From a bacterium (GTDB taxonomy: Bacteria > ARS69): DNA of 64,000 nt. Where the stretch lies: the NCBI GenBank assembly GCA_025774805.1, contig JALGZR010000023.1:1-64000 (forward strand). The letters are read 5' to 3'. Positions 1 to 64,000 of the stretch are shown here, one piece after another. Both the position numbers and the translations under genes were made by a program. The notes below the pieces were generated by a model. That model made no database searches. It saw only the letters and a list, made by a program, of their open reading frames with translations, and was not told the DNA's origin. Within the stretch, counting starts at the first letter, position 1. The number at the start of each line of letters is the position of its first letter.

Positions 1-150
1 ACTCAGCATTGGTGGCGTGTCCTTCCTGCCCGTCCGGGCATCTGTGTGATGGCTCACACGAAAGGATACGCCGCCTTTCTCATGCTGCCGATCCACAACT
101 TCTGGTCATACCTCTGGACTGACTCAGAATCTCCTCTACGGAGGTGTTTA

Positions 151-339
151 GTGGAATCACAGTATGCATCCGTCGCGTACGTCAACTTCCTCTTCGGCAT
201 CTTCTGTGCGTACTGGGCACAGGTCACCTACCGTAGCGCCTGGCTCTGGTTTTTCATGGGTCTTTTGTTTGGGCCGATCACGGGAGTGGTCTTAGCATCG
301 AAGAACGTGGACCACCGCAAGACGAGGCAGGTTGCCTGA
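151..339 (+). CDS. Small two-span membrane protein (cassette gene 1)
   Basis: Encodes 62 residues from a GTG start at 151. The GTG is chosen because GGAGGT (140-145) lies 5 nt upstream; an in-frame ATG at 46 gives 97 residues but lacks such a site. Two hydrophobic stretches are visible (about residues 8-24 and 28-47), rich in Trp, Phe and Gly with the string WFFMGLLFGPITG, followed by a short basic tail. Tiny membrane proteins of this look are frequent anonymous cargo of integron cassettes. No function can be assigned. It is followed by a degenerate attC-like region before the next gene. Confidence 0.6.
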   Translation: MESQYASVAYVNFLFGIFCAYWAQVTYRSAWLWFFMGLLFGPITGVVLASKNVDHRKTRQVA

Positions 340-487
340 GTCGTCTCAGGGGAGGCTGAGCTGTGCCGCCGGGCACTGGACCGTAACAGAATAGGCGTAT
401 TGTGGGCTGTTTCGCACCCTGAAGGTGAAACGGCCAGTTTCAGCAGACGCGTGTTGCGCAGGCCAACTCGCGGCTGTCGCCGACGGC

Positions 488-551
488 CACTAACGCGGGC
501 GTCGACAGTGCAGCGAAATCAGGGCCCAGGCTGAGCGGCCGGGCGTTGAGC
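488..551 (+). repeat. Degenerate attC-like recombination site
   Basis: CACTAAC (488-494) resembles the R'' box RYYYAAC. GTTGAGC (545-551) is a perfect GTTRRRY R' box. The right arm CTGAGCGGC (531-539) is shared with the sites at 1077, 1828, 2875 and 4211. Internal pairing is weak, so this is probably a decayed site. Confidence 0.45.
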
Positions 552-570
552 GGACAAGGAGTATGGGGGC

Positions 571-1032
571 TTGAGGAAGATGCCCGAGTCGAAACGGACA
601 CTGCCCCCAACGTACCTTTTGGGGTCCTTGGCCGCCACCATGGGCCTTCACTTCTTTCTGCCGGTGCGGCTTCTGGTATCGTATCCAGGGAATCTGGTCG
701 GAGTACTGCCGATTCTCTTCGGGATCGGTCTGAACATCCTCGCGGACCAGCTTCTGAAGTCCCACAACACCACGGTAAAGCCGTTTCAGGAGTCGACGGC
801 CATCGTCACGTCCGGAGTGTATCGCTGGACCCGAAACCCAATGTACTTGGGCATGGTCTTGATACTGCTGGGCGCTGGCTGGATTGCGGGGTCAGTGACG
901 GCGCTGATTCCATGGCTCGTGTTTGGCGTACTAATGGACCGCGTGTTCATCAAACCTGAAGAGTCAATGCTCGCCTCGAAGCATCCGGACAAGTGGCTGG
1001 AGTACAGTTCTCGAGTCAGACGCTGGGTTTAG
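571..1032 (+). CDS. Isoprenylcysteine carboxyl methyltransferase-like membrane protein
   Basis: A 153-residue membrane protein of the ICMT/phospholipid-methyltransferase superfamily (SAM-dependent methylation at the membrane). The family signature is visible in the C-terminal half: SGVYRWTRNPMYLGM followed by two hydrophobic spans, then an EESML segment and a terminal W-x-EYSSRVRRW stretch, which in the family binds SAM. N-terminal spans lie at about residues 14-30 and 36-56. The start is TTG 571 after a GGGGG run, or ATG 580. The stop codon lies 5 nt before a clear attC, so the gene is a typical single-gene cassette. The substrate cannot be predicted. Confidence 0.75.
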   Translation: MRKMPESKRTLPPTYLLGSLAATMGLHFFLPVRLLVSYPGNLVGVLPILFGIGLNILADQLLKSHNTTVKPFQESTAIVTSGVYRWTRNPMYLGMVLILLGAGWIAGSVTALIPWLVFGVLMDRVFIKPEESMLASKHPDKWLEYSSRVRRWV

Positions 1033-1037
1033 AGGCG

Positions 1038-1097
1038 GCCCAACAAACCGCTGGAGCGGACGGGCTTCGCCCGCCGCTGAGCGGCTGCGCGTTCGCG
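1038..1097 (+). repeat. attC site (clear)
   Basis: R'' box GCCCAAC (1038-1044) and R'-position box GTTCGCG (1091-1097). The strand folds as CCGCT/AGCGG, GCGG/CCGC and CGGGC/GCCCG around a TTC loop. Extra unpaired bases occur on one arm only, which is the extrahelical-base pattern that gives attC sites their strand polarity. It lies directly after the ICMT-like gene. Confidence 0.8.
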
Positions 1098-1107
1098 TGG
1101 GGAAGAC

Positions 1108-1509
1108 ATGAGGTTCTATATAGCATCTTTCGTCGGAGAGCGAGACCGTACGCAAAAGATCCAATCCTCGTTGCGTCGTCGGGGTCACGACATTACCCTG
1201 GACTGGACGTCTTTCCCTGGTGTCCCGACACGAGAGCGAAATGACCGCCCCGATGAAGTCCGCGCCATAGCTGTGCGTGATCTGGAGGGGATTCGGTCCG
1301 CAGACGTCTTTGTGCTTCTTGCTTCCGTTGGCGATGGACGGGCTAAGTACGCCGAACTGGGCGCAGCTATCATGTCTGCGGTTCAAAACGGCAGACCACG
1401 TATCTACGTGCTTGGGGACAATCCGGACCATTCGGTCTTTTTCTTTCACCCGACGGTGGTACGGGTGAACTCGATGGAAGACATGCTGAACGATTTGAGC
1501 GAAGCCTGA
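1108..1509 (+). CDS. Nucleoside 2-deoxyribosyltransferase-like protein
   Basis: A 133-residue cytosolic protein resembling the nucleoside 2-deoxyribosyltransferase-like fold. It begins with a beta strand (RFYIASFVGERD), has an IRSADVFVLLA strand, then the segment KYAELGAAI, where the Glu corresponds to the family's catalytic nucleophile, and a final strand RIYVLGDN followed by an FFFHP segment. Such short relatives are common in genomic islands and cassettes. Whether it acts on nucleosides, NAD or nothing is unknown. The ATG is preceded by a GGGGAAG ribosome site. The stop codon overlaps the putative R'' box of the next attC. Confidence 0.6.
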   Translation: MRFYIASFVGERDRTQKIQSSLRRRGHDITLDWTSFPGVPTRERNDRPDEVRAIAVRDLEGIRSADVFVLLASVGDGRAKYAELGAAIMSAVQNGRPRIYVLGDNPDHSVFFFHPTVVRVNSMEDMLNDLSEA

Positions 1510-1571
1510 CGCGAAAGATGGGTTGCCCTTGACCGTCGCTTGGGCGCCGGCCAGCGAACCGGACGTTGGGC
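1504..1571 (+). repeat. Probable attC-like site
   Basis: GCCTGAC (1504-1510) overlaps the stop codon of the preceding gene and differs from RYYYAAC at one position. GTTGGGC (1565-1571) is a perfect R' box. The arms pair only partly (GCCC/GGGC core), so the assignment rests mainly on the boxes and the position. Confidence 0.45.
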
Positions 1572-1585
1572 GGTCAGCGAGGTAG

Positions 1586-1753
1586 ATGATGAGGACATCG
1601 TCCGAACGATCGGACGTTGTGGCCCTCAGGTACCCAGGGCCGGAAATCGCCCGTTGGGCGGAGGAAGGGGGCTTCGTCGTTGATCGATGCACGGCTGAGC
1701 CAGCAGAGGGCTCTCCCACGGATGCCATCTACCCGGAGGGAAGCCGGACGTAG
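1586..1753 (+). CDS. Small cassette ORF, 55 residues, unknown function
   Basis: A short ORF filling the unit between the attC-like sites ending at 1571 and starting at 1756. Two ATG codons in a row (1586, 1589) follow a weak GAGGT. The product begins MMRTSSERSDVV and is soluble, mildly acidic and without recognisable motifs (central segment EIARWAEEGGFVVD). The stop lies 2 nt before a clean R'' box, which is the usual cassette layout and the main reason to believe it. No family is recognised. Confidence 0.4.
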   Translation: MMRTSSERSDVVALRYPGPEIARWAEEGGFVVDRCTAEPAEGSPTDAIYPEGSRT

Positions 1754-1755
1754 CG

Positions 1756-1848
1756 GCCCAACAATGCGCTGCAGCCCACGGCCCCTGGCGCGGCCGTCGG
1801 CGAGCAGGTCAGAGCCCGGGGCCGTGGCTGAGCGGCTGCGCGCTCGTC
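1756..1848 (+). repeat. attC site
   Basis: R'' GCCCAAC (1756-1762). The arms CAGCC-C-ACGGCCCC and GGGGCCGTGGCTG pair fully except for one extrahelical C. The outer right arm CTGAGCGGCTGCGCG (1828-1842) is identical to that of the site at 1077. The R' position reads GCTCGTC, a departure from GTTRRRY. Confidence 0.7.
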
Positions 1849-2083
1849 GGAGAGATTGTCGTTTTCAAGGGGTGGTGTGCGCAATGAGTTCAGTTGTGTA
1901 CACGTGAGGAGAGCTGGGCATGAATGCGCTATCCATAGGCGGCCGGCGCGGCCTTTTCGACGTGTTTGTCCCGGGCCCTGCCGGACACGACCCGCCGAAT
2001 GACCGGACTACGGATCCGGCCGTCCATGGCTGTCCTGTTCGGCTGCGACGAACACGCTGCTGGAAGGAGGGGGGAACGAGAGC

Positions 2084-2728
2084 ATGAAAGCAGAGACACT
2101 TCATCGTCGGCTCAGTGGGAAGGGCGGTCGGCTGGAGGGCGTAACCCAATCGGTCCTTCGTTCGCGGACTTTGCTGGGCCATGTGGTGGGAGGACTCGGA
2201 TCCGATCAGGTTACCGTGAGATTCAATTCCAGCAAGGTACTGCTTGCAGTGGCGAAGGAAGCTCCAGAGGTTCTGGTCCCGCAGCTTCGGTCTCTCCTGA
2301 AGCTATTGGACTCGGACAACAGAATCCTGAAAGCGGCGGCGATCCGGACACTTGGACATGTCTCTCGCGCGGATTCCCATGGCCGAATTACCAGGAGGCT
2401 TGGCAAGATCCTAGAGTCCATATCCGGCCCTGACCTCGTGGTCGCCACGAGTGCGATCGAGGGCGCGGTGCTCGTCGCCCGGGCAAAGCCGCAGCTTGTC
2501 GACCGCGTAGTGCCGGCGCTATTGTCTGTCGGAAGGGGCAAGTACCGTACAGCCGAGTGCAGGAGTATAGTCATCGGCAAGGCGCTTGAGGGGCTCTCGC
2601 GGCTCCACTCTCATTCGAATCTGACACGGAAGATCCGGCAATTTGCTTCGTCCCAGCGACGAAACCCACGAAGAACAACCCGGGAACGAGCACGCGAACT
2701 GGTGAGACGGTTGGAAACTCCGAGTTAG
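2084..2728 (+). CDS. HEAT-like alpha-helical repeat protein
   Basis: A 214-residue, very basic, all-helical protein. Repeated helix pairs resemble HEAT repeats: VRFNSSKVLLAVAKEAPEVL then LRSLLKLLDSDNRILKAAAI, with the RTLGHVS ending typical of a HEAT turn, then LVVATSAIEGAVLVARAKP. Such solenoids are protein-interaction modules; no enzymatic motif is seen. The ATG at 2084 follows a strong GGAGGGGGG Shine-Dalgarno. It is a single-gene cassette between the attC sites at 1756 and 2804. Function unknown. Confidence 0.6.
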   Translation: MKAETLHRRLSGKGGRLEGVTQSVLRSRTLLGHVVGGLGSDQVTVRFNSSKVLLAVAKEAPEVLVPQLRSLLKLLDSDNRILKAAAIRTLGHVSRADSHGRITRRLGKILESISGPDLVVATSAIEGAVLVARAKPQLVDRVVPALLSVGRGKYRTAECRSIVIGKALEGLSRLHSHSNLTRKIRQFASSQRRNPRRTTRERARELVRRLETPS

Positions 2729-2803
2729 AACGTCAGGAAGGACGTCTGGAGGCCATGGGAGCTGGCTCGGTCTGCGACGAGATGCACTGAGAACATGGGG
2801 ACC

Positions 2804-2895
2804 GCCCAACAAGCCACGACTGCCGACAGACACCGCCACAGCCATCGATCTGCCCGAGAGAGCCGAGGCCGCGGCTGAGAGGTTGCTCGTTGGCA
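2804..2895 (+). repeat. attC site
   Basis: R'' GCCCAAC (2804-2810) and R' GTTGGCA (2889-2895), with the family arm CTGAGAGGTTGCTCG starting at 2875. The outer arms align as imperfect inverted repeats (AGCCAC..CTGCCG against AGCAAC..CAGCCG). The 92-nt length is within the attC range. Confidence 0.65.
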
Positions 2896-2913
2896 CGACA
2901 ACAATGAGGGCTC

Positions 2914-3407
2914 ATAATTAGGCCAGATCATCGCACGGTTCTCTTGGAGTTGCTCGAACGACTTGCGGGCGCGGATGTGATTTGGACTCTCACCGGCAGC
3001 CTGGCGCACGCACTCCAGGGTGCGCTTTTCGACGTTCATGAAATCGACATCCAAACGAATAAGGACGGGACTTGCCGTATCGTACGACTGCTCGAGGATG
3101 CGGTTGTCCGGCCAGGGTGGTGGCATCCAGCCTCCTCCGTCGGTCACACTATGGAGAAATGCACCTTCACTGTGTGAGGATCGAGATTATGAGGGCGATG
3201 CAGAAGCGACTCTCGGATGGCTCTCGGGGGCAGCCAGTGGATGTGTCAGCCCACCGGGTATTCGTGAACTTGGACGGTCACGATGTGCCTGTCTCATCGC
3301 TAGAGTACGAATGGCGGGCTCACGGGCGGAGAGGCGGGCCAGACCGAGCTGCTGTGCTCAAGCGAAGCGCAGCGATGAAGAGGAAGGAGAGATCTGAAAG
3401 AGTGTGA
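2914..3407 (+). pseudogene. Frameshifted nucleotidyltransferase-fold cassette gene
   Basis: Two overlapping frames together give one nucleotidyltransferase-like protein. The first half (from about 2914, frame of 2944) carries LTGSLAHALQGALFDVHEID, with the G-S and D-x-D-type features of minimal nucleotidyltransferases. The second half (frame of 3072) gives HYGEMHLHCVRIEIM followed by QKRL and ends with a charged tail. The frame change falls at about 3110-3130. No ATG, GTG or TTG sits at the expected start: a GAGGG site is followed by ATA-ATT at 2914-2919. Lost start plus frameshift indicates a decayed cassette gene. Its stop overlaps the next attC. Confidence 0.65.
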
Positions 3408-3468
3408 TAACAAGGCAATGCAGGCGGAGGGCCGCTTCGCAGCGCCGCCGATTGTCAACGCGTTAGCC
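3405..3468 (+). repeat. attC site
   Basis: The R''-like TGATAAC (3405-3411) overlaps the stop codon of the broken gene; R'-like GTTAGCC is at 3462-3468. Arms CAAT-gca-GGCGG and CCGCC-g-ATTG pair with unequal bulges, giving the asymmetric extrahelical bases typical of attC. Length 64 nt. Confidence 0.7.
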
Positions 3469-3491
3469 TTCTGAGGAAGGACGAGGGAGAT

Positions 3492-4133
3492 ATGACACTC
3501 AGTCGGTCTATTACGGGCGCCGCACTTCTGTCACTCGGTTTGGCTCTAGGGTGTTCCGATGACTCTGTTTCGATATCGAGCCAAAGGTACTCAGCGCTTT
3601 CAGACAGCAGCTTCGCAGTCGGCGATTCAAGCATTCTCGAAATCGGCAATTTCGCAGGCAAGGTGACGGTGATGCCTGGTGATCTTGGTCTGGCGCATGT
3701 CGTGGCCACGAAATGGGCTGGGCAACAACAGGACCTGGATGAGATCGGGGTTGAAATGGTCCAGATCCCGAATGGTGTTCGCATTCGCACGACCAGTCCT
3801 TCGGGATTGACCAATACCTCTGTCGACCTGGAAGTGACGGTTCCAGCGGATGCACGGCCAACTATCCATAATGGCGCGGGAGACATAGGTTACGAGGGCG
3901 GAGCGCTAGGCGAGAGCTCGTTTTCCGTAGGTGCGGGTAGTATTGCGCTCAGACTGCCAGCCGAGGTCAACGTGGAGCTGTACCTATCTGTCGGTGTAGG
4001 CTCGATTCGCGTGGAATTTCCCATTGTTGGACAGGTAACCGAGCACCTCGTCGACGGAGTCATCGGAACTGGAGCCAACGGCAGGATTGTGGCCCAAGTG
4101 GCGGCAGGCGGGATCGAGGTGATATCTCAATAG
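3492..4133 (+). CDS. Lipoprotein with a beta-rich DUF4097/head-GIN-like domain
   Basis: A 213-residue predicted lipoprotein. The signal peptide ends in the lipobox LGLALGC (Cys about 21), so it should be anchored to a membrane on the periplasmic side. The mature part is a repetitive beta-solenoid-like sequence with runs such as FSVGAGSIALRLP and LSVGVGSIRVEFP, as in DUF4097 or head-GIN putative adhesin domains. The ATG at 3492 follows GAGGAAGGACGAGGGAG. It is a complete single-gene cassette between two attC sites. Its role is unknown; members of this fold are often surface or auto-transport stress proteins. Confidence 0.65.
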   Translation: MTLSRSITGAALLSLGLALGCSDDSVSISSQRYSALSDSSFAVGDSSILEIGNFAGKVTVMPGDLGLAHVVATKWAGQQQDLDEIGVEMVQIPNGVRIRTTSPSGLTNTSVDLEVTVPADARPTIHNGAGDIGYEGGALGESSFSVGAGSIALRLPAEVNVELYLSVGVGSIRVEFPIVGQVTEHLVDGVIGTGANGRIVAQVAAGGIEVISQ

Positions 4134-4141
4134 GACGAGCG

Positions 4142-4232
4142 GCGCAACACGGGGCCACAGCCGACGGGCCGTGGACTGCGTCCTTTCTGGAAGCTGCGAC
4201 AGGCCCGTGGATGAGCGGCCGCGCGGTCGGCG
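4142..4232 (+). repeat. attC site
   Basis: R''-like GCGCAAC (4142-4148, one mismatch). The right arm ATGAGCGGCCGCGCG (4211-4225) belongs to the family arm, and the R' position reads GTCGGCG (4226-4232), i.e. GTT changed to GTC. The core pairs as CC-g-ACGGGCC with GGCCCGTGG, leaving one extrahelical base. Confidence 0.65.
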
Positions 4233-4241
4233 CAAAGGGGG

Positions 4242-4676
4242 GTGTCGGTGCCGTCGATTGCTGTTTTCGAGCCCAAGCATATCGACATGGCGATCTCGTT
4301 GTGGAGGACTACGGAACATATCGGGCTTAGCAGCGCGGATGAGCCAGCGGCTCTGGCCGTCTTTCTGGACCGGAACCCGGGATTCAGTTTCGTCGGTCTG
4401 GAGTTGGACGTTGTCGTGGGGGCGGCGCTTTGTGGTCATGATGGTCGTCGCGGCTATCTTCACCATTTGGCGGTAGTAGAGGGCCACCGTCGCGGTGGTC
4501 TGGGACGCAGGTTGTTGGAGTCCTGCCTGGACAGGCTCCGTGTGGCGGGTATCGGGAAGTGTCACGCGTTTGTGTTTTACCGCAACCCCTTCGGGGATCG
4601 GTTTTGGCGTCCGCTCGGATGGCAGCGGCGCAACGACATACTCGTATACTCCAGGCAGGTTCCTGGCAGCGCCTAA
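4242..4676 (+). CDS. GNAT family N-acetyltransferase
   Basis: A 144-residue GNAT protein that would transfer an acetyl group from acetyl-CoA. Motif A is visible as HHLAVVEGHRRGGLGRRLLE, with the R-x-x-G-x-G-like pyrophosphate loop (HRRGGLGRR) after a beta-4 strand. A C-terminal FYRNPFGDRFWRPLGW matches the motif B region. The start is GTG 4242 after AAAGGGG; a second GTG at 4248 is possible. The stop TAA lies inside the next R'' box (GCCTAAC), a tight cassette arrangement. The substrate is not predictable; small GNATs are among the commonest cassette products. Confidence 0.75.
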   Translation: MSVPSIAVFEPKHIDMAISLWRTTEHIGLSSADEPAALAVFLDRNPGFSFVGLELDVVVGAALCGHDGRRGYLHHLAVVEGHRRGGLGRRLLESCLDRLRVAGIGKCHAFVFYRNPFGDRFWRPLGWQRRNDILVYSRQVPGSA

Positions 4677-4736
4677 CAAGGGATCATAGGAGAGTCACGG
4701 CCGCAGATCTGGAGTGATCTGAGGTCGTGGTTGGCC
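4671..4736 (+). repeat. attC site
   Basis: A perfect R'' GCCTAAC (4671-4677) contains the stop codon of the GNAT gene; R'-like GTTGGCC is at 4730-4736. Arms CACGGCCGCAGATC and GATCTGAGGTCGTG pair with two mismatched or wobble positions around a TGGAGT loop. Length 66 nt. Confidence 0.7.
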
Positions 4737-5181
4737 GTCTCCACCTATACACGCCGCCCTCCGGCATCTACCTCACCCGCCTTTTGCTCGAGGGGGGGTG
4801 GACACCGGCCGCGCGCTCCTGCTACGGTGATTTGGCGCGACCGCGTCGGGCTTCCCTTTTCTAGTCCGCTCGAGACGTTGGACTACCGGAGGGCAGCGTC
4901 CCTGATGAGCGGGGCCCCGCCTCCGCGCTCGACAACAGGGGGCCATGGGCTCGCACGTTCGGCGCGAGTGCCTTCGAACCATGCTGAGTATGGCGACACG
5001 GGCAGATCTCTGGACCCCAGACCCGTGGAGCGCGATCATCTCCACTGGGGCGGCATGGTGCCCGTAAGGGCGTTGGCCAAACCCGCGGACTGAAGTGCTT
5101 ACCATGTCATCGGCCCGTTACCGTACCGCAGACTCGCCTAGAGAGCGTATCCAGCCGCGGAGCTTGGCTGTTACGTTGCCA
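4737..5181 (+). other. Gene-poor cassette remnant
   Basis: About 450 bp between two attC-like sites. The only longer frame (about 120 codons ending at 5093) has a composition unlike a protein (many Pro, Arg and Ser) and no recognisable motif. A perfect R'-type box GTTGGAC occurs at 4877-4883 without a matching R''. It is best read as a decayed cassette or fused remnants. Confidence 0.4.
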
Positions 5182-5236
5182 GCCAGCAAAAGGGCGGACG
5201 CTTCGCGTCCGCAGCACACCACACGCCGCCCTTGAC
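5182..5236 (+). repeat. Degenerate attC-like hairpin
   Basis: A perfect 8-bp hairpin with a TTC loop (GCGGACGC / GCGTCCGC, 5194-5212) nests inside AAGGGCGG (5190-5197) and CCGCCCTT (5226-5233), which can pair alternatively. The left box reads GCCAGCA instead of RYYYAAC and no good R' follows, so this is a decayed attC or simply a strong hairpin upstream of the VOC gene. Confidence 0.45.
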
Positions 5237-5283
5237 GCTCGCGGCCGATACGCGGTCCGCTATGCAGACACATGGAGGCAACG

Positions 5284-5679
5284 ATGAAGATCAAGCTCGA
5301 GAGCGTGTACGTCTCCGATCTGGACGAGGCGCTTGCTTTCTACACAGACGTCCTTGGATTCATCAAGAAGAAGGACGTCGCCATGGGAGAGACGCGCTAT
5401 CTGACAGTCGTATCGCCTGAGGAGCCGGACGGCACGGAGTTGCTGCTCGAGCCGTGCGGAGAGCATCCGGCGACCAAGGCGTTCAAGAAGGCCCTCTTCG
5501 ATGAAGGGATTCCTTTGACGGCATTTCTCGTCGATGACGTTGCCGCGGAACATGCGCGACTGGAGAATCGTGGCGTGGTATTCCGCTCCGCTCCGCAGCG
5601 GTACGGCGATGAGACGATGGCCGTCTTTGACGACACTTGCGGAAACTGGATCATGATCTATGAGATACACACAGAGTGA
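5284..5679 (+). CDS. VOC/glyoxalase superfamily protein
   Basis: A 131-residue vicinal-oxygen-chelate protein with one full pair of beta-alpha-beta-beta-beta modules. The N-terminal module reads VYVSDLDEALAFYTDVLGF, the classic first helix of glyoxalase or bleomycin-resistance domains. The C-terminal module has AVFDDTCGNWIMIYE, where the Glu is the usual last metal ligand. The ATG at 5284 is preferred over ATG 5272 because GGAGG (5274-5278) is 5 nt upstream. Proteins of this size act on small electrophiles or sequester antibiotics; the substrate is unknown. The stop is 15 nt before the next attC. Confidence 0.75.
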   Translation: MKIKLESVYVSDLDEALAFYTDVLGFIKKKDVAMGETRYLTVVSPEEPDGTELLLEPCGEHPATKAFKKALFDEGIPLTAFLVDDVAAEHARLENRGVVFRSAPQRYGDETMAVFDDTCGNWIMIYEIHTE

Positions 5680-5693
5680 CTCCGAACGCACGG

Positions 5694-5764
5694 GCGCAAC
5701 GTTTCATTAAACGGATGCAGCGGATGGCCCGCTACTCGGGCCGCCGCGGAACCGGCCGTTGGGT
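5694..5764 (+). repeat. attC site
   Basis: R''-like GCGCAAC (5694-5700) and a perfect R' GTTGGGT (5758-5764). The core arms GCGG-at-GGCCCG and CGGGCC-g-CCGC pair around CTACT with unequal bulges. Length 71 nt. Confidence 0.7.
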
Positions 5765-5783
5765 TGACAAGGGAGTTCCGAGA

Positions 5784-6265
5784 GTGAATGACGAGCGGAT
5801 CCATACGTTTGAAGCCACTGTCAGGTTCATGGAGGAGTCGGTCGCCGATCTATCGGACGAGGAGATGGTCGAGCAACTCTCAGGAGTGCCCAACCAGGGA
5901 GTATTGACACTCGGCCACATTATCTTCAGTTGTCAGGATACGGCGACTGAGCTCGGTCCTGGACCGTAGTTGCCGAGTGATCGGGAAACCGTCTTCGGAT
6001 ATGGCAGCACCCGCGGTGGCAGGACGAACGATATCCTCAGAAGAACCGACTTCAGATGCTCCTTGTAGATGCCACGGTCCGTTTGTGCCAGGTTGTACGT
6101 GGCGCGAACGCAACGGTCCTGAGACGGCGACTGTCGGATGACGCGTTGCCTATAATGGGTCAGGTCGTGCTGCAGGTTGTCGTAGCACACACCGCGTTTC
6201 ACACCGGTCAGCTTGCGATGTGGCGTAGGGCGATCGGGAAAGAGTCGGTAGGCGTCTCCGTATAG
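5784..6265 (+). pseudogene. Broken DinB-superfamily gene
   Basis: A DinB/YfiT-like four-helix protein split by two lesions. The first frame (GTG 5784 after GGGAG) reads FEATVRFMEESVADLSDEEM then GVLTLGHIIFSCQD and stops at TAG 5967-5969. A Trp codon is expected there in relatives, and the reading continues sensibly for about 30 codons. A frame change near 6050 leads to the frame of 6056, ending with VVAHTAFHTGQLAMWRRA, the C-terminal metal-ligand helix (H-x-x-x-H-x-x-Q pattern). The total length would be near 160 residues, normal for DinB. A TGG to TAG nonsense change plus a 1-2 base indel shows decay inside the cassette array. Confidence 0.7.
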
Positions 6266-6294
6266 AAGACCGGTGAATCTGTCTGGGAGGCGAT

Positions 6295-6400
6295 GAGCAA
6301 CCTACCGACGGCATGGACCTGTCGAGTGGTCTCTCCGCCACATCCCTGGCGGTGGTGGGGGATCGACTGTCGACGCGACCCCTGGCCGGTTCGGTTGGCG
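6295..6400 (+). repeat. Possible attC-like site
   Basis: GAGCAAC (6295-6301) and GTTGGCG (6394-6400) flank a 106-nt segment. It contains CCGCCA/TGGCGG and an outer GTCGA/TCGAC pairing. The boxes deviate from consensus, so this is tentative. Confidence 0.35.
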
Positions 6401-6432
6401 CGAGAACGGCCCGCAGGTGATACCAAGAGGTC

Positions 6433-7212
6433 ATGCGATCAGACCAAGCCATGAGATTCGACGCGGAACGGGTGAAGCAGTTCTACTCCCGGCAGAACGA
6501 GTGGGCGGGCGTCTATGATGGCGACGTCGCTGAGGCCCACCGGAGGAACGCCGCCATTGTCCACCGTATGTCCGGGGGCAGAGTCGGACGTCTTCTCGAA
6601 TTGGGGGCTGGTGGCGGACAGAACGGGGCTGCAGTCGCCGATCTTGGATTTTCGGTGGTGGCCGTCGACCTCACTCCTTCCGTGGCACGGAACGCCGAGA
6701 AGTTGGCAGCCCAGCCTCGGGGAGGACGGCTGAGAGTCATCGTGGGCGATTTTTTCGAGGTGGAATTCCCGGATCCTTTTGATGTCGTGTGCTACTGGGA
6801 TGGGTTTGGCATCGGAAGAGACGTCGACCAGCGCCGCCTGCTCGAACGAATTGCCGGCTGGCTGAGACCCACCGGATTTGCGCTGATCGAGGTCTATTCT
6901 CCTCAATACTGGGCCCGTGCTGCGGGGAGACAAGCGGGGTTCGGAGGGGCGGTACGCCGGTATGGCTTTGATGTAGAGAACTGCCGCATGCTGGACAGGT
7001 GGTGGCCCGTCGGCCACGAGGCTCAGGCGGTAATCCAATCCCTTCGGTGCTATTCTCCGGATGACTTCCGCAGACTTGTGAAGGGGACTGGGTTGGCCGT
7101 GGAATCGATGGAGCCGCGAGGGGCGGTGGACTTCGACAGGAACCAGTTCGTCGAGCAAGTGCCGCTTGAACGGGCTATGCAGTACCTTGCCAAGGTGATC
7201 CCGGCCCAGTAG
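6433..7212 (+). CDS. Class I SAM-dependent methyltransferase
   Basis: A 259-residue Rossmann-fold methyltransferase. Motif I is LLELGAGGGQNGAAVADLG (about residues 54-72), followed by the acidic ribose-binding VVAVDLTPS and the motif II region VVCYWDGFGIG. The C-terminal half has a long insert rich in aromatic residues that probably forms the acceptor site. The ATG 6433 follows AAGAGG; an in-frame ATG at 6451 is an alternative. It stands alone between attC-like sites. The acceptor is unknown. It is one of four small SAM methyltransferases in the first 25 kb. Confidence 0.75.
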   Translation: MRSDQAMRFDAERVKQFYSRQNEWAGVYDGDVAEAHRRNAAIVHRMSGGRVGRLLELGAGGGQNGAAVADLGFSVVAVDLTPSVARNAEKLAAQPRGGRLRVIVGDFFEVEFPDPFDVVCYWDGFGIGRDVDQRRLLERIAGWLRPTGFALIEVYSPQYWARAAGRQAGFGGAVRRYGFDVENCRMLDRWWPVGHEAQAVIQSLRCYSPDDFRRLVKGTGLAVESMEPRGAVDFDRNQFVEQVPLERAMQYLAKVIPAQ

Positions 7213-7235
7213 GCCGAGGGGGTCAGCCTATGACC

Positions 7236-7273
7236 ACCCAACAGGACCGATATGTCGGCCGATCCGGTTGAGC
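7236..7273 (+). repeat. Possible very short attC-like site
   Basis: A perfect R'' ACCCAAC (7236-7242) and a perfect R' GTTGAGC (7267-7273) flank a GGA-CCGA-tatg-TCGG-..TCC hairpin. At 38 nt it is shorter than known attC sites, so it may be truncated or coincidental. Confidence 0.4.
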
Positions 7274-7500
7274 ATCTGACGGAGGCGGAGGCGTGGTGTT
7301 CGGGTTGTTCCATTCCGACTCGGAAGCGTGAGAAGAAGCTGGAAGTGTGCTTTACCGGAACCCGCGCTTCGGAGAAGAAGGACCCGGCTTCCACGGCCGA
7401 GGAGGGCAATCTGAACGTGGTTGGATCTGTGACCAAGAACCTGGGAGTGTTATTCCGCGATCCAAACACCGGCCTCAATACGTTCGGCATGTCGTCGTGA
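7252..7500 (+). CDS. Hypothetical small ORF upstream of a GNAT gene
   Basis: An 82-codon frame (ATG 7252) that starts inside the attC-like segment. Its TGA stop overlaps the GTG start of the next gene (GTGA), an arrangement that would allow translational coupling. The sequence is hydrophilic with three Cys in the first 35 residues (a CSGC pair) and no family I recognise. It may be a genuine leader gene, a decayed cassette, or chance. No convincing ribosome site precedes it. Confidence 0.25.
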   Translation: MSADPVEHLTEAEAWCSGCSIPTRKREKKLEVCFTGTRASEKKDPASTAEEGNLNVVGSVTKNLGVLFRDPNTGLNTFGMSS

Positions 7501-7997
7501 CAGAGAGATATTCAAAGGGTATCACGCATTTAAAGGACCCTTCCGCCTGCACCAAAGAGGAGCACCGAAAGTTCGAGCGTCTCGTCCGGCTGGGCTTTGA
7601 GGGTTCAGACGAAAGGCTACCTGAACGCATCCGGAGTGCCAGGCGCCTTGCCTTCTATTGTACGTCGGATGACGTCGTTACCGCGATCGCCGCGCTCAAG
7701 GCCCCCGATGCGGCCTATCGGAATGACGTCTTCAGGAAGGCAGAGGTCGGAGCCGATCCGCGCGAATATGAACTTGAACTGGGGTGGGTCTTCGTCGTTC
7801 CCGCTCAGCGCGGGAACCGGATCGCCGAAGGCCTCTGCCACCAACTCCTGGCGTCCGTGCCGACATCCAGTGTTTTCGCAACGACGCGTCCGAATAATGC
7901 CTTCATGACGAAGATCCTTTCGGCTCTCGGATTCAGGCAAGCAGGCAGGCCGTACTTACGCAACAAACAAGAGCTCGTGGTATTCCTGCGATCGTGA
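7497..7997 (+). CDS. GNAT family N-acetyltransferase
   Basis: A 166-residue GNAT-like protein from GTG 7497. Beta-4 and the acetyl-CoA loop read GWVFVVPAQRGNRIAEGLCH (the R-G-N-R-I-A pattern). The following strand, TSSVFATTRPNNAFMTKILS, carries the Asn-containing motif B seen where GNATs bind CoA, and the C-terminus is ALGFRQAGRP, the typical last hairpin. The start lacks a strong ribosome site but overlaps the stop of the upstream small ORF, so translation may be coupled. The substrate is unknown. No attC follows it convincingly, which marks the apparent right end of the recognisable array. Confidence 0.7.
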   Translation: MTERYSKGITHLKDPSACTKEEHRKFERLVRLGFEGSDERLPERIRSARRLAFYCTSDDVVTAIAALKAPDAAYRNDVFRKAEVGADPREYELELGWVFVVPAQRGNRIAEGLCHQLLASVPTSSVFATTRPNNAFMTKILSALGFRQAGRPYLRNKQELVVFLRS

Positions 7998-8462
7998 AAT
8001 ACGGCATCCTTGGCGACAGGGGTCATGGTGGCGCTCGCCCGTTTCGTACACTGTGAGTCGCCGGGGGAGGTGGAGTGGAGGATCTGGAGATTTCCAACCA
8101 TCCGCCACAACCTACGCCACTTGCGCCGGTGTGGGCCAGGCGGTGTGAGAGAGGGGCACTCACGGCCGGTCTTTGGATGGACTCCCCGAAGCACGATTCA
8201 CCACAGGCTCAATGGCAAACCACGAGCGTTTGCCATGACGGGCGTAACCGTCCGCACGGTGGACAATTGCGTCCACCTCACCGCGTGCTCAACGACGCTT
8301 GCATTCCAGGCAATGAGGCTTGATGCTTGTTTCGAGCTTGCTGTGACGTGGTGTTCGATTTGACTGCTGGAGCTGACCGCTCGATTCGTGGTTGTCAACC
8401 CGCGGCGGCTTTCTCCGACCGCGGGTGAGGGCCCGGGCACTGGGCTGCAAGGGAAGTAGGCG
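7998..8462 (+). other. Long intergenic stretch, no supported gene
   Basis: 465 bp without a believable gene. Near its end, ACCCGCGG (8398-8405) and CCGCGGGT (8419-8426) form an 8-bp inverted repeat. A GTGGAC/GTCCAC hairpin lies near 8259-8276. These could be remnants of attC arms or transcription terminators. Reading frames here look non-coding. Confidence 0.4.
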
Positions 8463-9203
8463 ATGGCGAGCCTCCGAATTCGATTTCTGGGGACCGGCGA
8501 TGCGTTTGGGAGTGGAGGTCGCCTACAGATGTGCATCCTTGCTGAGTCGGATGATCAGTCTCTCCTCGTCGATTGTGGCGCTTCCTCGCTGGTTGCCCTC
8601 AAGGGGGCAGGCGTTGACCCCAATAGCATTGGCACAGTCCTGATCAGCCATCTCCACGGAGACCACTTCGGTGGGCTTCCGTTCCTCATCCTTGATGGGC
8701 AGATTTCAAAACGCACCGGCCGTCTCCGCATCGCCGGTCCTCCTGGGCTCGAGACTCGTGTGACCCAGGCAATGGAGGTTCTATTCCCGGGTTCGTCGGG
8801 TGGACATCGGGCCTTCGATATTCAGTTTCAAGAGCTTCCCGAAGGTGTCCCGACCTCGGTCGGTTCTGTTACCGTGACTCCCTACGAAGTACTTCACGTG
8901 TGCGGTGCCCCACCCTACGCCCTCCGGGTAGAGATCGATGGTCGGATCATCGCGTACTCGGGCGACACGGAGTGGACGGATCGGTTGGTCGCGGCCGCTT
9001 CGGGAGCGGACCTGTTCATCTGCGAGTCGTACTTCTTCGACGAGAAGGTACGTTTTCACCTCGACTACTCAACGATCATGAAACATCGCTCGGAGCTCGG
9101 CTGCAGGCGCATCGTTCTCACGCATATGAGTTCTGACATGCTCGGGCACTTGTCTGAGCTGGAGGTTGAGGCGGCCTACGACGGTTTCGAGATCACGCTC
9201 TGA
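8463..9203 (+). CDS. MBL-fold metallo-hydrolase (RNase Z-like)
   Basis: A 246-residue metallo-beta-lactamase-fold protein related to the RNase Z/ElaC-like branch. It opens with RIRFLGTGDAFGSGGR and carries the zinc motif SHLHGDHFGG at residues 62-71 (H-x-H-x-D-H). Later metal ligands are plausible in EVLHVCG (His), YSGDTEW (Asp) and VLTHMS (His). The length is shorter than full RNase Z (about 300) and the flexible tRNA-binding arm is not evident, so a small-molecule phosphodiesterase or lactonase role is as likely. The ATG follows AAGGGAAG. Monocistronic. Confidence 0.75.
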   Translation: MASLRIRFLGTGDAFGSGGRLQMCILAESDDQSLLVDCGASSLVALKGAGVDPNSIGTVLISHLHGDHFGGLPFLILDGQISKRTGRLRIAGPPGLETRVTQAMEVLFPGSSGGHRAFDIQFQELPEGVPTSVGSVTVTPYEVLHVCGAPPYALRVEIDGRIIAYSGDTEWTDRLVAAASGADLFICESYFFDEKVRFHLDYSTIMKHRSELGCRRIVLTHMSSDMLGHLSELEVEAAYDGFEITL

Positions 9204-9215
9204 ATTGGGCAAAAC

Positions 9216-9294
9216 CTGCGGCCTGACCGGCGGCTGGACCTGACACCGGATGCTCTTCGCCTGTCGGCCGCTCGTACTGACCAGAGGGCCGCAG
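9216..9294 (+). repeat. Inverted repeat, possible attC remnant
   Basis: CTGCGGCC (9216-9223) and GGCCGCAG (9287-9294) are perfect 8-bp arms separated by 63 nt, located just after a stop codon like the attC sites further left. No GTT box follows. Confidence 0.3.
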
Positions 9295-9354
9295 CGGAGA
9301 GACTGGGCCTCCGCCGTCAGGAACAAGGGGCCATTCAAACCATGACTGGATGCT

Positions 9355-10101
9355 GTGAGTCTCTCTGACGAGTACAAGCGGCAGTGCGGCTGGCGGTCAT
9401 GGGCGGCAATGTTCGATGCGCTGCCGCCCATTGTGGGCCAGACCGTTCTGGATCTCGGATGCAGTGTCGGAGATCAGACCAAGGAACTGGTGGCTCGTGG
9501 TGCCGACGTGATCGGCTTCGACGTGAACGAGGATCTCCTCATGGAGGCCCGGTCGAAGGAACTCGCGGGAGCCGAGTTCCGGCAGGCAGACTTCAGGACG
9601 CTTCCCGAGCTGGCGACACCAGCAGACGGCCTTTGGTGCATTTTCACGGCGGCGCATTTTCCGGATCGACCGGAGGTGCTTGCGCTCTGGAAGGGAAATC
9701 AGCGCTCAGGCGGGTGGATCGCAGTCATGGAAATCGACAATCTGTTGGGACACGGACCCCTGGGTAACCGCAGCAGATCTCTGCTCGAAGGTTACGCCCG
9801 AGAGGCCTTGATCGCGTGCCGGTACGATTTCTTCAAGGGCCGCAGGTTAGTGAGCCACTTCGAGCGATCAGGGTTTACGGTCGTGAAGTCCTTCATTGTT
9901 GCGGACCAGGAGCTCTGCTTCGACGGCCCGGCGCAAGATGGCGTAGTGGTGGCCTGGCGAGCACGATTCGACCGTATGAAGTACCTCCAGGCCTTGTGTG
10001 GATCGGCTTTCGATCAAGTTCAGGAGGAGTTTCTCCGCTGTTTGAAGCGGCCAGACCACTGGACAGAGACCAAGGTGTATGCTTGCATTGCTACCACATG
10101 A
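9355..10101 (+). CDS. Class I SAM-dependent methyltransferase
   Basis: A 248-residue methyltransferase from GTG 9355, the only in-frame start. Motif I reads VLDLGCSVGDQTKELVARG (about residues 31-49), then the acidic strand end VIGFDVNED and the motif II region LWCIFTAAHFPD. After a helix comes GGWIAVMEIDNLLGHGPL, the post-III region. The second half is longer than the minimal fold, suggesting a dedicated acceptor pocket. The target is unknown. It follows an MBL-fold gene by 151 bp. Confidence 0.7.
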   Translation: MSLSDEYKRQCGWRSWAAMFDALPPIVGQTVLDLGCSVGDQTKELVARGADVIGFDVNEDLLMEARSKELAGAEFRQADFRTLPELATPADGLWCIFTAAHFPDRPEVLALWKGNQRSGGWIAVMEIDNLLGHGPLGNRSRSLLEGYAREALIACRYDFFKGRRLVSHFERSGFTVVKSFIVADQELCFDGPAQDGVVVAWRARFDRMKYLQALCGSAFDQVQEEFLRCLKRPDHWTETKVYACIATT

Positions 10102-10414
10102 GGCAGGTGGAGGCGCTCAGCAATCCGCAAGCGGACACGTGGCACTGGATCAGAAACTTCGAGAAGGATGGAAAACTCTCGACGTTCGCGCGGGTCGCCC
10201 GGACAAAGCAATGGTCATCGAGCTCACGGGGCGAGGAACACCATGGATCAGGAACCACCTGAGACGAGAGTGAGCCATCCAGAAGACGCCCGGCACGTCC
10301 CAGGTGAGGGGGGCGCTCGGAGTGAGGCCTGGCCGGGACCAGGATCACGCCAGGGGCGCGGGCAATCCGTTCACGCCTCCGTTGAGAGGAAGAGGTCGAG
10401 AGGTGAGTGAGGGC
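10102..10414 (+). other. Intergenic stretch, nothing certain
   Basis: 313 bp. Several short frames cross it, one of them ending LTGRGTPWIRNHLRRE, but none has a start signal or recognisable family. GTTGAGA near 10381 resembles an R' box without a partner. I see no clear gene or site. Confidence 0.35.
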
Positions 10415-10843
10415 ATGTCGACGGTGGAAAACAAGGCCCTGGTGCGGGATTACTATGAGCAGGTCGTGAGCACCGGAGACTTGACGCACATCGAAGACTA
10501 CGTTTCGCCGGAGTACACCGAGGTTCATCGTGGGGTGCGCCATGCGGTCGGTCTTGACGGTGCCAGGGAGCACATCCTTGGCGTGAGGCAGACATATCCG
10601 GATCTCGAGCTCACCGTGGATCTCCAGGTGGCGGAAGGGGAGTGGGTCGTGAGCCTCGTCAAAATGAAAGGCACTCACCGCGGGGAATGGCTCGGGATCC
10701 GACCCACGCAGAGAATGATTGAGACGACGGCGGTCAATGTCGATAGGGTGGTGGCTGGAAGGATCGTGGAGCACGGCGGGGCAGCAAACCTCCTGGAGCC
10801 ACTTCTAGAGATAGGAGCGATCCAGGCCGTCGGATCCGGATGA
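10415..10843 (+). CDS. SnoaL-like ester cyclase-family protein
   Basis: A 142-residue protein of the SnoaL/NTF2-like superfamily. It has the standard opening ENKALVRDYYEQVVSTGD, then VSPEYTEVHRG, a predictor helix REHILGVRQTYPDLELTV, and the barrel strands EWVVSLVKMKGTHRGEWLGI and VDRVVAGRIVEHGG. This matches the ester cyclase group (polyketide-cyclase relatives), most of whose bacterial members have no known substrate. The ATG at 10415 follows GAGTGAGGG. Monocistronic on the plus strand. Confidence 0.75.
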   Translation: MSTVENKALVRDYYEQVVSTGDLTHIEDYVSPEYTEVHRGVRHAVGLDGAREHILGVRQTYPDLELTVDLQVAEGEWVVSLVKMKGTHRGEWLGIRPTQRMIETTAVNVDRVVAGRIVEHGGAANLLEPLLEIGAIQAVGSG

Positions 10844-10996
10844 AGGACACGGGCACGAACCAACCTTCGAGCAAACAGGTGGGGCGGATCGCCCGGTGGC
10901 CTTCGAAAAGCGGTGGCCAAGAGTGACCGACCCGCGGGACCTGAGAAGCCGCGAGCCCGGCGCCGTTCTACGGGACGGGCCCGGTCGGATCGGAGC

Positions 10997-11485
10997 ATGA
11001 CAAAGCTCCCGCGTGACAACGCGTCCGCGAAACGCCAACGCCGATTCGCTTCGAAGCGAGACACCTGGCTCGTGATTGTATTGTGGGGCGCGGCACTCGG
11101 TCTCGTGTATGCGACCCTGGATGTTGCAAGGTCGCCAACGGCGGCAGCGTTCAGGGCCGTGTTTCTGTTTGTTTGCATTCTGGCCGCGGTCCTCATCTTG
11201 TGGATTCTGTACGGCACCTTCTATGTGCTAACGGGGGAATCGTTGCTGATCCACTGTGGCCCTTTCCGCCGGCGGGTTCTGGTCAGCACGATTCATGAGA
11301 TCATTCCCTCCCGGAACCCGCTGTCGAGCCCCGCTTGCTCGCTCGACCGTCTCCATATCAAGTATGACGGGTCGCGGTCCGGGGTGTTGATCTCGCCCTG
11401 GGACGAGCGGTCCTTCTCGCGGGAGCTCGTCAAGCTCGATAGAGAGCTCGTTCTTCGGGGGGATGGTATAGTCCGCCGTGCCTGA
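10997..11485 (+). CDS. PH-domain (bPH-type) membrane protein
   Basis: About 162 residues from ATG 10997. A GTG at 10913 in the same frame would add a basic, unstructured extension. Two adjacent hydrophobic spans (about residues 25-44 and 54-74) precede a beta-rich cytosolic domain starting FYVLTGESLLIHCGPFRRRV and containing VSTIHEIIPSRNPLSSPA. This is the typical layout of DUF1200/bacterial-PH proteins. Their function is mostly unknown, often linked to envelope stress or bacteriocin-type islands. Confidence 0.65.
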   Translation: MTKLPRDNASAKRQRRFASKRDTWLVIVLWGAALGLVYATLDVARSPTAAAFRAVFLFVCILAAVLILWILYGTFYVLTGESLLIHCGPFRRRVLVSTIHEIIPSRNPLSSPACSLDRLHIKYDGSRSGVLISPWDERSFSRELVKLDRELVLRGDGIVRRA

Positions 11486-11629
11486 CAGGCCACTCCGCTG
11501 CGCCCATCTTGTTTGTGTCAGGAATCGGGGAGGTCGGTCCGGGTTCCGCGGGGTGGGTCAGCGATGGTAGGCTCAATACCGTGAGTAGCTTCGCGATTTG
11601 CCGGTCGGACCGGCAGGGAGGGATTCCGC

Positions 11630-12154
11630 ATGATACGAGAGTGGTTTGTTTGCGCTGTGGCGGTGTCTTTGGTCATCTCCCTCGGGTCGGCCTGCTCACC
11701 CTCGGGTCCCGCAGAGGAGATCCTGGCGGAGATCCCGCTGGATTCTCTCGAGGAAGTGATCTCGAAGACCGGGGTCACCGTCGATTCCGCTGTCACCACC
11801 GATGGTCGGGGATCCCTGAGAGTCAGCGCGTCCGAGCCGATGACCGTACGCATCGCGGAGCTCGAAGACCTATCCGTTGACAATGCCCGATTGATCTACC
11901 GTGCACGGCTCCGCACGGCTGACCTCAGCGGCAAGACCTACTTGGAGATGTGGTGCGAGTTTCCCGGCAGAGGAGCGTACTTCTCGCGGGCGCTGGACTC
12001 TCCGGTCACAGGGACTAACGACTGGCTGTCTCAAGAGACGCCTTTTGTGCTGCAGAAGGGTCAGATCGCGAGCAAGGTGAAGCTCAACCTCGTCATTGAC
12101 GGTCCAGGGACCGTCTGGCTCGACGAAATCGTTTTGACGAAGGCAGCGCTATAG
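11630..12154 (+). CDS. Putative lipoprotein, beta-sandwich type
   Basis: A 174-residue predicted lipoprotein. The signal peptide (MIREWFVCAVAVSLVISLGS) ends in Cys 22 within LGSAC. The mature part reads like a jelly-roll sandwich, with RLIYRARLRTADLSGKTYLE and an ending VWLDEIVLTKAAL, resembling the carbohydrate-binding-like folds of uncharacterised lipoproteins. No catalytic residues are evident. It is preceded by GGGAGGG and has a GCCGGT/ACCGGC inverted repeat about 30 nt upstream. Function unknown. Confidence 0.6.
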   Translation: MIREWFVCAVAVSLVISLGSACSPSGPAEEILAEIPLDSLEEVISKTGVTVDSAVTTDGRGSLRVSASEPMTVRIAELEDLSVDNARLIYRARLRTADLSGKTYLEMWCEFPGRGAYFSRALDSPVTGTNDWLSQETPFVLQKGQIASKVKLNLVIDGPGTVWLDEIVLTKAAL

Positions 12155-12474
12155 CGTGTCTGACGTCAGGATTCGAGGCTCGAGATCAAGTCCGGGATCG
12201 ACGGGCATTCCCGGGTAGACTCATTTTGAGGAAGGAGAAAGACTGGCCCAAGCACGCGCGACACGCGAATGGTGTGGGCGATCTCGCCCGCTCTGTGCGT
12301 GCGCTGTGCGGGCACGCGCGAGGTGGCGACCCGTCGGGAGGCCGGGAGAGACCAGCTCCCCGTTTCTCGCACCCTATCGGGAGCGCAGTCCGGTTGACAG
12401 AAGGGGCTGCGGGTGAAACACATGGCGCGGGAACGGGCGCCCTTCTGTCCACGCGCCTTGGTTGAGGCAAGAAA
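12155..12474 (+). other. Intergenic region upstream of the deoxynucleoside kinase
   Basis: 320 bp with no supported gene. A TTGACA occurs at about 12395 but no good -10 lies at the correct distance. Short GC-rich repeats (GCACGCGCG twice) are present. No attC boxes. Confidence 0.35.
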
Positions 12475-13125
12475 GTGAAGAACACGACGAAGAAGCTCTT
12501 CGTGTCCATGGCAGGCAATATCGGGGCCGGGAAAACGACGGCGGCCAAACTCATCAGTCAACGGTTCGGCTTCGAGCTCTTTGATGAACCGGTCATCGAT
12601 AATCGCTTTCTGCGGGACTACTATGCCGCTATGCATCGCTGGTCTTTCACCCTGCAGCTGGAGTTCTTGATCCGTCGTGTGGAGCACCATGAGCTGATCC
12701 GTACGGTTCCGAAGAGCTGCATTCAGGATCGGACGCTGTATGAGGATCCCGAGGTCTTCGCGAAGTACTTGCACGGGTTGGGGTGTATGGACAATCGGGA
12801 ATTGGATCTGTACTTCGAATACTTTCACCGTCTGAATCGGGACTTACGGCATCCCGATCTGGTCGTGATGTTGGCGGTGGATCGGGTGGAGACGTTGTTG
12901 AAGCGGATAAGAAAGCGCGGCCGCCAGGAGGAACGGGGAATCGATGCGGATTTCCTGACCGGATTGAACGCCTATTACTCGACGTTTCCGCAGGTCTGCC
13001 GGAAGAAGTACGGAATACCGCTGCATGTGATCGGCGTAGACCAGCTCGATATTCGCTCTCCGGAAGGCCAAAGTGTGTTCTTGCGAGAAGTCGAAGAGGC
13101 GCTCAAGAGGAATGGACTGGAGTAA
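12475..13125 (+). CDS. Deoxynucleoside kinase family protein
   Basis: A 216-residue nucleoside kinase (phosphorylates deoxyribonucleosides for salvage). The P-loop is at the N-terminus, MAGNIGAGKTTAA (about residues 12-24). The substrate-binding motif QDRTLYEDPEVFAKYL corresponds to the DRS motif, and the LID region RKRGRQEERGID carries the catalytic arginines. Length fits dNK/dGK/dCK-type bacterial enzymes. The start is GTG 12475 after TGAGGCAAG. Specificity (dA/dG or dC/T) cannot be read from sequence by eye. Monocistronic. Confidence 0.8.
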   Translation: MKNTTKKLFVSMAGNIGAGKTTAAKLISQRFGFELFDEPVIDNRFLRDYYAAMHRWSFTLQLEFLIRRVEHHELIRTVPKSCIQDRTLYEDPEVFAKYLHGLGCMDNRELDLYFEYFHRLNRDLRHPDLVVMLAVDRVETLLKRIRKRGRQEERGIDADFLTGLNAYYSTFPQVCRKKYGIPLHVIGVDQLDIRSPEGQSVFLREVEEALKRNGLE

Positions 13126-13496
13126 GGTCGGAGCGCGCCGTCCGACAACGGGGGCGCCGGACTCGGCGTTTCGGACGGGGGAGGAGGCCAGGGGCCGGGC
13201 CATTCGCCTACCGGGGCTTGGCCTGATGTCGAGCTGCCTCTGACGAGTGGGGGGGACGGGGCGCCGGGCCTGAGAGCTGCAGAGTACCAAGTGTCGGCGG
13301 CCCACTCCCCAACTGACAGGGCGGAGCTTCGGGCCCGGTCCTACAGCGTACCCGGCGAAAAGCCGATCGAGTCGAGCCTCCGGCAGATCCCGGCGATTCA
13401 AGGCGCTTTGCCCTCGGTTTCGGGATCGGATACTCTCGAGCGCCACGACCGGGCAGTTGAGCCCAAAGTCCGGCCGGTGCAACGGAAGGAGGGTGA
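13126..13496 (+). other. Intergenic region, no supported gene
   Basis: 371 bp, very GC-rich. Frames on both strands are open mainly because stops are rare at this GC content; none shows a ribosome site with a recognisable product. GGAAGGAGGG at its end serves the next gene. Confidence 0.35.
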
Positions 13497-14060
13497 TTGG
13501 GAAAGCGCCCGAGTTTGACGACCAAGCGGCTGGTCCTGCGGCCGTTTTCGCCTTCCGATGCGAGAGACGTGCAGCTTCTCGCCGGCGACAGGTCGATTGC
13601 CGACACCACCCTGACCATCCCTCACCCCTACGAAGATGGAGCCGCGGAGGAGTGGATCTCCGGACATCAAGAGATCTACGATCGGGGAAAGGGCGTGACA
13701 TTCGCCGTCACGACAAAGGAGGATGGGGTCCTGGTCGGAGCAATAAGCCTCATGAGTGTTAGCGCCGGACATCAGGCGGAGCTCGGCTACTGGGTGGGCA
13801 AGCCGTTCTGGAATCGTGGATTCTGCACCGAGGCGGCGGAGGCGGTCCTGCAATACGCATTCGAGGAGATGGGTCTTGAACGCGTCCACGCTTGTCACCT
13901 GTCACGGAATCCGCCATCGGGTCGCGTGATGCAGAAGATCGGAATGCGCAACGAGGGGTGCCGTAGGCACCACGTACGGAAATGGGGAGTTCTCGAGGAT
14001 CTGGAGTTGTACGGGATCCTTCGGCAAACCTGGAAGGATCGGACTCCTTCATCCACATGA
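13497..14060 (+). CDS. RimJ/RimL-type GNAT acetyltransferase
   Basis: A 187-residue GNAT of the RimJ/RimL branch (protein N-terminal Ala/Ser acetyltransferases and relatives). It opens TTKRLVLRPFSPSDARDV, the hallmark of this branch, and has the CoA motif ELGYWVGKPFWNRGFCTEAA with W-N-R-G-F in place of Q-G-K-G. The end of motif B is RVMQKIGMRNEGCRR. The start is TTG 13497 with GGAAGGAGGG 6-8 nt upstream, and no ATG exists nearby. The target protein is unknown. Confidence 0.75.
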   Translation: MGKRPSLTTKRLVLRPFSPSDARDVQLLAGDRSIADTTLTIPHPYEDGAAEEWISGHQEIYDRGKGVTFAVTTKEDGVLVGAISLMSVSAGHQAELGYWVGKPFWNRGFCTEAAEAVLQYAFEEMGLERVHACHLSRNPPSGRVMQKIGMRNEGCRRHHVRKWGVLEDLELYGILRQTWKDRTPSST

Positions 14061-14097
14061 CGGTCGCCGCCGGTGGCTTTCACGGTAGCGGGGCAGA

Positions 14098-14733
14098 ATG
14101 AATCTCCGCGATCAGATGGATAGAATCTACCGTGACCTGCCCGCGGAGCAGATTCCCTGGAATCTCTTACACCCTCCGAAGTTTCTCGTGGATCTGGTCC
14201 GCACGGGCAAGATCCGGCCTTGTGATGCCGTCGACATTGGATGCGGAGCCGGCAACCATACCGTTTGGCTTGCCACTCGGGGGTTTCGGATGACGGGACT
14301 CGACATCTCTCCCACGGCTTTGCAGTTGGCGCGACGGCATGCACGAGAGATGGGGGTCAGATGCCACTTTCGGGAGGAGGATCTCACAGGAGACGAGGTA
14401 CGGTCCCAGGGGGCGTATGACTTCGGGATGGACTGGGAGGTTCTTCACCACGTCTTTCCTCCTCGACGGCCTACATTCGTCAGGAACGTTCACGCGATGC
14501 TTCGTCCCGGGGCGATCCATCTATCCGTTTGCTTCAGTGTGGAGGACGAACACTTCGGAGGGATCGGAAAGTACCGAAAGACTCCTTTGGAGACAACGCT
14601 CTACTTCTCCTCGGAGGAGGAGATCGAGCAGGCCTTCGCCACGAATTTCGACATTCTCGAGTTGCGCACGATCGAGGTCGAGGGCAAGTACGGAACCCAC
14701 CGAGCGGTTGCCGCGCTTCTGGAGCGCAAGTGA
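14098..14733 (+). CDS. Class I SAM-dependent methyltransferase
   Basis: A 211-residue methyltransferase. Motif I AVDIGCGAGNHTVWLATRGF (about residues 43-62), then MTGLDISPTAL as the ribose-binding acidic loop, YDFGMDWEVLHHVFP for motif II/III, and a terminal beta hairpin KYGTHRAVAALLERK. It resembles the TehB/thiopurine-methyltransferase-like small-molecule enzymes. It lies 37 nt after the GNAT gene and 46 nt before the CYTH gene, so these three could be co-transcribed. Confidence 0.7.
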   Translation: MNLRDQMDRIYRDLPAEQIPWNLLHPPKFLVDLVRTGKIRPCDAVDIGCGAGNHTVWLATRGFRMTGLDISPTALQLARRHAREMGVRCHFREEDLTGDEVRSQGAYDFGMDWEVLHHVFPPRRPTFVRNVHAMLRPGAIHLSVCFSVEDEHFGGIGKYRKTPLETTLYFSSEEEIEQAFATNFDILELRTIEVEGKYGTHRAVAALLERK

Positions 14734-14779
14734 CGTTCAGGGGATGCGGAGTTTGGACGGGCACTCTTGGAGCCGACGA

Positions 14780-15298
14780 ATGGCGGTGAACATAGAGATC
14801 AAGACTCGCGTTGCGGACGTGGTGTCTCTGAGGGAGGCGGTGCGCGCGCGCGCGGAGGAGGGTCCCGAGGTTCTCGTGCAGGAGGACACCTTCTTTCGCG
14901 TGGAGAAGGGGCGTCTGAAGCTGCGAATCGTCGAGGGGGCCGCGGCGGAGCTGATCTACTACGAGCGCGAGGACGCACCCGGCCCGGTGCCGTCTACCTA
15001 TCTCATCAGCTCTGTGAACGAACCGAAAGAACTCAAGGACATCCTTTCCGCGTCGTTGGGAGTTCGGGGCGTCGTCCGGAAGGAACGGGAGCTGTTCTTT
15101 CTCGGCCGCACCCGGGTACACCTTGATCAGGTCGAGGGACTCGGGTCCTTCGTGGAGCTCGAGGTCGTACTCGAGCCCAAGGAGTCGGTGGAAGCGGGGC
15201 GATCGGAGGCACTTGCGATCCTGAGAGAGCTCTCCGTTGCGTCGGAGGATCGGGTGAAGGTCGCCTATATCGACTTGGTCGAGTCACGGACCGAGTGA
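14780..15298 (+). CDS. CYTH-domain protein (CyaB/ThTPase-like)
   Basis: A 172-residue CYTH triphosphate tunnel domain. The defining E-x-E-x-K reads NIEIKTRV at the N-terminus (IEIK, lacking one Glu of ExExK). Further tunnel residues are seen in RVEKGRLKLRI, ELIYYEREDA, VRKERELFF, RVHLDQVEGLGSFVELEV (the typical E-x-E in the penultimate strand) and VAYIDLV. Members hydrolyse thiamine triphosphate or tripolyphosphate, or make cAMP (class IV cyclases). The ATG at 14780 is internal to a longer open frame. A second CYTH, fused to CHAD, occurs at 41595. Confidence 0.75.
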   Translation: MAVNIEIKTRVADVVSLREAVRARAEEGPEVLVQEDTFFRVEKGRLKLRIVEGAAAELIYYEREDAPGPVPSTYLISSVNEPKELKDILSASLGVRGVVRKERELFFLGRTRVHLDQVEGLGSFVELEVVLEPKESVEAGRSEALAILRELSVASEDRVKVAYIDLVESRTE

Positions 15299-15849
15299 CA
15301 TGCGCAGGGAGTCGACTGTCCTGCGGCGCTCTGGAGGACGCCGGCCGAATTGATGTGCGGATAGGGCTGCCTTGGGTTTCGGTACTGTCGTGGCGCTTTC
15401 GGGGCCGACGTCCTCGCCGGCGTAGCCACGCCAGTGGGGCCTTCCCCCCCCCACCGCCAGGGTCCAGCGCCAGCGGCGCCGCTCCCGACCGGAGGAGGGA
15501 AAGCGCATTGCCGGGAAGATACCGGCTCAGAACGCACCGATCGTCGGCTGGGTGGGGAGAGCGGTTCGATCATCGGCTCGACGGGGGAATGGGTGGACAG
15601 AATGACGGGAATCGCACCCCGGAGTAGGAACTGGCCCGCGGCGGACGTCAGGAGTCCTCGGTAAGCCGTGCCAGTCGTCGGCACCCCGGTTTGTCGCCCG
15701 GCGAACCGCGGTCCCGACGGGTCCTTGTCACACCGGCTGCCGGCCCCGCATACTGGGCTCGGCATGGCGCAAGGGCAGCCGGCGTGCCAAAGCGCTGGGA
15801 TCAAGCGTCTTCCCGTCAGGCAACAGAGGGAACGGGCGAGGTCGATACG
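15299..15849 (+). other. Long intergenic region with a candidate promoter
   Basis: 551 bp, GC-rich, without a supported gene. It contains a CCCCCCCC run near 15447 and ends with a plausible promoter for the DinB gene (see 15725-15754). Open frames on the minus strand here are shadows. Confidence 0.4.
15725..15754 (+). promoter_or_regulatory. Candidate sigma-70-type promoter
   Basis: TTGTCA (15725-15730), 18-nt spacer, CATACT (15749-15754). It lies about 95 nt upstream of the DinB gene. The -10 context GCATACTGG recurs in the candidate promoter at 38914-38941. Confidence 0.4.
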
Positions 15850-16365
15850 ATGACACGAAGAGTCTGGTTCGAGCGGAAGTTCGCCCTCGGCACACCCGTG
15901 GAGACATTCCCCGAGATTCTGGAGAGACTCAGGGGAACACCGGCACGCATCGAGGAACGGGTGCGGCCACTCCATGCGGATGATCTGAGGCGGAGGCACG
16001 ATTCCGGGTGGTCGATCCAAGAGCATGTCGGACACTTGGCCGATCTCGAACCGCTCTGGCTTGGCCGACTCGACGATCTGGCGGAGGGGCGGGAAGAGCT
16101 CCGACCCGCCGACCTCGAGAACACCGCCACCTGGGAGGCGGAGCACAACAAAGCGCCCATGGCGTCGGTGCTCGCCGAGTTCAGGAACCGGCGCGCCAAT
16201 CTGGTGAAGCGACTCGAATCGCTCGATCCAACGCATTTGAATGCGACGGCCCTTCACCCGCGATTGCGGCAGCCGATGACGGTCGTGGACCTGTGCTTTT
16301 TCGTGGCCGAGCACGACGACCATCATCTGGCCACGGTGTCCGGGCTGATGAGGGCCATTGGTTGA
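15850..16365 (+). CDS. DinB superfamily protein
   Basis: A 171-residue DinB/YfiT four-helix-bundle protein. The metal-binding histidines are in place: SIQEHVGHLADLEPLWLGRL (His in helix 2) and FFVAEHDDHHLATVSGLMRA near the C-terminus (the H-x-x-H-type pair). The start is ATG 15850, since the upstream 53 codons of open frame are basic and unlike the family. DinB proteins are putative metal-dependent thiol or small-molecule transferases; the exact reaction is unknown. Another intact DinB-like gene lies at 22215 and a broken one at 5784. Confidence 0.75.
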   Translation: MTRRVWFERKFALGTPVETFPEILERLRGTPARIEERVRPLHADDLRRRHDSGWSIQEHVGHLADLEPLWLGRLDDLAEGREELRPADLENTATWEAEHNKAPMASVLAEFRNRRANLVKRLESLDPTHLNATALHPRLRQPMTVVDLCFFVAEHDDHHLATVSGLMRAIG

Positions 16366-16564
16366 CCGGCGGTTGATGCCGGCGCACGGCATCGCGGGAC
16401 CGGTGAGGTGATGCGTCCGAATCGATCCGGACCGGTAGGCTCTGGAGCCGACGGCCAGCACCATCGACGCGACCCCTCGACGGGGATCGGCCGTGTCATT
16501 GGGGGTCCCGAGCCGAGTGGCATTGCGTCGGACGGACGGGAAACGTGTAAGGTATTTGTTTTCG

Positions 16565-17077
16565 GTGGAATCGAGCGAAAGCCGCGTGCTGATCAGGCCC
16601 TACGAACTCACGGATTGGGCGGATGTTTGGGCGCTTCTCAAACCTGTATTCCGCTCGGGCGAGACATACGCTTACTCCACGAGCATTTCAGAATCTGAGG
16701 CCAAACAGGCCTGGACGGGGGGAACGAAGGGAGTATTCGTTGCGGCCGATTCGACCTCCGGGCAGATCGTCGGGACATACTACCTGAAGGAAAATCACGC
16801 CGGACCGGGGGACCACGTGTGCAATTGCGGGTACGTCGTCTCCACGAGCGCCCAGGGGCGAGGCGTCGCCACGCTCATGTGCAAACACTCGCTTGCCGAG
16901 GCCAGGTCGCGTGGGTTTCGAGCGATGCAGTTCAATCTCGTGGTGGCGAGCAACGAGAGAGCGGTCCGACTCTGGAAGAGGATGGGATTCGACATTGTAG
17001 GGACCTTACCGGAGGCATTCAGACACCCCACACGGGGGTTCGTTGAAGCGTACGTGATGTACAGATCTCTACGATAG
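16565..17077 (+). CDS. GNAT family N-acetyltransferase
   Basis: About 170 residues from GTG 16565; an upstream GTG at 16493 would add 24 atypical residues. The core reads SRVLIRPYELTDWADVWALL, then the CoA site GYVVSTSAQGRGVATLM with Q-G-R-G-V-A, followed by MQFNLVVASNERAVRLWKRM (the Asn/Tyr motif B) and GFDIVGTLPEAF. This is the classical aminoglycoside/antibiotic-like small GNAT layout. The acceptor is unknown. Monocistronic. Confidence 0.75.
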   Translation: MESSESRVLIRPYELTDWADVWALLKPVFRSGETYAYSTSISESEAKQAWTGGTKGVFVAADSTSGQIVGTYYLKENHAGPGDHVCNCGYVVSTSAQGRGVATLMCKHSLAEARSRGFRAMQFNLVVASNERAVRLWKRMGFDIVGTLPEAFRHPTRGFVEAYVMYRSLR

Positions 17078-17215
17078 GAGGGGGACCCGGTCGCCACTGC
17101 CCACCGCCCCGGACGCAGTCGCTGACCGTGCAGCGCAGGCCCGAGCACTTCGCAGCGGCGCATCCGGCACCTCGGAGTCGCGGTGCCGTTGGTACCGCCA
17201 GATGAGGACGATGCC

Positions 17216-17551
17216 ATGGATATCTCGATGACGACGACCGCCTTCGACCTGGACGGATACAGAGTTGTGAAGAATCTCGGGGTGGTCCGAGGGATCACCG
17301 TTCGGTCCCGATCGATCTTCGGCACGATCGGCGCGACTCTGGAAACCTTGGTCGGCGGCAACATCACTCTGTTCACCGAGCTCTGTGAGAAGACGCGAGC
17401 GGAAGCCTTCGCGATGATGGTCACCCACGCGGAGGAGGCCGGAGCGAACGCCGTGATCGGGATTCGGTACGATGCCACCGAAGTGATGGGCGGAGTGAAC
17501 GAGGTCCTGTGCTACGGCACTGCCGTTGTCGTGGAACGGGTCAGTCCCTGA
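17216..17551 (+). CDS. YbjQ/UPF0145 family protein
   Basis: A 111-residue YbjQ-family (DUF74, 'heavy-metal-binding') protein. It begins with MTTTAFDLDGYRVVKNLGVV and has VVRGITVRSRSIFGTIGA, ELCEKTRAEAFAMMVTHAEE and ANAVIGIRYDATEV, all matching the family. Members form pentamers with a dodecin-like alpha-beta fold and have no proven enzymatic role. ATG 17216 follows GAGGACG; ATG 17228 is an alternative. Monocistronic between a GNAT and a PLP-enzyme gene. Confidence 0.8.
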   Translation: MDISMTTTAFDLDGYRVVKNLGVVRGITVRSRSIFGTIGATLETLVGGNITLFTELCEKTRAEAFAMMVTHAEEAGANAVIGIRYDATEVMGGVNEVLCYGTAVVVERVSP

Positions 17552-17721
17552 GAGCTCGCAAGTGTGAGGGCCTTGCGTTCGAGGATGACGGGATCGCCAG
17601 GCCGGCGGCGGTTCGTTGACGGGTCGCACGGGCCGCCATAGTTGCCGACGGCGGCGTGGGTGGGCCTTCGCAGCGGCCACTCGAGAGCAAACCCCGGGGG
17701 AAAAGGACGCGTGATGGGGGC

Positions 17722-18657
17722 ATGGTAGACAACCTTGGCATCATCAGCTCGGTCGGCGGGACGCCTGTCGTCCGATTACGCCGTGTCGTCCCCGACGGAT
17801 GCGCACGAGTGCTGGTCAAGCTCGAGAGCCACAACCTGACCGGGAGCATGAAGGACCGAATGGCTCTGTCCGTTGTCGAGGGTGCCGTGACGTCGGGGCG
17901 CCTGTTCGCGTCGGGGAGGGTCGTTGAGTACACAGGCGGAAGCACCGGAACTTCCCTCGCATTCGTTTGCGCGGCCTGGGGATACTCCATCACGCTCGTC
18001 ACCTCGGATGCTTTCAGCCGGGAGAAGCGTGACCAAATGCGCGCGCTCGGAGCTACGGTGATCGAGATCCCGAGCGAAGGGGGTCGGACGACCAAGGAAC
18101 TGATCAGGAGCATGGTTTCCAGGGCCGCAGAGCTGTGCACGGCGCCGGACACGTTCTATGCCGATCAGTTCAACAACCCGGACGCGGCGGTGGGATATAC
18201 CCCACTGGCGGCGGAGCTCTGGGAGCAGTCCGGTGGGGAGATCGATGCCTTTGTACAATCGGTCGGAACTGCACAGTGCATCACCGGTGTGGCGGGCTTT
18301 CTCCGTACTCGAAACCCCTCCGTTCGAATCGTCGCGGTGGAACCCTCTGAGTCCCCCGTCCTTTCGGGCGGTGCGCCCGGGGCGCACAAGATCGAAGGCG
18401 TCGGTGCCGGATTCATCCCCCCGATGTGGAGAAGGGACCTCGCAGATGAAATCCTGCAGGTGTCCACCCTGGAGGCGAAAGCGATGACTCGACGTCTGGC
18501 GAGAGAGGAGGCGTTGTTCGGCGGTACTTCCTCCGGAGCAAACGTCGTGGCCGCCCTTCGCGTCGGGCAGCGCCTCGGTCCGGGGCGAACCGTGGGCACG
18601 TTGCTCTGTGACTCGGGATTGAAGTACCTTTCGACGGATCTCTATTCGAGCGCCTAG
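17722..18657 (+). CDS. Cysteine synthase-family PLP enzyme
   Basis: A 311-residue fold-type II PLP enzyme related to O-acetylserine sulfhydrylase/cystathionine beta-synthase. The Schiff-base lysine is in LTGSMKDRMAL (about residue 42), the substrate loop is YTGGSTGTSLAF, the phosphate loop is SVGTAQCITG (an unusual version of G-T-G-G-T) and the C-terminal FGGTSSGANVVAAL is typical. It uses an activated serine and a sulfur or other nucleophile. The ATG at 17722 follows GATGGGGGC, and the longer frame upstream is not family-like. Exact substrates are uncertain because of the altered phosphate loop. Confidence 0.75.
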   Translation: MVDNLGIISSVGGTPVVRLRRVVPDGCARVLVKLESHNLTGSMKDRMALSVVEGAVTSGRLFASGRVVEYTGGSTGTSLAFVCAAWGYSITLVTSDAFSREKRDQMRALGATVIEIPSEGGRTTKELIRSMVSRAAELCTAPDTFYADQFNNPDAAVGYTPLAAELWEQSGGEIDAFVQSVGTAQCITGVAGFLRTRNPSVRIVAVEPSESPVLSGGAPGAHKIEGVGAGFIPPMWRRDLADEILQVSTLEAKAMTRRLAREEALFGGTSSGANVVAALRVGQRLGPGRTVGTLLCDSGLKYLSTDLYSSA

Positions 18658-18828
18658 GCTGCAATTCTCACGAGGCTCGTCCCGAGACGCGGCTTTGCCG
18701 TTGCCGCGGCAGTGGCTGGTGAGAAATGCGGGCTAGCGGGAGACGGGGGCCGCGCACGTTTGCACCGACAGCGGTGCCGCCGACCGTCCCGCACACTCGG
18801 CGGCTTTCTCGACCTGCCATCGAACTGA

Positions 18829-19458
18829 ATGGATGGGGAGTCTCAGGCAATGAAGGATGCAGATCATTCCAAGGGAAGTCCCGCAAAGAGCCAGGCGACC
18901 GACGAGTACCTTCTCGCGATCACGGTGGGCACACGGAAGCCGCTGAACGGCACCATCCGCCTCGCGGCCTACGATCCGGCTTGGGTCTCGAAGTTCGACG
19001 TGGAGGCTCGGCGAATTCGCGATGCACTCTCCGAAAAGGTCCTGCTCCTGGAACACGTGGGTTCCACGTCGGTCCCGGAGCTCTCGGCGAAGCCCGTCAT
19101 TGACATGGTTCTGGCCGTCGCGGACTCGGCCGACGAGCCGTCCTATGTCCCTCCGCTCGAAAAGCGGGGCTACGTTCTGAGGATCCGAGAGCCGGAGTGG
19201 TTCGAGCACCGGATGCTGAAGTCTCCGGGCCGGGACGGAAACCTCCACGTCTTTTCCGCGGGCTGTGCGGAAATCGATCGAATGATCGAATTCCGCGATC
19301 GGCTCCGAGCCCATGACGACGACCGGCGGCTGTACGAGGAGACCAAACGTGAGCTGGCCGCACGAACCTGGAAGTACGCTCAGAACTACGCCGATGCGAA
19401 ATCGGAAGTGATCGGAGAGATCCTGACTCGCGCATCGGGTCCGGAGGGGAGGGCGTAG
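18829..19458 (+). CDS. GrpB/UPF0157 family protein
   Basis: A 209-residue GrpB-family protein (nucleotidyltransferase-like fold, often near CoaE). The signature LEHVGSTSVPELSAKPVID is present at about residues 65-83, with LAAYDPAWVSKFDVEARRI upstream and IEFRDRLRAHDDDRRLYEET downstream. The first about 30 residues are an extra hydrophilic extension; ATG 18850 is a second possible start. The activity is not established for the family; a role in NAD/CoA or RNA metabolism has been speculated. Confidence 0.8.
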   Translation: MDGESQAMKDADHSKGSPAKSQATDEYLLAITVGTRKPLNGTIRLAAYDPAWVSKFDVEARRIRDALSEKVLLLEHVGSTSVPELSAKPVIDMVLAVADSADEPSYVPPLEKRGYVLRIREPEWFEHRMLKSPGRDGNLHVFSAGCAEIDRMIEFRDRLRAHDDDRRLYEETKRELAARTWKYAQNYADAKSEVIGEILTRASGPEGRA

Positions 19459-19771
19459 TATCGCGTTGTCAGCAGGCGCGGGGAACAGACCCCTCCGGCC
19501 AACTACGCCCGCGGCCGACGACGCGATCGGGGTGCCAGGGCGCGAATGCCGACGTGCGGATCCTGACGGCGCGCGCTTCGGGCCGACCTTGGAGGCCGCC
19601 CGGCGTCAGGGCCTCCGGGCAGAAGCTCTGCGTCCGACACGAACCCGGCGACCGACCGAGCACGCCCTGGACGGGGCTCCGATTCGGCTTCCGCGTCTTG
19701 TGTCTGTGGAGGCCATGCCGGTATATTCAGCCCGCAACCGCCGACGCGAACGGCCAAGGACAAGTGAGTCG
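19459..19771 (+). other. Intergenic region with a promoter for the carbonic anhydrase
   Basis: 313 bp without a supported gene. The open frame continues through it in phase with the carbonic anhydrase, but the encoded 100 residues are Arg/Pro/Ala-rich and unlike the family. A candidate promoter lies at 19698-19727. Confidence 0.4.
19698..19727 (+). promoter_or_regulatory. Candidate promoter of the carbonic anhydrase gene
   Basis: TTGTGT (19698-19703), 18-nt spacer, TATATT (19722-19727), about 45 nt before the ATG at 19772. Confidence 0.45.
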
Positions 19772-20395
19772 ATGATTTCCGCACGTGAGGCGTTGAGGCG
19801 CCTTCAGGAAGGCAACCGTCGCTACGTGTCGAGCACCGGGCGGGGAAATGTGCTCGAAGACCACTCCCGAAGAGCCGAGGTCGCGAAGGGTCAGCACCCA
19901 TTCGCGATCATCCTCGGTTGCTCCGACTCCCGGGTGCCGCCGGAGATCGTGTTTGACCAAGGACTCGGTAACCTGTTCGTCGTCCGAGTTGCCGGCAACG
20001 TCGTGGAACCCGCGGGGCTGGCGAGCATCGAGTTTGCCGTGAAGCAGCTCAAGACGCGTCTGGTCGTCGTTCTGGGGCACTCACGGTGCGGGGCGGTCCT
20101 CGCCACCTTGGAGCAGATTGCAGCGGCCCCGTCGGACCGGTCACTCGGTCTCCGATCATTCACCGAACGGATCAGCCCGTCCGTCCGACCTCTATGGAAG
20201 CCCGACGTACCGCACGATTCGGACGAGCTCGTCGGGGATGCCGTTCGGGCCAACATCCGGTCGTCGGTCGAGGAATTGAGACGAGCGAGAGGTCTTCACC
20301 ACGAGATCGAACACGGGGGCGTCGTGGTGCTCGGTGCCGAGTATTCACTGGAGACCGGAGTCGTCGAGTTTCTCGAACATGCGAAACCCCGATGA
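19772..20395 (+). CDS. Beta-class carbonic anhydrase
   Basis: A 207-residue beta-carbonic anhydrase (CO2 + H2O to bicarbonate, cytosolic, zinc enzyme). It starts with EALRRLQEGNRRYVSS, the normal N-terminus of the clade. The zinc site is formed by LGCSDSRVPPE (Cys, with the Asp-Arg dyad) and LGHSRCGAVLA (His and Cys). Length and motifs are complete, so it should be active. The ATG at 19772 is preferred over upstream in-frame codons because it begins the conserved sequence; AAGGA lies 12 nt upstream. Confidence 0.85.
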   Translation: MISAREALRRLQEGNRRYVSSTGRGNVLEDHSRRAEVAKGQHPFAIILGCSDSRVPPEIVFDQGLGNLFVVRVAGNVVEPAGLASIEFAVKQLKTRLVVVLGHSRCGAVLATLEQIAAAPSDRSLGLRSFTERISPSVRPLWKPDVPHDSDELVGDAVRANIRSSVEELRRARGLHHEIEHGGVVVLGAEYSLETGVVEFLEHAKPR

Positions 20396-20560
20396 CGGGG
20401 GGATGTGAGTAACCGCACCTCGCATGGAGCGAAGGGGCCCGGAATTCGTCCGGCACGCGCTCGATTCGTCTCGAGCGGCTCCTTGCATCACCGTAGTGAC
20501 CGCGACATTTCGTCGAAGGGCATCCGGTTCAATCGAGCGATACGCGGAGGATCTCGATCC

Positions 20561-21061
20561 ATGACGGACGATGTTCAATTGAGGGACGTGTCGGAAGCGG
20601 ACCTCCCGGTGCTCTTCGAGCACGGGTCGGATCCGGAGGCGGCGCACATGGCCGCGTTCACGGCGAAGGATCCCGGTGATCGCAAAGCGTTCACGGCGCA
20701 CTGGTCCCGGATTCTCGCCGATCCGCGCGTCGTCACCCGAACGATCACTCGCGGAGAGGAGGTAGTCGGGAGCATTTCGAGCTACGAGGAGTCCGGGAGG
20801 CGGGAGGTGACCTACTGGATCGGGCGATCGCACTGGGGGCGAGGCATCGCCACGAGAGCGCTCGAGTTGTTTCTCGCCGACGTCGATCCCCGACGTCCCA
20901 TGCGGGCTCGAGCCGCGAAAGACAACGTCGCCTCCCGTCGCGTTTTGGAGAAGTGCGGCTTCACGGTGGTCGGGGAAGCCGTGGGTTTCGCCAACGCACG
21001 CGGTGCCGAGATCGAGGAGCTCGTCCTCGAGCTCGGTGAGGATTGGCCGGGGAAAACCTGA
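20561..21061 (+). CDS. GNAT family N-acetyltransferase
   Basis: A 166-residue GNAT from ATG 20561, with GCGGAGG upstream. The N-terminal VQLRDVSEADLPVLFEHG is the typical entry strand and helix. The CoA motif is EVTYWIGRSHWGRGIATRAL (W-G-R-G-I-A). Motif B is ARAAKDNVASRRVLEKCGF, with the Asn-x-x-S-R pattern of RimJ-like enzymes. The C-terminus is acidic. The target is unknown. Confidence 0.75.
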   Translation: MTDDVQLRDVSEADLPVLFEHGSDPEAAHMAAFTAKDPGDRKAFTAHWSRILADPRVVTRTITRGEEVVGSISSYEESGRREVTYWIGRSHWGRGIATRALELFLADVDPRRPMRARAAKDNVASRRVLEKCGFTVVGEAVGFANARGAEIEELVLELGEDWPGKT

Positions 21062-21166
21062 TAGAATGCGTCTCCTCGCTCCATGCGGTGACGGGACCTG
21101 CACCGTCGGTGCGTTCGGAGGCATCCCGCCCCCCCCTTTCCGACTCAACCGAAAGGGGAGCATCCC

Positions 21167-21495
21167 ATGAAGGGTGGAGCCTCTTGGCGGATTCTGCTGA
21201 TCGCGGCCAGCCTGCTCACGCCGACCGACGCGAGACCGCAGACGTCGGATTCCGCGCCGCGAGTGCCGGATCCTCTGGCGCCGTTCGAGCGCCTCGTGGG
21301 CGCGAAGTGGCACCCCGATTCGAGGAGGGTCGGATGGTGAGTGATCTCCTTTCGTACGGCCCGGACGGGAATCCGACCGAGTGCGTCGAAGCGTGGGACT
21401 TCACGGATGAGAAGCACCACCTGTGGAAACTTCACACGAAGACCCCGGACGGGCCGAAGGAGGTCATGGGAGGCACGTACTCGAAGGAGGAGTGA
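21167..21495 (+). pseudogene. Secreted protein gene with internal deletion
   Basis: Two pieces in different frames. The first (ATG 21167 after GAAAGGGG) encodes a signal peptide (SWRILLIAASLLTPTDA) followed by PLAPFERLVGAKWH and stops at 21338-21340. The second, in the next frame from about 21334, reads MVSDLLSYGPDGNPTECVE and ends VMGGTYSKEE. The start looks like the 'FERLVG-x-W' opening and the end looks like the C-terminal strands of a DUF1579-like secreted domain. The middle of that domain (roughly 60-80 residues) is missing, so a deletion with a frame change is the simplest reading. No function expected. Confidence 0.5.
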
Positions 21496-21550
21496 GGTCC
21501 CGACCCCCGGTCGCGGAAAGAAACCGAAGCACGTCGCCACGGAGATGGCC

Positions 21551-22078
21551 ATGGCCTCGATCGTTTTCTTGAGAGGGGTGAACGTGGGCGGGCGCAAGGC
21601 GTTCCGCCCCGCGGCCTGGGCCAAGGGGCTGTCGCCCCTCCGAGTGACCAACCTCGGGGCCGCGGGGACCTTCGTCGTCCACGAGACGATCCAGCAGGCC
21701 AAGCTCCGCGCCGAGGTCCTCCGGCGTCTTCCGTTCAAGGCCGAGATCATGATCTGCCGCGGTCGGGACCTCATGGACCTGACCTCGGCAGATCCCTTTC
21801 CGCGAGCGGCCTCCGGCAAGGGGGTGCGACGCTTCGTGAGCGTTCTCGCGAAACGACCCCGAACGATACCTCGTTTCCCCGTGGACCACCCTCCGGGAAC
21901 GGGGTGGCAGGTGGAGATCGTCGGAATCCACGGCAGGTTCGTATTGAGCCTCCAGCGTCGCACCGGCAAAGCCACCGTTTACCCGAATGAGGCCGTGGAG
22001 AAGACGCTGTCCGTGCCGGCAACCACCCGGAACTGGGACACGATCTGCAAGATCCGGGGGATTCTCGAGGGCGATTGA
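21551..22078 (+). CDS. DUF1697-family protein
   Basis: About 175 residues resembling DUF1697. The opening SIVFLRGVNVGGRKAFRPAA matches the family start (F-L-R-G-x-N-V-G-G). The following VTNLGAAGTFVV replaces the usual Y-x-x-S-G-N-V strand, and the C-terminal ATTRNWDTICKIRGILE matches the R-N-W/N-x-x-T-x-x-K helix. The start is ATG 21551 or ATG 21545 in the ATGGCCATGG string. DUF1697 proteins are small ferredoxin-like-fold proteins of unknown role. Confidence 0.7.
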   Translation: MASIVFLRGVNVGGRKAFRPAAWAKGLSPLRVTNLGAAGTFVVHETIQQAKLRAEVLRRLPFKAEIMICRGRDLMDLTSADPFPRAASGKGVRRFVSVLAKRPRTIPRFPVDHPPGTGWQVEIVGIHGRFVLSLQRRTGKATVYPNEAVEKTLSVPATTRNWDTICKIRGILEGD

Positions 22079-22214
22079 GGGGATCCGATCGGATCGGTCC
22101 CGCAACGTCCGCGCTTGGACCCGGGGAGATGGTGGTCGGACCTCTCCGTTCCCGGTCTATGGTATGTTGATCCGCGCGTGGTGATCGCTCGGACCCTTCG
22201 CGGGAGAGACCAGG

Positions 22215-22718
22215 GTGGGAATCGAGAGCTCCTCGTCCTCGCCTCCGGAGTACGCGTACCCCGGCGCGAGGTCCCTCGTGCTTCTTCACGAGCGCAGTCT
22301 ACGCAGTCTTCACCGAACTTGGCGGAAGGCCAAGGCGGCGGGGGTCGTTCTTCCGAAGACCGACGATCCGGCCTATGCGTCGCCCGAGACGCTTCTAGCC
22401 CACGTGTGTTCCGCCGCTCGGGGCTACATGATCTGGATGTGCGAGGTGCTGGAGCTCCCGGATCCCGAGATCCGAACCGCGCCGGCACCGACCGAGATCG
22501 AGGAGGTCGCCGGGGAGTATATCGACCATCTGACGGAGCGCTGGCGGCGACCGCTCGCCCGAGTGGCGGAGAAACGGTTCTATCGACCGGAACATTCGGC
22601 GCGGTGGAAGGTCCGATACTGCGTGGACGCGATGCTCGAGCACGCGGTCATGCATCCCGTTCGGCACGAGTTTCAGCTCGAGACGCTGATCCACGAGCAG
22701 GGAGGAGAGGCCGGCTGA
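22215..22718 (+). CDS. DinB-like four-helix protein
   Basis: A 167-residue helical protein from GTG 22215. Features match the DinB superfamily: SLRSLHRTWRKAKAAGVVLP, the helix ETLLAHVCSAARGYMIWMCE with the first His, and a C-terminal DAMLEHAVMHPVRHEFQLET containing three histidines at the positions expected for the metal site. The substrate is unknown. It is separated from the preceding DUF1697 gene by 136 bp that include a TATGTT element. Confidence 0.65.
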   Translation: MGIESSSSSPPEYAYPGARSLVLLHERSLRSLHRTWRKAKAAGVVLPKTDDPAYASPETLLAHVCSAARGYMIWMCEVLELPDPEIRTAPAPTEIEEVAGEYIDHLTERWRRPLARVAEKRFYRPEHSARWKVRYCVDAMLEHAVMHPVRHEFQLETLIHEQGGEAG

Positions 22719-22803
22719 TCCACCGCGGACGATTCGGCCCGGAGGCCAGGAAGACCGCACGGAGCCGAACCGTAGCACGACCGAACGAGAAAAGAGGTTC
22801 GCC

Positions 22804-23205
22804 ATGCCGGTGGAGTTCCAGTACGATCCGGAGGCCAACCGCGTAATTACGCACCCGACCGGAATCCTCACCATTTCCGAGGTTCGTGCTTACTTCGAAC
22901 GGGTCTTTCAGGATCCCCGAGTTGAGTCCGGTTTCGTCGAGGTCGTCCTGTTCGACGACGTGGAGGACTTCGCATTCCGATACACCGAGGTCGACGAGGT
23001 GCTCGGGGCGTACCGCAAGTTGATGCTCGAGAAGGGGTGCGCCGGCACGGTCTTCGTCGCCCGGACCCCGCTGGGCTACGGAATCGCCCGGATGTTCAAT
23101 TCGGTGTTCACCGAGCACGCGGATCTGCGCGTGGCTCGAAGCGACGCGGAGCTCCATGTCCAGATCTCGGATATAGAGAGTCAATGGCCGGGCACGAGGC
23201 CGTGA
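22804..23205 (+). CDS. Conserved hypothetical protein, SpoIIAA/STAS-like fold suspected
   Basis: A 133-residue soluble protein I cannot place with certainty. It opens with a beta hairpin (VEFQYDPEANRVITHPTGIL), then SEVRAYFERVFQDPRVESGF, VVLFDDVEDFAFRYTE and a C-terminal helix-strand unit ARSDAELHVQISDIE. The alternation and the invariant-looking acidic stretch resemble SpoIIAA-like or STAS-related domains found in stress proteins. The ATG 22804 follows AAAAGAGG. Function unknown. Confidence 0.5.
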   Translation: MPVEFQYDPEANRVITHPTGILTISEVRAYFERVFQDPRVESGFVEVVLFDDVEDFAFRYTEVDEVLGAYRKLMLEKGCAGTVFVARTPLGYGIARMFNSVFTEHADLRVARSDAELHVQISDIESQWPGTRP

Positions 23206-23433
23206 GCAACCGGGCTTGCGCCGACCCGGACCGAGGCCGACCGGTCACCGGTACGGTCGAGACAGGAGAGAGGGGTTGCGGGTTCTCGGCTTGATCCGCC
23301 GTGTTCGACGACCCTGCGGAAACCTGGTCCGGCTCCACCCACCCATCCCTCCGCAAGACGAGTACATCCTCGGTGGAGTCCTCGCTCACGCCTTGGTGTC
23401 ACCGGAGAAAGCGAGATGACGAGGAACGGAGCG

Positions 23434-23874
23434 ATGTCACTGATAGGATTCCTCGAGAAGACCGGATTCCGGAGAGTGCCTCTCTCCCGAACGGGTGTCG
23501 GCCACTTCGAGACCGACGGGACCCTCGGCGATTATCCCGTACGGGTCCTGATCGACACGGGCGCTGCGAGCACGGTGGCCAGCCTCACTCGCGTCCGGGA
23601 GTTCGGTCTCGACACGCGCCCGCTCGAGCGATGCGGGGCCGGGGCGGGCGGAACGAACCTCGAGGTCTACCGGGTGGAGGGGGGACACCTGCGGCTCGGT
23701 GACGTCGTGCCGAATCTCACGACCCTCCTCGCCATGGATCTCACGCACGTGAACGCGGCGCTGGCACAGAAGGGAGTGAATCCGGTCGATGTGATCCTCG
23801 GAGTCGACGTCTTCGATGCCCATGAGGCGGTGATCGACTACGGAAGCGCTTCCCTCTTCCTGCGAGTCACCTAG
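23434..23874 (+). CDS. Retropepsin-like aspartic protease domain protein
   Basis: A 146-residue protein with the aspartyl protease half-site YPVRVLIDTGAASTVASL (D-T-G-A), a flap region, and the psi-loop strand NPVDVILGVDVFDAHEAVID, matching the I-L-G-x-D-x-L pattern of clan AA retropepsin-like proteins. Such enzymes act as homodimers. No signal peptide is present, so it is probably cytosolic. The start chosen is ATG 23434 with GAGGA 8 nt upstream; ATG 23416 in the same frame is possible. The substrate is unknown. Confidence 0.7.
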   Translation: MSLIGFLEKTGFRRVPLSRTGVGHFETDGTLGDYPVRVLIDTGAASTVASLTRVREFGLDTRPLERCGAGAGGTNLEVYRVEGGHLRLGDVVPNLTTLLAMDLTHVNAALAQKGVNPVDVILGVDVFDAHEAVIDYGSASLFLRVT

Positions 23875-23915
23875 CCCGGGCTAGCCGGCGTCCCCATGTG
23901 CAGGAGATCGGCAGT

Positions 23916-24590
23916 ATGCAGACACCAGCGGAACTGCACCTGGTTCAGAAGCTCGTATCCTTTCTGAGCTCCCGGGCAACGGGCTCGACGGAGCCCCGAA
24001 TCCTCAACGCGGGTGCGGGCCAGAGCGTATCCATCGAGCAGCAGCTCACCCGGGCGGGTTGTCGTTACGTGTGCGACCGCATCGACGTCGAGGACTGCGC
24101 GGTCGACTTCCCGTCCGCCGGAGAGTGCTGGCAGTGCTCGACGGAGGACATGGCGCCGCTCGAGTCCGGTCGCTACGTCGCGGTGTTCGCGAACTACGTC
24201 ATGGAGCACGTCGAAGACATCGAGAGGGCGTCCCGGGAGGTCCACCGCGTGCTGGCGCCCGGCGGGCTGTTCGTGGCCACGCTCCCGAACACGAGAGCCC
24301 CGGAGTTCTTGGTGGCGAAACACACCCCGCTCTGGTTTCACAAGCTGGTTCGCAGAGAGCATGCCTGGGAGACGAAGTACGCCTATCAGAGTGTCGGCGA
24401 ATTGCTCGAGGTCTTTCTGTGGAGCGGGTTCCGCTTGGAAGAGGAATCGCGATGGTCCTTCGTGGAGGGGTATCTCGGGAAGTACCCGATCGTCGGCTGG
24501 CTGGGGAGGCTGTACGACAGGACCATCTCCGCCTGGAGACGGCGGGCCTGGATGGGGGACGTGTGCATCGCCCTCCGGAAGTCGGAGTGA
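23916..24590 (+). CDS. Class I SAM-dependent methyltransferase (type 11)
   Basis: A 224-residue methyltransferase from ATG 23916 (AGGAG 9 nt upstream; GTG 23898 is an alternative). The motif I region is ILNAGAGQSVSIEQQ, a divergent glycine loop. The rest is typical of Methyltransf_11: FANYVMEHVEDIERASREVH, then RVLAPGGLFVATLPNT (motif III). The C-terminal half carries many aromatic residues and an amphipathic WLGRLYDRTISAWRRRAW helix, hinting at a lipid or sugar-lipid acceptor. The target is unknown. Confidence 0.7.
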   Translation: MQTPAELHLVQKLVSFLSSRATGSTEPRILNAGAGQSVSIEQQLTRAGCRYVCDRIDVEDCAVDFPSAGECWQCSTEDMAPLESGRYVAVFANYVMEHVEDIERASREVHRVLAPGGLFVATLPNTRAPEFLVAKHTPLWFHKLVRREHAWETKYAYQSVGELLEVFLWSGFRLEEESRWSFVEGYLGKYPIVGWLGRLYDRTISAWRRRAWMGDVCIALRKSE

Positions 24591-24946
24591 GGCCGAGCCA
24601 GGGCAGGTTCCCTGAAGTGACCGATTGCAGTGACCTGCCCGTCTGATGCCGCCCGCCACCACTGCGGCCGCTACGCCTTGCGCGATAACGCCTTCGCCGG
24701 GTCTCCGTTCACGGAGATCCTGTTTTATCGTCATATCGATCTCGAACTTCGGTCCTGATGCCCGGCCCGGGATCGAGGGGGACGCCCCCTTCGACCTCCC
24801 GGCCCGTGGACGGACGATCGGCACCCGCGCTCGCGCACCGGCGCCGGGATCGGCCGGGGGTTCTACATCGATCACGGACACGGGGTCGTGATCGGCGAGA
24901 CGAGGCGTGCTATCTTCGTCGGTTCACCGAAGACGGGAGGCCGGAG
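24591..24946 (+). other. Intergenic region with inverted repeat
   Basis: 356 bp between the last accessory gene and the housekeeping block. GGGCAGGT (24601-24608) and ACCTGCCC (24633-24640) are perfect inverted arms 24 nt apart, and AGTGACC occurs twice between them. This is probably a transcription terminator or the stem of an RNA element. No supported gene; the open frame crossing it is an upstream extension of the aldolase. Confidence 0.4.
24601..24640 (+). terminator. Inverted repeat, possible terminator
   Basis: 8-bp perfect arms (GGGCAGGT / ACCTGCCC) about 10 nt after the methyltransferase stop, with no T-tract. A smaller CAGGG/CCCTG hairpin overlaps the left arm. Confidence 0.35.
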
Positions 24947-26032
24947 ATGAGCTCCTCGGACGAGCGCGACGGGCACCGGGTCATCGATCTGCGCTCCGAT
25001 ACCGTCACCCGGCCCGGACCGGAGATGCGCGAGGCGATCGCGCGGGCCGAGGTCGGGGACGACGTGCTCGGACACGATCCCACCGTTCAGACTCTGGAGC
25101 GGCGGATCGCCGAGACACTCGGCAAGGAGGCGGCGCTGTTCGTGCCGAGCGGCACGATGTCGAACCAGATCGCGATCCGTCTCCACTGTGCGCCCGGCTC
25201 CGAGGTCATCCTGCATCGGGGGTCGCACGTCTTGAACTACGAGGCGGGAGCTCCCGCCGCGGTCTCGGGAGTCGGGGTCCATCCCCTCGACGGCGAGCAC
25301 GGCTTCCTGGATCCCGTTGCGGTGAAGAGCGCCATCCGGCCGTCGTTCCCCCATCTTCCGCCCACCGGTCTGATCTGGGCGGAGAACACGCACAACACCG
25401 CGGGCGGAACCGTCTGGCCGCTGGACCGCCTGGACGCCGTCGCCGCGGTCGCCCACGACGCGGGTCTCCCCTTCCACCTCGACGGTGCGCGCATCTGGAA
25501 CGCCTCGGTCGCGTGCGGCGAGACTCCGGCTCGAATCGCGCGAGAGGCCGACACGATCACGGTCTGCATGTCCAAGGGGCTCGGCGCTCCCGTGGGCTCG
25601 CTCCTCGTCGGGCCCGCGGAGCTCTTGAAACGGGGCTGGACGATTCGTCAGCAGATGGGCGGCGGCATGCGTCAGTCGGGGATCCTCGCCGCCGCCGCTC
25701 TCCATGCGCTCGACCACCACTTCCCCAAGCTCGCCGTGGACCATGCGAACGCGCGCGTTCTCGCCGAGCAACTCTCGAAGCTCCCCGGTATCTCGATCGA
25801 CCTCGCCGCCATGCGGACGAACATCGTCATCTTCGACGTCGCGAGGACCGGCCGCGATCCGACCGAGCTGGCATCGGCGCTGGAGGAGAGGGGAGTGCTC
25901 GTCGTGCCGTTCGGGGGAACGCGGCTGCGGGCCGTCACCCACCTCGACGTGACCACGGACGACGTCCGGCGTGCGGCAGGCATCCTGTCGGACGTCCTCG
26001 TCGCCCGGGCCATTCCGGGAGGTACGGCGTGA
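24947..26032 (+). CDS. ltaE: L-threonine aldolase (low-specificity type)
   Basis: A 361-residue PLP enzyme that cleaves L-threonine or L-allo-threonine to glycine and acetaldehyde. It opens [20 protein letters not shown], the family hallmark, and has [16 protein letters not shown], the active-site His region [12 protein letters not shown], and the PLP lysine in [14 protein letters not shown]. The length is typical (about 340-360). ATG 24947 follows GGCCGGAG. It begins a plus-strand run with nadE and rsmI, though gaps of 278 and 8 nt suggest only the latter two are tightly linked. Confidence 0.9.
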
Positions 26033-26074
26033 CTCCCGGAGCGGATCCCGCCCGCATTCCCGGACGCCCCGGTC

Positions 26075-26236
26075 GTGCTCGCTCGGCCGACGCCTCCCAA
26101 TCCCGGCGATCGGGACGCTCTCGTGACGTTTCATCCGTTCGGCGAGCGCTCCGTCGAGATCCGCCTCGAGGGGTGGAGCGATCCGAAGGCTGCTCGGGCA
26201 CACTTCCTCTCGCACCGCGTTCATGAGGTACTCTAA
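26075..26236 (+). CDS. Possible small ORF after ltaE
   Basis: In the same frame as ltaE, 67 sense codons follow its TGA before the next stop at 26234. From GTG 26075 this gives 53 residues with a protein-like composition, including VTFHPFGERSVEIRLEGWS and PKAARAHFLSHRVHEVL. No ribosome site is obvious. It could be a separate small protein or the C-terminal remnant of another gene. Confidence 0.3.
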   Translation: MLARPTPPNPGDRDALVTFHPFGERSVEIRLEGWSDPKAARAHFLSHRVHEVL

Positions 26237-26310
26237 TCGGTAGGGCTTCGAGGACAACGTCGGGTCGCCGGGGTCGGCAAACCGCGCAACCGCCGCCCCG
26301 GAGGACATGG

Positions 26311-27201
26311 ATGACACGGGAGATCGGAATGGAACGACTGGGTCTGGACGCCGTCACCACCGAGCGAACTCTCCTCGCGTTTCTGCGGGACGAGTGCGCG
26401 AGCGCCGGACTGCGCCGCGGCGTGGTCGGCCTGTCCGGGGGGGTCGACTCCGCGGTCGTGTGCTTCCTCGCGGCGCGGGCACTCGGTCCCGAGAACGTCA
26501 CCGGGGTGATGATGCCGGCGCGTTCCTCCGAGCCGAAGAGCCTCACGGACGCCCGGGTCGTGGCCGAGGCGACCGGCGTCCGTTCCAGAGTCGTCGAGAT
26601 CGGCGAGATGGCCGACGGCTTCCTGAAGCTCGTCCCGGACGCGGATGACATCCGGAAGGGGAACGTCTTCGCGCGCTGTCGGATGATCGTGCTCTACGAC
26701 GTGTCGGCCGAAGTTCGAGGGTTGGTCCTCGGGACGAGCAACAGGTCCGAGATTCTCCTCGGCTACGGGACGCTGCACGGCGATCTCGCGTGCGCGATCA
26801 ACCCGATCGGGAACCTCTACAAGACCCAGGTCCGGGTACTGGCGGAGCACCTCGGCGTTCCCGATTCGATCCGGAGGAAACCGCCCAGCGCGGATCTCTG
26901 GATCGGTCAGACCGACGAGGGGGAGCTGGGCACGACCTACGAGAGGCTGGACGATCTGCTCGTCCGCCTCGTCGACGATCGGATCTCCCCCGAGCGCCTC
27001 ATCGAGGACGGGATGGACCCGGAGTTCGTGCGCTCCACCGAGGAACGGGTCCGCAGGAACCGGTTCAAGGGACGCCCTCCGGTGATCGCCAAGCTCTCCA
27101 CCCGAACGATCGGTCCGGAAACCCGACTGCCGCGGGACGCCGCGCGGTCTCGCCGCCGCCGTCCGGAGTCGGACGCGAAGACCGAACGTTCGCAAGAGTG
27201 A
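26311..27201 (+). CDS. nadE: Ammonia-dependent NAD+ synthetase
   Basis: A 296-residue NH3-dependent NAD synthetase (deamido-NAD + ATP + NH3 to NAD). The ATP pyrophosphatase P-loop GLSGGVDSAVVCFL is at about residues 43-56. GLVLGTSNRSEILLGYGT and LACAINPIGNLYKTQVRVLA are the substrate-binding segments, and the KPPSADLWIGQTDEGELG loop is diagnostic. No glutaminase domain is present. The C-terminal 30 residues are an extra basic tail. Start ATG 26311, with ATG 26329 also possible. Followed by rsmI after 8 nt. Confidence 0.9.
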   Translation: MTREIGMERLGLDAVTTERTLLAFLRDECASAGLRRGVVGLSGGVDSAVVCFLAARALGPENVTGVMMPARSSEPKSLTDARVVAEATGVRSRVVEIGEMADGFLKLVPDADDIRKGNVFARCRMIVLYDVSAEVRGLVLGTSNRSEILLGYGTLHGDLACAINPIGNLYKTQVRVLAEHLGVPDSIRRKPPSADLWIGQTDEGELGTTYERLDDLLVRLVDDRISPERLIEDGMDPEFVRSTEERVRRNRFKGRPPVIAKLSTRTIGPETRLPRDAARSRRRRPESDAKTERSQE

Positions 27202-27209
27202 CCCGCGGA

Positions 27210-28058
27210 ATGACCCCTCGGTCCGGCCTCCTGCGCGTCGTCGCCACCCCCCTCGGGAATCTCGACGACCTCTCCCCGCGGGCCCGCCAAGCGCTCGAGA
27301 CCGCGGACGCCCTCGCGGCCGAGGACACCCGCCGCACCGGTCGTCTCCTGAAGCAGCTCGGCATTTCCCGCAAGCCGATTCTCTCCTACTTCGCCCCGAA
27401 GGAGAGGGAGAAGGCGCGGGCCGTCCGGGCACGCCTGCGGAAAGGGGAGACGGTCGCTCTGGTGACCGACGGCGGCACCCCCGGAGTCTCCGATCCGGGC
27501 GCCGTCCTCGTGGAGATGGCGCTGTCCGAGGGAATCCGGGTGGAGCCGATCCCCGGCCCGAGCGCGGTCGCGCTCGCGCTCTCGGTCTCTCCGGAGGGAG
27601 GCCGACCGTTCGTCTTCGAGGGGTTCCTTCCCGCGAAGTCGGCCGCCCGGCGAAGACGCCTCGAGGAGCTCTGCGAAGAAGGCCGACCGATCGTCTTGTA
27701 CGAGGCGCCGCACCGTCTCCCCGCCGCCCTGCGGGATCTGGTCGACGTTCTGGGCCCCGATCGCCGGGGGACGATCGTGCGCGAGGCGACGAAGATCCAC
27801 GAGGAGGTCCGCGTGGGTACGCTCGAGGAGCTCGCCGCTCGGTTTCGGGGGGGCGTTCGCGGAGAGGTGGTCCTCGTCCTCGAGGGAGGTGAGCCCAATC
27901 CCGACCGCGTCCGCGTCGATGTCGGGGCACTGCTCGATGCGCTCGTCGCCGCCGGGCTCTCCCCCGAACGGGCGGGGCGGGCGGCGGCAGCTGCGACCGG
28001 TCTTCCCAGGAGCCGACTCGTGCGGCGTGCGCGGGAGAGGCGACCCGACACGGCCTGA
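27210..28058 (+). CDS. rsmI: 16S rRNA (cytidine-1402-2'-O)-methyltransferase
   Basis: A 282-residue tetrapyrrole-methylase-fold enzyme that 2'-O-methylates C1402 of 16S rRNA. The expected motifs are all present: VVATPLGNLDDLSPRARQAL, ALAAEDTRRTGRLL, ALVTDGGTPGVSDPG, EPIPGPSAVALALSVS, FEGFLPAK and VLYEAPHRLPAALRDL. The start is ATG 27210; GTG 27198, overlapping the nadE stop region, is an alternative. Translation is probably coupled to nadE. Confidence 0.9.
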   Translation: MTPRSGLLRVVATPLGNLDDLSPRARQALETADALAAEDTRRTGRLLKQLGISRKPILSYFAPKEREKARAVRARLRKGETVALVTDGGTPGVSDPGAVLVEMALSEGIRVEPIPGPSAVALALSVSPEGGRPFVFEGFLPAKSAARRRRLEELCEEGRPIVLYEAPHRLPAALRDLVDVLGPDRRGTIVREATKIHEEVRVGTLEELAARFRGGVRGEVVLVLEGGEPNPDRVRVDVGALLDALVAAGLSPERAGRAAAAATGLPRSRLVRRARERRPDTA

Positions 28059-28144
28059 GGTCGACCCGCGCGGAGGCGCGGAGGAGGGAACGCGAGACCG
28101 CGAGAGGCCGGCCCCCGCGGCGGGAGCGGAGGAGTCGCCTTCTC

Positions 28145-30433
28145 TTACCGCGCCAGGACGAGCTTGCGGCTGACCAGCTGCCCTCCGGCGCTCAGGACCG
28201 CGAAGTAGACCCCCGACGGCGCGTCCTTCGCGACCCAGGTGATCTGCCGGAACCCGCCGTCTCCGCGGGACCGGCGCGCGATCTCGGCCACGCGTCGCCC
28301 GCGCACGTCGTAGACGGCGAGAACGACCTCCCTCTCCGACCGCGCCGCGAATCGGAACGTCACTACATCCCGAGCCGGATTCGGCCGCGGCGGATCGAGT
28401 CGCAGACCTTGAGACGCCGGATCGATCGACACCTCGACCTCCGTCGGGGGACCGAGATCGATCTCCCACGCGCCCCTTCCGAACGTGGCCGCGACGAGCT
28501 TGCGCCGGGCATCGTGGATCTCCAAGTCGGTGACCCGCGCGTTCGGGAGCCCCGTGCCGTAAGGAAGCCAGTGGGTACCGGCGTCCGAGCTTCTCCAGAC
28601 GCCGCTCTCGCCGCCGACGTACCATTCCTCGGGAGGAATCGGATCGACCGCGATGGCCCACACCGGCTGATCGGGCAGGTCTCCCGTGACGTCCGACCAG
28701 TGGGCGCCCCAGTTCATCGTGAACGCGATCCGAGCGGCCCCCGGCGAGGACCCGGAGAACGTCACGAGGGCGCCGCTGGCGCCCGCGGGGTGCGGAAGAA
28801 TGCGCGTCACGGCGCCGGATCCGAAGGTCAAAGGAGCCGTCGGAGACCAGGTCTCACCGTCGTCCGTGGTGACGAAGGCCGACGTTCCCTGTGCGATCCA
28901 GACGATGTCTCCGTTCGCCGGGCTGATGGAGATCGACGTGGCGGGCAAGCCGGACACGTTCGTCCAGAGATTGCCCCCGGTCGTCGTGCGAAAGATCCCG
29001 TCGCCGGTCGCCGTGTACAGATGGTCTCCGTCTCTCCGATCGATCGCCAGGGGCGGCATCCACGCGGGCAGCCCGGTGACTCCGTTCATGATGGGGAACC
29101 AGGTCCAGGGGCGCCCCCCGTCAGTGCTCTTCCAGATTTGCAGAGTACCGGCCGCGTACGTGACAGACGCGTCGCCGGGAGCCACATGACACGTCGCGGA
29201 AGAGGCGGCGAGACCGTCCGACCACTCGCTGGTGCCCATCCACCGATTCACGCCGTGGCTCACGGAGCAACCGAGCAGAAAGTCGGGCACGGACTGCGCG
29301 AGACCGACGTCATAGAGCTGGAACGTCACGAGTCCCGCACTTCGGTCGGCCCAAGAGTGGCCGTCGTCCGTGGAATCCCAGACCCCGCCGCCGGTGGCGA
29401 CCATCACGTTTCCGTCGACCCCCGGGTGGTAGACAAGGTCGTGGTTCCCCGCATGAACGTTGCTGCCGACAGCAGAGAAGACCGCGCCTCCGTTCGTGGA
29501 CCGGGCCAGCCTGGTCGTCCCCACGATCACGGTGCCCGCATCGTCCGGGTCCGCGACGCAGGCGAGATTGAACCAGCTCTGACCGGAGGGGATCCCCGCC
29601 GAGTTCATCTCCGTCCAGGTGGCGCCGTCGTCGGTGGACTTGATGAGGTCGTACACGTCTCCGCTCACCCCCGGTTCCCCGATGAGGCAGTAGACCGTGC
29701 TGCCGCTCACGCCGAGCTTCGACTTCCCGAAAAGGAACGAATAGGGCTGACCGGTTCCGGCCTTCGTCCACGTGATCCCGTCGTCGGTGGACACCTTGAC
29801 GTTGTTCCCGCCCGAGTCGTTCCCCTTGCAGGTGTAGACGCGATTCGGGTCGCCCGGCTTCCAGGCGACGTCGTAGTAGTCACCGCCGGGCTTCACGGCG
29901 ATCCAGTTCAGCCCGCCGTTGCCCGAGCGCCAAAGCCCGTCGTTCGCGCCGGCGAGAAAGGTGCCGTTCGGACCCGCCCGCAGGACGTGAAATCCGTGAC
30001 GATCCGCCGGGTCGCGGACGAGATCGGTCGGGTGCCAAGTCGATCCGCCGTCCGTGGAGCGCAGGATGCCCACTCCGGAGATCTCGCCGAGGCTGTTCGT
30101 GGCCTCGCCGGTCCCGATCACGATCAGGTTCGGGTCGGAGGGATGGACCGCGACGCCGCCGATCGCCAGCCGAGGCAGGTCGTCCGTGAGCGGCGTCCAC
30201 GTGAGGCCGCCGTCGGGGCTCCGCCAGAGACCGCCGCCCGCGGTGCCGGCGTAGATGATGTCGGTGTTCAGCGGATCGAAGGCCACACAGAGCGTCCGGC
30301 CGGCGCGGTTCGTGGGACCGAGAGAAGACCAGGCCTCGGATGCGGACGGACAGGGAATCGCGAGAATGAGAGCCGAGAGCAGGAGGGCGAGGCGGGAAAC
30401 CGATCGCGAGAAGCGGGATTGTCCCTCGAGCAT
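28145..30433 (-). CDS. Secreted BNR-repeat protein with FlgD-like C-terminal sorting domain
   Basis: A 762-residue exported protein. A signal peptide (LALLLSALILAIPCPSASEA) is followed by at least eight BNR/sialidase-type units with the S-x-D-x-G-x-x-W box (for example SPDGGLTWTP, STDDGITWTK, STDDGATWTE, TTDDGETWSP), forming a VPS10/photosystem-stability-factor-like beta-propeller. The last about 85 residues (NPARDVVTFRFAARSEREVV, then VYDVRGRRVAEIA, ending LVSRKLVLAR) form the FlgD-Ig-like domain used as a secretion/anchoring tail in FCB bacteria. ATG 30433 follows GGGGAG. The catalytic arginines of true sialidases are not evident, so binding or cell-surface interaction is more likely than hydrolysis. 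Confidence 0.75.
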   Translation of the reverse strand: MLEGQSRFSRSVSRLALLLSALILAIPCPSASEAWSSLGPTNRAGRTLCVAFDPLNTDIIYAGTAGGGLWRSPDGGLTWTPLTDDLPRLAIGGVAVHPSDPNLIVIGTGEATNSLGEISGVGILRSTDGGSTWHPTDLVRDPADRHGFHVLRAGPNGTFLAGANDGLWRSGNGGLNWIAVKPGGDYYDVAWKPGDPNRVYTCKGNDSGGNNVKVSTDDGITWTKAGTGQPYSFLFGKSKLGVSGSTVYCLIGEPGVSGDVYDLIKSTDDGATWTEMNSAGIPSGQSWFNLACVADPDDAGTVIVGTTRLARSTNGGAVFSAVGSNVHAGNHDLVYHPGVDGNVMVATGGGVWDSTDDGHSWADRSAGLVTFQLYDVGLAQSVPDFLLGCSVSHGVNRWMGTSEWSDGLAASSATCHVAPGDASVTYAAGTLQIWKSTDGGRPWTWFPIMNGVTGLPAWMPPLAIDRRDGDHLYTATGDGIFRTTTGGNLWTNVSGLPATSISISPANGDIVWIAQGTSAFVTTDDGETWSPTAPLTFGSGAVTRILPHPAGASGALVTFSGSSPGAARIAFTMNWGAHWSDVTGDLPDQPVWAIAVDPIPPEEWYVGGESGVWRSSDAGTHWLPYGTGLPNARVTDLEIHDARRKLVAATFGRGAWEIDLGPPTEVEVSIDPASQGLRLDPPRPNPARDVVTFRFAARSEREVVLAVYDVRGRRVAEIARRSRGDGGFRQITWVAKDAPSGVYFAVLSAGGQLVSRKLVLAR

Positions 30434-30474
30434 GAGGTGATCTCCCCTACGAAGGCAAGGGGGGAGCAACCGCC

Positions 30475-30525
30475 ACTATACCACTCCTCGGCCGCGGCTT
30501 CCCGCGACCGCACGAACCGTATACT
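30475..30525. promoter_or_regulatory. Divergent promoter region
   Basis: Between two divergent genes there are two -10-like hexamers. TATAGT is on the minus strand (30480-30475), facing the BNR gene. TATACT is on the plus strand (30520-30525), facing the sulfatase-like gene. The -35 elements are weak. Confidence 0.35.
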
Positions 30526-30562
30526 CTGGGCGGCTCACCTCACCTTCGACGGAGATCCCCCG

Positions 30563-32047
30563 ATGCGCGTACCCGCCGAGAGGCACGGCCGGCCGAGCGC
30601 CCACGCCGCCCGAGCTCCTCTCTCCGAGGCGGGATCTCCTCGACACGCTCTCCGTGCGCCCCTACCCGGTCTCGCGCTCGGGCTCGTGGGACTCCTCTCC
30701 GGGGGATGTGCGCCCGATGCGGGAGACGACCCGTCCGACGGTGGTCCCCCCCCGCCCTCCGATCGGAATCTCCCGAACGTCGTCCTGATCATGCACGACA
30801 CGCTTCGACCCGATCGCCTCGACTTCCACGGCAACCCGACCGCGGCCTCGCCCTTCCTCGGACGGATCGCGCGCGCGGGAGTCCTCTTCACCGAGGGGCT
30901 GTCCACTTCCTCCTGGACGGCGCCCGCGACGGCGTCCCTCATGACCTCGCTGTATCCGACGCAGCACGGCGTGATGACGGGGTTTTTCCTTCACCGACGA
31001 CGGACCGAGGCCGCCGGCAAGGACACGACAGAGGTGAATCGTCTTCCGGATGCGGTCGCGACTTGGCCGGAGCTGCTGCGGGAGGCGGGCTACCGCACGT
31101 TCGGCATCGGAGCGAACATCAATATCGGACCGGAGATCGGATTCGACCGGGGCTTCGATCGCTTCGTGCGGCTCAAGACGCCACGGTGGAATCGGAAGGA
31201 CGACGAGGAGAGTCGCGAGCCCGGTCCCACCGACGGGGGACGCGGCAAGCGTTCCGCCGAGGCGAGCGCCGAGGGCGTGCTGGCGAAGTTCCTCGAGTGG
31301 GAGGGAGAGATCCTGTCCTCGGAACCCTACTTCCTCTACCTCCACTTCAACGACATGCACAGACCCTACACGCCCCGCGCCCCCTGGTTCGTGCCTCCCG
31401 CGCGCGCGGATCACCGGGACCTCGCCGCCTACGACAGCGAGATCACGTACGCCGACCGGGTGATCCAGAGGATCCACCGGCGTCTGGATCCCGACGACGA
31501 CGACGTCCTCCTGGTCGTCAGCGACCACGGGGAGGCGTTCGGTGAGCACGGGATTCACGGGCATCCGAAGGGCCTCCACCGCGTGCTGAACCGCGTTCTC
31601 TTCCTCGCCGCCGCGCCTCGCCGGGACGGCTTCGCCGCCATCCGCCGAGATCCGGTCAGTCTGATCGACGTGTTTCCGACGATCTTCGAAACGGCCGGAT
31701 TGCCCGTTCCTTCCGGCCGGGAGGGCCGTTCGGTGCGGACCGGTGCGGAGCGCCCGGTCTTCGCCCACCGGCGCCCCCTGGCCCCCGGACGAACGGACAC
31801 CTGGGCCGTCGTGGTCGGCGGGTGGAAGGCGACGCGGGAGGCCGGCGTCTGGTCTCTCTACGATCTGACCTCGGATCCGGGCGAGCGAACCGATCTCGCC
31901 GAGGACCACCCGCGGCTTCTCTCCCGGATGCAGGCGGCGCTCGCCGACTTCGAGGCGAGAAGCGAAGCGCTCCCCTCCGAGACGGTCGAGGTGGAGCTCG
32001 GCGAAGAGCGCAAGGATGCCCTGCGGGCCCTCGGCTACGTGGATTGA
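30563..32047 (+). CDS. Sulfatase/alkaline-phosphatase-superfamily lipoprotein
   Basis: A 494-residue protein with an N-terminal export signal ending in the lipobox-like LVGLLSGGC. The sulfatase-superfamily core starts NVVLIMHDTLRPDRLDFHG (two metal aspartates expected; D and N here), has the nucleophile segment SSWTAPATASLMTSLYPTQH, and later LYLHFNDMHRPYTP and LLVVSDHGEAFGEHG (metal D-H). The canonical C/S-x-P-x-R is absent: the position reads S-W-T-A-P-A-T, with a likely Thr or Ser nucleophile and no formylglycine cysteine. A phosphodiester or phosphoethanolamine-type reaction is therefore plausible. It heads a run of envelope genes. Confidence 0.75.
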   Translation: MRVPAERHGRPSAHAARAPLSEAGSPRHALRAPLPGLALGLVGLLSGGCAPDAGDDPSDGGPPPPSDRNLPNVVLIMHDTLRPDRLDFHGNPTAASPFLGRIARAGVLFTEGLSTSSWTAPATASLMTSLYPTQHGVMTGFFLHRRRTEAAGKDTTEVNRLPDAVATWPELLREAGYRTFGIGANINIGPEIGFDRGFDRFVRLKTPRWNRKDDEESREPGPTDGGRGKRSAEASAEGVLAKFLEWEGEILSSEPYFLYLHFNDMHRPYTPRAPWFVPPARADHRDLAAYDSEITYADRVIQRIHRRLDPDDDDVLLVVSDHGEAFGEHGIHGHPKGLHRVLNRVLFLAAAPRRDGFAAIRRDPVSLIDVFPTIFETAGLPVPSGREGRSVRTGAERPVFAHRRPLAPGRTDTWAVVVGGWKATREAGVWSLYDLTSDPGERTDLAEDHPRLLSRMQAALADFEARSEALPSETVEVELGEERKDALRALGYVD

Positions 32048-32180
32048 GCCGCCGGCATCTTCGTGCGCTCCCCTTGACGCGCCGCACGCGGACGTCCAAT
32101 CTCACGCGACCCCGGGGAGGACCTTTCCGGATCCCGGGGGTCCGTGGCACCGGGGACCCCGGGCTCTCCGTTCTCTCGAG

Positions 32181-33323
32181 ATGACCGCCAAGCGAAAACC
32201 GGTCTCCAGACCCCTCCCGGTTCTCTTCCTCGTTCCCCACCTCGAGGTCGGAGGAGCGGAGCGCCAGCTCGCCGAGCTCGTCACGCGGATGGATCCCGCC
32301 CGCTTCCGACCGATCGTCGTCTCGCAGAAGGGTGGCGGGGTCTTCTTCGAGCAGATTCAACGGGCCGGCGTCGAGGCGCATCGCTTCGAGCTGCCCAGCC
32401 GGTGGGGCGTCCACTTCGCCTGGCGTCTCGCCCGGCTCTGCCGGAGTCGAGGAGTGAGGGCGATGGTCCTCCGCGGCTTCTCGACCGGCGTCGTCGGCAG
32501 GCTGGTCGGGCGTGCCCTCGGCATCCGGCCGATTCTCATGGCCGAGCACTCGACCGGACGCGTCGACCCCGATCCGAAGAAGCGCCCGCTCGAACGCCTC
32601 CTGGCGCCGCTGTGCGACGGGGTGATCGCCGTCGCCCGCGGTCAGATTCCCTATCTCATGCAGGAGAAGAGGCACCGGCCGGATAGGATCCGTGTCGTCT
32701 ACAACGGCATCGATCTCTCCGACTGGAGGCCGGAGGAGCCGGACGGCGAGATCCTCCGCGAGCTCGCGATTCCCGCCACCGCCCCGGTCGCGGGCATCCT
32801 CGCGATGCTGCGGCCCGAGAAGGACCACGACACGTTTCTTCGCGCCGCGAGAATCCTGGGAGAGCGCCTTCCGGATGCGCGTTTCCTCGTCGTCGGGGAG
32901 GGCCGGGAGCGGTCCCGTCTCGAGGCGCTCGCCCGGGAGTTGGAGATCGGCGAGCGGGTGATCTTCACCGGACGGCGGTCGGACATCTCCCGGCTTCTGA
33001 CCGTGTTCGACGTCACGGTGCTCTCCAGCGTCACCGTGGAGACGTTTCCGATGTCGTTCCTCGAGGCGATGGCCATGGCCCGACCGCTCGTGGGCACACG
33101 TGTCGGAGGCGTGCCGGAGATGATCGAGGAGGGCGGCAACGGTTACGTCGTTCCCCTGCGCGATCCGACGGCCCTGGCGGACGCGCTGGAGAAGATCATC
33201 GCGGATCGGGAGGTCGCACGAAGGATGGGGCGCCGCTCGCGCGAGATCGTCGCGGAGAAGTTCACGATGGATCGCATGGTGCGGGACACGGAGGACTTCA
33301 TCGACTCCTTCTTCACCGGCTGA
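32181..33323 (+). CDS. GT4-family glycosyltransferase
   Basis: A 380-residue GT-B fold glycosyltransferase of family 4. The N-terminal domain starts VLFLVPHLEVGGAERQLAEL, the hallmark acceptor-side loop. The linker contains VVYNGIDLSDWRPEE. The donor domain has GILAMLRPEKDHDTFLRAA, FLVVGEGRERSRLEALA, VIFTGRRSDI and the E-x7-E motif VETFPMSFLEAMAMARPLV. It probably adds a sugar from a nucleotide donor to a lipid or surface glycan. It lies 133 nt after the sulfatase-like gene; ATG 32181 directly follows CTCGAG. Confidence 0.85.
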   Translation: MTAKRKPVSRPLPVLFLVPHLEVGGAERQLAELVTRMDPARFRPIVVSQKGGGVFFEQIQRAGVEAHRFELPSRWGVHFAWRLARLCRSRGVRAMVLRGFSTGVVGRLVGRALGIRPILMAEHSTGRVDPDPKKRPLERLLAPLCDGVIAVARGQIPYLMQEKRHRPDRIRVVYNGIDLSDWRPEEPDGEILRELAIPATAPVAGILAMLRPEKDHDTFLRAARILGERLPDARFLVVGEGRERSRLEALARELEIGERVIFTGRRSDISRLLTVFDVTVLSSVTVETFPMSFLEAMAMARPLVGTRVGGVPEMIEEGGNGYVVPLRDPTALADALEKIIADREVARRMGRRSREIVAEKFTMDRMVRDTEDFIDSFFTG

Positions 33324-33562
33324 GGGCGCGGTCCCGCCTCGCTCGAGCGGGGATCACGCGCGTCGCCCGCACCGGTCCCCCCCCGCCCGCGCCGGTCCCT
33401 CCCCGTCCGCGCCTCTCCCCCGGCGTGCCCGTGGCCCCTCTGCGGTGTGGAAGCGCCACCACGACGAAGTCCGGCGCGGCGAGCCGCTGCCGTTCTACCC
33501 CTTGACCCGACGTTCCCGAAGGTTCAAGCTGGACCGGAACGGGTGAAACCGATGGGGGTCCA

Positions 33563-34219
33563 TTGCTCGCCAAAAGCCTGAAACCGACCGTTCTCGCGAT
33601 TCTCCGCCCGCTGACCGCGACCCTCATCCGAAGTGGTATCCATCCGAACGCCCTCACCGTGATCGGCCTCATGATCTCCTGCGTCGCGGGCTGGATCTAC
33701 GGGGTGGGGACGCTCGGCTGGGCCGCGACGATCCTCCTGCTCGCCGGCCTCTTCGACCTTCTCGACGGGGCCGTCGCGCGCGAGGGCAGCCGGATGAGCC
33801 GGTACGGCGCGTTTCTCGACTCCAACGTCGATCGTTACGCGGAGATCGTCGTCTTCGTGGGGATCCTCTGGCGGTTCCGGGGAGACGAGCTGACCCAGGT
33901 CGCGTCGCTTCTCGCGATCACGGGAAGCCTCATGGTGAGCTACACCAAGGCGCGCGCCGAGGGGCTCGGTCATCAGGTCACGGGCGGTCTTCTCCAGCGG
34001 CCGGAGCGTGTCATTCTCCTGGCGCTGGGAACCTATCTCGGCGTGGGTGGTCTGAAGACCGTTCTCTGGGTCCTGGCGGTTCTCACGAATCTGACGAGCG
34101 TGCAGCGGATGATCCTGGTCGCCGGCTCCATGGCGGGCGAGGAGGAGACGTCCGAACCCGACGCCAACGAATGCGTCCCGGTCGAGCCGACCGAGATCGA
34201 GGCGGCGCCCCCCGCCTGA
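33563..34219 (+). CDS. CDP-alcohol phosphatidyltransferase family protein
   Basis: A 218-residue integral membrane enzyme of the CDP-alcohol phosphatidyltransferase family (joins a CDP-activated lipid to an alcohol, as in phosphatidylglycerol-phosphate or inositol-lipid synthesis). The catalytic signature is complete: LLDGAVAREG, then SRYGAFLDSNVDRYAE (D-G-x2-A-R-x8-G-x3-D-x3-D). Five or six membrane spans are visible. The acidic C-terminal tail of about 30 residues is unusual. The start is TTG 33563 preceded by GGGGG; no ATG is available in frame. The acceptor alcohol is uncertain. Confidence 0.8.
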   Translation: MLAKSLKPTVLAILRPLTATLIRSGIHPNALTVIGLMISCVAGWIYGVGTLGWAATILLLAGLFDLLDGAVAREGSRMSRYGAFLDSNVDRYAEIVVFVGILWRFRGDELTQVASLLAITGSLMVSYTKARAEGLGHQVTGGLLQRPERVILLALGTYLGVGGLKTVLWVLAVLTNLTSVQRMILVAGSMAGEEETSEPDANECVPVEPTEIEAAPPA

Positions 34220-34381
34220 TCCGGTCGCCGGCGCGACGCGGACCGCTCGAGCACCCCCCGGGTGCCCACCGGGCGGGCCGCGGATCCGCACCCCTCGTTT
34301 CACCCGTCGAAGTCTTTGACGCCCCCTCGGTTTCGGGCCATCATCCGCTCGAATCCGGCGGGCACGACGACGGGAGCGGGA

Positions 34382-35041
34382 ATGGGGAGCCGGACGGGGA
34401 TCTTCGTCACCCTGGAAGGGGGCGAAGGTTCCGGCAAGACGACACAGCGACACCGGATCGTCGCGCATCTCCGGTCCCTGGGCCGCGAGGTCCTCGAGTC
34501 GCGCGAACCCGGGGGCACCGAAGCCGGAGAGCTGATTCGCGACATCCTCCTCCACCGCATCGGCTCGCTCACTCCGCGGGCCGAACTGGCCCTCTATCTC
34601 GCCTCCCGCGCCCAGCTCGTCGAGGAGGTGATCCGCCCGGGTCTCACCCGAGGCGTCGACGTCGTCTGCGATCGCTTTCTGGATTCCTCCACCGCCTACC
34701 AGGGCGGAGGAAGAGAGCTCGGCATCGAGCTCGTCGAGCGGATGAACGAGTGGGCCGTGGCCGGAGTGATGCCCGACCTCACCTTGGTGTTCGACCTGTC
34801 CGCGGAGACGGGTCTGCGCCGCCGGGAGAACCGGGGCGGGGGCGGAGATGCGCTCGACCGGATCGAGAGGGAAGACCTCGCGTTTCACGAGCGGGTGCGA
34901 GCGGCCTACCGCGAGCTGGCCGAACGCCATCCCGATCGGGTCCGACTCGTCTCCACCGACGGAGGGGAGGAGGAGGTCTGGGCGCGGGTCCGGCGCGCCC
35001 TGGACGAGCGGCTGGCCGAGCGCGGGGCGGGGTCCCGATGA
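34382..35041 (+). CDS. tmk: Thymidylate kinase
   Basis: A 219-residue dTMP kinase (dTMP + ATP to dTDP). P-loop VTLEGGEGSGKTTQRHRI at residues 9-26, LESREPGGTEAGELIRDILL, the DRF motif VVCDRFLDSSTAYQGGGR, and the LID RRRENRGGGGDALDRIERED with the basic residues in the LID (E. coli-type rather than P-loop-type). ATG 34382 follows GGGAGCGGG. The stop overlaps the start of the next gene (ATGA), so the two are translationally coupled. Confidence 0.9.
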   Translation: MGSRTGIFVTLEGGEGSGKTTQRHRIVAHLRSLGREVLESREPGGTEAGELIRDILLHRIGSLTPRAELALYLASRAQLVEEVIRPGLTRGVDVVCDRFLDSSTAYQGGGRELGIELVERMNEWAVAGVMPDLTLVFDLSAETGLRRRENRGGGGDALDRIEREDLAFHERVRAAYRELAERHPDRVRLVSTDGGEEEVWARVRRALDERLAERGAGSR

Positions 35042-37167
35042 GCGTTCCGCCTCCGGGCCGTCGTCGGAGCTCGCCTCGGGCGAAAGGCGTCAAGGCGGAT
35101 GAAGGCGCAGTGACTGCGGCGGAGACCTCCGCGGAGGACGACGAAGGGGAAGAGTCGAGTATCGTCGATCCGACGAGCGAGCTCCTGATGCAGATCACGC
35201 ACGTCGAGTCGCGGATTCCCTGGAAGACGGTCGGGGTGTTTCTGCTGGCGCTTCTCTGGCTGCCGACGCTCGGAGGAATGACGGCCCGGCTCGATCCGGC
35301 TCCCGGTCCGGAGAGCGCCTGGGACGGCGTGCGTCCGGGCCCGGAGGCGGCGTGGATCGCCGATGTCTTCGAGGATCGCCCGCTCGCCTCCCATGAATCG
35401 GTGCACGTGCGCGCCGCCAGCCGTTGGATGTGGTCCGCCTTTGGAGTGGACCCCGAGGCCGGGCGCCCGCTCGGTGCGACGGGTCGCCGGGCGGTCCGGG
35501 TTCCCGGCGCGGTCGCGTCTTTTCTATCCCTGCTGTTGCTCCTCGCGCTGGGCCGCGCAATCGCGGGTGACGCCGGCGGGCTGCTGGCCGCGAGCCTGGG
35601 AGCGGTCGTCGCGCCGTGGACGCGCGTGGGGGGCAGCGCCCTGCCGCTGGCGGTGGGGGAGATGCTCGCGCTCGCGGGCGTGTGGCGGGCGGTCGCGGTT
35701 CAGGCGCGGCACCGCGAGGTCGAGGTGCCGGGGATCAGCGCGATCCGGATCGGGTTCGCCGGGATCCTGCTCGGGCTCGCGGTCCTCTGGTCGCCGGCGA
35801 ACGGCGGGACGCTCGTCGCCACCGTTCTGTTCTGGCTCCTCCTCGCGTTGCTCCGTACGAGCTCCGAGCGCACCACGCTTCCCGTCGAGAGGCCGGGGGC
35901 CACGGCGTTCTACGGAGTGGCCGGCATGGTCACGCTCGGGGGAGCGGCGGTCTTGAGTGCCTGGGGAGTGGAGCGGCTGGCCGGAGGGACGGGACTGACG
36001 TTTCTCGCGGGGCCGCGGCTCGGGCTCGCGGACGGGAGCGCGCTGTGGGTCGATCTCTACCGGGGACTGCTCTCCCCCGGTCCGGTCACCGACCGGCTGG
36101 TGCTGGTCGCGATCCCGGTGCTCGTTCTGGTGCGGGTCGTCGAGTGGTGGGCCGGAAAGCCGTGGCGGGCCTCCGGTCTTCTTCCGTGGGTCTTTCTCGG
36201 GCTGTACGCGCTCGCCTTCCTCCGGGGCGCCGTCGACGTCGGCCGTCTGATCGTCCCGCTCACCGTGCCGCCGCTGTTCGTCCTCGGGATCGGGTGGCTC
36301 GTTCTGCGGGGACTTCGCCCGGGACGGGTGCACCGGCAGGAGTACAGCTTTCTCCTCGTCTGGTTGGGAATCGCTCTCGGGATGGTGCCCCTGCTGCCGG
36401 CCCGCGCGCTCGGGGATCCCCGGCTGGCCGCGTGCGTGATGCTGCTTCCCCCACTTCTGATCATGGCCGGCCGCACCGCGAGGGCGATTTGGGAGATGAA
36501 CGAGCACCTCTCGACGCGAGTGATCATCCTCCTTCTCTCCTATCTTCCCGTGTTCGCGTTCGTGGTCGCGGCGGTGGGGGACCTCGCCGGCTCCGGCTCC
36601 CTTCCCGGTGCGTTCGCGGCGACCTTTGACGCCCGGATTCCTCACATCGTGCTCGGGATCGTGGTCCTGGGGATCCTCTCCGAGCTCGTCACGGTGCGGC
36701 CCGACGTGGTGTCGGTCCGGCCCCTGCAGGCCTCGCGCACCCGGGGGCGGCGGGGGCGCCGCTCGGGAGAACGGGGCGGCGAGGAGCGGGCCGCCGGCAC
36801 CAAGGGCGGTGGACGCGAGGGGGAAGGCGGCCGCCGGGGCGGCAGGGGCGAGGACGATCGAAAGCGGGGGCGTGGCAAGAGGAGGAAGGGGGAGAAGCGA
36901 AAGGACCGCGGTGAGAAGCGAGAGCGCGAGCCAAAGGATGGCCGCGACAAGCGTCGGGACGAGGGGAAAGGCGAGCGCGACCGACGCCGCGACCGGAAGG
37001 AGGGCGACCGCGACCGACGCCGTGATCGCTCGAAGAAGGGCTCCCGACGGGATCGCCGGAGCCGCGACCGGGACTCGGACCGGGATCGCCCGACACCCTC
37101 TTCCGGTCGGGGCAGACGGCGCGGCGGTGGCCGGCGGAGCGGAGGGGACGAAGGAAAGCGCACGTGA
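35038..37167 (+). CDS. Multispan membrane protein with a highly charged C-terminal tail
   Basis: A 709-residue protein whose ATG overlaps the tmk stop. A hydrophilic N-terminal 60 residues is followed by a membrane span, an extracytoplasmic loop carrying DRPLASHESVHVRAASRWMW, and ten or more further spans to about residue 555. This arrangement resembles GT39/ArnT/PMT-type lipid-linked glycosyltransferases, but I cannot see a decisive catalytic motif. Residues about 560-709 are almost entirely Arg, Lys, Asp, Glu and Gly (repeats such as RRDRKEGDRDRRRDRSKK), a tail likely to bind nucleic acid or polyanions, or simply low-complexity. The downstream MATE gene overlaps its stop by 4 nt. Confidence 0.65.
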   Translation: MSVPPPGRRRSSPRAKGVKADEGAVTAAETSAEDDEGEESSIVDPTSELLMQITHVESRIPWKTVGVFLLALLWLPTLGGMTARLDPAPGPESAWDGVRPGPEAAWIADVFEDRPLASHESVHVRAASRWMWSAFGVDPEAGRPLGATGRRAVRVPGAVASFLSLLLLLALGRAIAGDAGGLLAASLGAVVAPWTRVGGSALPLAVGEMLALAGVWRAVAVQARHREVEVPGISAIRIGFAGILLGLAVLWSPANGGTLVATVLFWLLLALLRTSSERTTLPVERPGATAFYGVAGMVTLGGAAVLSAWGVERLAGGTGLTFLAGPRLGLADGSALWVDLYRGLLSPGPVTDRLVLVAIPVLVLVRVVEWWAGKPWRASGLLPWVFLGLYALAFLRGAVDVGRLIVPLTVPPLFVLGIGWLVLRGLRPGRVHRQEYSFLLVWLGIALGMVPLLPARALGDPRLAACVMLLPPLLIMAGRTARAIWEMNEHLSTRVIILLLSYLPVFAFVVAAVGDLAGSGSLPGAFAATFDARIPHIVLGIVVLGILSELVTVRPDVVSVRPLQASRTRGRRGRRSGERGGEERAAGTKGGGREGEGGRRGGRGEDDRKRGRGKRRKGEKRKDRGEKREREPKDGRDKRRDEGKGERDRRRDRKEGDRDRRRDRSKKGSRRDRRSRDRDSDRDRPTPSSGRGRRRGGGRRSGGDEGKRT

Positions 37168-38552
37168 GTCGTCTCCCCCGCCGTCCGGGTGGACCTCGCG
37201 AGGTCTTCCTTCTCGCGTGGCCGGCCGTCGTCAACATGATGTCCATCACCCTCATGGGGACGGCGGACACCTACTTCGTCGGAACGCTCGGCACCGCCCA
37301 GCAAGGGGCCGTCGGCTTCACGACGACCCTGATGTGGTCGGTCTTCTGCTTCTTCATCGGCACGCTCGAGATCGTGCAGACCTACGTGGCCCAGGCGACG
37401 GGCGCGGGGTCGCCGGAACGGGCCGCGCGGTGGGGAAGCTCCGGGTTGCACCTCGCGCTCGCCTTCTCGGTCGTGCCGCTGCCGCTCGCGCTCGCCGGCG
37501 AGTCGCTCTTCGCCGCGCTGGGCGTGGCTCCCGCCATGATCCCCTTCGCCGGGACGTACTTCCGCATCCGGATCCTCGGGGCGGCGCCGATCTTCCTCTC
37601 GCGCATCGGCGACGGTTACTATCGGGGCCTCGGCGACACCGTGACCCCGATGATCGTCGCGGGAATCGCGAACGTCCTGAACGTGATTCTCGACGCGCTG
37701 TGGATCCCCGGCGTTCCCGCGCTCGGCATCCCCTCGTTCGGAGTCGAGGGGGCGGCCTGGGCCACGATCGTCGCCACCTGCGTGCACACCGCGATCTACC
37801 TGGGACTGGCACGGCGCCGGAGGGCGCGCGGCGGTCCCGCTCCCCGGTATCGCGATCGCCTCGCTCCGGCCGATCAGCGCGAGCTGCTCCGCGTCGGCGC
37901 GCCGTCCGGTCTGCACTGGGCGGTCGACATCGCGGCGTGGACGCTGTTCACGGTCGCGGTCGCGCGGCTCGACGAGACACAGGCCGCCGCCAACGTGATC
38001 GGGCTGACGATCATTCGCGCTTCGTTCATGCCCGGCTTCGGCTTCAGTACCGCGGCCCAGACGCTCGTGGGTCAGTACCTCGGCGCGCGGGACGTCGCGT
38101 CCGCGCGGCGGTCGGGGTGGAACAGCACGTGGATCACGCTGGGCTACATGGGCGGTATGGGGCTGCTCTTTCTCCTCTTCCGCGAGACGCTCGTGGGGTT
38201 CTTCACCGACGACCCCGAGGTGATCCGGGTCGGCAGCCGGCTGCTGCTCTGGGGAGCGGCGTTCCAGATCGGCGACGGCCTGCAGCTCGTGATCGCGGGC
38301 GCCCTGCGCGGGGCCGGCGACACGCGCTTCGTCATGTGGACGGCCCTGGCCGGCTCGTGGGCGGTCTTCGCCCCGCTCACGTTCTGGCTCATGATCGTGC
38401 GGGGAATGGGCGCCGAGGCGGGATGGCTCGCGGTGAACGTCTGGGTCGCCGCGCTCGTAGTGCCGCTGATCGTCCGGTTCCGCGGCGACGCCTGGACGAA
38501 GGGCGGGATCAACCTCGAGCCGAGGCCGGTCCCGGAGGCGGAGGTGGCGTAG
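37164..38552 (+). CDS. MATE family efflux transporter
   Basis: A 462-residue 12-span MATE (NorM/DinF-type) cation-coupled drug antiporter. It opens with REVFLLAWPAVVNMMSITLM, then TADTYFVGTLGTAQQGAVGF, and repeats the half-signature in the second bundle (GAPSGLHWAVDIAAWTLF, QAAANVIGLTIIRASFMPGF). The GTG start 37164 overlaps the preceding stop (GTGA), indicating coupled translation with the charged-tail membrane protein. The substrate is unknown; the neighbourhood suggests an envelope or lipid role is also possible. Confidence 0.85.
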   Translation: MSRLPRRPGGPREVFLLAWPAVVNMMSITLMGTADTYFVGTLGTAQQGAVGFTTTLMWSVFCFFIGTLEIVQTYVAQATGAGSPERAARWGSSGLHLALAFSVVPLPLALAGESLFAALGVAPAMIPFAGTYFRIRILGAAPIFLSRIGDGYYRGLGDTVTPMIVAGIANVLNVILDALWIPGVPALGIPSFGVEGAAWATIVATCVHTAIYLGLARRRRARGGPAPRYRDRLAPADQRELLRVGAPSGLHWAVDIAAWTLFTVAVARLDETQAAANVIGLTIIRASFMPGFGFSTAAQTLVGQYLGARDVASARRSGWNSTWITLGYMGGMGLLFLLFRETLVGFFTDDPEVIRVGSRLLLWGAAFQIGDGLQLVIAGALRGAGDTRFVMWTALAGSWAVFAPLTFWLMIVRGMGAEAGWLAVNVWVAALVVPLIVRFRGDAWTKGGINLEPRPVPEAEVA

Positions 38553-38867
38553 GGCGGGCGCGAGGGATGTCGAGCAACGTCGCGCCACTTCGGCGTGCGT
38601 CCGATCTCGACCGAACGCCTTCTGACTCCACTTCGCTTCACCGAGACGCAGGATTCCGGAGTCGAGGCTTCGGGACACGACATCCCCTTCGCTCTCCCTG
38701 CCGCGCCACCAGCGCATTCCGCCGACCGTCGGGCTACCCGATCACGCGAACTGCGGACCTCCGCGAGCTCGGGCGGACTGCCGTTCCCGGACAGACCGGA
38801 TCAATGGTACGTCTGCGCCGGACCCGCGACTCTGACCGTGGAACTCGGGAAGCTTCGGCAGGCGGGC

Positions 38868-38882
38868 TCTGCCGACGGCAGA
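38868..38882. promoter_or_regulatory. Palindromic operator-like element
   Basis: TCTGCC GAC GGCAGA is perfectly symmetrical and lies just upstream of a -35 element, a common position for an activator or repressor site. Confidence 0.35.
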
Positions 38883-38913
38883 CACGGGGCGAGAAGCGAC
38901 GGTCCTCGAGATC

Positions 38914-38941
38914 TTGACACGGCATTCCGGGGGCGCATACT
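38914..38941 (+). promoter_or_regulatory. Candidate sigma-70-type promoter of the polyphosphate locus
   Basis: TTGACA (38914-38919, consensus), 16-nt spacer, CATACT (38936-38941). Located about 100 nt upstream of the ATG at 39044. Confidence 0.5.
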
Positions 38942-39043
38942 GGTGGGCGATTTGCTCGAAGAGACAGAGCCCGCCTCTGGCATTTCGCAATGACGAAGCT
39001 GCGGGCGGTCCCCGCAATCGCGTGCCCCGCGCCAAGGGCATCT

Positions 39044-41437
39044 ATGAAGACCCCAGCCCGGATCTTCTGTGTCTTCCTACCGCTCACTCTCTTCTCGACC
39101 GTGACTGCTGCGCGAGAAGATCTTCCGACCGTCACCATCGGGGTCCTCTTGGACGGTCCGTTGGCGCGCCTTCAGGAGGTCCCGGAGACCATCGAGCGTG
39201 AGATCACGAACCTGCTTTCGAGCGACTTCTCGGTCCGGATCCCGGCGCGGGAGCGGATCGAAGCCGACTGGACCGTGGCCGGGGTGACGAGCGGACTGGA
39301 TCAGCTTCTCGCCGACCGCGAGGTGGACATGATCGTGGTTGTCGGATCTATCGGGACCCACGTCGCGACCCAGCGGGGAAGATTCGGCAAGCCGGTCGTC
39401 GCATTGCCCGTCTACCTGCCGCAGATCCAGGAGCTCGCCGCCCGGGAGGGAAGCGGAATCCGCAATCTTCACTTCCTCACGGTGACACAACGACCGGACA
39501 TCGGGGTGCTCCGGGAGATCACGCCGTGCAGACGGGTCGCCGTGTTCATCGAAGGAGCCCTGGCGCGAGCGATTCCGGGGATCATCGACCGTATGGAGGA
39601 GGCCGCGAAGGAGTACGAGCTCTCTCTCCAGCTCATCGAGGTCGACACCACTATCGAGCCCGCCCTCGAGGCTCTGGGTCCGGACGTGGAGGCCGTCTAC
39701 GTTCTCCCCCTGCACCGCATTTCTCCGGCCGACTTCGGGCGTCTGGTGAGTGAGCTCCAAGCGCGGCAACTCCCGAGCTTTTCGTCGGTCGGGCGTCCCG
39801 AGGTGGATCTCGGGATCCTGGCCGGCCTCAAACCTCCCGATTTTCTGCGGTGGGTCGCGCGCAGGACGGCGCTGAACACGCAGCGGATCCTACAGGGGAT
39901 CGATCCGCGTGAGATCCCCGTCGCGTTCTCGTCGCGGGAAGCGCTCTCGATCAATATGGCGACGGCCCGGGCGATTGAGGTCTATCCCAAGTGGAAAGTC
40001 CTCACCGAGGCGGAGCTCGTGGAAGAGGACGTCCGCCGGGTGGGGCGGAAGATCTCTCTGGAGGACGCGGTCCGCGAAGCGGTGGAGGTGAATCTCGAGC
40101 TTGCCGTGCGGGAGCGGGATTTGGCCGCCGGAGCGGAGGACGTTCGTCTCGCGACCGCGAATCTCCTGCCGCAAATCGATGTCTCCGCAAACGGCGTGAT
40201 CATCGATGAGGACCGAGCCGAGGCGAGCTTCGGCTCGGCGACCGAGAGGACCCTCACCGGGTCGGCGACGCTGACCCAGTTGCTTTACAGTGAGCCGGGA
40301 TGGGCGAACCGTACGATCCAGAAGTCACTGCAGGAGGCGCGGGAGCTGGATCGCGACGCGCTCCGGCTCGACATCGCGTTCGACGCGGCCGTTACCTACC
40401 TTGACATCTTGAGGGCGAAGACGTTCGAGAGGATCCAGAGGGAGAACCTCGATCTCACGCGGACGAATCTCGAGCTGGCCCGGGTCCGGGAGTCGATCGG
40501 GACCGCCACGCCGGGCGAGGTCTATCGCTGGGAGAACCAGATCGCGAATGCGCGGCAGGCGGTGATCGATGCCTCGGCCCAACGGAACCGGGCGGAGATC
40601 GAGCTGAACCGTCTTCTGCACCGGCCGCTCGAGGAGCCGTTTCGTACGACAGATGCGTATCTGGAAGATCCCGTGCTCATGACCAGTCAGCGCGCGCTGT
40701 TCCGGTACATGGACAATCCGTGGGGCTTTCGCGTCTTCCGTCGCTTCATGGCGAAGGAAGCGTTGGAGTCAGCGCCCGAGCTTCGAGCGCTCGACGCGGC
40801 GGTCGCGGCCCAAGAGCGGGCGCTCGCGTCGGCTTCGCGCCGCTTCTGGATTCCGACGCTCGGCCTGCAAGTGAACGTGACCGAGACGATCGAGAGAGAC
40901 GGCGCGGGCTCCGGGGAGTTCTCCGGCCTCGGGCTTCTCGATCTCCCGCGGGCCGACGACACGGACTGGTTCGTGGGGGTGAACCTCTCGTATCCGCTTT
41001 TCGAAGGGGGAGCGCGTTTCGCGGACAAGAAACAGGCGCAGGAGAACCTGGCCCGGATCGAGACCGAGCGCGAGGTAGTGGCGGAGCGCGTGGAGCAACG
41101 CGTACGGTCGGCGCTCCACGACATGGGAGCGTCGCTCGCGGGCATCGACCTCTCGAGTGACGCGGCCGAGGCGGCTCGCAAGAACTACGAGCTGGTGCTG
41201 GAGGCCTATCGTCGCGGGGCCATCTCGATCCTCGACCTACTGGATGCGCAGAACGTGGCGCTGGTTTCGGACGAAGCGGCCGCCAATGCCGTGTACGCTT
41301 TCCTGATCGATCTGATGAGCGTGCAGCGAGCTGCGGGTCGCCTGGACTTCTTCTGCTCCGTGGAAGAGCGGCAGGCGTTCTTCGAACGGCTGGAGTCGTT
41401 CTTCAGGGAAGCCGGGGATGCTCCCGCGGGCAGATGA
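39044..41437 (+). CDS. Fusion of a periplasmic-binding-protein domain and a TolC-family outer-membrane channel
   Basis: A 797-residue exported protein (signal peptide ARIFCVFLPLTLFSTVTA). Residues about 25-325 form an ABC_sub_bind/PBP1-like domain: LPTVTIGVLLDGPLARLQE, VDMIVVVGSIGTHVATQRG, VRLP-like VVALPVYLPQIQELAA, EAVYVLPLHRISPADFGRLV, and the family-typical end INMATARAIEVYPKWKVL. Residues about 340-790 form an OEP/TolC domain with two repeats of long helices (KISLEDAVREAVEVNLELAV, ARVRESIGTATPGEVYRWEN, VGVNLSYPLFEGGARFADKK, VLEAYRRGAISILDLLDAQN). Joining a ligand-sensing domain to an export channel is unusual. ATG 39044 is chosen because it begins the signal peptide. It probably works with an unlinked inner-membrane pump. 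Confidence 0.75.
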   Translation: MKTPARIFCVFLPLTLFSTVTAAREDLPTVTIGVLLDGPLARLQEVPETIEREITNLLSSDFSVRIPARERIEADWTVAGVTSGLDQLLADREVDMIVVVGSIGTHVATQRGRFGKPVVALPVYLPQIQELAAREGSGIRNLHFLTVTQRPDIGVLREITPCRRVAVFIEGALARAIPGIIDRMEEAAKEYELSLQLIEVDTTIEPALEALGPDVEAVYVLPLHRISPADFGRLVSELQARQLPSFSSVGRPEVDLGILAGLKPPDFLRWVARRTALNTQRILQGIDPREIPVAFSSREALSINMATARAIEVYPKWKVLTEAELVEEDVRRVGRKISLEDAVREAVEVNLELAVRERDLAAGAEDVRLATANLLPQIDVSANGVIIDEDRAEASFGSATERTLTGSATLTQLLYSEPGWANRTIQKSLQEARELDRDALRLDIAFDAAVTYLDILRAKTFERIQRENLDLTRTNLELARVRESIGTATPGEVYRWENQIANARQAVIDASAQRNRAEIELNRLLHRPLEEPFRTTDAYLEDPVLMTSQRALFRYMDNPWGFRVFRRFMAKEALESAPELRALDAAVAAQERALASASRRFWIPTLGLQVNVTETIERDGAGSGEFSGLGLLDLPRADDTDWFVGVNLSYPLFEGGARFADKKQAQENLARIETEREVVAERVEQRVRSALHDMGASLAGIDLSSDAAEAARKNYELVLEAYRRGAISILDLLDAQNVALVSDEAAANAVYAFLIDLMSVQRAAGRLDFFCSVEERQAFFERLESFFREAGDAPAGR

Positions 41438-41477
41438 TCGGGACCACGCGCGGGGCAGTCACCGCGGGGGCGGGTGC

Positions 41478-41504
41478 GAGATCGAAGGCCCGGACTTCGA
41501 TCTC
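41478..41504. terminator. Inverted repeat after the fusion gene
   Basis: GAGATCGAA (41478-41486), 9-nt loop, TTCGATCTC (41496-41504): perfect 9-bp arms 40 nt after the stop. It may attenuate or terminate transcription before the CYTH-CHAD gene, or serve as an operator. Confidence 0.4.
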
Positions 41505-41594
41505 CGAGGGCAGAATCTGTTGATTCCGTGCAAGAATCCGCCCGTCCTCGATTTCGGGGATGGCGGCCACGCGTTGGACTGAGGAGAGCACGTT

Positions 41595-43226
41595 CTGCAT
41601 CCTACCCCACGATCGTACAGGATCGAGACCGAGGCGGCGGCGCAAGAGGTTCTGGCCCGTTTCCGGGCACGGTTCCGCACTCGGGACGAGGTCGACAGTC
41701 CCTCCGCCATCACGTACTACGACACGTTCGACTGGCGTCTCTACCGAAGGGGCGGTGTCCTCGCTCTCCAGCCCTCCGGAAACCGGTGGGATCTTTCGTG
41801 GGAATCGAGGGAGGGTCTGGTGCGCCACCGCCTCCGGGTTCCCGGGATTCCGGCCTTTTCCCGGGACCTGCCGGAGGGTCCGCTGCGAGAGGCCCTGACT
41901 CCGATGATCGAGATGCGCCGTCTGCTCCCCGTCGCGAGTGTCAGGCGGCAGGCGCGGAGTCTGGCCGTGCTCGATACGAACGGAAAGATCGTCACCCGAC
42001 TCCGCGTGGACTGCCCCGCGGCCTCGCCGCCCGGTCGGCGGCGGCGGCGGCAAGCCATGTCTCCCCGCCTCACGATCATTCCGATCCGAGGATACGCACG
42101 GGCTTTTCGGGAGGCGCGCCGTTTCGCGGCGCGCGAGCTCGAGCTTCCGGAGTGCGATTCGCGGGAGATCGTGCTCGCCCTGGCGGCCCTCGGCCAGGTG
42201 GCGGGTCGATACTCGTCCAAACTCCGAATCGAGCTCGACGCGGGCATGCGCGCCGATTCGGCTGCAAAGACGATCCTCCGGGCGCTTCATGCGACGATCG
42301 TGGACAATGAGGACGGAACCCGCGCGAACCTGGATTCGGAGTTCCTCCACGACTTTCGCGTGGCCGTCCGCCGAACGCGCTCCTGTCTGAGTCAGTTGAA
42401 GAGCCTCTTCCGGCCGAGGGGTTTGGGTAAGTTTCCAAAGGAGTTCGCCTGGCTCGCCCGTCTCACGGGCCCGACACGGGATCTCGACGTCTATCTGCTG
42501 AAGATGGAAGCCTATCGCAAGAGCCTTCCGAAGGCCGTACAGCGCGAGTTGGAGCCCCTCGAGGAGTTCCTCCGCGAACGGCAGGCGGTGGAGCACGAAC
42601 GGCTCGCCACCGCGCTGGTATCGAAGCGGTATCGCGCGTTGATCCGGAACTGGAAGCGATTCATAGATACGGAGGTGGATGAGACGGAAGCCCCCGTCGA
42701 CGCGAAGCGTCCGATCCTCGAAGTGGCCTCGGAGCGGATCGGCAAGTGCCATCGGCGAGTGATGAAACGGGGGAGGGCGATCGGGGCCGACGTGCCGGCC
42801 GAGAAGTTGCATCGGCTGCGGATCGAGTGCAAGAAACTCCGGTACCTCCTCGAGTTCTTCGCAAGCCTCTACGATCCTGCCACTCTCGGGGCACTCGTTC
42901 GAGAGCTCAAGCTCCTCCAGGACAACCTCGGTGACTTCAACGATCTCGAGGTGCAACAGGGCGCACTGCTGGACTTTGCGCACCAGATGCAGGAAGAGGG
43001 AAGCGCGACGGTCGAGATGTTGATGGCGATGGGACGTCTGCGAGAGCAATTGGAAGAGCGACAGGACGACGAACGGAAACGCTTCGCGAAGCGGTTTGCC
43101 CGGTTCTCGAGTCGGAAGAACCTGGCCCGCGTTCTGGAGTTGCTGCCCGCGACCCCGGGTTCGCAAGTGGGCGCGGAGGCGGAGGATCCACCGGCTCCTC
43201 GAAGCGGGGAGGGCCGGGAATCATGA
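41595..43226 (+). CDS. CYTH-CHAD protein (polyphosphate-associated), CTG start
   Basis: A 543-residue protein. Residues about 1-140 look like a CYTH-type domain (SYRIETEAAAQEVLARF, then AITYYDTFDWRLYRRGGVLA and VRHRLRVPGIPAF), although the ExExK motif is degenerate. The rest is a CHAD domain with conserved histidines and basic residues: LHDFRVAVRRTRSCLSQLKS, LTGPTRDLDVYLLKMEAYRK, LHRLRIECKKLRYLLEFFAS and LQDNLGDFNDLEVQQ. CHAD domains bind polyphosphate granules. No ATG, GTG or TTG lies in frame upstream of GTG 41820, which would cut the CYTH domain. CTG 41595 has GAGGAG 8 nt upstream. Its stop overlaps the parA start. Confidence 0.75.
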   Translation: MHPTPRSYRIETEAAAQEVLARFRARFRTRDEVDSPSAITYYDTFDWRLYRRGGVLALQPSGNRWDLSWESREGLVRHRLRVPGIPAFSRDLPEGPLREALTPMIEMRRLLPVASVRRQARSLAVLDTNGKIVTRLRVDCPAASPPGRRRRRQAMSPRLTIIPIRGYARAFREARRFAARELELPECDSREIVLALAALGQVAGRYSSKLRIELDAGMRADSAAKTILRALHATIVDNEDGTRANLDSEFLHDFRVAVRRTRSCLSQLKSLFRPRGLGKFPKEFAWLARLTGPTRDLDVYLLKMEAYRKSLPKAVQRELEPLEEFLRERQAVEHERLATALVSKRYRALIRNWKRFIDTEVDETEAPVDAKRPILEVASERIGKCHRRVMKRGRAIGADVPAEKLHRLRIECKKLRYLLEFFASLYDPATLGALVRELKLLQDNLGDFNDLEVQQGALLDFAHQMQEEGSATVEMLMAMGRLREQLEERQDDERKRFAKRFARFSSRKNLARVLELLPATPGSQVGAEAEDPPAPRSGEGRES

Positions 43227-43996
43227 GAGTCCTCGCCACCTACAACATCAAGGGCGGGGTAGGGAAGACCGCCACCGCGGTCAATCTGGCGTATCTCTCG
43301 GCCAGGGAGGGGGCGCGCACCCTCGTGTGGGACCTCGATCCGCAGGGTGCCGCCACGTTCTACTTTCGCGTGAAGCCGAAGATGAAGGGCGGGTGGAAGC
43401 GTCTCGTTCGAGGCAGGAGCGACATCCGACGATCGATTCGCGGAACGGATTTCGGCGCCCTCGATCTCGTCCCGTCCGATTTTTCCTCGCGAAACTTGGA
43501 TCTCTATCTCGACCGTTCGAAAAGGCCGTCGAAGCGGCTGGCGCGCCTCCTCAAACCGCTGGGGAAAGCCTACGATTTCGTCATTCTCGATTGCCCGCCG
43601 AGCATCTCGCTCGTCTCCGAGAGCATCTTCGGGGCGGCGGACGTCCTGCTGGTTCCGACGTTGCCGACGACCCTCTCGATCCGCGCCCACGAGCAGCTGC
43701 GAAACCACCTGTCGGACATGGGGCGCAACCGTCCGGCGCTTTTTCCTTTTCTCTGTCTCGTGGATCTTCGAAGATCTCTCCACCGGGAGATCTGCAAGCG
43801 GTTCCGAGATGAGGATCGCAACGTCCTCGAAGCCTGGATCCCTTACTCGAGCACGGTGGAGCGGATGGGAGTCCATCGTGCCCCCCTCGGGACGTTCGCC
43901 GGAAAATCGCCTCCGGCTCTCGCGTACGAGCGCTTGTGGAACGAGATCCGAGCGAGGCTCTCCACCGGCGAAGCTGCGGCGGGGCGGGAATCTTGA
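43223..43996 (+). CDS. ParA/MinD-type ATPase
   Basis: A 257-residue ParA-family ATPase. The deviant Walker A IKGGVGKTATAVNLAYLS is at residues 9-26, the switch I region VWDLDPQGAATFYF follows, and Walker B VILDCPPSISLVSESIFGAA is at about 116-135. There is no N-terminal DNA-binding extension, so it resembles cargo-positioning 'orphan' ParAs (McdA-like) as much as plasmid ParA. No parB is nearby. Its ATG overlaps the CHAD gene stop (ATGA) and it is followed by ppk1, so the likely cargo is polyphosphate or a CHAD-coated granule. That role is inference. Confidence 0.8.
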   Translation: MRVLATYNIKGGVGKTATAVNLAYLSAREGARTLVWDLDPQGAATFYFRVKPKMKGGWKRLVRGRSDIRRSIRGTDFGALDLVPSDFSSRNLDLYLDRSKRPSKRLARLLKPLGKAYDFVILDCPPSISLVSESIFGAADVLLVPTLPTTLSIRAHEQLRNHLSDMGRNRPALFPFLCLVDLRRSLHREICKRFRDEDRNVLEAWIPYSSTVERMGVHRAPLGTFAGKSPPALAYERLWNEIRARLSTGEAAAGRES

Positions 43997-44082
43997 GGCG
44001 AACCGTCGTGTCTCAAGGCGGCCCTCCATTCCTCCCGTCTTTTCCGGCGTCCCGGAAGCACTCCTTGAACGTCCGTCCCGGG

Positions 44083-44105
44083 TATAATGGGACGGCGCGG
44101 GGACG
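44083..44105. promoter_or_regulatory. ppk1 promoter with an inverted repeat around the -10
   Basis: A consensus TATAAT (44093-44098) lies between CCGTCCC (44083-44089) and GGGACGG (44099-44105), perfect 7-bp arms. No good -35 is at the standard distance. The arrangement suggests an independent, regulated promoter for ppk1. Confidence 0.45.
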
Positions 44106-44141
44106 AAGGGGCCGGCGTCCGTCGGGCCGGAGGATCGGATC

Positions 44142-46346
44142 ATGACCGCCCGGAAGACCCCTCACGTCAAACTCAGCTCGCCGGAGATCTACTTCAATCG
44201 CGAGCTCAGTTGGTTGAGCTTCGCCCGTCGGGTGCTGGCTCAGGCCGAACGCGGAGACCTCCCGCTCCTGGAGCGCGTCAAGTTCGTCGGTATCGTCGGT
44301 ATGCTCCACGACGAGTTCTTCATGAAGCGGATGAGCGGCCTGAAACGGCAGGTGGAACAGGGCTCGAAGAAGCCCTCTCTCGACGGCCGACTTCCCAAGG
44401 GCGAGTTCGCCGCCTGCCGGAAAGAGATGATCGCCCAGGTGCGGACACTTTCCGGGATTGTCAGCCGGGAGATCCGCCCCGCGCTCGCCCGAGAGAATCT
44501 GCCGGTTCTGGACCACGATGAGCTGGAGGGAAAGCAGAGGAAGAAGCTCCGGAAATACTTTCGCGAGACGGTTATGCCCGGCCTGACTCCGCTGGCCGTC
44601 GATTCGGAACACCCGTTCCCGTTCGTGGGCAATCTCTCACTGAGTCTCGCTGTCGTGTTCCGCAAGCGGCCACGCCGGCTCAAGCGCATTGTCCTGATGG
44701 AAGTGCCGTCGAACCAGCCTCGATGGATCCCGGTGCCGGACGGCGTCGGATTTACCCCCCTGGAGCAAGTAATCGCGGCCAACTTGGATCTGCTCTACCG
44801 GGCGCCGGCACCGGAGGGCGTTCACCTCTTCCGGGTGACCCGCGGGGCGGAGGGAGACGCGTCCGACGTCCACGATCTTCCGCTGGAGGAGCCGGGGAGC
44901 ATCGTCCAGCAGGTGAGCAGCGAGCTCAAGGCGAGGCGCTTTGCCGGAGTGGTGCGTCTCCAGATCGATGCCTCGATGCCCAAGTCGCTGAGGCGGTGGC
45001 TCCAGAAACAGCTCCGGGTGAACGCCAGCGACATCTACGTGTCGGAGCCTTTCCAGGGCATTCGGGACCTGGCCCAGATTCCCGCCGCTGACCGGGACGA
45101 CCTTCGGCTGGCGCCCCATGTTCCCGTGGTCCACCCGCGATTGAGGGAGCTCGATGCGGAGAGTCCGGAAGCCTTCTTTCGGGAGATTTCGCGAGGAGAC
45201 ATCCTCCTCCATCACCCCTACCACTGCTTCGACACGTCGGTTCTGAGGTTCATCGAATCCGCCGCGCGGGATCCGGCGGTCACCGCCATCAAGCTGACGA
45301 TTTACCGGACGAGCCCGGGCGTGGATTCCCCCATCCTCGGGGCGCTGATCGACGCAGCGCGCCGGGGCAAGCAGGTTGCCGTACTGGTCGAGATCACGGC
45401 CCGGTTCGACGAGGCGCCCAACATCGCCTGGGGTCGGATGCTCGAGAACGAGGGAGTTCACGTGGCCTACGGAGTCGAGAGCCTCAAGACCCACGTCAAG
45501 CTCGCCCTGGTGGTGCGCAAGGAAGGGGAAGGCGTGCGCCAGTACGCGCACTTGGGAACCGGGAACTATCATCCGGGCACGGCGCGGGTGTATGAGGATC
45601 TCGGTATGCTGACGAGCGAACCGAGCGTCTGCGCCGAAGTGGGAATGGTCTTCAATGCTCTGACCGGCGCGGTTCCCTATGAAGGTGCCGGCAAGCTCAT
45701 CGTGGCGCCCATGTCGATGCGGCGACACTTCACCCGGTTGATCCGCCGCGAGGCGGCTCACGGGAAGAGGGGCCGTCCCTGCGGCATCGACGCCAAGATG
45801 AACCAGCTCCAGGACTCCCAGATCATCCGTGAGCTCTACCGGGCGGGGAGAGCCGGCGTCCCGATCTCTCTGAACATCCGTGGTCTCTGTTGCCTTCGGC
45901 CCGGCGTGCCCGGACTGTCGGAGAACATCCGGGTATTCAGCGTCGTGGGGCGGTTCCTCGAGCACAGCCGCGTCTTCCGATTCGTCAACGGGGGGGAACC
46001 GGAGTACTTCATCGGCTCGGCGGACTGGATGAAGAGAAACCTCAGCCGCCGGGTCGAGACGGTCCTCCGTGTCCTCAGCGAGGAGTTGAAGCGAGAGCTC
46101 GACGCCTTCTTCGAAGTCTATGAACGCGACAACTCGAGCGCCTGGGACTGCGGCCCCGACGGGATCTACACATGCCGTTCTCCCGGAAGTGGCGAGGAGC
46201 CGCGAGCCGCGCAACAGAACTTCATAGACCGTCTGCGCGAGTCCGCGGCGCGAGAGGGGCTTCTCGAATCGATGCCGTTCGACGTCGGTGAGGTTCCGCC
46301 ATCTTCTACGGAACGAAGTGAAATACCGGCCCCGAAGGACCCCTGA
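44142..46346 (+). CDS. ppk1: Polyphosphate kinase 1
   Basis: A 734-residue PPK1 (reversible transfer of the ATP gamma-phosphate onto polyphosphate). The N domain opens SPEIYFNRELSWLSFARRVL. The C1/C2 catalytic domains contain LTIYRTSPGVDSPILGALID, LVEITARFDEAPNIAWGRML, the autophosphorylated histidine in SLKTHVKLALVVRKEG (His 451), YAHLGTGNYHPGTARVYEDL, and the second conserved histidine EHSRVFRF (His 608). The length is slightly above the usual 690 because of a C-terminal tail. ATG 44142 follows GGAGG. Genetic linkage to CHAD and ParA is notable. Confidence 0.92.
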   Translation: MTARKTPHVKLSSPEIYFNRELSWLSFARRVLAQAERGDLPLLERVKFVGIVGMLHDEFFMKRMSGLKRQVEQGSKKPSLDGRLPKGEFAACRKEMIAQVRTLSGIVSREIRPALARENLPVLDHDELEGKQRKKLRKYFRETVMPGLTPLAVDSEHPFPFVGNLSLSLAVVFRKRPRRLKRIVLMEVPSNQPRWIPVPDGVGFTPLEQVIAANLDLLYRAPAPEGVHLFRVTRGAEGDASDVHDLPLEEPGSIVQQVSSELKARRFAGVVRLQIDASMPKSLRRWLQKQLRVNASDIYVSEPFQGIRDLAQIPAADRDDLRLAPHVPVVHPRLRELDAESPEAFFREISRGDILLHHPYHCFDTSVLRFIESAARDPAVTAIKLTIYRTSPGVDSPILGALIDAARRGKQVAVLVEITARFDEAPNIAWGRMLENEGVHVAYGVESLKTHVKLALVVRKEGEGVRQYAHLGTGNYHPGTARVYEDLGMLTSEPSVCAEVGMVFNALTGAVPYEGAGKLIVAPMSMRRHFTRLIRREAAHGKRGRPCGIDAKMNQLQDSQIIRELYRAGRAGVPISLNIRGLCCLRPGVPGLSENIRVFSVVGRFLEHSRVFRFVNGGEPEYFIGSADWMKRNLSRRVETVLRVLSEELKRELDAFFEVYERDNSSAWDCGPDGIYTCRSPGSGEEPRAAQQNFIDRLRESAAREGLLESMPFDVGEVPPSSTERSEIPAPKDP

Positions 46347-46668
46347 ATCCGGTTGCGGTGGGAATTGTCACATTCGCCCTGCGAAGCGGCGGAGGCGGCC
46401 CACGAGCCGCGACCGATCGCCGCCGACACCCTGACCGATCGGTCGGTCGCGCTGCAAGTCGATGCCCCGACCGAAGGGCGGGTGCGGAAGTCCATCGAAG
46501 CCGAGCTGCGCGGGAGGGGTGGGGAGTGGCCCGTGCCGTCCCGGGGTGTTAACTTCCCACAATGACCACGACCGGGGAAACCACGTCGGCGTCGGGAACG
46601 GCGCTCGCCGGGCACCGGTGCGGTTTCCCGTCTTCTTCGGATCCTCACCGTTTTCGTTGGAGGGTTGC
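46347..46668 (+). other. Intergenic region upstream of the TonB2 operon
   Basis: 322 bp. The perfect 12-bp palindrome GACCGATCGGTC (46433-46444) and an upstream half-copy GACCGATCG (46411-46419) look like regulator sites. The region ends with GGAGGG for the DUF3450 gene. No gene supported. Confidence 0.4.
46433..46444. promoter_or_regulatory. 12-bp palindrome, possible operator
   Basis: GACCGATCGGTC, self-complementary, with a related GACCGATCG 22 nt upstream and a GGTCGC extension. It could control the TonB2-type operon 225 nt downstream. Confidence 0.3.
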
Positions 46669-47466
46669 ATGACGAGGCACCCGCGGATCGCTCGGGGGCC
46701 AGGGCTGGGGGCGGCGATCGCCTTCGCGATGGGCGCGGCGATCTCCCCGGCAGGAGACCTCGATGCGGTCCTGAGCTCCGGCACGGAGAAGATCGAGCTG
46801 GCCCAGGCATCCCAGGCGCGGATCGACGAGATGGTCGAGGAGACCCGGGGACTGGAGAGCGAGTACACCCGGCTCATGAAAGAGATCGACGGGCTCGAGG
46901 TCTACAACGACTACATGGAGCGGCAGATCGCGGACCAGATCGCGGAGCTCGCGGAGCTCCGGCGTTCCATCGACGAGGTCAGCAACGTCGAGCGTCAGAT
47001 CACGCCTCTGATGCTCCGCATGCTCGAGGGGCTGGAGCGCTTCGTCGAGCTGGACGTCCCGTTCTTGAAGGAGGAGCGGCTCCGACGCGTCGCGAATCTG
47101 GAGGCCCTGATGGAGAAGGCGGACGTCTCCGCGGCCGAGAAGTTCCGCCGTCTGTTGGAGGCCTTCCAGATCGAGGTCGATTTCGGACGGACGATCGAGG
47201 CTTACAAGGACACGGTGCCCCTCGCGGGCGCGACCCTCGAGGTCAACGTCCTTCGTGTCGGGCGGGTGGGGTTGTACTTCCAGACGAACGACGCGAGCGC
47301 GACGGGCTCGTGGGATGGGGAGGCCGGAGAGTGGGTGCTTCTGACCGACGGCCGGTCCCGCAATCAGGTTCGTCAGGGACTGCGGATCGCACGGAAGCAG
47401 GTGGCGCCCGACCTCCTGCTGCTGCCGGTCCGCGCCCCGGAGCCGGCGGGGAAGGAATCCTCGTGA
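46669..47466 (+). CDS. DUF3450 periplasmic protein of the TonB2 system
   Basis: A 265-residue exported protein. A signal peptide (GLGAAIAFAMGAAISPA) precedes a long coiled coil (QARIDEMVEETRGLESEYTR and LEVYNDYMERQIADQIAELA), then ITPLMLRMLEGLERFVELDV, typical of DUF3450. The C-terminal part has the conserved VGRVGLYFQTNDASATGSWD. In Vibrio and relatives DUF3450 genes begin the TonB2 cluster; the protein is thought to assist the energy-transducing complex. ATG 46669 follows GGAGGG. Overlaps the next gene by 4 nt. Confidence 0.8.
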   Translation: MTRHPRIARGPGLGAAIAFAMGAAISPAGDLDAVLSSGTEKIELAQASQARIDEMVEETRGLESEYTRLMKEIDGLEVYNDYMERQIADQIAELAELRRSIDEVSNVERQITPLMLRMLEGLERFVELDVPFLKEERLRRVANLEALMEKADVSAAEKFRRLLEAFQIEVDFGRTIEAYKDTVPLAGATLEVNVLRVGRVGLYFQTNDASATGSWDGEAGEWVLLTDGRSRNQVRQGLRIARKQVAPDLLLLPVRAPEPAGKESS

Positions 47467-48833
47467 GCGCCCGCACTCCGCGGCGGCTGGTCGCCGTCCT
47501 CGCCGCCGGCTGGCTGATCCCGGGCCCGACCGCGGGGCAAGAGGCCAAGACTCTCGACGAGCTGTTGCGGATGGTCGAGCAGGGCCGGGTCCGGGAAGAA
47601 CAGGAGCACCGTGAGCGCGAATCGAGATTTCGCGAGGAGCGCGATCAGCAGGAACGACTCCTGATCGAGGCGCGGGAGGCCCGAGCTGCCCAGGAGCGCC
47701 TCAGCGAGCGGCACGAGAACACGTACGACGAGAACGAGCTGAGGATCGTCGATGTCACCGAGCAGCTGACCCGTCGCCTGGGCTCGCTGCGCGAGCTCTT
47801 CGGCGTCTTGCAGCAGGTGGCGGGGGACACCCAGGGCATCCTGGAGAGCTCGGTCACCACCGCGCAGTTCCCGGGACGAGGGGAGTTCCTGATCGAGCTG
47901 ACCCGAAAGACGAGCTCGGCTTCCACGCTGCCCTCCATCGAGGAGATCGAGCGTCTCTGGTTCCTGGTGCAGCAGGAGATGACCGAGACCGGAAAGGTCG
48001 TTCGGTTCCGCGCGACCGTGATCACGGTGGACGGCCGTGAGGTGGAGCAGGAGGTCGCGCGCGTCGGAGGCTTCAACATCGTCTCCTCGGGGAAGTACCT
48101 GCAGTACACGCCGGAGACCGGGAATCTCTCCGAGCTCGGCCGGCAGCCCAAGCCCCGCTTCACCGGAACGACGCGTGAACTGCTGGAAGCGCGGGAAGGA
48201 ACAGTGACCGTCGGGATCGATCCGACGCGGGGACAGATTCTCGCGGCGTACCTGGAGAGGCCCGGCCTCCGCGAGCGTGTCGACCAGGGTGGGGTCGTCG
48301 GGTACATCATCATCGCTCTCGGCGTGTTGGGTCTCCTGATCGCCCTGGAGCGACTGGTCATGCTCGGGCGCGCGAGCGCGAAGGTCAGCGCGCAGCTCAG
48401 GACCGACGAGCCGCGGGAGGACAACCCGCTGGGTCGCGTCCTCCAGGTGGCACGGGAACACGACAAGGCCGACGTGGAGACCCTGGAGCTGAAGCTCGGG
48501 GAGGCGGTTTTCCGGGAGACCCCGAAGCTGACCCGCGCGCTCCTGTTCCTCAAGATCATCAGCGTCGTCGCGCCGTTGCTCGGTCTCCTGGGCACCGTGA
48601 CCGGGATGATCGTGACGTTTCAGGCGATCACGCTGTTCGGAACCGGCGATCCGAAGCTGATGGCGGGTGGGATCTCCCAGGCTCTCGTGACGACGGTTCT
48701 CGGTCTCACGGTGGCGATCCCGATGGTGCTGCTGCACACGCTGGTGAGCGGACGCAGCCGGCGCATACTGCACGTACTGCAGGAGCAGAGCGCCGGGATC
48801 GTAGCCGAACGCTCGGAACAGGCGATGACCTGA
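47463..48833 (+). CDS. TtpC-like MotA/TolQ/ExbB proton-channel protein
   Basis: A 456-residue protein with a periplasmic N-terminal coiled coil after a signal sequence (REEQEHRERESRFREERDQQ and similar, residues 30-90) and a C-terminal ExbB/TolQ channel domain. The latter has one span at GYIIIALGVLGLLIALERL and two more with the family motif VVAPLLGLLGTVTGMIVTFQ. This large ExbB paralogue with an extra periplasmic domain matches TtpC, the added partner of ExbB2-ExbD2-TonB2. GTG 47463 overlaps the DUF3450 stop. It harnesses proton-motive force for TonB. Confidence 0.85.
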   Translation: MSARTPRRLVAVLAAGWLIPGPTAGQEAKTLDELLRMVEQGRVREEQEHRERESRFREERDQQERLLIEAREARAAQERLSERHENTYDENELRIVDVTEQLTRRLGSLRELFGVLQQVAGDTQGILESSVTTAQFPGRGEFLIELTRKTSSASTLPSIEEIERLWFLVQQEMTETGKVVRFRATVITVDGREVEQEVARVGGFNIVSSGKYLQYTPETGNLSELGRQPKPRFTGTTRELLEAREGTVTVGIDPTRGQILAAYLERPGLRERVDQGGVVGYIIIALGVLGLLIALERLVMLGRASAKVSAQLRTDEPREDNPLGRVLQVAREHDKADVETLELKLGEAVFRETPKLTRALLFLKIISVVAPLLGLLGTVTGMIVTFQAITLFGTGDPKLMAGGISQALVTTVLGLTVAIPMVLLHTLVSGRSRRILHVLQEQSAGIVAERSEQAMT

Positions 48834-48840
48834 GGGCGCC

Positions 48841-49368
48841 ATGCAGATTCTCTTCGACGGTTACGTCGCCATCCGAGACTTCATGGAGCTGGGCGGCCCC
48901 GTGCTGAACGTCATTGCGGGAACGATCCTCTTGATGTGGATCCTCATCATCGAGAGGATCCTCTACTTCCGTACCGAGCACGGGACGAGAATGTCCGGGA
49001 CGCTGGACGCCTGGGAGGCTCGGACGGAGCGTCGCTCCTGGCACGCTCATCAAATCCGGGAAGCGCTTATCTCCCGCGTCAAAGTGGCGGCGACCGGACC
49101 GATTCCCCTCATCAGGTCTCTGGTCGCGCTCTGCCCCCTGTTGGGTCTCCTGGGCACGGTGACCGGAATGATCGAAGTCTTCGACGTGCTCGCCGTCTCG
49201 GGCGCGGCGAACGCCCGCTCCATGGCGGCCGGCGTCTCCCGCGCCACCGTTCCGACCATGGCCGGAATGGTCGGAGCGCTCTCCGGAGTCTTCGCCGCGA
49301 CGCTGCTGGCGCGCGCGGTGAGTCGAGAGGTGGAGCGCCTGGACGAATCCCTCACGATGGACCACTAG
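48841..49368 (+). CDS. exbB: ExbB2-type proton-channel protein
   Basis: A 175-residue ExbB/TolQ family inner-membrane protein, 7 nt after the TtpC-like gene. Three spans: NVIAGTILLMWILIIERILY, then LIRSLVALCPLLGLLGTVTG (signature) and PTMAGMVGALSGVFAATLLA. The short length and direct start in the first span fit ExbB2 rather than the longer ExbB1. It forms the stator with ExbD. Confidence 0.88.
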   Translation: MQILFDGYVAIRDFMELGGPVLNVIAGTILLMWILIIERILYFRTEHGTRMSGTLDAWEARTERRSWHAHQIREALISRVKVAATGPIPLIRSLVALCPLLGLLGTVTGMIEVFDVLAVSGAANARSMAAGVSRATVPTMAGMVGALSGVFAATLLARAVSREVERLDESLTMDH

Positions 49369-49379
49369 AGGACGACGCC

Positions 49380-49796
49380 ATGAGAAACCGATTCACTGCC
49401 CAGCGCCAAGACGAAGACGAGCAGGAGATCAACATCACTCCGATGTTGGACGTCGTTTTCATCATGTTGATCTTCTTCGTCGTCACCGCCTCGTTCGTCA
49501 AGGAGGCGGGGATCGACGTGAACAAGCCGGAGGCCGTGACCGCGCAGGCGAAGGAGAAGGCGAACATCCTGATCGCGATCGATGCCGCCGGCGGAATCTG
49601 GATCGATCGGCGCAAGGTAGATCCCCGGGCCGTGCGCGCGAACATCGAGCGTCTCCACGCGGAGAACCCGCAGGGAACCATCGTGATCCAGGCGGACCGG
49701 GAGTCCAAGACAAAGGTCCTCGTGGACGTCATGGACTCGGCCCGCCTGGCGGGAGTCTACGACGTCGCCATCGCCGCGCAGCCGGAAGGCTCGTAG
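49380..49796 (+). CDS. exbD: ExbD2-type protein
   Basis: A 138-residue ExbD/TolR protein: a short cytosolic N-terminus, one span with the proton-carrying Asp (INITPMLDVVFIMLIFFVVT), and a periplasmic ExbD domain (ILIAIDAAGGIWIDRRKVDP, IVIQADRESKTKVLVDVMDS). ATG 49380 lies 11 nt after exbB; TGA and the TonB ATG are 4 nt apart downstream. Confidence 0.9.
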   Translation: MRNRFTAQRQDEDEQEINITPMLDVVFIMLIFFVVTASFVKEAGIDVNKPEAVTAQAKEKANILIAIDAAGGIWIDRRKVDPRAVRANIERLHAENPQGTIVIQADRESKTKVLVDVMDSARLAGVYDVAIAAQPEGS

Positions 49797-49800
49797 AGAG

Positions 49801-50406
49801 ATGATCGTGCGGCACGCGATCGCCGTCGTTCTTGGGACGCTCGTGACCCTCGGGGTCCTCTTCGTGATGCAGACGCTCATCGCGACCGCCCGGCAGGAGC
49901 TGGACGAGTCGGGAACGCGGCACTTCGTCGATTTCGTTCGAGTCGAGCGGGAGGAGACGGTGCAGCCCAAGGACCGCCGACCGGAGAAGCCGCCGAAGGC
50001 CGAGGCTCCGCCTCCCCAGACGATTCAGCCCCGGACGGATTCGGTGGAACCGAGGGGGAGCTCGATCCAAATCGCTCCCGTGGCGATGGAGACCGAGGTG
50101 TCGATCGGAGGCCTGGGGCTGGAGGCCGGGGACGGAGACTACCTGCCGATCGTGAAGATCGCTCCCGTGTATCCGTGGAAGGCGCAGGCGCAGGGCATCG
50201 AGGGTTATTGCGTCGTGGAGTACACCGTGTCGGCGAACGGCACGGTGAAGGACGTCTTTGTCGTCGAAGCCGAGCCGGAAGGAGTGTTCGAGCGAACCTC
50301 CATCGATGCCGCGCTGAAGTTCAAGTACAAACCCCGCGTGGTGAACGGCGAGCCGATCGAGGTGAGGGGAGTGCGCAACCTGTTCCGATACACGCTCGAG
50401 GGATGA
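49801..50406 (+). CDS. tonB: TonB2-type energy transducer
   Basis: A 201-residue TonB-family protein. One N-terminal span (IAVVLGTLVTLGVLFVMQTL), a short Pro/Lys/Glu-rich linker (RRPEKPPKAEAPPPQ) and a C-terminal TonB domain starting PVYPWKAQAQGIEGYCVVEY, with VSANGTVKDVFVVEAEPEGV and a final RNLFRYTLEG. The linker is short, as in TonB2. It transmits energy to outer-membrane receptors, none of which is encoded in this window. It overlaps the TPR gene by 4 nt. Confidence 0.88.
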   Translation: MIVRHAIAVVLGTLVTLGVLFVMQTLIATARQELDESGTRHFVDFVRVEREETVQPKDRRPEKPPKAEAPPPQTIQPRTDSVEPRGSSIQIAPVAMETEVSIGGLGLEAGDGDYLPIVKIAPVYPWKAQAQGIEGYCVVEYTVSANGTVKDVFVVEAEPEGVFERTSIDAALKFKYKPRVVNGEPIEVRGVRNLFRYTLEG

Positions 50407-51689
50407 TGGAACGCCGCGGCCGGAGTCGAAAGCCGTTGCCGTGGGTGCGCGGACTCCTCCTGACCGCGCTCGTGGTCGCGACGGTCGAGACCGGGGGCAG
50501 AGCCGCGATCGCCCAGTCCGCCGTCATGCGGGAACCGGTTTACAGGGAGCTGAGCAAAGCGGAGACGGCGGCCGAGGCGGGGGACTTCGAGGAGGCGCTG
50601 AAGGTGCTCGGGCGCCTCGAGAAGATGAAGGACCTCAGCAGCTACGAGCGGGCTCAGCTCTACGCGGCCTACGGCTTTCTCCACTTCTCACGGGAGAGCT
50701 ACCGGGAGAGCATCGACTCCTACAATCGGGTGCTCGAGCAGGAGCCGCTCCCCGAGCAGATCGAGACGAGCACCCTCTACACGCTGGCCCAGCTCCAGTT
50801 CCAGGTCGAGGACTACCTCGCGGCGATCGAGCACCTCGACGAGTGGTTGGGCCGGACCGAGCGCCCGGGACCGGAGGCCTACATCCTCAAGGGCCAGGCC
50901 TACTATCAGCTCGAGCGATACCGGGACGCTCTCGAGCCCGTGAAGACCGCGATCTCGATCGCCGAGGCCACCGACCGCAAGGTCGCCGAGAACTGGTATC
51001 TGCTGCTGCGCGTCCTGCACTACGAGCTCGAGGAGTGGGAAGAGGTCCTGGACATCCTCGAGATTCTCGTGACCCGGTATCCCAAGAGGGAATACTACGT
51101 GCAGCTCGGCGCGATGTACGGGCGGACCGGGTCCGCGGAGAGGCAGCTCGCCGCCTACGAGATGGCCTACCTGCAGGGTTTCCTGGAGCGGAGTGATGAG
51201 ATCGTCCTTTACGCGCAGCTTCTTCTGCAGGCGGGAGTTCCCCACCGCGCTGCGAGAGTGCTGGAGGAGGGCATCGCCGACGGCCGGGTCGAGAAGAGCG
51301 TCGCGAATCTGCGATTGCTCTCCCAGGCGTGGATGCTCGCGGGAGAGGACGATCAGGCGATCACGCCGCTGACGGAGGCCGCGGGCCTTTCCGACGACGG
51401 GGAGCTGGACGCACGACTGGCCCAGGCCTATGGGAATACCCGGGAATGGGAGAAGTCGGCGGAGGCGGCGCAGAGAGCACTGCGCAAAGGGGTGGATCGG
51501 GAATACGCGGTGCGGATCACCCTGGGCATGGCGCTCTTCGAGCTCGAGCGACGTGAGGAGGCCAGGTCTGCGTTCCGGGAGGCCGCAAACGCTCCCGAGG
51601 GGCGGGCCACCGCCACGCAGTGGATCCGGTACATCGAGAGCGAACAGGCGAGGCTCGCCGAGCTAGAGCGCTCGGTGGTCACACCGTAG
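50403..51689 (+). CDS. TPR-repeat periplasmic protein of the TonB2 operon
   Basis: A 428-residue exported protein. A signal peptide (VRGLLLTALVVATVETGG) is followed by about ten tetratricopeptide repeats, for example AAYGFLHFSRESYRESIDSY, YILKGQAYYQLERYRDALEP and VQLGAMYGRTGSAERQLAAY. It closes the DUF3450-TtpC-ExbB-ExbD-TonB operon with an ATGA overlap. The same terminal TPR gene is known from TonB2 loci, where it probably scaffolds the complex or interacts with the peptidoglycan or receptors. Confidence 0.82.
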   Translation: MMERRGRSRKPLPWVRGLLLTALVVATVETGGRAAIAQSAVMREPVYRELSKAETAAEAGDFEEALKVLGRLEKMKDLSSYERAQLYAAYGFLHFSRESYRESIDSYNRVLEQEPLPEQIETSTLYTLAQLQFQVEDYLAAIEHLDEWLGRTERPGPEAYILKGQAYYQLERYRDALEPVKTAISIAEATDRKVAENWYLLLRVLHYELEEWEEVLDILEILVTRYPKREYYVQLGAMYGRTGSAERQLAAYEMAYLQGFLERSDEIVLYAQLLLQAGVPHRAARVLEEGIADGRVEKSVANLRLLSQAWMLAGEDDQAITPLTEAAGLSDDGELDARLAQAYGNTREWEKSAEAAQRALRKGVDREYAVRITLGMALFELERREEARSAFREAANAPEGRATATQWIRYIESEQARLAELERSVVTP

Positions 51690-51808
51690 GGCGGTCGGAG
51701 CGCAGGAACGAGGCGACGTCTCCGCTCGGCAAGGCCACCCGTGATACGACTCAGCAGGAGTCCCGAAGCGCGCCCGCGGCCGGCGGCTGGCCGCGTCGCC
51801 CTACGAGA

Positions 51809-52333
51809 TCAGCCGGCGGCCACGATGTCCGAGATGATCCTCAGGTGATGGCGGTTGTGTATCCGCGTGAACCGCAGCGCCCGGTCCCGCGTGAGGACTC
51901 CGAAGACGAAGTGCCGGAACCAGGCCTGCGGATCCAGAGTCCGAACCTCGGTGAGCACTCTCTCGGATTCGTCGAGAAGGTCTCGAAGCTCGTCCGGGGA
52001 GATCTCGGGATCGGGAAGAACGACGTCGGCGGATCTCGCGCGTCCGCGGGGGATGCGCCCGATGAGCAGGAGAAACGATCCCATCGCCGAGGGCCGGGAT
52101 CGCGGCGGTGGCGGCGTCGAGTTGATCAGCGCACGGGAGACCCCGATCGTCGAGAGGCAACAGTGGTGAACGTGCATGCCGACCGACCACTGCGACACGG
52201 CCGACACGCGAACGTCGGCGCTCTCGAGGGACGCCCGAAGCCCGGTCAGACCGAAGCCTCGGGAGACGCTGGGGAGCTGTTTCGGCATGACCTGGTCCGG
52301 TTTGCCTCGCTCGTCGGTTTCGAGCCGCCTCAC
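51809..52333 (-). CDS. DUF1569/DinB-like protein
   Basis: A 174-residue protein resembling DUF1569 of the DinB-like superfamily: QWSVGMHVHHCCLSTIGV (metal His cluster), DELRDLLDESERVLTEVRTL, FGVLTRDRALRFTRIHNRHH (C-terminal His pair) and LRIISDI. The GTG start at 52333 overlaps the stop of the DUF1801 gene (GTGA); ATG 52288 is a possible internal start. It is likely co-translated with its neighbour. Enzymatic activity is unknown. Confidence 0.65.
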   Translation of the reverse strand: MRRLETDERGKPDQVMPKQLPSVSRGFGLTGLRASLESADVRVSAVSQWSVGMHVHHCCLSTIGVSRALINSTPPPPRSRPSAMGSFLLLIGRIPRGRARSADVVLPDPEISPDELRDLLDESERVLTEVRTLDPQAWFRHFVFGVLTRDRALRFTRIHNRHHLRIISDIVAAG

Positions 52334-52794
52334 TTGCGCCGCCGGGAGACGCCCCCGCGGGCGTTTGCGTACAGCTCTATGAACTCGTCCACTCCGAGCG
52401 CCGCAATGGCCTCGCCGATGAGCGGAAGAGGCAGATCCTCGAGCTTCCGAAACCGGACACAGGACTTCCCCACGTCGTATCTCTTTCCGGTCGCCCTGTA
52501 GTCAGACTCGAACTTCTTCCGCATCCTCTCCGACGAGTAGATGCCCGAGAGATAGACCGCCATGTGGTTCTTCTGGGAGGCGAGGGCGGCGTACATCAGA
52601 GGCTGCCCGTTGTAGGTTTCGGGGTAGGTCCTCAGCGGGATCTGGTAGGTGATCATCCCCCAGTTCATGGCCTCCTGGTATCCCTTCGGAAGGTTCTTTC
52701 GGATGACGGTGCGCACCGCCTTGATCGCCTTCCGGCGCTCCTCGGGAAGTCCGTCGATGTACTCCTTCACCGTGGCTGCTACGGATCTCAACAC
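52330..52794 (-). CDS. DUF1801 (YdhG-like) protein
   Basis: A 154-residue DUF1801 protein: TVKEYIDGLPEERRKAIKAV, IRKNLPKGYQEAMNWGMITY, AALASQKNHMAVYLSGIY and YDVGKSCVRFRKLEDLPLPL follow the family (frataxin-like fold, iron-binding suspected for YdhG). The start is GTG 52794 with GGGAG 4 nt upstream; the longer frame reaching 52872 lacks a good start. Translationally coupled to the DUF1569 gene. Function unknown. Confidence 0.75.
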   Translation of the reverse strand: MLRSVAATVKEYIDGLPEERRKAIKAVRTVIRKNLPKGYQEAMNWGMITYQIPLRTYPETYNGQPLMYAALASQKNHMAVYLSGIYSSERMRKKFESDYRATGKRYDVGKSCVRFRKLEDLPLPLIGEAIAALGVDEFIELYANARGGVSRRRK

Positions 52795-52843
52795 GACACT
52801 CCCTATTCCGCAAGTCCTTTCCGCGAGTCCGGTTCCGGAAACG

Positions 52844-53404
52844 TCAGGCCGGCCACAACCACCCGAAGACACCGCCGGTTCCGAGTCCGTAGAGAAGCCC
52901 GTCGAACGTCGATTTGAGCGTGGTGCTCCACTTGCGCTTGTACCAGATCGAGTTTTGGAGGAGGGCGAGGGTGTAGCAGGCGAACGCCGTCGTTCCGGAA
53001 AAGCGGAAGATCGTGAGGTATTCCGTCCCGGGGCCGAAGGCCCGCCCCGTCACGTACGCGGCGAAGACTCCGACGAGAACCGAGTAGAGAAACCACTGCA
53101 CCAGGCTCTTGCCCATCGTCGGAGGCCCCGGAGGCATGAACGTCACGAAGGCCACGGGGCCCTTCGTGGTCTTCTCGACGTACTCGGGAGAGCTCATCTC
53201 CTTCGCCGATCCGGCGCAGGGAATCACGTACTCGCCCGGAGGGATGTCGAACTTCCGGAGCGATTCCATGACTTCGTCCTCTCGAGGGATCTTCCCGAAG
53301 TCGGAGCGATGGTACGTGAGCATCATGTGAATGATCGAGCTGATGACGAAGACGGCGACGGCGGAGAGGAGAATCGGCAACCAGAGGGACAGGATCGGGA
53401 CCAT
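52844..53404 (-). CDS. Conserved four-span membrane protein
   Basis: A 186-residue membrane protein. A first span (LWLPILLSAVAVFVISSIIH) is followed by a soluble loop with conserved-looking HMMLTYHRSDFGKIPREDEV and DIPPGEYVIPCAGSAKEMSS, then three more spans (WFLYSVLVGVFAAYVTGRAF, FACYTLALLQNSIW and a final Gly-rich GLLYGLGTGGVFGWLWP). I recognise it only as a type of uncharacterised membrane protein found in many environmental bacteria. ATG 53404 follows a GGAGG site. Function unknown. Confidence 0.65.
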   Translation of the reverse strand: MVPILSLWLPILLSAVAVFVISSIIHMMLTYHRSDFGKIPREDEVMESLRKFDIPPGEYVIPCAGSAKEMSSPEYVEKTTKGPVAFVTFMPPGPPTMGKSLVQWFLYSVLVGVFAAYVTGRAFGPGTEYLTIFRFSGTTAFACYTLALLQNSIWYKRKWSTTLKSTFDGLLYGLGTGGVFGWLWPA

Positions 53405-53612
53405 GTGAACCTCCTGGGTAGGCTCGGTGAATGCGAGTCCGAGCGGGCGGCGCGATGGAAGAGCGGAAAAGGACGTCGAAATGTTGAGCCGGGGAGCGGA
53501 TCGCGCAATATTGTAACACAGAGGTCTTCGGTCCCCGAGGACTTTTCGGGATACCGAGGAGACATCCGGCGACGTCGGATTACTGGGCCGCCCAGTCGAG
53601 AGCGCCTCGGAT

Positions 53613-54143
53613 CTACGGCTCTCCGCTCTCGACCTCTTCCACTTCCTTCATCACCTCGGCCCGAACGGCGTCCTCGGCTTTGGAGAAGTGCTGCTGCATC
53701 ATCAGCCACCGGCCGTCGGTCTTCTGCAGGACACCGGTCCACCGGACGTCTACCCAGTTCCAGGGGGTGCCGGCCCACTCACCCCAGTCGTCCAGCAGAC
53801 AGGAGAACCAGGCCACGTCTCCCGACCGGGAGAAGACGATCCGGAGCTCCCGGATGGTCGACCCCTGGGGCTGGCACTCGTCGACCATGAACACGCGTTC
53901 CGAGTACCGCCGGAAGGCCTCGAAGCCGTCGACAGTCGCTCTCGAGTCGGGCTGGAACATGAAGAACGTGGAGTCGTTCACCACGGAGCCGTGGAGACGC
54001 TCCCGGCTCTTCTCCGGAAAGCACCACTTGATATTGGTCTCGATCGCTCGGGCCACTCGGGCCCTCTCGCCCTCGTCGGCGCCGGCCCTGGTTCCGGCGA
54101 CGACCAGGGCGGTCAGCATCAGGGGCAAGAGAACGCGGCGCAT
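53613..54143 (-). CDS. Exported SnoaL/NTF2-like protein
   Basis: A 176-residue protein with a signal peptide (LLPLMLTALVVAGTRAGADE) and an NTF2/SnoaL-like (calcium/calmodulin-kinase association-like) domain: INTN-like AIETNIKWCFPEKSRERL, SRATVDGFEAFRRYSERVFM, VAWFSCLLDDWGEWAGTPWN and TGVLQKTDGRWLMMQQHFS. The end of this last segment (W-x-x-x-Q-x-H-x-S) is the conserved final strand. Its periplasmic role is unknown. Its start GGAGGAGGC site is good. Confidence 0.7.
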   Translation of the reverse strand: MRRVLLPLMLTALVVAGTRAGADEGERARVARAIETNIKWCFPEKSRERLHGSVVNDSTFFMFQPDSRATVDGFEAFRRYSERVFMVDECQPQGSTIRELRIVFSRSGDVAWFSCLLDDWGEWAGTPWNWVDVRWTGVLQKTDGRWLMMQQHFSKAEDAVRAEVMKEVEEVESGEP

Positions 54144-54285
54144 GCCTCCTCCCTTCGGGGGGGTGACGGGGAAGGCGGGCGGGGAAGTTCCACTCTACCC
54201 CAACATCCCGCCGACGGCGCGCCTTTGATGATGATCCGGCTCGATGAGCAAACCGGCCGGTCGCGGCCGAACGGGGGGGGAGCGC

Positions 54286-55099
54286 CTAGCCGATGAGGAG
54301 CCCGGTGGCCACCAGCACCGGGACCAGGATGCAGACGAGCACGTTCAGCCCCATCAGGGGAACGAGTCGCTCCATGTCCTCCGCGTGCCGGTAGGCGCCG
54401 ACGATGACGGGGCCGGCCGGCGCGAAGGCGAGGAGCGCAATGAGGCACATCCGGGGGAGGTGTCCCCACGCGACCGCGAGGACGATCGACAGCGCGGCCG
54501 CGAGAAGGAATGCGGCGTAGACCAGGCTGCTCGCCCGTCTCCCGATCAAGATGGGGAGGTGCCGGCGGCCCACGGTCCGATCCGCCTCCACATCGGGGAA
54601 CTGATTCAGTAGCAGCAGATCGCTGACCAGAAAGAAGGGCACGCACGTGGCGGCGAGCGCCGTCCACGAGTAGCGGCCGGTCAGGGCGAGATCGGTGCCC
54701 ACGACCATGAGCCCGAACCCCAACCCGGGGGCGACGAGACAGAGCAGGGGGCTGCGCGTGGAAGTAGATTCCGATCCCAGCGGTGATCCCGAGGGTCACG
54801 AGCGCGATGGTGAGAGTGCTGTGGGCCAGCTCCGGTCTTCCGGGGAGGGTGCCGCTCCCGCCGCTGAACGGGGTCCTCTTCGTGATCGCGTCGAGTCCGC
54901 TCTTGAAATCCCCGTACTCGTTGAACGCATTGACGCTCATGTGCGCGCAGAGAGCTCCGAGAAGGGCCAGTCCGACGTAGACCGGCTTCACTCCGTCGGT
55001 CGTCCAGACGGCGGTCGCGAGTCCGAGCAGTACGCAGGCGAGCGCGAGCACGAGAAACGGAGGACGTACGGTCGCCAGGAGATCCGTCGGATTCCGCAT
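54286..55099 (-). pseudogene. UbiA-family prenyltransferase with +1 frameshift
   Basis: An integral-membrane prenyltransferase (UbiA superfamily, closest in look to MenA). The first half (ATG 55099) gives the first Asp-rich motif NAFNEYGDFKSGLDAITKRT followed by PFSGGSGTLP. The second half, in another frame, gives LLLNQFPDVEADRTVGRRHL (second motif) and PLMGLNVLVCILVPVLVATG. The switch is needed at about 54760, where the minus strand reads TTCCACG. One C fewer would give an uninterrupted protein of about 270 residues, and 814 nt is 1 more than a multiple of 3. This is either a real lesion or a sequencing error. With the polyprenyl synthase just upstream it would make a prenylated quinone. Confidence 0.75.
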
Positions 55100-55110
55100 G
55101 GTCTCGTTCC

Positions 55111-56229
55111 TCAGTTCGATCCGGGGTTCGCCCGGCGCGCATGCTCCGCGATCTTGTCGGCGAAGACCACGAGCTGGTTCCGCCAGACTCCCTCCGGGAG
55201 GCGACGAATCGCTGCGTGTGCCGCCGCAGTACACTCCAAGGCCAGATCGCGCGCCGCGGTGAAGGCGTCCAACCGGGCCATGCGCATGTGAAGGCCCGCC
55301 CGGATTCGCGCTTCGTCCCCGTCCTCGGAGCGCCAGAGCTCGAGAATCGACTCGCGCAGTGTCGGATCCCGGTCGAGCGCGATCGCCACCGGCGGCGTCA
55401 CGCAACCGCTTGCGAGATCCATGCCGACCGGTTTCCCGAGTGAGGCCGGGTCGCCGCAGAAGTCGAGGAGATCGTCGGCGAGCTGAAAGGCCTCGCCCAG
55501 CGCCGTCCCGTACGCTTGCGCCGCGGACACGATCTCGGAGTCGGCCGCGGCGAGAATTGCCCCGGCCTCCGCCGCATAGCGGAAGAGCGCGGCGGTCTTC
55601 AGTCGGTTGACGTGACGGGCGTGGTCCAGATCGGCCGCCACGTCGAAGAGACGCTCGCGCTCCAGCGCTTCGCCCGTGCAGACGTCCCTCACCGCGGTGC
55701 TGAGGCTGGTCCAGAGTTGGGGTGGGGCTTTTGCGGCGCGCTCGAAGGCGATTGTCAGAAGCACGTCCCCGGCGAGGATGGCGGTCGACACGTCGAAAAC
55801 GAGGTGCGCCGCGGGGCGGCCTCGACGCATCTCGGCCCCGTCGATGATGTCATCGTGGAGAAGGCTGCCGGCGTGCGCGAGCTCCACTGCGGTCAGTACG
55901 TCCATGAGAGAGGAGGGATCGTGGTCCAGGGCCCGGAGCATGACGCACGTCAGCATGGGCCGCGCCCTCTTCCCGCCCTGGAGGAGAACGTGACGAGCGG
56001 CCTCCTCGATGCGGCCGTCGCATCCGGCGCACACCCGGCCCAGGCTCTCTTCGATGGCGGCGAGATCGCGTGCAAGCTCCGTGCGGGTTCCCCGGAGGAG
56101 CATGGCATCCAGCCGGGCAAGGCGACTCGCGCGCATCCGCTCGGGCGTCCTCGCGTCCGCGCTCGACGCCCCCGCCGCGCGGGGAGCGCGGGGTCTCGAG
56201 TTCGGGAGACCGGCCGCCTGCGGCGTCAC
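55111..56229 (-). CDS. Polyprenyl diphosphate synthase
   Basis: A 372-residue trans-isoprenyl diphosphate synthase (chain elongation of allylic diphosphates with IPP). The first Asp-rich motif is in LAHAGSLLHDDIIDGAEMRRG (D-D-I-I-D), preceded by LLQGGKRARPMLTCVMLRAL (IPP-binding G-K-R-x-R-P). The second is LGEAFQLADDLLDFCGDPAS (D-D-x-x-D), then the GKPVGMDLASGCVTPP segment. The first about 40 residues are a Pro/Arg/Ala-rich extension. The GTG start 56229 overlaps the GbsR-like stop. It lies 11 nt upstream of the ubiA-like gene, so it probably supplies the quinone side chain. Confidence 0.85.
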   Translation of the reverse strand: MTPQAAGLPNSRPRAPRAAGASSADARTPERMRASRLARLDAMLLRGTRTELARDLAAIEESLGRVCAGCDGRIEEAARHVLLQGGKRARPMLTCVMLRALDHDPSSLMDVLTAVELAHAGSLLHDDIIDGAEMRRGRPAAHLVFDVSTAILAGDVLLTIAFERAAKAPPQLWTSLSTAVRDVCTGEALERERLFDVAADLDHARHVNRLKTAALFRYAAEAGAILAAADSEIVSAAQAYGTALGEAFQLADDLLDFCGDPASLGKPVGMDLASGCVTPPVAIALDRDPTLRESILELWRSEDGDEARIRAGLHMRMARLDAFTAARDLALECTAAAHAAIRRLPEGVWRNQLVVFADKIAEHARRANPGSN

Positions 56230-56783
56230 GACCCCCGCCCCTTGCGAACCGATCGCGCCTCTCCGACGATCTTCGTGAGCTGACGTCCCATGCTGAGTAC
56301 GCGTCGCTGCGAATCGGGCGAGAGCGTTCGTATCTGGTCGTACCAGGTCCCGATCAGCTCGAGGACCTCGAGCAGGCCCTGCATGCGGTCCAGGATGAAC
56401 GCGTCCCGGCCGTGATCCGCCTCGTGTCGGGCGATGCAGTCGCGAAGCACGTCGACGGTCGGATCGACCTCGCGCCGCTTCCGCTGTTCCAGGATGGTGA
56501 GGAACATCGTCCAGACTTCGGAGACGGCCTCGTAGTAGTCGCGGCGATCTCCGAGCTGGTGAACCACCCGCACGATTCCCCAGGCCTGGAGCTCACGCAG
56601 GCTGTTGCTGACGTTGGAGCGCGCGAGGGAGAGTTCCGCGGAGATCTGCGCGGCGTTCAGAGGTTTTTCGGAGAGGTAGAGCAGCGCATGGATCTGGGCC
56701 ACGCTCCGATTGATCCCCCACCAGCTGCTCATCTGGCCCCAGTGGAGGATGAACTCGCGCTTCGCCGAACTGGTCCCGGTCAC
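56226..56783 (-). CDS. GbsR/MarR-family transcriptional regulator
   Basis: A 185-residue winged-helix regulator of the GbsR group of MarR proteins: FILHWGQMSSWWGINRSVAQ, HALLYLSEKPLNAAQISAEL, then the recognition helix LARSNVSNSLRELQAWGIVR and wing VVHQLGDRRDYYEA. A C-terminal helical dimer region follows. The start is GTG 56783 with AGAAGGGG 6 nt upstream; a longer frame would read through the promoter and operator described at 56806-56840. It is the first gene of the polyprenyl synthase-ubiA operon and is likely autoregulated. Confidence 0.78.
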   Translation of the reverse strand: MTGTSSAKREFILHWGQMSSWWGINRSVAQIHALLYLSEKPLNAAQISAELSLARSNVSNSLRELQAWGIVRVVHQLGDRRDYYEAVSEVWTMFLTILEQRKRREVDPTVDVLRDCIARHEADHGRDAFILDRMQGLLEVLELIGTWYDQIRTLSPDSQRRVLSMGRQLTKIVGEARSVRKGRGS

Positions 56784-56805
56784 CGACGACCCCTTCTGAC
56801 AGTTG

Positions 56806-56840
56806 TTTCTGAACATACAGAAATCCACGGATAGGGTCAA
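56806..56840 (-). promoter_or_regulatory. Promoter and palindromic operator of the GbsR-like operon
   Basis: On the minus strand TTGACC (56840-56835), a 17-nt spacer and TATGTT (56817-56812). The -10 is exactly the centre of the perfect palindrome TTTCTG-N6-CAGAAA (56806-56823), so a dimeric repressor bound there would block RNA polymerase. Confidence 0.6.
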
Positions 56841-57020
56841 CGCTCTCCCCGGGTACGGCTCCAAGGGGTTGTCGGAAGGGGAGTTGGGGCTTGCCTGCAT
56901 CTCTCGCCGGGCTCGTGGCGGCGGGCTCGAGGATCTCCGCGCCGATCAGACGTAGCGCCGTGGTCGTTCCGTCGACCCCGTCGAGCCGATCGATCCGAGA
57001 GCCGTGCACCACTGCGGGTC

Positions 57021-58850
57021 TCACCGCAGAACGATCAGCCGTTGCCGCGCGACCTTTCGATCACCGGCCGAGAGAACCATGAGGTAGACGCCCCCCGGAA
57101 CGGGACTCCCCTCGTGGTCGGTGAGGTTCCAGGTCACGGGGGACGGCCCCAGGGGAACGGTCCAAACGGGGCGACCCCGAATGTCGTAGGCCGTGAGACG
57201 CGGGTCGAGTGGTCGCGTTCCGTCGAGACGAAAGCGGGCTCGGTCCCGCACCGGATTTCCCAGCAGGCGGAGCCGGACAACGTCGCTCTCGGTACCGCCG
57301 GGAATCCTCGCGACCGCGGTGGGATCCTGTCCTCGAATGTGGAAGGCGGCGCCGACGTCGACCACCCTCTGCCCCGCCTGCCTCAGCGTCACGCGGACGT
57401 GCGCCTGGTCGGTCGCGATCGCCGGGACGATCCACTGATGGTGTCCACCGTCCGCCAAGTCATGGGCGACGGGAGTCCACGGACCCCCCGGGCCGTCTAC
57501 GGAGAGATCCAGGTCGATGGAGGCCGGTTGGGTGCCGATCTGGGCCGCGGTCCAGCGGAGCGTCTGAACCGACCCGACGAGGAATCTCTCCTGGCCCCGC
57601 GGGAACGACATCGCGACGGATCGCTGCGTGGGGACGGTCGTCTCCCGGATCACGTGCAAGTGGTTCTGGTACGTCGGCCACGATCCCTCGTTCTGGACGA
57701 ACACGACGTCGGGGAGACCGTTGTGGTCGATGTCCCCACCCACTTCGAGCGCGGCGGTTCCGGAGGCCGAGCCGCTGTCGAAGCCCCCGCCGGGTGCCCA
57801 GGCTCCCGTTCCGTCACCCAGCCACACCGAAAAGAGCCCGTCGCCGAGGGCCGCAACGTCCAGATCCCCATCGGCGTTCATGTCGGCGAGCGCAGCCAGG
57901 TCGTAGCTCCCGCTCGCGGGTAGGCCCGTCGAGATCGACACCCAGTGGTCCGACCACCACCCATAGACACGGACGCCGCCGTTCCGGCAAAAGGCCAGAT
58001 CGGCGGCACCGTCGCCGTCGACGTCCCCGAGCGCCACGCCCGCATGGCCGAGAATCGGAGGGGAGGGAAGACCGGAGTCCGCGGGCGCGAATCCTCCCTC
58101 ACCGTCGCCCAGGAAGACGGTTCCGTTCTGGTAGGTCGCGGCGATGTCCGGATGTCCGTCGCCGTTCACGTCCCCGAAGCAGAGCCGCGCGTCGGCATTG
58201 CCCCCCGTCATCGCCCAGGTCTGGGTCCAGCTACCGTCTCCCTCGTTCCGGTAGACGTGAATCCCGTTCCCGGCCCCGAACGAGTTGGACGCGACGTCCA
58301 GATCGCCGTCGGCATCGATGTCGGCGAAGTCGGTCGCGAACATTCCGTAAGTCTCGCCGTTCGTCGCGAGACCATCGTCCCAGGGAGTCCAGGACGTTCC
58401 GGTACCGTCACCGAGAGCGACCTCGATGAGCTGATCGCCGAAGTCCGTTCCGGAGTAGTCGTGGTGCATCCCGTAGCCGACGTCGAGGAGACCGTCGTTG
58501 TCCACGTCTCCGACCGCAATCCCCCCGTAGCCGAAGTTACCTTCCATGTGGATCGACCAGCTTCCCTGCCCGTCCCCGAAGTACACCATGATGCCGTGCT
58601 GAGTCGTGTTGATGTAAGGGGATCCGTGGTCGCCGATGCTGACGAAGTCCACGTGGCCGTCCGCATCGACGTCGGCGAAGCGCAGTCCGGTATCGCCCCC
58701 GTCCCACTGGGGGAATTCAGCGCCGGTGGGCGAGGAGTCCACGTATTCGAGCGCGCATACGGGCCCGGCGGTCAATCCGGAGATCGTGGTGAAGGCGATC
58801 ACGGTCGACCCGATCGTGCACGGCAACCGGAAGAGAGATCCTCGAGCCAT
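57021..58850 (-). CDS. Secreted FG-GAP-repeat protein with FlgD-like sorting tail
   Basis: A 609-residue exported protein. The signal peptide runs to about residue 33 (IGSTVIAFTTISGLTAGPVC). Then come about eight FG-GAP/VCBS-type calcium-binding repeats with D-x-D-x-D-G loops (FADVDADGHVDF, VGDVDNDGLLDVGYG, FGDVNGDGHPDIAATY, LGDVDGDGAADLAF, LADMNADGDLDVAAL), an Ig-like stretch, and a C-terminal FlgD-Ig-like sorting domain (LRLLGNPVRDRARFRLDGTR, AYDIRGRPVWTVP, ending KVARQRLIVLR). It is probably a cell-surface or secreted propeller; the ligand is unknown. ATG 58850 follows GGGAGAA; the 89 codons before it are not protein-like. Confidence 0.78.
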   Translation of the reverse strand: MARGSLFRLPCTIGSTVIAFTTISGLTAGPVCALEYVDSSPTGAEFPQWDGGDTGLRFADVDADGHVDFVSIGDHGSPYINTTQHGIMVYFGDGQGSWSIHMEGNFGYGGIAVGDVDNDGLLDVGYGMHHDYSGTDFGDQLIEVALGDGTGTSWTPWDDGLATNGETYGMFATDFADIDADGDLDVASNSFGAGNGIHVYRNEGDGSWTQTWAMTGGNADARLCFGDVNGDGHPDIAATYQNGTVFLGDGEGGFAPADSGLPSPPILGHAGVALGDVDGDGAADLAFCRNGGVRVYGWWSDHWVSISTGLPASGSYDLAALADMNADGDLDVAALGDGLFSVWLGDGTGAWAPGGGFDSGSASGTAALEVGGDIDHNGLPDVVFVQNEGSWPTYQNHLHVIRETTVPTQRSVAMSFPRGQERFLVGSVQTLRWTAAQIGTQPASIDLDLSVDGPGGPWTPVAHDLADGGHHQWIVPAIATDQAHVRVTLRQAGQRVVDVGAAFHIRGQDPTAVARIPGGTESDVVRLRLLGNPVRDRARFRLDGTRPLDPRLTAYDIRGRPVWTVPLGPSPVTWNLTDHEGSPVPGGVYLMVLSAGDRKVARQRLIVLR

Positions 58851-58971
58851 CGAGCGTTCTCCCGTAACGGGGCCGCTCCTGCCCCGGAGCCAGGATAGAG
58901 AATCGAGCACGCGATCTCCAGACATGTCTTCTGATTGATTTCCATGCCTTCCCCACGTAGCGTCTCCGCCG

Positions 58972-60316
58972 ATGCGCCTTCCCGATCTTCTCGCCACTCG
59001 CCGTGGCCGCCTGGCGGCGTTCTTCCTCCTGTACGTGACCGAGGGAATCCCCTCGGGATTCTCCACCGTCGCCGTGGCCGCCACGATGCGTCGCCAGGGG
59101 CTGGAGCCCGCCGCCATCGGGGCCTTCGTCGGCGCCCTCTACCTTCCCTGGGCATTGAAGTGGGCCCTGGGCCCGTTCGTAGACGTCCTGTCGTCCGACC
59201 GTTGGGGGAGGCGACGCCTGTGGATCCTCATCACCCAGACCATGATGGCGGTGACGCTCCTCATCGCCATGCCCGTCGACATCACGGCCAGCCTCGGCCT
59301 GTTCACGGCGTTGCTCCTGATTCACAACGTCTTCGCCGCAACACAGGACGTGGCCATCGACGCGCTGGCGGTGAACACGCTGCGGACGGAGGAGCGCGGC
59401 CTGGCCAACGGGTTGATGTTCGGCGGACAATCTCTCGGCATCGCCCTCGGCGGATCGGGCGTGTTGCTTCTGACGCCGTGGATCGGCTTCAAGACGTCGT
59501 TCCTCCTCGTGGCCGGGGTGATCGCGCTCGTGACGCTGCTGGTTCGTGACGCTGCTGGTTCCCTATCCGATGAAGGAGCCTCCGGGCCCGCCCCGGGCGG
59601 TACGAGTCGGCTCGCGCGCGGCGGCGGTGGGTCGCGAGTTGCTGCAGTTCGTGAAGGACACGGCGAGAGCGTTCACCGGAAGCCGCTCCGCCTTCGTCGC
59701 GATCTTCCTGGCGCTGCTTCCCATGGGTGCCTACTCCCTCGGATTGGCGCTGCAGTCCAACGTGGCCGTCGAGCTGGGACTCGGTGACCGGGAGATCGGC
59801 ACGTTGGGCCTCATCGGTATGCTCTGCTCCGCCGGGTTCTGTGTTCTCGGGGGCTGGCTGTCGGACCGATTCGGGCGTCGGCGGACGCTGGCGGTGTTCA
59901 TCGTGGCCACGACGATCCCCGTGCTCATTCTGTCCGTGGTCATGAGGAACTTCGGATGGGTCCTGCCGATCGACACGACGGCCGTGGATCGCCCGGTCGC
60001 GCCGGCAGAGCTCGTCACGTGGTTCTGGGTCCTCGTCATCGGCTACAGCGTGGCGCAGGGACTGATGTTCGGCGTGGGAACGGCCATCTTCATGGACGTG
60101 ACGACGCCGACCGTCGCGGCCACGCAGTTCACGGCCTACATGGCGCTGTGCAACGTGGTCTACTCCTACAGCGCCACGTGGCAGGGGCGGTCGATCGAGT
60201 CGTGGGGCTATCCGGTGACGCTCGCACTCGACGCGGCATTCGGACTGATCAGTCTTCTCGTCCTGGCGCTCATGGGGAAGGTCGAACGGGCGTCCCGGTC
60301 CGGTTCGACTGCCTGA
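58972..60316 (+). pseudogene. MFS permease disrupted by a 16-bp tandem duplication
   Basis: An AmpG/PAT-like MFS transporter split in two frames. The first (ATG 58972) encodes six spans, starting RRGRLAAFFLLYVTEGIPSG and including VFAATQDVAIDALAVNTLRT. It leaves frame just after VIALVTLLV. The second frame resumes with LLVPYPMKEPPGPPR and the remaining six spans (GWLSDRFGRRRTLAVF, GLMFGVGTAIFMDVTTPTVA). At the junction the 16-nt unit GTGACGCTGCTGGTTC is present twice (59530-59545 and 59546-59561). Removing one copy restores a single frame of about 443 residues. AmpG-like carriers import muropeptides or siderophores; the substrate is unknown here. Confidence 0.8.
59530..59561 (+). repeat. 16-bp perfect tandem duplication
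   Basis: GTGACGCTGCTGGTTC occurs twice head to tail. The duplication shifts the MFS reading frame by +1. This is typical of replication slippage; an assembly error is the alternative. Confidence 0.9.
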
Positions 60317-60806
60317 TTCGGCGCAGGAGTCGGTCGAGCTCGGGCGGATCGATCCCCCGGACCGCGCACTGGTGAACGAGTCGGCCGGCCGCATCGAAGA
60401 GGGCGATGTTCAACCGATCCTCCTGGAACGAGTAGGTCCTCGCGAAGAGGCCCTTCCAGTCGAGAAGGACCCAAGCCTCCTTCTCGCGCGGGAACTTCTT
60501 CTTCACGCGACCCTTGACAAAGAAGGGAACGCCGCGAAGGTCCGCGACCTCGAGAATCCGAACCTCGGTGGGTCGATCTTCGGACCGGAGTGAGTCCCGT
60601 AACGTGTCCCGCCACGACCCGAGATACCGGCTTCCCTCGCGGTCGCCGCAGAGAAGGAGGACGGGACGGGAGTGCAGCTCGGCCTCCGAGTGGACCCGAT
60701 CGAACTGGTCCTCGATCCGGAAAGGGACGAGAGACCTCTCGATCTCTTCGGCCACGGACGAGATCGCGAGTCCTCCGGCAATTGTGAGAGAAAGGAGCGG
60801 TCTCAC
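60270..60806 (-). CDS. Thioredoxin-fold-like protein without redox cysteines
   Basis: A 178-residue protein with an N-terminal export signal (LLSLTIAGGLAISSVAEEIE). The body resembles a YtfJ/thioredoxin-like fold: RPVLLLCGDREGSRYLGSWR, VRILEVADLRGVPFFVKGRV, AWVLLDWKGLFARTYSFQED and LNIALFDAAGRLVHQCAVRG. There is no C-x-x-C, so classical disulfide chemistry is unlikely. The GTG start 60806 overlaps the lnt stop and GGAGG precedes it. It ends inside the 3' end of the convergent MFS gene (47-nt overlap). Function unknown. Confidence 0.6.
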   Translation of the reverse strand: MRPLLSLTIAGGLAISSVAEEIERSLVPFRIEDQFDRVHSEAELHSRPVLLLCGDREGSRYLGSWRDTLRDSLRSEDRPTEVRILEVADLRGVPFFVKGRVKKKFPREKEAWVLLDWKGLFARTYSFQEDRLNIALFDAAGRLVHQCAVRGIDPPELDRLLRRIRQSNRTGTPVRPSP

Positions 60807-62329
60807 CGCGCGGACCTCCCGGGTGCGGTGCGTCCGGAAACCACGAGGACGAGCAGACCGAGGGTGCACAGCCAAGCGAAGAGATTCCCGAGGTGGCTGT
60901 AGGGCGGGAACATGCGGAACCTCGGAACGTGACACACCATCACGTTGCCGTCGGGACCGTGGTCCCTCTGCGATGCGAAGATCCTCCCGAGGGGATCCAC
61001 CGCGAGGGAGAGGCCGTTTTCACAGGGCCGTACCAGAGAGCAGCCATTCTCCACGGCGCGTGCAATCGCCATCCGGGCATGGAGAGGAGTGATGTCCGGC
61101 CAGTCGGCCGAGGGGGCGAGCAGTGCCAAGACGTTCTCCTGGCCGACCGGTCGGATGAAATCGGGGAAGTCCAGGTCGTGGCAGATGACCACGGCGAATC
61201 GGGCGTCCGGCGAACCGATGATCCGGGGTCGCGAATCGCCCGTCTCGACGAGAGAGGTCTCCCGTCCCACGATGGGCTTGGCCTTGAAGTAGTGCTCCGG
61301 GCGATCCCCCTCGGCCGAGACGACGACGGCCTTGTTCTCGAACGACGGCTGCCCGTGAGGGCGCCAGACGCCCAAGCCCATCACGATCGTTGCGTCGAAT
61401 TCGCGGGCGATTCCCTGGACTTGTCGCACCAGGAGGGCTTCGGTCTCGCGGGTGACCGCGCCGGCGTGCTCCGACCAGACGATCAGATCCGAACCCGCAC
61501 GGGCCTCGCCTCGGGTCTTCTCCAGGAGATCCGCGTTGATCCGGTTCGCGATGTCGTCCCGATTCGTCCCCACGACTCCGTTCCCCGGGCTCGAGACCGG
61601 GGTCTTCGACATCGAGTTCCGGAGATCGGAGGTGAGTCGAGCCGACGGCGTGATCCCGGCCACTCGGAAGGTCGGGACGTCCCGGGGGACCGTGCGGATT
61701 CGCATCGCGCCGGCGAACCAGACGATCAGGAAGACACCCAGATAGACGCTTGCGACGCGGAGGAGGGACGCACTTCGCTTGCGGCTGTGCCATGCCCGGG
61801 AGCAGACGGCCGCGAACCAGAGCATGAGGAAGTGGACTCCGGCGACTCCGGTCCAGCTCGTGAGTTGCAGGAGAGGCAGTCGGTCCACCTGGGTGTATGC
61901 GAGCGAGGCCCAGCTCCCGTAAGGGCTGGCGAATCTCTGGAAGAGGAACTCGATCGCCACCCAGGCGGTGGGCAGAACGAGCGTCGATCGCACCCCCGGC
62001 AGACGGTGGGCCGCTCCCCGATGAATGGCAAAGGGCACGAAGTAGACGACCGCGTAGACGGCGGTGACGAGGAAGTACCAGACTCCCGGCGCGGGGATCA
62101 TGCCCTGCCAGTTCCACGAGAACGCCGCGAGCTGAGCGAGAAAGCCGAGGCCGAGTCCGACCCGGGGCGGGCGGGACTGAACGAAGAGAAGGAGGAATGT
62201 CGGCGCGAGCCACCCTGCGAAAGGGAGAATCCAACGTCCGTTGGCCACGGCGAGAAAGAGGATCGCGGCGGTCAGAAAGAGCCAGGAGAGCACCGGCCTG
62301 TCGGCCCGGACCGTCCCTTGCCCGTTCAC
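60803..62329 (-). CDS. lnt: Apolipoprotein N-acyltransferase
   Basis: A 508-residue Lnt (adds the third acyl chain to bacterial lipoproteins at the inner membrane). Six or more N-terminal spans include VANGRWILPFAGWLAPTFLL and the conserved GSWASLAYTQVDRLPLLQLT with HFLMLWF. The periplasmic nitrilase domain has the catalytic triad: Glu in LIVWSEHAG, Lys in EHYFKAKPIVGRE and Cys in AVVICHDLDFPDFIRPV. A final span precedes the C-terminus. The GTG start 62329 overlaps the tetR stop (GTGA), so lnt is co-translated with its regulator. Several lipoproteins in the window are potential substrates. Confidence 0.85.
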   Translation of the reverse strand: MNGQGTVRADRPVLSWLFLTAAILFLAVANGRWILPFAGWLAPTFLLLFVQSRPPRVGLGLGFLAQLAAFSWNWQGMIPAPGVWYFLVTAVYAVVYFVPFAIHRGAAHRLPGVRSTLVLPTAWVAIEFLFQRFASPYGSWASLAYTQVDRLPLLQLTSWTGVAGVHFLMLWFAAVCSRAWHSRKRSASLLRVASVYLGVFLIVWFAGAMRIRTVPRDVPTFRVAGITPSARLTSDLRNSMSKTPVSSPGNGVVGTNRDDIANRINADLLEKTRGEARAGSDLIVWSEHAGAVTRETEALLVRQVQGIAREFDATIVMGLGVWRPHGQPSFENKAVVVSAEGDRPEHYFKAKPIVGRETSLVETGDSRPRIIGSPDARFAVVICHDLDFPDFIRPVGQENVLALLAPSADWPDITPLHARMAIARAVENGCSLVRPCENGLSLAVDPLGRIFASQRDHGPDGNVMVCHVPRFRMFPPYSHLGNLFAWLCTLGLLVLVVSGRTAPGRSAR

Positions 62330-62985
62330 CGTCCGTCCCCGACCGGACCGACGGCTTTGTCGGAGTCGGAGCGAGGCTCGAATCCCTTCCAGAGAAACTC
62401 ACGACTCCGCTCGAAGAGGCGGAGCGGGGTGATGTCCGCTTCCGGGAACGGGAGGGACTCGCGGAAGTCACAGGCCATGAGAACGGTGACGATCCCGTGA
62501 ACCCGAGACCAGAGAAGGAACGCGGCGAGATCGGGATCTCCCTTGCGGATCGCACCGGAATCCATCGCTTCGGCCACGCACTCCCGCAGCAACCGGTAGC
62601 CCCCCTCGCCCGGAAGGTCACGGAGACGGGTCGGATCCGGTCGAACCGGCGTGAAGAGGATCTTGAAGTGCTCCGGTCTCTCCGTGGCGAATTGGATGTA
62701 CGCGGCCCCCAGCGCGATCACTCTGTCGAACGAGCCGGGCGCGAGGGGGGTGATCGCGCGTGCGAGCTCGGCCTCGAAATCCTCCAGGGCGGAGAGACAG
62801 ACGTGGTCCACGAGGTGACGCTTGTTGGCGAAGTGCTTGTAGATCGCCCCGGCCGTGATGCCGGCCTCGGCGGCCACCGCCCGCATCGAGATCGACCGGT
62901 AATCGCCGCGGGCCAGAAGGGTGCGTGTGGCATCCACGATGCGGTGCAGGGTCGTCGCGGCTCTTGTTCCGGTGGAGGAGGGCAC
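62326..62985 (-). CDS. TetR-family transcriptional regulator
   Basis: A 219-residue TetR regulator. The N-terminal helix-turn-helix reads ATRTLLARGDYRSISMRAVA, then AEAGITAGAIYKHFANKRHL. The C-terminal ligand domain has YIQFATERPEHFKILFTPV and AFLLWSRVHGIVTVLMACD, as in TetR_C_33/WHG-type proteins. It heads the operon with lnt and the thioredoxin-fold gene and has a palindromic site over its promoter (63018-63034), so autorepression is expected. The ligand is unknown; membrane or lipid stress would make sense given lnt. Confidence 0.82.
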   Translation of the reverse strand: MPSSTGTRAATTLHRIVDATRTLLARGDYRSISMRAVAAEAGITAGAIYKHFANKRHLVDHVCLSALEDFEAELARAITPLAPGSFDRVIALGAAYIQFATERPEHFKILFTPVRPDPTRLRDLPGEGGYRLLRECVAEAMDSGAIRKGDPDLAAFLLWSRVHGIVTVLMACDFRESLPFPEADITPLRLFERSREFLWKGFEPRSDSDKAVGPVGDGR

Positions 62986-63015
62986 TCGGGGGCCTTTCGA
63001 AAACGCAGTTCATCT

Positions 63016-63044
63016 ATGGTAAACGCTGTTTACCTCCGTGTCAA
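63016..63044 (-). promoter_or_regulatory. tetR promoter with palindromic operator
   Basis: On the minus strand TTGACA (63044-63039), 17-nt spacer, TACCAT (63021-63016). The perfect palindrome GGTAAAC-gct-GTTTACC (63018-63034) covers the spacer and -10, a classic TetR operator layout. Confidence 0.65.
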
Positions 63045-63222
63045 CCCGCTCGCACGTGGAATTCGTCAAAGGAAGCAGGAGCGGACCGAGGGGGGTGGCG
63101 TCTCACAAGTCATTGGCATGGCAGCGGTTCACTGCTCAACGATTGGCCCGACCCGGTGTCGAGTCGCGGGTGAACTCCGGCCAGTCCTCCCGCGTCCCCG
63201 GGAGTCGAAGGACGCCAGGACC

Positions 63223-63558
63223 CTACTTGCTCGGCCGGTACGCGGCCGCCACGCTCGCGGCCTTCTTCAGAGCGGACACCCACTGGTCGCCCGACAGCAG
63301 CTTCGTCGTCTTCCCGGACCGCACGGCACCGCCGGCAGCCACCGCCGCCGCGACGGCGGCAATGGCCTCGTCGTCCGGAGCCTCGACGAGGAGTGCCACG
63401 TCGTATTCCCCGAAGGAGAAGCCGCCGCCGAGGAGCTTCCCCCCGACCGCCTCGAGCACGGGGAGAGCGGCCGTCTTCAATCGGTCCTGGGGGTTCTTGA
63501 TCTGGGCGGCCATGGATTCGGAAGTGTAGGAGAGCTGATAGAGATACTGAGGCATCAC
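63223..63558 (-). CDS. GYD-domain protein
   Basis: A 111-residue GYD-domain protein (dimeric alpha+beta barrel-like): QYLYQLSYTSESMAAQIKNP, LPVLEAVGGKLLGGGFSFGE with the G-x-Y-D signature (FGEYDVALLVEAPDDEAIAA), and an Ala-rich helical end ALKKAASVAAAYRPSK. GYD proteins are small, soluble and of unknown function, often next to oxidative or sugar metabolism genes. Start ATG 63558, with ATG 63555 adjacent. Monocistronic. Confidence 0.78.
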   Translation of the reverse strand: MMPQYLYQLSYTSESMAAQIKNPQDRLKTAALPVLEAVGGKLLGGGFSFGEYDVALLVEAPDDEAIAAVAAAVAAGGAVRSGKTTKLLSGDQWVSALKKAASVAAAYRPSK

Positions 63559-64000
63559 ATCACCTTGTCTTTATCACGGGGAGAACATCGGCGGTGAACT
63601 TCGGAAGGTTTGCCGTGCGTCTTGAAGATCCGCAGCATAAGAACACCCGAGCTCTCCGGTCAACGAGTTCGTGAACCCGGGTGAGCTTCCGCCGTCGTTC
63701 GTGGATTGTCGATGTCCCGGTCATGAAATGTAGGGACCGCTCGACGTCGCTCCAAGGTCGTTGACCGCACACGTGGTCTCCACGCGGAAGCCACGAACCC
63801 CCGGGTGAACCCCGTCTCGGCGAAAGGGACAACCGTAGCGAGGCCTTGAACAATCGACGCAACAGTCCAAAATGCGAATGGGTGAATCACGAGTCCGATG
63901 TTCCTTTTCATGTCACGGATTGTCGCTGCGTACGCTTTGTGTTCGATGAGTGCCCGTGCCTTCCGCACGACGCACGATGTCGCCTCCCGACACGCCGTCG
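63559..64000. other. Right-edge intergenic region, nothing certain
   Basis: About 440 bp, less GC-rich than its neighbours. A minus-strand frame (63660-63968, beginning ARALIEHKAYAATIRDMKRN) has some protein-like character but no recognisable family or ribosome site. I see no clear gene, repeat or RNA. Confidence 0.35.

Follow-up and report, generated by a model that had tools for sequence, protein, structure and literature searches.

A probable decaying chromosomal integron of the inverted type in an uncultured bacterium near Krumholzibacteriota

How did a row of single genes, all on one strand and separated by attC-like sites, come to lie at the left edge of a bacterial contig that carries no integrase? 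The stretch analysed here, referred to as the window, covers positions 1-64,000 of contig C120 in a draft genome of 5.1 Mb and 284 contigs. The host is an uncultured bacterium of a phylum-level FCB lineage near Krumholzibacteriota; in an rpoB tree its lineage is sister to this group with about 63% identity, in agreement with an earlier note, which spoke of an FCB-like lineage. The same note read the array as either a CALIN, i.e. a cluster of attC sites without an integrase (PMC9668308), or the distal end of a chromosomal integron. We suggest that the first 7 kb of the window belong to a decaying sedentary chromosomal integron of the inverted type, of which they form the ageing distal part (probability about 0.86).

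Sites were scored with an attC scorer trained on sites beside 80 integron integrases of other taxa, with dinucleotide shuffles as the null, and with a covariance model, R2, which was built from 41 of those foreign attC sites with loop length modelled and was used in place of an arm-only model, R1, that under-scores long sites. The recognisable array stops near 7.3 kb. The features are:

1-339, plus strand: 3' portion of a cassette gene that runs off the contig edge (reading frame uninterrupted from base 1 until its stop at 339); membrane-like protein, no Pfam match
461-551, plus strand: attC site A, R'' GGCCAAC, R' GTTGAGC; scorer 22.4, moderate
571-1032, plus strand: cassette gene, PEMT/ICMT-type methyltransferase (PF04191, 3.9e-14)
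1038-1097, plus strand: attC site B, the window's best by covariance model, R'' GCCCAAC, R' GTTCGCG; scorer 36.2; R1 20 bits, R2 26.6 bits
1108-1509, plus strand: cassette gene, 133 aa, no Pfam family; stop directly before site C
1510-1571, plus strand: attC site C, degenerate, R'' CGCGAAA (6/7 positions complementary to site B's unusual R'), R' GTTGGGC; scorer 8.5, chance level alone
1756-1848, plus strand: attC site D, R'' GCCCAAC (closes with site C R' at 7/7), R' degenerate; scorer 24.0
2084-2728, plus strand: cassette gene, 214 aa, no Pfam family
2804-2895, plus strand: attC site E, R'' GCCCAAC, R' GTTGGCA; scorer 20.9, moderate
2944-3407, plus strand: broken cassette gene, relative of the aminoglycoside-2''-adenylyltransferase family (PF10706 at 2944-3174, 2.6e-8, and at 3072-3404, 0.0034, in different frames)
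3405-3468, plus strand: attC site F, R'' TGATAAC, R' GTTAGCC; scorer 38.6; R2 18.0 bits
3492-4133, plus strand: cassette gene, secreted or lipoprotein-like, 213 aa
4142-4231, plus strand: attC site G, degenerate; scorer 9.2; shared arm kept with one mismatch
4242-4676, plus strand: cassette gene, GNAT acetyltransferase (PF00583, 4.1e-12)
4671-4736, plus strand: attC site H, degenerate, R'' GCCTAAC overlapping the GNAT stop; scorer 7.9; R2 8.2 bits
5272-5679, plus strand: cassette gene, glyoxalase/bleomycin-resistance-like (PF00903, 4.9e-20)
5694-5764, plus strand: attC site I, degenerate, R' GTTGGGT; scorer 12.5
5784-6265, plus strand: DinB-like cassette gene, probably broken (C-terminal part in another frame, weak PF05163, 0.0068; N-terminal part without a match)
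6433-7212, plus strand: cassette gene, SAM methyltransferase (PF13489, 2.4e-13)
7236-7273, plus strand: attC remnant J, R'' ACCCAAC closing with site I R' at 7/7, its sole support; scorer -4.4
7274-24700, plus strand: possible fossil tail of single accessory genes, GC3 lower than in the chromosome, no recognisable attC
24758-26032, plus strand: right chromosomal flank, beta-eliminating lyase of the threonine-aldolase type (PF01212, 6.4e-100), conserved in the relatives G001 and G003

In shuffled sequence, a scorer value of 23.3 occurs roughly once every 200 kb, and the highest value in 820 kb is 29.7. By this measure, sites F and B are clear, sites D, A and E are moderate, and sites C, G, H, I and J (-4 to 12.5) are each at chance level when taken singly. 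Between 1 and 7.3 kb, six plus-strand matches and one minus-strand match score at least 20; the remainder of the window has 0.37 per 7.3 kb. With R2, only two of the ten sites, B and F, pass, and no other named site of the window reaches even a borderline score. In a scan of the whole 5.1 Mb genome, only two R2 matches have an E-value below 1, namely site B and a site on a second contig, C266 (35440-35518). Rfam models at gathering thresholds have no match in the window. Thus, the roughly ten attC-like sites of the earlier note are present in the sequence at the places it gave, but their quality is uneven and most are weaker than it claimed; its own ground for doubt, namely that nearly every site would fall short of the covariance-model threshold, comes close to what is found. 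We ascribe this near-failure to decay because R2 recovers arrays outside its training set (Pseudomonadota and one unclassified MAG), always on one strand, as well as the array of the family relative G002. A weak attC-model match at 5181-5243 (10.8 bits), just upstream of the glyoxalase gene, is possibly an extra eroded attC site.

The boxes of the sites are worn as well. The strict pattern RYYYAAC...GTTRRRY has no match in 1-8 kb, and therefore the boxes are degenerate and those reported previously are loose matches; GTT is missing from the R' boxes of sites D and G. The window's only strict match, at 59755-59809, lies in chromosomal DNA, also scores on the other strand and was taken as chance. 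The arm CTGAGCGGCYGCGCG had been reported in five copies. It is exact at 1077 and 1828 and has one mismatch at 531 and 4211, but three at 2875, leaving four close copies; the attC of C266 contains it with two mismatches. As had been noticed, there are stop codons that touch or overlap R'', at about 1507, 3405 and 4674. Promoter-like sites are at chance level (two found, 1.9 expected).

In an integron cassette, the R' box at the start complements the R'' box at the end. In control arrays, this closure amounts to 93% between neighbouring boxes, 77% between permuted boxes and 75% within sites. In the window, R'-to-R'' closure is 49/63, compared with 41.6 after permutation (p = 0.003), with one pair that was itself chosen by closure; without this pair p is 0.03, and with the last pair dropped as well 0.19. 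We regard closure as supportive of an integron, not as decisive. Comparing the window's cassette proteins with the genes of 80 other integron loci yielded no useful information.

As the earlier note observed, no integrase is visible in the window; one is encoded elsewhere in the same genome, at C266:32698-33639 on the plus strand (TIGR02249, 415.8 bits against a cutoff of 265), and it contains the IntI-specific patch region GAGREWTWHWAFPA. Downstream of this intI, at 1.0-1.9 kb and on the same strand, are two strong attC sites (R2 29.4 and 34.8 bits), one of them C266:35440-35518 at 1.8 kb, and the array extends to the contig end. An integron is expected to have two or more attC sites with less than 4 kb between them; C266 has such a pair, and so does the window (1038-1097 and 3405-3468). 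Inspection by eye revealed no clear attI downstream of intI on C266. Both intI and attC are on the plus strand of C266, the arrangement that defines inverted integrases, and the same arrangement is found in G002. In an integrase tree, the C266 IntI groups with same-strand integrons of Krumholzibacteriota, Rokubacteria, Acidobacteria and Elusimicrobia (support 96/96). An intI is present in three of the five genomes examined of the host's phylum-level lineage. The C266 gene is interrupted by an in-frame TAG ahead of the codon for the catalytic tyrosine; the residue that corresponds to the TAG is Tyr in G001 and G002. Judged by this stop codon, it appears inactive. Outside the TAG, the integrase departs from highly conserved positions only four times, a number that other integrases in the set reach; for this reason, the TAG may have arisen through faulty sequencing or assembly of the MAG.

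Most likely, the right end of C266 leads into the left edge of the window. In the family relative G001, an orthologue of C266:19494-21510 is followed after 134 bp by an orthologue of C120:24983-25999 in the same orientation (the lyase shares 65% identity with G001:C18:13611-14627). In the present genome, the two genes are far apart: between them lie about 14 kb of C266, made up of 11 kb with genes of native appearance plus intI and the first cassettes, then an assembly gap, and finally 24.9 kb of C120. Because the ends of C266 and C120 do not overlap, the join rests on synteny. The array is missing at the corresponding place in G001, and the spacing of 134 bp there shows that it is not ordinary conserved chromosome; the earlier note had named such a conserved gene order in close relatives as speaking against an integron. 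G001 also has an intact integron integrase (C16:52833-53774) that ends 174 bp short of its contig end; its array, if any, is therefore unassembled or elsewhere.

Based on these data, we propose the following sequence of events, which draws on known integron biology. As long as it was active, IntI would have acted on attC as a folded bottom strand and recombined it with attI next to intI, so that new cassettes were added at the intI end and older ones pushed outward. Later, intI would have gained the premature stop, which would have frozen the array, and the attC sites and some cassette genes would now be eroding, more strongly far from intI. Site scores fall with distance from intI when the C266 sites are included (rho -0.66, p = 0.02) and, for window sites alone, with rho -0.58 (p = 0.08). 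The adenylyltransferase-like gene is split, with its N- and C-terminal parts in different frames, and the DinB-like gene is probably split also.

That the integron is still active, with the TAG an assembly error or suppressed and the degenerate window sites a lineage-specific attC variant used by IntI, seems unlikely to us. IntI tolerates diverse attC sequences, the attC sites on C266 are well formed and, apart from the TAG, the integrase there can be aligned over its full length. Yet the two C266 sites and those of G002 fit the general model, so that no special attC type of the family is needed; moreover, the R' boxes of sites D and G lack GTT and a cassette gene is split.

The earlier note's alternative of a CALIN in the strict sense, in which the cluster was captured separately and is unrelated to the C266 intI, could draw on the absence of an integrase from C120 and of an overlap between the two contigs; we consider it quite improbable, given that synteny and orientation set C266 and C120 end to end, joining the array to intI, and that the only R2 matches of the genome are on these two contigs, which have an attC arm in common. 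It is highly improbable that the region is an ordinary genomic island whose single plus-strand genes are accompanied by palindromes that arose by chance: although most sites are individually at chance level and 7.3-24.7 kb looks alike without attC, six plus-strand matches score at least 20 where 0.4 are expected, two sites match the covariance model, and the genome's only other R2 match is beside intI. The distal end of a chromosomal integron, the other option raised at the outset, is supported by the intI of the same genome and the synteny-placed contigs.

Inverted integrases, integrons across many phyla and intI pseudogenes have already been published (PMC8352920, PMC9668308, PMC2426708), and the array is a further example of these in which the pattern of decay is unusually visible. 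As in the inverted IntI sub-clade of sedentary chromosomal integrons discussed in PMC8352920, intI and cassettes are on one strand, single-gene cassettes are bounded by attC and IntI falls in the same-strand clade; here, however, intI carries a TAG, most distal attC sites are degenerate and, in a literature search limited to the name of a neighbouring group, no integron report came up for the host's phylum-level lineage. About one third of intI genes are pseudogenes, in what have been termed pseudo-integrons (Nemergut et al. 2008, PMC2426708). The present locus resembles these in having an intI with an internal stop and a decaying resident copy, but erosion of attC along the array is visible too. 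Taken alone, C120 would be called a CALIN; unlike in a CALIN, an integrase is present on a contig placed adjacent by synteny. The integron of G002 (intI on C352, array on C20) is similar in strand arrangement and has related attC arms, whereas its intI is intact, its attC sites are better preserved and its neighbours differ. By eye, a BrnT/BrnA-like toxin-antitoxin pair lies between attC sites of its C20 array (L125 1862-2373).

To the right of the recognisable array, the predicted genes at 7.3-24.7 kb are on the plus strand, with a GC3 of about 0.6-0.8 compared with about 0.85 further right. They encode metallohydrolase, methyltransferase, SnoaL, dNK, GNAT, CYTH, DinB, YbjQ, PALP, GrpB and carbonic anhydrase types. 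GrpB is missing from the four family relatives, and the dNK and PALP genes share 31-40% identity with other family copies, with other homologues elsewhere in the same genome. Plausibly, these accessory genes are cassettes of greater age that have lost their attC sites to erosion, i.e. an older fossil tail of the integron; no attC remnant that could prove this is detectable in 7.3-24.7 kb. A short perfect hairpin, GGCAAAC...GTTTGCC, at 8210-8237 scores 16.4 bits with both attC models and may represent either a terminator or an attC site that has collapsed; with R2, it is the window's sole noteworthy match (8214-8234) apart from sites B and F. A repeat of about 85 bp at 18650-18740, with the core TGGTGAGAAATGCGGGCTAG at 18717-18736 and more than 35 further partial copies genome-wide (78-91% identity), looks like an interspersed repeat, not attC. 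Tentatively, at slightly under even odds, the whole of 1-24.7 kb may be one integron array with an age gradient, in which attC sites are fresh close to intI and worn in the middle part, and the genes of the tail have outlived theirs.

The array extends integrons with a same-strand integrase to the host's uncultured, phylum-level FCB lineage. It is a candidate case for measuring attC decay after integrase death, and for asking whether captured cassette genes outlast their recombination sites. If the age gradient is true, 1-24.7 kb would be a readable fossil record of cassette acquisition, with captured genes turning into ordinary chromosome.

Follow-up and report, generated by a model that had tools for sequence, protein, structure and literature searches.

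A hairpin behind a methyltransferase gene is very probably an attC site of a chromosomal cassette array

The attC sites of integron cassettes are recombined as folded single strands; as outlined in one study (PMC2727003), the bottom strand folds, extrahelical bases direct the choice of strand, and exchange takes place at the right box. Reverse integrons, in which the integrase and the cassette array are transcribed in the same direction, are described for example from Treponema denticola (PMC7691350), and chromosomal integrons with an inactivated intI are known, for example from Xanthomonas (PMC12444791). Predicted inactive integrases are common, two counts within one survey giving 43% and 46% (PMC3108266).

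The locus described here lies at the start of a stretch of 64,000 nucleotides (the window, on contig C120), and the integron integrase of the same genome is encoded on a second contig (C266). With the reverse integrons it shares an intI followed by same-strand cassettes with attC sites; it differs in the internal stop of its integrase gene, in an array split over contigs and in that no attI was found between the integrase and the first cassette ORF. With the Xanthomonas case it shares an apparently inactivated integrase and a presumably stabilized array, and it differs in its lineage, in its reverse layout and in the weak residual sites seen over much of the array. The best reading is a sedentary reverse-type chromosomal integron whose integrase is probably inactive and some of whose sites are eroding. 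The hairpin at 1038-1097 is very probably an attC of a chromosomal cassette array, and as such a clear, if ordinary, example of something already known (Table 1).

Table 1. Cassette ORFs and attC sites of the window and of the integrase contig (R1 and R2, structure models described in the text; positions without a contig name are those of the window)
Feature	Position	Strand	Evidence and remarks
Probable eroded attC (preceding cassette), GGCCAAC...GTTGAGC	461-551	+	R2 9.8 bits, weak; right-half repeat family D3
Cassette ORF, phospholipid methyltransferase family (PEMT)	580-1032	+	PF04191, 53.5 bits; ends 5 nt before the 1038 attC
attC site of this study	1038-1097	+	R2 48.6 bits, R1 33.3 bits, fold, letters
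Next cassette ORF, 133 aa	1108-1509	+	ORF list; no Pfam family; stop overlaps the 1504 site
Probable eroded attC, GCCTGAC...GTTGGGC	1504-1571	+	R1 9.3 bits; R2 8.6 bits as 1485-1571; weak
Short possible cassette ORF, 55 aa	1586-1753	+	No Pfam family; stop 2 nt before the 1756 attC
attC, right box eroded (GCTCGTC)	1756-1848	+	R2 25.5 bits, E 5e-4 in the window, 25.6 bits genome-wide; R1 19.8 bits as 1762-1840
Cassette ORF, 214 aa	2084-2728	+	No Pfam family
Probable eroded attC, GCCCAAC...GTTGGC	2804-2894	+	R2 9.6 bits; D2 repeat copy at 2869; 75 nt after ORF 2084-2728
attC	3405-3468	+	R2 24.5 bits, E 9.2e-4; R1 9.9 bits
Cassette ORF, 213 aa	3492-4133	+	No Pfam family
Possible attC remnant after ORF 3492-4133	4143-4236	+	Only repeat family copies at 4205 and 4200
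Cassette ORF, GNAT acetyltransferase	4242-4676	+	PF00583, 46.8 bits; stop overlaps the 4671 site
Probable eroded attC, GCCTAAC...GTTGGCC	4671-4736	+	R2 9.8 bits
Cassette ORF, glyoxalase family	5272-5679	+	PF00903, 72.6 bits
attC, GCGCAAC...GTTGGGT	5694-5764 (model match 5706-5764)	+	R2 21.0 bits, E 0.0064; R1 14.6 bits
Zone of doubtful remnants	6300-8410	+	R2: 6300-6431, 12.2 bits; 8214-8234, 15.2 bits; 8371-8410, 11.4 bits
attC	C266:34646-34780	+	R2 50.0 bits; R1 33.1 bits when the locus was searched
attC	C266:35432-35527	+	R2 49.3 bits

Read along the top strand, the site passes from a left box R'', GCCCAAC (1038-1044), through a stem with an extrahelical A1060 and a 1x2 loop to a TTC apex, and returns along the other arm to a right box R', GTTCGCG (1091-1097). 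The left box is a perfect RYYYAAC, as a first-pass annotation made from the sequence had claimed, and the right box departs from GTTRRRY; AAC and GTT are both present, and the pairing of the R box in the fold involves only AAC/GTT and part of the remainder. The attC plan of R box, spacer, L box, stem and variable apex is present, the match to model R2 running over its whole length (1-76 of 76). The first-pass annotation had also described a stable bottom-strand fold of three paired blocks, which holds (blocks of 6, 5 and 5 bp), with a TTC loop and with unpaired bases on one side only. The TTC is that of the top strand, the bottom strand reading GAA, and the one-sidedness is correct as a net count but not literally: the single clean extrahelical base is top A1060 (bottom T), while the second interruption, the 1x2 internal loop, has unpaired base(s) on both sides. 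The asymmetry amounts to one surplus base at either of two points, both on the arm that determines bottom-strand choice, and the extrahelical positions coincide with those of foreign attC sites.

Using DNA parameters, the bottom strand of these 60 nt folds with -20.1 kcal/mol (z -2.44, equalled by 3 of 200 shuffles) and the top strand with -20.7 kcal/mol (z -2.81, equalled by 4 of 200), so that folding both strands, as had been proposed, finds a stable bottom strand but a top strand that folds equally well; within a 96-nt context the z-scores are -2.37 for the bottom (4/200) and -1.67 for the top strand (11/200). The fold energy is only modestly beyond chance and hardly picks the bottom strand. 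A stem-plus-box score of 40 places the site second on the + strand (best - strand site 42.5), and the best scores of six randomized windows, generated as first-order Markov chains and scored on one strand, lay between 33.5 and 45.5, with one of the six above the site. The earlier assertion that such a fold would be absent from a random GC-rich repeat was too strong, the energies lying about 1.7-2.8 s.d. from the shuffles and simple stem scoring being non-discriminating.

Consensus boxes were of no more help. A strict scan of the window for RYYYAAC and GTTRRRY 45-150 nt apart returned one pair (59755-59809, which reads on both strands) and no site of the array, the 1038 site being missed because its right box is not GTTRRRY. 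Within the window Rfam gave no match at gathering scores, and in four loci from other genomes the attC sites could not be recognized by way of direct repeats. Since the strict box scan and the stem score had failed, a structure model was built from foreign sites. The best 80 of at least 575 candidate relatives of the genome's integron integrase were kept, and attC sites were sought in their loci by strict boxes plus a stem. Model R1 comprises 19 foreign sites, hand-picked after a first trial of 24 and with the strand set by the arm bearing the extrahelical base; two of them come from genome G031, one of these with a GTTCG right box, and none from the genome studied here. For model R2, 70 R1 matches were taken from a selection of 27 foreign loci, most of which have the same-direction layout.

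Both models recognize the site. R1 matches 1038-1096 with 33.3 bits (E 3.5e-6 for 64 kb, both strands; E 2.8e-4 genome-wide), and R2 matches 1038-1097 with 48.6 bits (E 1.2e-9 for 64 kb, both strands; E 9.8e-8 in the 5.1-Mb genome). At E≤10 the R1 search of the genome listed three matches, each of them lying on C266 or C120, and the R2 search listed six, the top three being the two sites on C266 and the 1038 site. Such a genome search scores only 150 first-look candidates in full (of 14,242 for R2) and can therefore miss sites; C266:34646-34780, for example, was missed by the R1 genome search although its locus score is 33.1 bits. Covariation agrees with the modelled structure: in alignment A4, which was fitted to the structure and leans towards it, 90.0% of the cells are paired versus 72.2% after shuffling, and 226 are changed on both sides versus 77.1 (0 of 500 shuffles as high), and in the MAFFT alignment A3, with the structure laid on by eye, 88.4% are paired versus 72.6%. 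It is homology, not energy, that lifts the site beyond chance. Neither the box consensus nor the fold energy tests the site well when used by itself, and the structure model from foreign sites was decisive.

The site stands at the head of a series of weaker attC-like sites that extends on the same strand through roughly the first 6-8 kb, and similar right halves (repeat families) recur behind neighbouring ORFs. Four window sites reach an R2 E≤0.01 (1038, 1756, 3405 and 5706). Those at 461, 1485, 2804, 4671 and 5136 score only 8.6-9.8 bits, which scattered matches elsewhere in the window equal, and all but the last owe their acceptance solely to a location between ORFs, the expected strand and a recognizable box at their start or end. 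The matches at 5136, 6300 and 8371 are doubtful, that at 8214-8234 is a bare box palindrome with no stem, the expected site at 4143-4236 matches neither R1 nor R2, and beyond 8410 all R2 matches in the window have at most 12.2 bits. At E≤10, a limit chosen after the hits had been seen, R2 gives 37 window hits (22 on the + and 15 on the - strand), divided into 12 + versus 3 - in the first 8.5 kb and 10 + and 12 - in the other 55.5 kb. Gaps between ORF and site are not always short (75 nt at 2728-2804, more than 100 nt at 339-461). The + strand by itself is no evidence for cassettes, because it also carries several of the largest ORFs that come later in the window.

Ten ORFs within 1-7209 were compared with Pfam, and four gave clear families (two methyltransferases, a GNAT and a glyoxalase), one a partial match to a nucleotidyltransferase family and five none. 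A short + strand ORF at 2944-3174 matches the N-terminal part of the aminoglycoside-2''-adenylyltransferase family (PF10706, 34.6 bits, profile positions 3-59 of 149) and is a truncated fragment flanked by two attC-like sites. Two ORF pieces at 5676-6265 (+) look by eye like one broken small gene, the piece 5676-5966 being without a Pfam match; we take the gene to be possibly DinB-like.

Further along, 17 of the 20 additional + strand ORFs tested between 7497 and 23871 have a Pfam family, presumably of kinds common in cassettes; the + strand genes at about 8.5-24 kb include GNAT, DinB, GrpB, YbjQ, carbonic anhydrase, SnoaL and DUF1697. The R2 search of the window found no convincing attC behind the ORFs at 7497-23871, and the fold z-scores of the post-ORF stretches at 1-24 kb (-2.20 to +1.43) are too weak to show further remnants. 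The GC content is 0.605 in the first 14 kb of the window and 0.667 from 16 kb onward. It is conceivable, though rather doubtful, that this is a fossil reverse integron whose oldest cassettes, at about 8.5-24 kb, lost their attC sites after the integrase broke and became ordinary chromosomal genes. If so, every stage between a working cassette and a domesticated gene would be displayed in a single array.

The integrase gene itself (TIGR02249, 415.8 bits against a cut-off of 265) lies at C266:32698-33639 on the + strand, and the two attC sites of that contig follow on the same strand, so that the cassettes lie 3' of intI in the reverse layout. The two cassettes contain the ORFs 15864-16643 and 16800-17441 of locus L027, each with its attC, after which the contig ends. 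GTT does not occur in the 213 nt that separate the integrase stop from the first ORF (L027, 15651-15863), so that no attI insertion point could be located in this interval. One in-frame TAG interrupts the integrase frame, upstream of the segment expected to carry the catalytic tyrosine, whose placement is our assumption. With the stop before this expected residue, the native integrase is probably inactive and the array frozen. In an alignment with 82 others (two partial frames of the 84 loci were dropped) it deviates at 5 of 87 conserved columns, tied third highest of the 83, the others having a median of 1 and a maximum of 9; the stop aside, the gene does not appear clearly decayed. The stop may accordingly have arisen recently or be an artefact, for which one sequencing error would suffice. 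The genome is a MAG with an estimated contamination of 5.06%.

Since C266 ends and C120 begins inside an array, both on the + strand, the two contig ends can be joined head to tail, and we think it rather probable that they belong to one array. A separate cassette cluster lacking an integrase (CALIN) at the start of C120, which would also be compatible with an attC at 1038, is the less likely arrangement, being set against that possible join. It would agree with the finding that the ends of C266 share no 15-mer with the start of C120 within 3 kb, and with the presence of an attC on a third contig (C114:36589-36723). Homologues in genomes of the same family were uninformative about the junction, lying on different contigs and several being distant or many-copy relatives. 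Quite apart from continuity, the site might be dead, that is, an attC by descent whose right box and first extrahelical base are too changed for any integrase. This we consider improbable. The box GTTCGCG is indeed not GTTRRRY, and the top-strand base at the first extrahelical position is G where 48 of the 70 foreign sites have C; but the last seven bases of 30 of those 70 likewise fail GTTRRRY, 8 of the 70 end in GTTCG-type boxes, and 22 differ from the commonest base at the extrahelical position, 13 with the same G. Moreover, in the VCR site, replacement of the extrahelical G16 reportedly had only a small effect, the strongest reduction given in the part of the study considered being 2.7-fold (PMC2727003).

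Far less probable than either is an intrinsic terminator or a chance GC-rich hairpin behind the methyltransferase gene. The modest fold energy and the plain stem scores, which randomized DNA matches, would allow it, but the sequence and structure together match attC with an E of 1.2e-9, the hairpin is not followed by a T-run, and similar right halves recur behind the neighbouring ORFs. The identification as attC made at first pass is upheld by the scores of the foreign models, by the one-strand ORF-attC-ORF organization, by the related sites found elsewhere in the window and on C266, and by the integrase in the same genome. The several cassettes in one direction (two on C266, with four window sites at E≤0.01 and weaker ones) fit the reading preferred here, a sedentary reverse-type integron with eroding sites.

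Under that reading, the 1038 hairpin would be the 3'-terminal attC of a cassette spanning about 546-1091, which carries the PEMT-family methyltransferase ORF and which the 461 and 1038 sites would probably bound. The start of the window would fall inside the array, headed on C266 by the integrase and two good same-strand sites. As established for the family, in a working integron the bottom strand would fold into a hairpin, the integrase would bind the boxes and extrahelical bases, and cleavage at the right box would allow the cassette to be inserted or excised. The native array would now be frozen, several of its window sites looking eroded; the well-formed 1038 site could nevertheless serve as a substrate for another integrase in trans.

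Elsewhere in the genome, the attC on the third contig (locus L137:2587-2727, - strand; R2 27.1 bits genome-wide and 40.9 bits at the locus) is of the long type also seen in genome G003 and is followed by a 111-aa ORF, and an isolated 60-nt attC-like site lies at C212:26996-27055 (L138:1997-2056, -; R2 22.8 bits).

The relatives compared were 59 other genomes, four from the same family and the others from the same domain only. Within the family, G003 has 31 R2 matches at E≤1, of which 30 fall below 0.01; they are spread over its contigs C23, C355, C20, C1 and C352; those on C352 lie beside its integrase, whose frame is uninterrupted, with cassettes in the same direction. The G003 sites have the same boxes and stem plan as the 1038 site, and most are about 140 nt long and alike, whereas the latter has 60 nt with a 3-base apex. 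R2 matches were absent from G001 and G002 and weak in G004 (one, 21.4 bits); the G002 integrase lies less than 200 bases from a contig end, so its array may simply be missing. An apparently eroding reverse-type integron can thus be set against G003, a member of the same family that is rich in attC sites and whose integrase frame is uninterrupted, and loss of integrase activity and attC decay could thereby be compared within one family.

An attC hit (E≤0.1) was found in 42 of the 80 integrase loci, and by the best hit 24 have cassettes in the same direction as the integrase, 17 are divergent and one (L073, left out of the direction groups) is neither. The integrase tree of 83 rows holds 26 same-direction loci (including G003 and G029), 17 divergent, the one studied here and 39 ungrouped. 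The 17 divergent loci together make up one side of a branch with support 83/96; cassette direction follows the tree (L033-L112), the three layout labels requiring 2 changes, the minimum possible, versus 14.5 when shuffled. The integrase of this study groups with that of G003 (99/79) and then with that of G002 (83/84), neither fork reaching the tool's support star.

Three loci of G003 (L135 on C23, L139 on C355 and L136 on C20) have many attC sites and are comparable with a superintegron. Locus L030 of G029 contains a 300-nt direct repeat (14097-14396 and 14672-14971, 95% identity), the second copy of which starts within an attC (14583-14682) and is possibly a duplicated cassette piece.

Follow-up and report, generated by a model that had tools for sequence, protein, structure and literature searches.

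Among the cargo systems of the ParA/MinD family of ATPases, McdA-McdB is the one that positions carboxysomes (PMC6328274, PMC10241942). Polyphosphate granules are found in the nucleoid region, and published work has left the ATP dependence of their placement open (PMC9239181, PMC13052382); a 2025 review, in which AlgP is the sole entry for such granules, describes ATP dependence as unknown (PMC13052382). AlgP, from Pseudomonas aeruginosa, is a tether resembling histone H1; it keeps polyphosphate granules spaced on the nucleoid with no ATPase, and its model involves neither ParA nor CHAD (PMC9239181). CHAD proteins, or phosins, are placed on the granules themselves by the part of PMC6537752 that cites Tumlirsch and Jendrossek (2017), where their overexpression is said to shift granules to the poles; Ralstonia and E. 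coli mutants lacking CHAD genes showed no clear phenotype (PMC6537752). In CtCHAD (6QVA), there are six contact residues whose mutation weakens polyphosphate binding. In the literature searched, the two themes have met once, in a folD-ppk-parA-CHAD cluster of Acidithiobacillus (PMC10892726), a report confined to one genus in which the ParA was called a plasmid partition protein, was not surveyed beyond the genus and was not linked to any idea of positioning.

The same three genes occur together in a 64,000-nucleotide stretch of bacterial DNA (hereafter the window), where an earlier reading of the sequence had proposed a polyphosphate-granule positioning system. The features concerned are:

41582..41597, + strand: Shine-Dalgarno-like AGGAG and probable CTG start codon of the CHAD gene, read from the sequence itself
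41595..43226, + strand: TTM (CYTH-fold)-CHAD protein, ~543 aa, probable CTG start (Pfam CHAD, 6.9e-59)
43223..43226, + strand: ATGA, 4 nt shared by the CHAD stop codon and the ParA start codon, coupling the two genes translationally
43223..43996, + strand: ATPase of a CHAD-associated ParA subfamily, 257 aa, pI ~10.4 (AAA_31, 4.2e-33)
44142..46346, + strand: polyphosphate kinase 1 (PPK1), 734 aa (TIGR03705, 2.9e-214, 713 bits; NF003921, 8e-246)

Pfam and TIGR matches thus recover all three predicted genes, and the overlap claimed for the first two is real, ATGA being common to both; the CHAD and ParA genes on plasmid p296221 of Paracoccus aestuarii also overlap by 4 nt. The CTG at 41595 is likely to be the CHAD start codon, because it sits 8 nt past AGGAG, the resulting N-terminus aligns with those of homologues, and ATG, GTG and TTG are absent from the frame 5' of position 41820. 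PPK1 has its full domain set (four PPK1 Pfam domains and TIGR03705) and begins 145 nt after ParA, a gap in which an uninformative scan found no recognisable promoter or terminator. The whole genome holds one CHAD and two PPK1 genes. That the locus has no ParB, as predicted, is correct: the genome's sole ParB lies elsewhere, on contig C30, paired with a separate ParA of ordinary type.

In its layout the locus resembles McdA-McdB, with a ParB-less ParA-type ATPase that carries a deviant Walker A motif and catalytic aspartate and whose gene adjoins that of a cargo-surface protein. It differs in that the cargo would be polyphosphate granules and the ParA belongs to a different sequence subfamily; moreover, McdB has a disordered basic N-terminus, whereas the partner in the window is a folded TTM-CHAD protein. 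With ParABS (Soj/ParB) it shares the ATPase fold and residues, but no ParB stands beside the window ParA, which falls in a separate, long-branched clade. Like AlgP, it would space polyphosphate granules on the nucleoid, positioning being in this case a proposal.

The predicted model of the CHAD protein (84.6 pLDDT) has as its top PDB match 6qva, the CtCHAD-polyphosphate complex, with a TM-score of 0.93 over the CHAD domain; this Chlorobium CHAD, whose structure includes bound polyphosphate, is what the domain comes closest to. The six contact residues tested are all kept: H252, R255, R259, R295, R416 and Y417 of the window protein, equivalent to H253, R256, R260, R296, R418 and Y419 of CtCHAD, are each invariant in 99/99 family members, which supports the claim that the protein binds polyphosphate. 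It is therein akin to phosins such as CtCHAD and PptA, and unlike them in its nearly obligatory pairing with ParA and in its N-terminal domain. The latter, originally called CYTH, is invisible to Pfam, and its model matches triphosphate tunnel (TTM) enzymes in Foldseek (5a65, 7ns8, 3tvl; E 8e-5 to 1e-4). The name CYTH thus fits the predicted tunnel fold but has to be qualified, the catalytic motif being lost: ExExK is missing in 96/99 members, including by inspection the window protein, so little enzymatic activity is expected, the domain is probably a pseudoenzyme, and an active CYTH triphosphatase is unlikely. A disordered basic N-terminus, usual for ParA partners, was not seen in the CHAD protein model, where order sets in at about residue 6 (mean pLDDT of 83-96 for residues 1-30); contact with ParA at some other CHAD site is possible.

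The ParA carries the deviant Walker A motif KGGVGKT, and K10, K15, T16, D37, D39 and D123 are invariant in 102/102 members, including the signature lysine, Walker A' aspartate and Walker B aspartate of the ParA/MinD family, which argues for an intact ATPase. Its predicted fold is best matched by Soj/ParA, followed by McdA (6nop/6non), with BcsQ also among the families and folds recovered. Phylogenetically, the CHAD-associated ParAs are monophyletic and set apart from generic ParA on a long branch (SH-aLRT 100). They are also strongly basic (median pI 9.5 vs 5.4 for generic ParA), with conserved basic stretches at residues 48-67 (median net charge +7) and 97-108 (+4), and the arginine aligned to the DNA-binding DxR arginine of Soj is kept in 95/100 members. 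No conserved C-terminal amphipathic helix of the MinD membrane-binding kind was apparent by eye in the ParA alignment. Annotation across many phyla calls these proteins 'AAA family ATPase' or assigns them to plasmid partition, and some subfamily members sit on plasmids or chromids.

The original prediction turned on conservation of the CHAD-parA(-ppk1) adjacency, and this is borne out. In 102/115 distinct loci of the ParA subfamily the gene immediately upstream, on the same strand, encodes CHAD, and the pair occurs in more than 10 bacterial phyla. Searches with the ParA as query, covering four phyla or classes, found CHAD adjacent in 62/79 members (KSB1-phylum 14/14, Gammaproteobacteria 30/43, Acidobacteriota 9/11, Thermodesulfobacteriota 9/11) vs 0/26 generic ParAs. 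Chance adjacency is rejected on these counts, and the ParA gene, as is characteristic of ParA/MinD cargo systems, keeps its place beside a cargo or adaptor gene across phyla. Distances between CHAD proteins correlate with those between ParAs (Mantel r 0.71, permutation maximum 0.22), and no CHAD-ParA fusion proteins were found when looked for. The neighbourhoods are enriched in polyphosphate genes, with PPK1, PPK2, Ppx, SixA-like, CYTH and NUDIX genes recurring near the pair.

Adjacent CHAD is missing in 17 of the 79 ParA-query members. Three ParAs adjoin a divergent stand-alone CHAD instead, and one lies directly downstream of ppk1 alone in a genome whose only CHAD match is a fragment. Among 13 Gammaproteobacteria checked whose ParA has no adjacent CHAD, five have none in the whole genome and eight carry CHAD elsewhere, vs 6/19 Gammaproteobacteria without the ParA; this rise is weak and is not used as support. 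The module was not found in four genomes of the window's own family (two of them <85% complete), so the pair is patchy there.

A functional link between this ParA and polyphosphate is near certain, given the conserved pair, the discrete ParA subfamily, the polyphosphate-gene neighbourhoods and the invariance of both CHAD contact and ParA catalytic residues. What the ParA does is best explained, by analogy, as positioning of polyphosphate granules through a ParA/McdA-like ratchet in which CHAD serves as the adaptor, a mechanism towards which we lean. PPK1 would synthesise the polymer and the CHAD protein would coat the granule via its polyphosphate-binding pore, while ATP-bound ParA dimers, held on the nucleoid through their basic surface, would capture the coated granules and be let go where these stimulate hydrolysis. 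Granules tracking the resulting ParA gradients would be spaced or, when the cell divides, apportioned between the daughters, in the manner of ParA/McdA cargo systems; CHAD-ParA contact, nucleoid binding and granule movement are the steps that we infer.

The ParA might instead be an ATP-driven switch or scaffold of polyphosphate metabolism that, at the granule, assembles or regulates CHAD, PPK or phosphatases, much as BcsQ serves cellulose synthase. The BcsQ matches, the metabolic neighbourhood (SixA-like, CYTH, Ppx, PPK2, NUDIX) and the ParA beside ppk1 alone speak for such a role, which we nevertheless judge unlikely, as the constant partner (102/115) is CHAD, a non-enzyme, its TTM domain has lost its catalytic motif, and the strong basicity of the ParA fits a polyanionic matrix. 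That same basicity, with its two charged stretches, could also mean that the ParA itself binds polyphosphate, a DNA-like polyanion, and acts on granule size, chromatin contact or dissolution with CHAD as co-factor. This seems less probable still, since CHAD already supplies polyphosphate binding, and the kept DxR arginine makes DNA the simplest matrix.

An ordinary plasmid or chromosome partition ATPase lying beside polyphosphate genes by accident, the Acidithiobacillus reading (PMC10892726), would suit the generic ParA fold and the members on plasmids or chromids. It is rejected as very improbable: the genome has its separate parA-parB, and the subfamily is a distinct clade linked to CHAD across phyla, a link seen in none of the 26 generic ParAs.

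Granule positioning by CHAD and ParA would bear on the spacing and inheritance of polyphosphate granules. Recurrence of the pair across more than 10 phyla among polyphosphate genes suggests that active placement or segregation of phosphate-storage granules may be at work in many bacteria. A bolder version, tentative and not quite evenly probable, makes CHAD-ParA an ancient, widespread and dedicated segregation machine for these granules, running on the nucleoid and perhaps also on the granule polymer (both being polyanionic), through which a membraneless phosphate store would be actively inherited. If granule positioning is correct, the ParA/MinD family gains a new class of cargo, CHAD proteins gain a physiological role, and a ParA known across many phyla merely by generic annotations is explained.

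The statement that no established system of this make-up was known holds in the literature searched, and the gene order had already been reported in Acidithiobacillus. Searching for CHAD, polyphosphate and ParA together returned that paper (PMC10892726) as the only relevant one; neither a functional study nor a description of a phosin with a ParA partner was found. The proposal is testable in cultured carriers of the pair, which include Methylotuvimicrobium buryatense 5G and Paracoccus aestuarii DSM 19484; in Paracoccus the gene order is CHAD-ParA-CYTH-NUDIX.

The CHAD, ParA and PPK1 genes of the original prediction lie together on one strand of contig C120 in the source assembly (5.1 Mb, 284 contigs), and Pfam and NCBIfam profiles assign all three (the ParA as AAA_31/ParA) unambiguously:

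38990-41437, upstream flank, TolC/OEP protein whose N-terminal region matches ABC_sub_bind (8e-5)
41595-43226, forward strand, CHAD gene
43223-43996, forward strand, parA
44142-46346, forward strand, ppk1
46665-50406, downstream flank, DUF3450, MotA/TolQ, ExbB, ExbD and TonB genes

The predicted 4-nt overlap is an ATGA at 43223, common to the end of the CHAD gene and the start of parA, and 145 nt separate the parA stop from the ppk1 start. In the CHAD frame the first ATG, GTG or TTG occurs only at 41820; a CTG at 41595 has TGAGGAGAGCACGTT just upstream, and in alignment the N-terminus read from it matches those of homologues. This CTG, with its good Shine-Dalgarno sequence, is the likely start, whereas standard gene callers would begin at GTG 41820 and leave the TTM domain 75 codons short. 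The downstream flank is a TonB energising cluster, and both flanks seem unrelated to the locus; the upstream protein combines outer-membrane efflux and substrate-binding-like domains in an unusual fusion. The genome encodes a second, full-length PPK1 apart from the CHAD-ParA locus (contig C86, 42826-44865).

When 60 genomes were searched with the window ParA, the matches were to ordinary ParA/Soj proteins (E ~1e-24, ~30% identity), with one exception (1.8e-71), likewise situated behind a CHAD gene. In the phylum of that genome, KSB1, 14 of 82 genomes hold such a ParA at E values up to 1.6e-46, and no ParA match was listed between this value and the 1e-35 cut. In a tree, one branch (SH-aLRT 100) divides 115 subfamily members from 28 generic ParAs, with which the source genome's own Soj groups; by sequence, then, the window ParA belongs to a distinct subfamily. 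Members share K10, K15, T16, D37, D39, Q41 and D123 without exception (102/102), and 95/100 retain the arginine aligned with that of the ParA DxR motif, which in B. subtilis Soj is the DNA-binding residue R189. The predicted structure, a moderate model (pLDDT 74.8, low at 42-67), resembles those of ParA-ATP, Soj and McdA.

The best 80 loci from a CHAD-profile scan of public genomes came from Gammaproteobacteria (many of them methanotrophs, Methylotuvimicrobium buryatense 5G among these), Nitrosomonas, Nitrotoga and a Rhodospirillales MAG, as well as from Thermodesulfobacteriota, SAR324, Acidobacteriota, Calditrichota, KSB1, Planctomycetota, Gemmatimonadetes, Chloroflexota, Poribacteria and Schekmanbacteria; in 63 the subfamily ParA lies directly downstream of CHAD. 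Because this set was selected by CHAD, a second search was made by ParA, and it bore out the proposed conservation of adjacency: CHAD adjoins 62/79 members (59/76 without three centre genomes reached via CHAD), compared with 0/26 testable loci of generic ParA. By group, the counts were 14/14 in the KSB1-phylum, always with CHAD directly upstream, 30/43 in Gammaproteobacteria, and 9/11 in both Acidobacteriota and Thermodesulfobacteriota. The pair is present in 102 of 115 distinct subfamily members; in all 128 pair-bearing locus records, some overlapping, CHAD precedes ParA on the same strand, at a median distance between domain ends of 27 nt. Paracoccus isolates carry CHAD-ParA-CYTH-NUDIX on large plasmids, and P. 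aestuarii shares the window's 4-nt overlap. Sequence distances of CHAD and ParA are correlated (Mantel r 0.71; permutation maximum 0.22), as joint inheritance would predict.

A folD-ppk-parA-CHAD arrangement has been reported to be conserved in Acidithiobacillus, its ParA called a plasmid partition protein (PMC10892726, 2024), and CHAD genes co-occur with polyphosphate enzymes (PMC6537752). PPK1 lies within 5 kb of 24/102 CHAD-ParA pairs, on either side and in either orientation, and of 13/45 pairs with at least 2.5 kb of sequence on both sides; by our estimate chance would give ~1% or fewer, at 1-2 ppk1 per 3-5 Mb genome. Recurrent neighbours in 55 loci are SixA-like histidine phosphatases, PPK1, CYTH, Ppx/GppA, PPK2, PstS-like binding proteins and NUDIX, clusters in which ParA alone of the recurrent members bears a family name not related to phosphate. 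Three lower-scoring ParAs (L165, L168, L187) have as neighbour a stand-alone CHAD protein of divergent sequence (Pfam CHAD, 4e-27 to 8e-32). At L181 (7542-10380), ppk1 is followed after 13 nt by ParA, CHAD is not nearby, and the only CHAD match in that genome is a broken fragment with internal stops. These loci and the neighbouring families are independent links of ParA to polyphosphate.

In the predicted structure of the CHAD protein (mean pLDDT 84.6), the N-terminal part has a TTM tunnel fold, and for the C-terminal CHAD domain the best structural counterpart is the Chlorobium tepidum CHAD-polyphosphate complex 6QVA (TM 0.93, rmsd 2.0); a profile match to 6qv7/6qva has E 3.4e-102. Mutation of CtCHAD H253, R256, R260, R296, R418 or Y419 weakened polyphosphate binding (PMC6537752), and the window equivalents (H252, R255, R259, R295, R416, Y417) are identical in 99/99 members, among which peripheral basic patch residues mostly, not always, remain K/R and ExExK occurs in just three.

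A ParA/MinD-type cargo system, along the lines originally proposed for polyphosphate granules, is the parsimonious reading: CHAD would mark the granule, ParA-ATP would occupy the nucleoid, and the cargo-bound CHAD adaptor would free ParA locally. Of this, the analysis shows conservation, residues and gene neighbourhood, whereas contact between the two proteins, nucleoid binding and movement are what we infer. In Ralstonia, granules shift to the poles on CHAD overexpression (PMC6537752); a 2025 review terms the ATP dependence of granule placement unknown (PMC13052382), and a survey of ParA/MinD cargoes leaves polyphosphate unmentioned (PMC10241942), although it is the open-access literature that was covered and a paper may exist elsewhere. 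The main weakness of the cargo reading is that ParA partners are reported to have a basic disordered N-terminus (PMC10241942), whereas the CHAD protein model is without one, so that ParA contact would lie elsewhere, in the TTM domain or C-tail. Possibly the ParA instead regulates or assembles polyphosphate metabolism in the manner of BcsQ, or acts directly on the polymer, the subfamily being unusually basic (median pI 9.5 vs 5.4 in generic ParA; basic stretches at 48-67 and 97-108).

Within the source genome's own family, the CHAD-ParA pair is patchy. It is absent from four same-family genomes, and the ParA most identical to that of the window (63%) belongs to an Acidobacteriota MAG, so the pair may have been acquired in this lineage; the source is itself a MAG-like assembly with 5% contamination. 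Since 17/79 ParA-query members are without adjacent CHAD, and 5/13 checked Gammaproteobacteria of this kind have no CHAD anywhere, some subfamily members may have different partners. Several methanotrophs (Methylococcaceae) hold CHAD and ParA at separate loci (L102, L111, L112, L113, L134 and L136 with L169 and L171-L177), indicating an operon split with both genes kept. On the conjugative plasmid pMAQU02 of Marinobacter nauticus VT8, a CHAD-less ParA of the subfamily (L228:6001-6747) and phbB, a gene with a polyhydroxybutyrate synthesis annotation, are ~3.6 kb apart; this ParA may have been redirected to a different type of granule. A possible second context is seen at three gammaproteobacterial loci (L182, L185, L190), where CHAD-less ParAs of the subfamily share similar neighbours: an outer-membrane protein that resembles fatty-acid transporters and, at two of the loci, a NadA-like protein.
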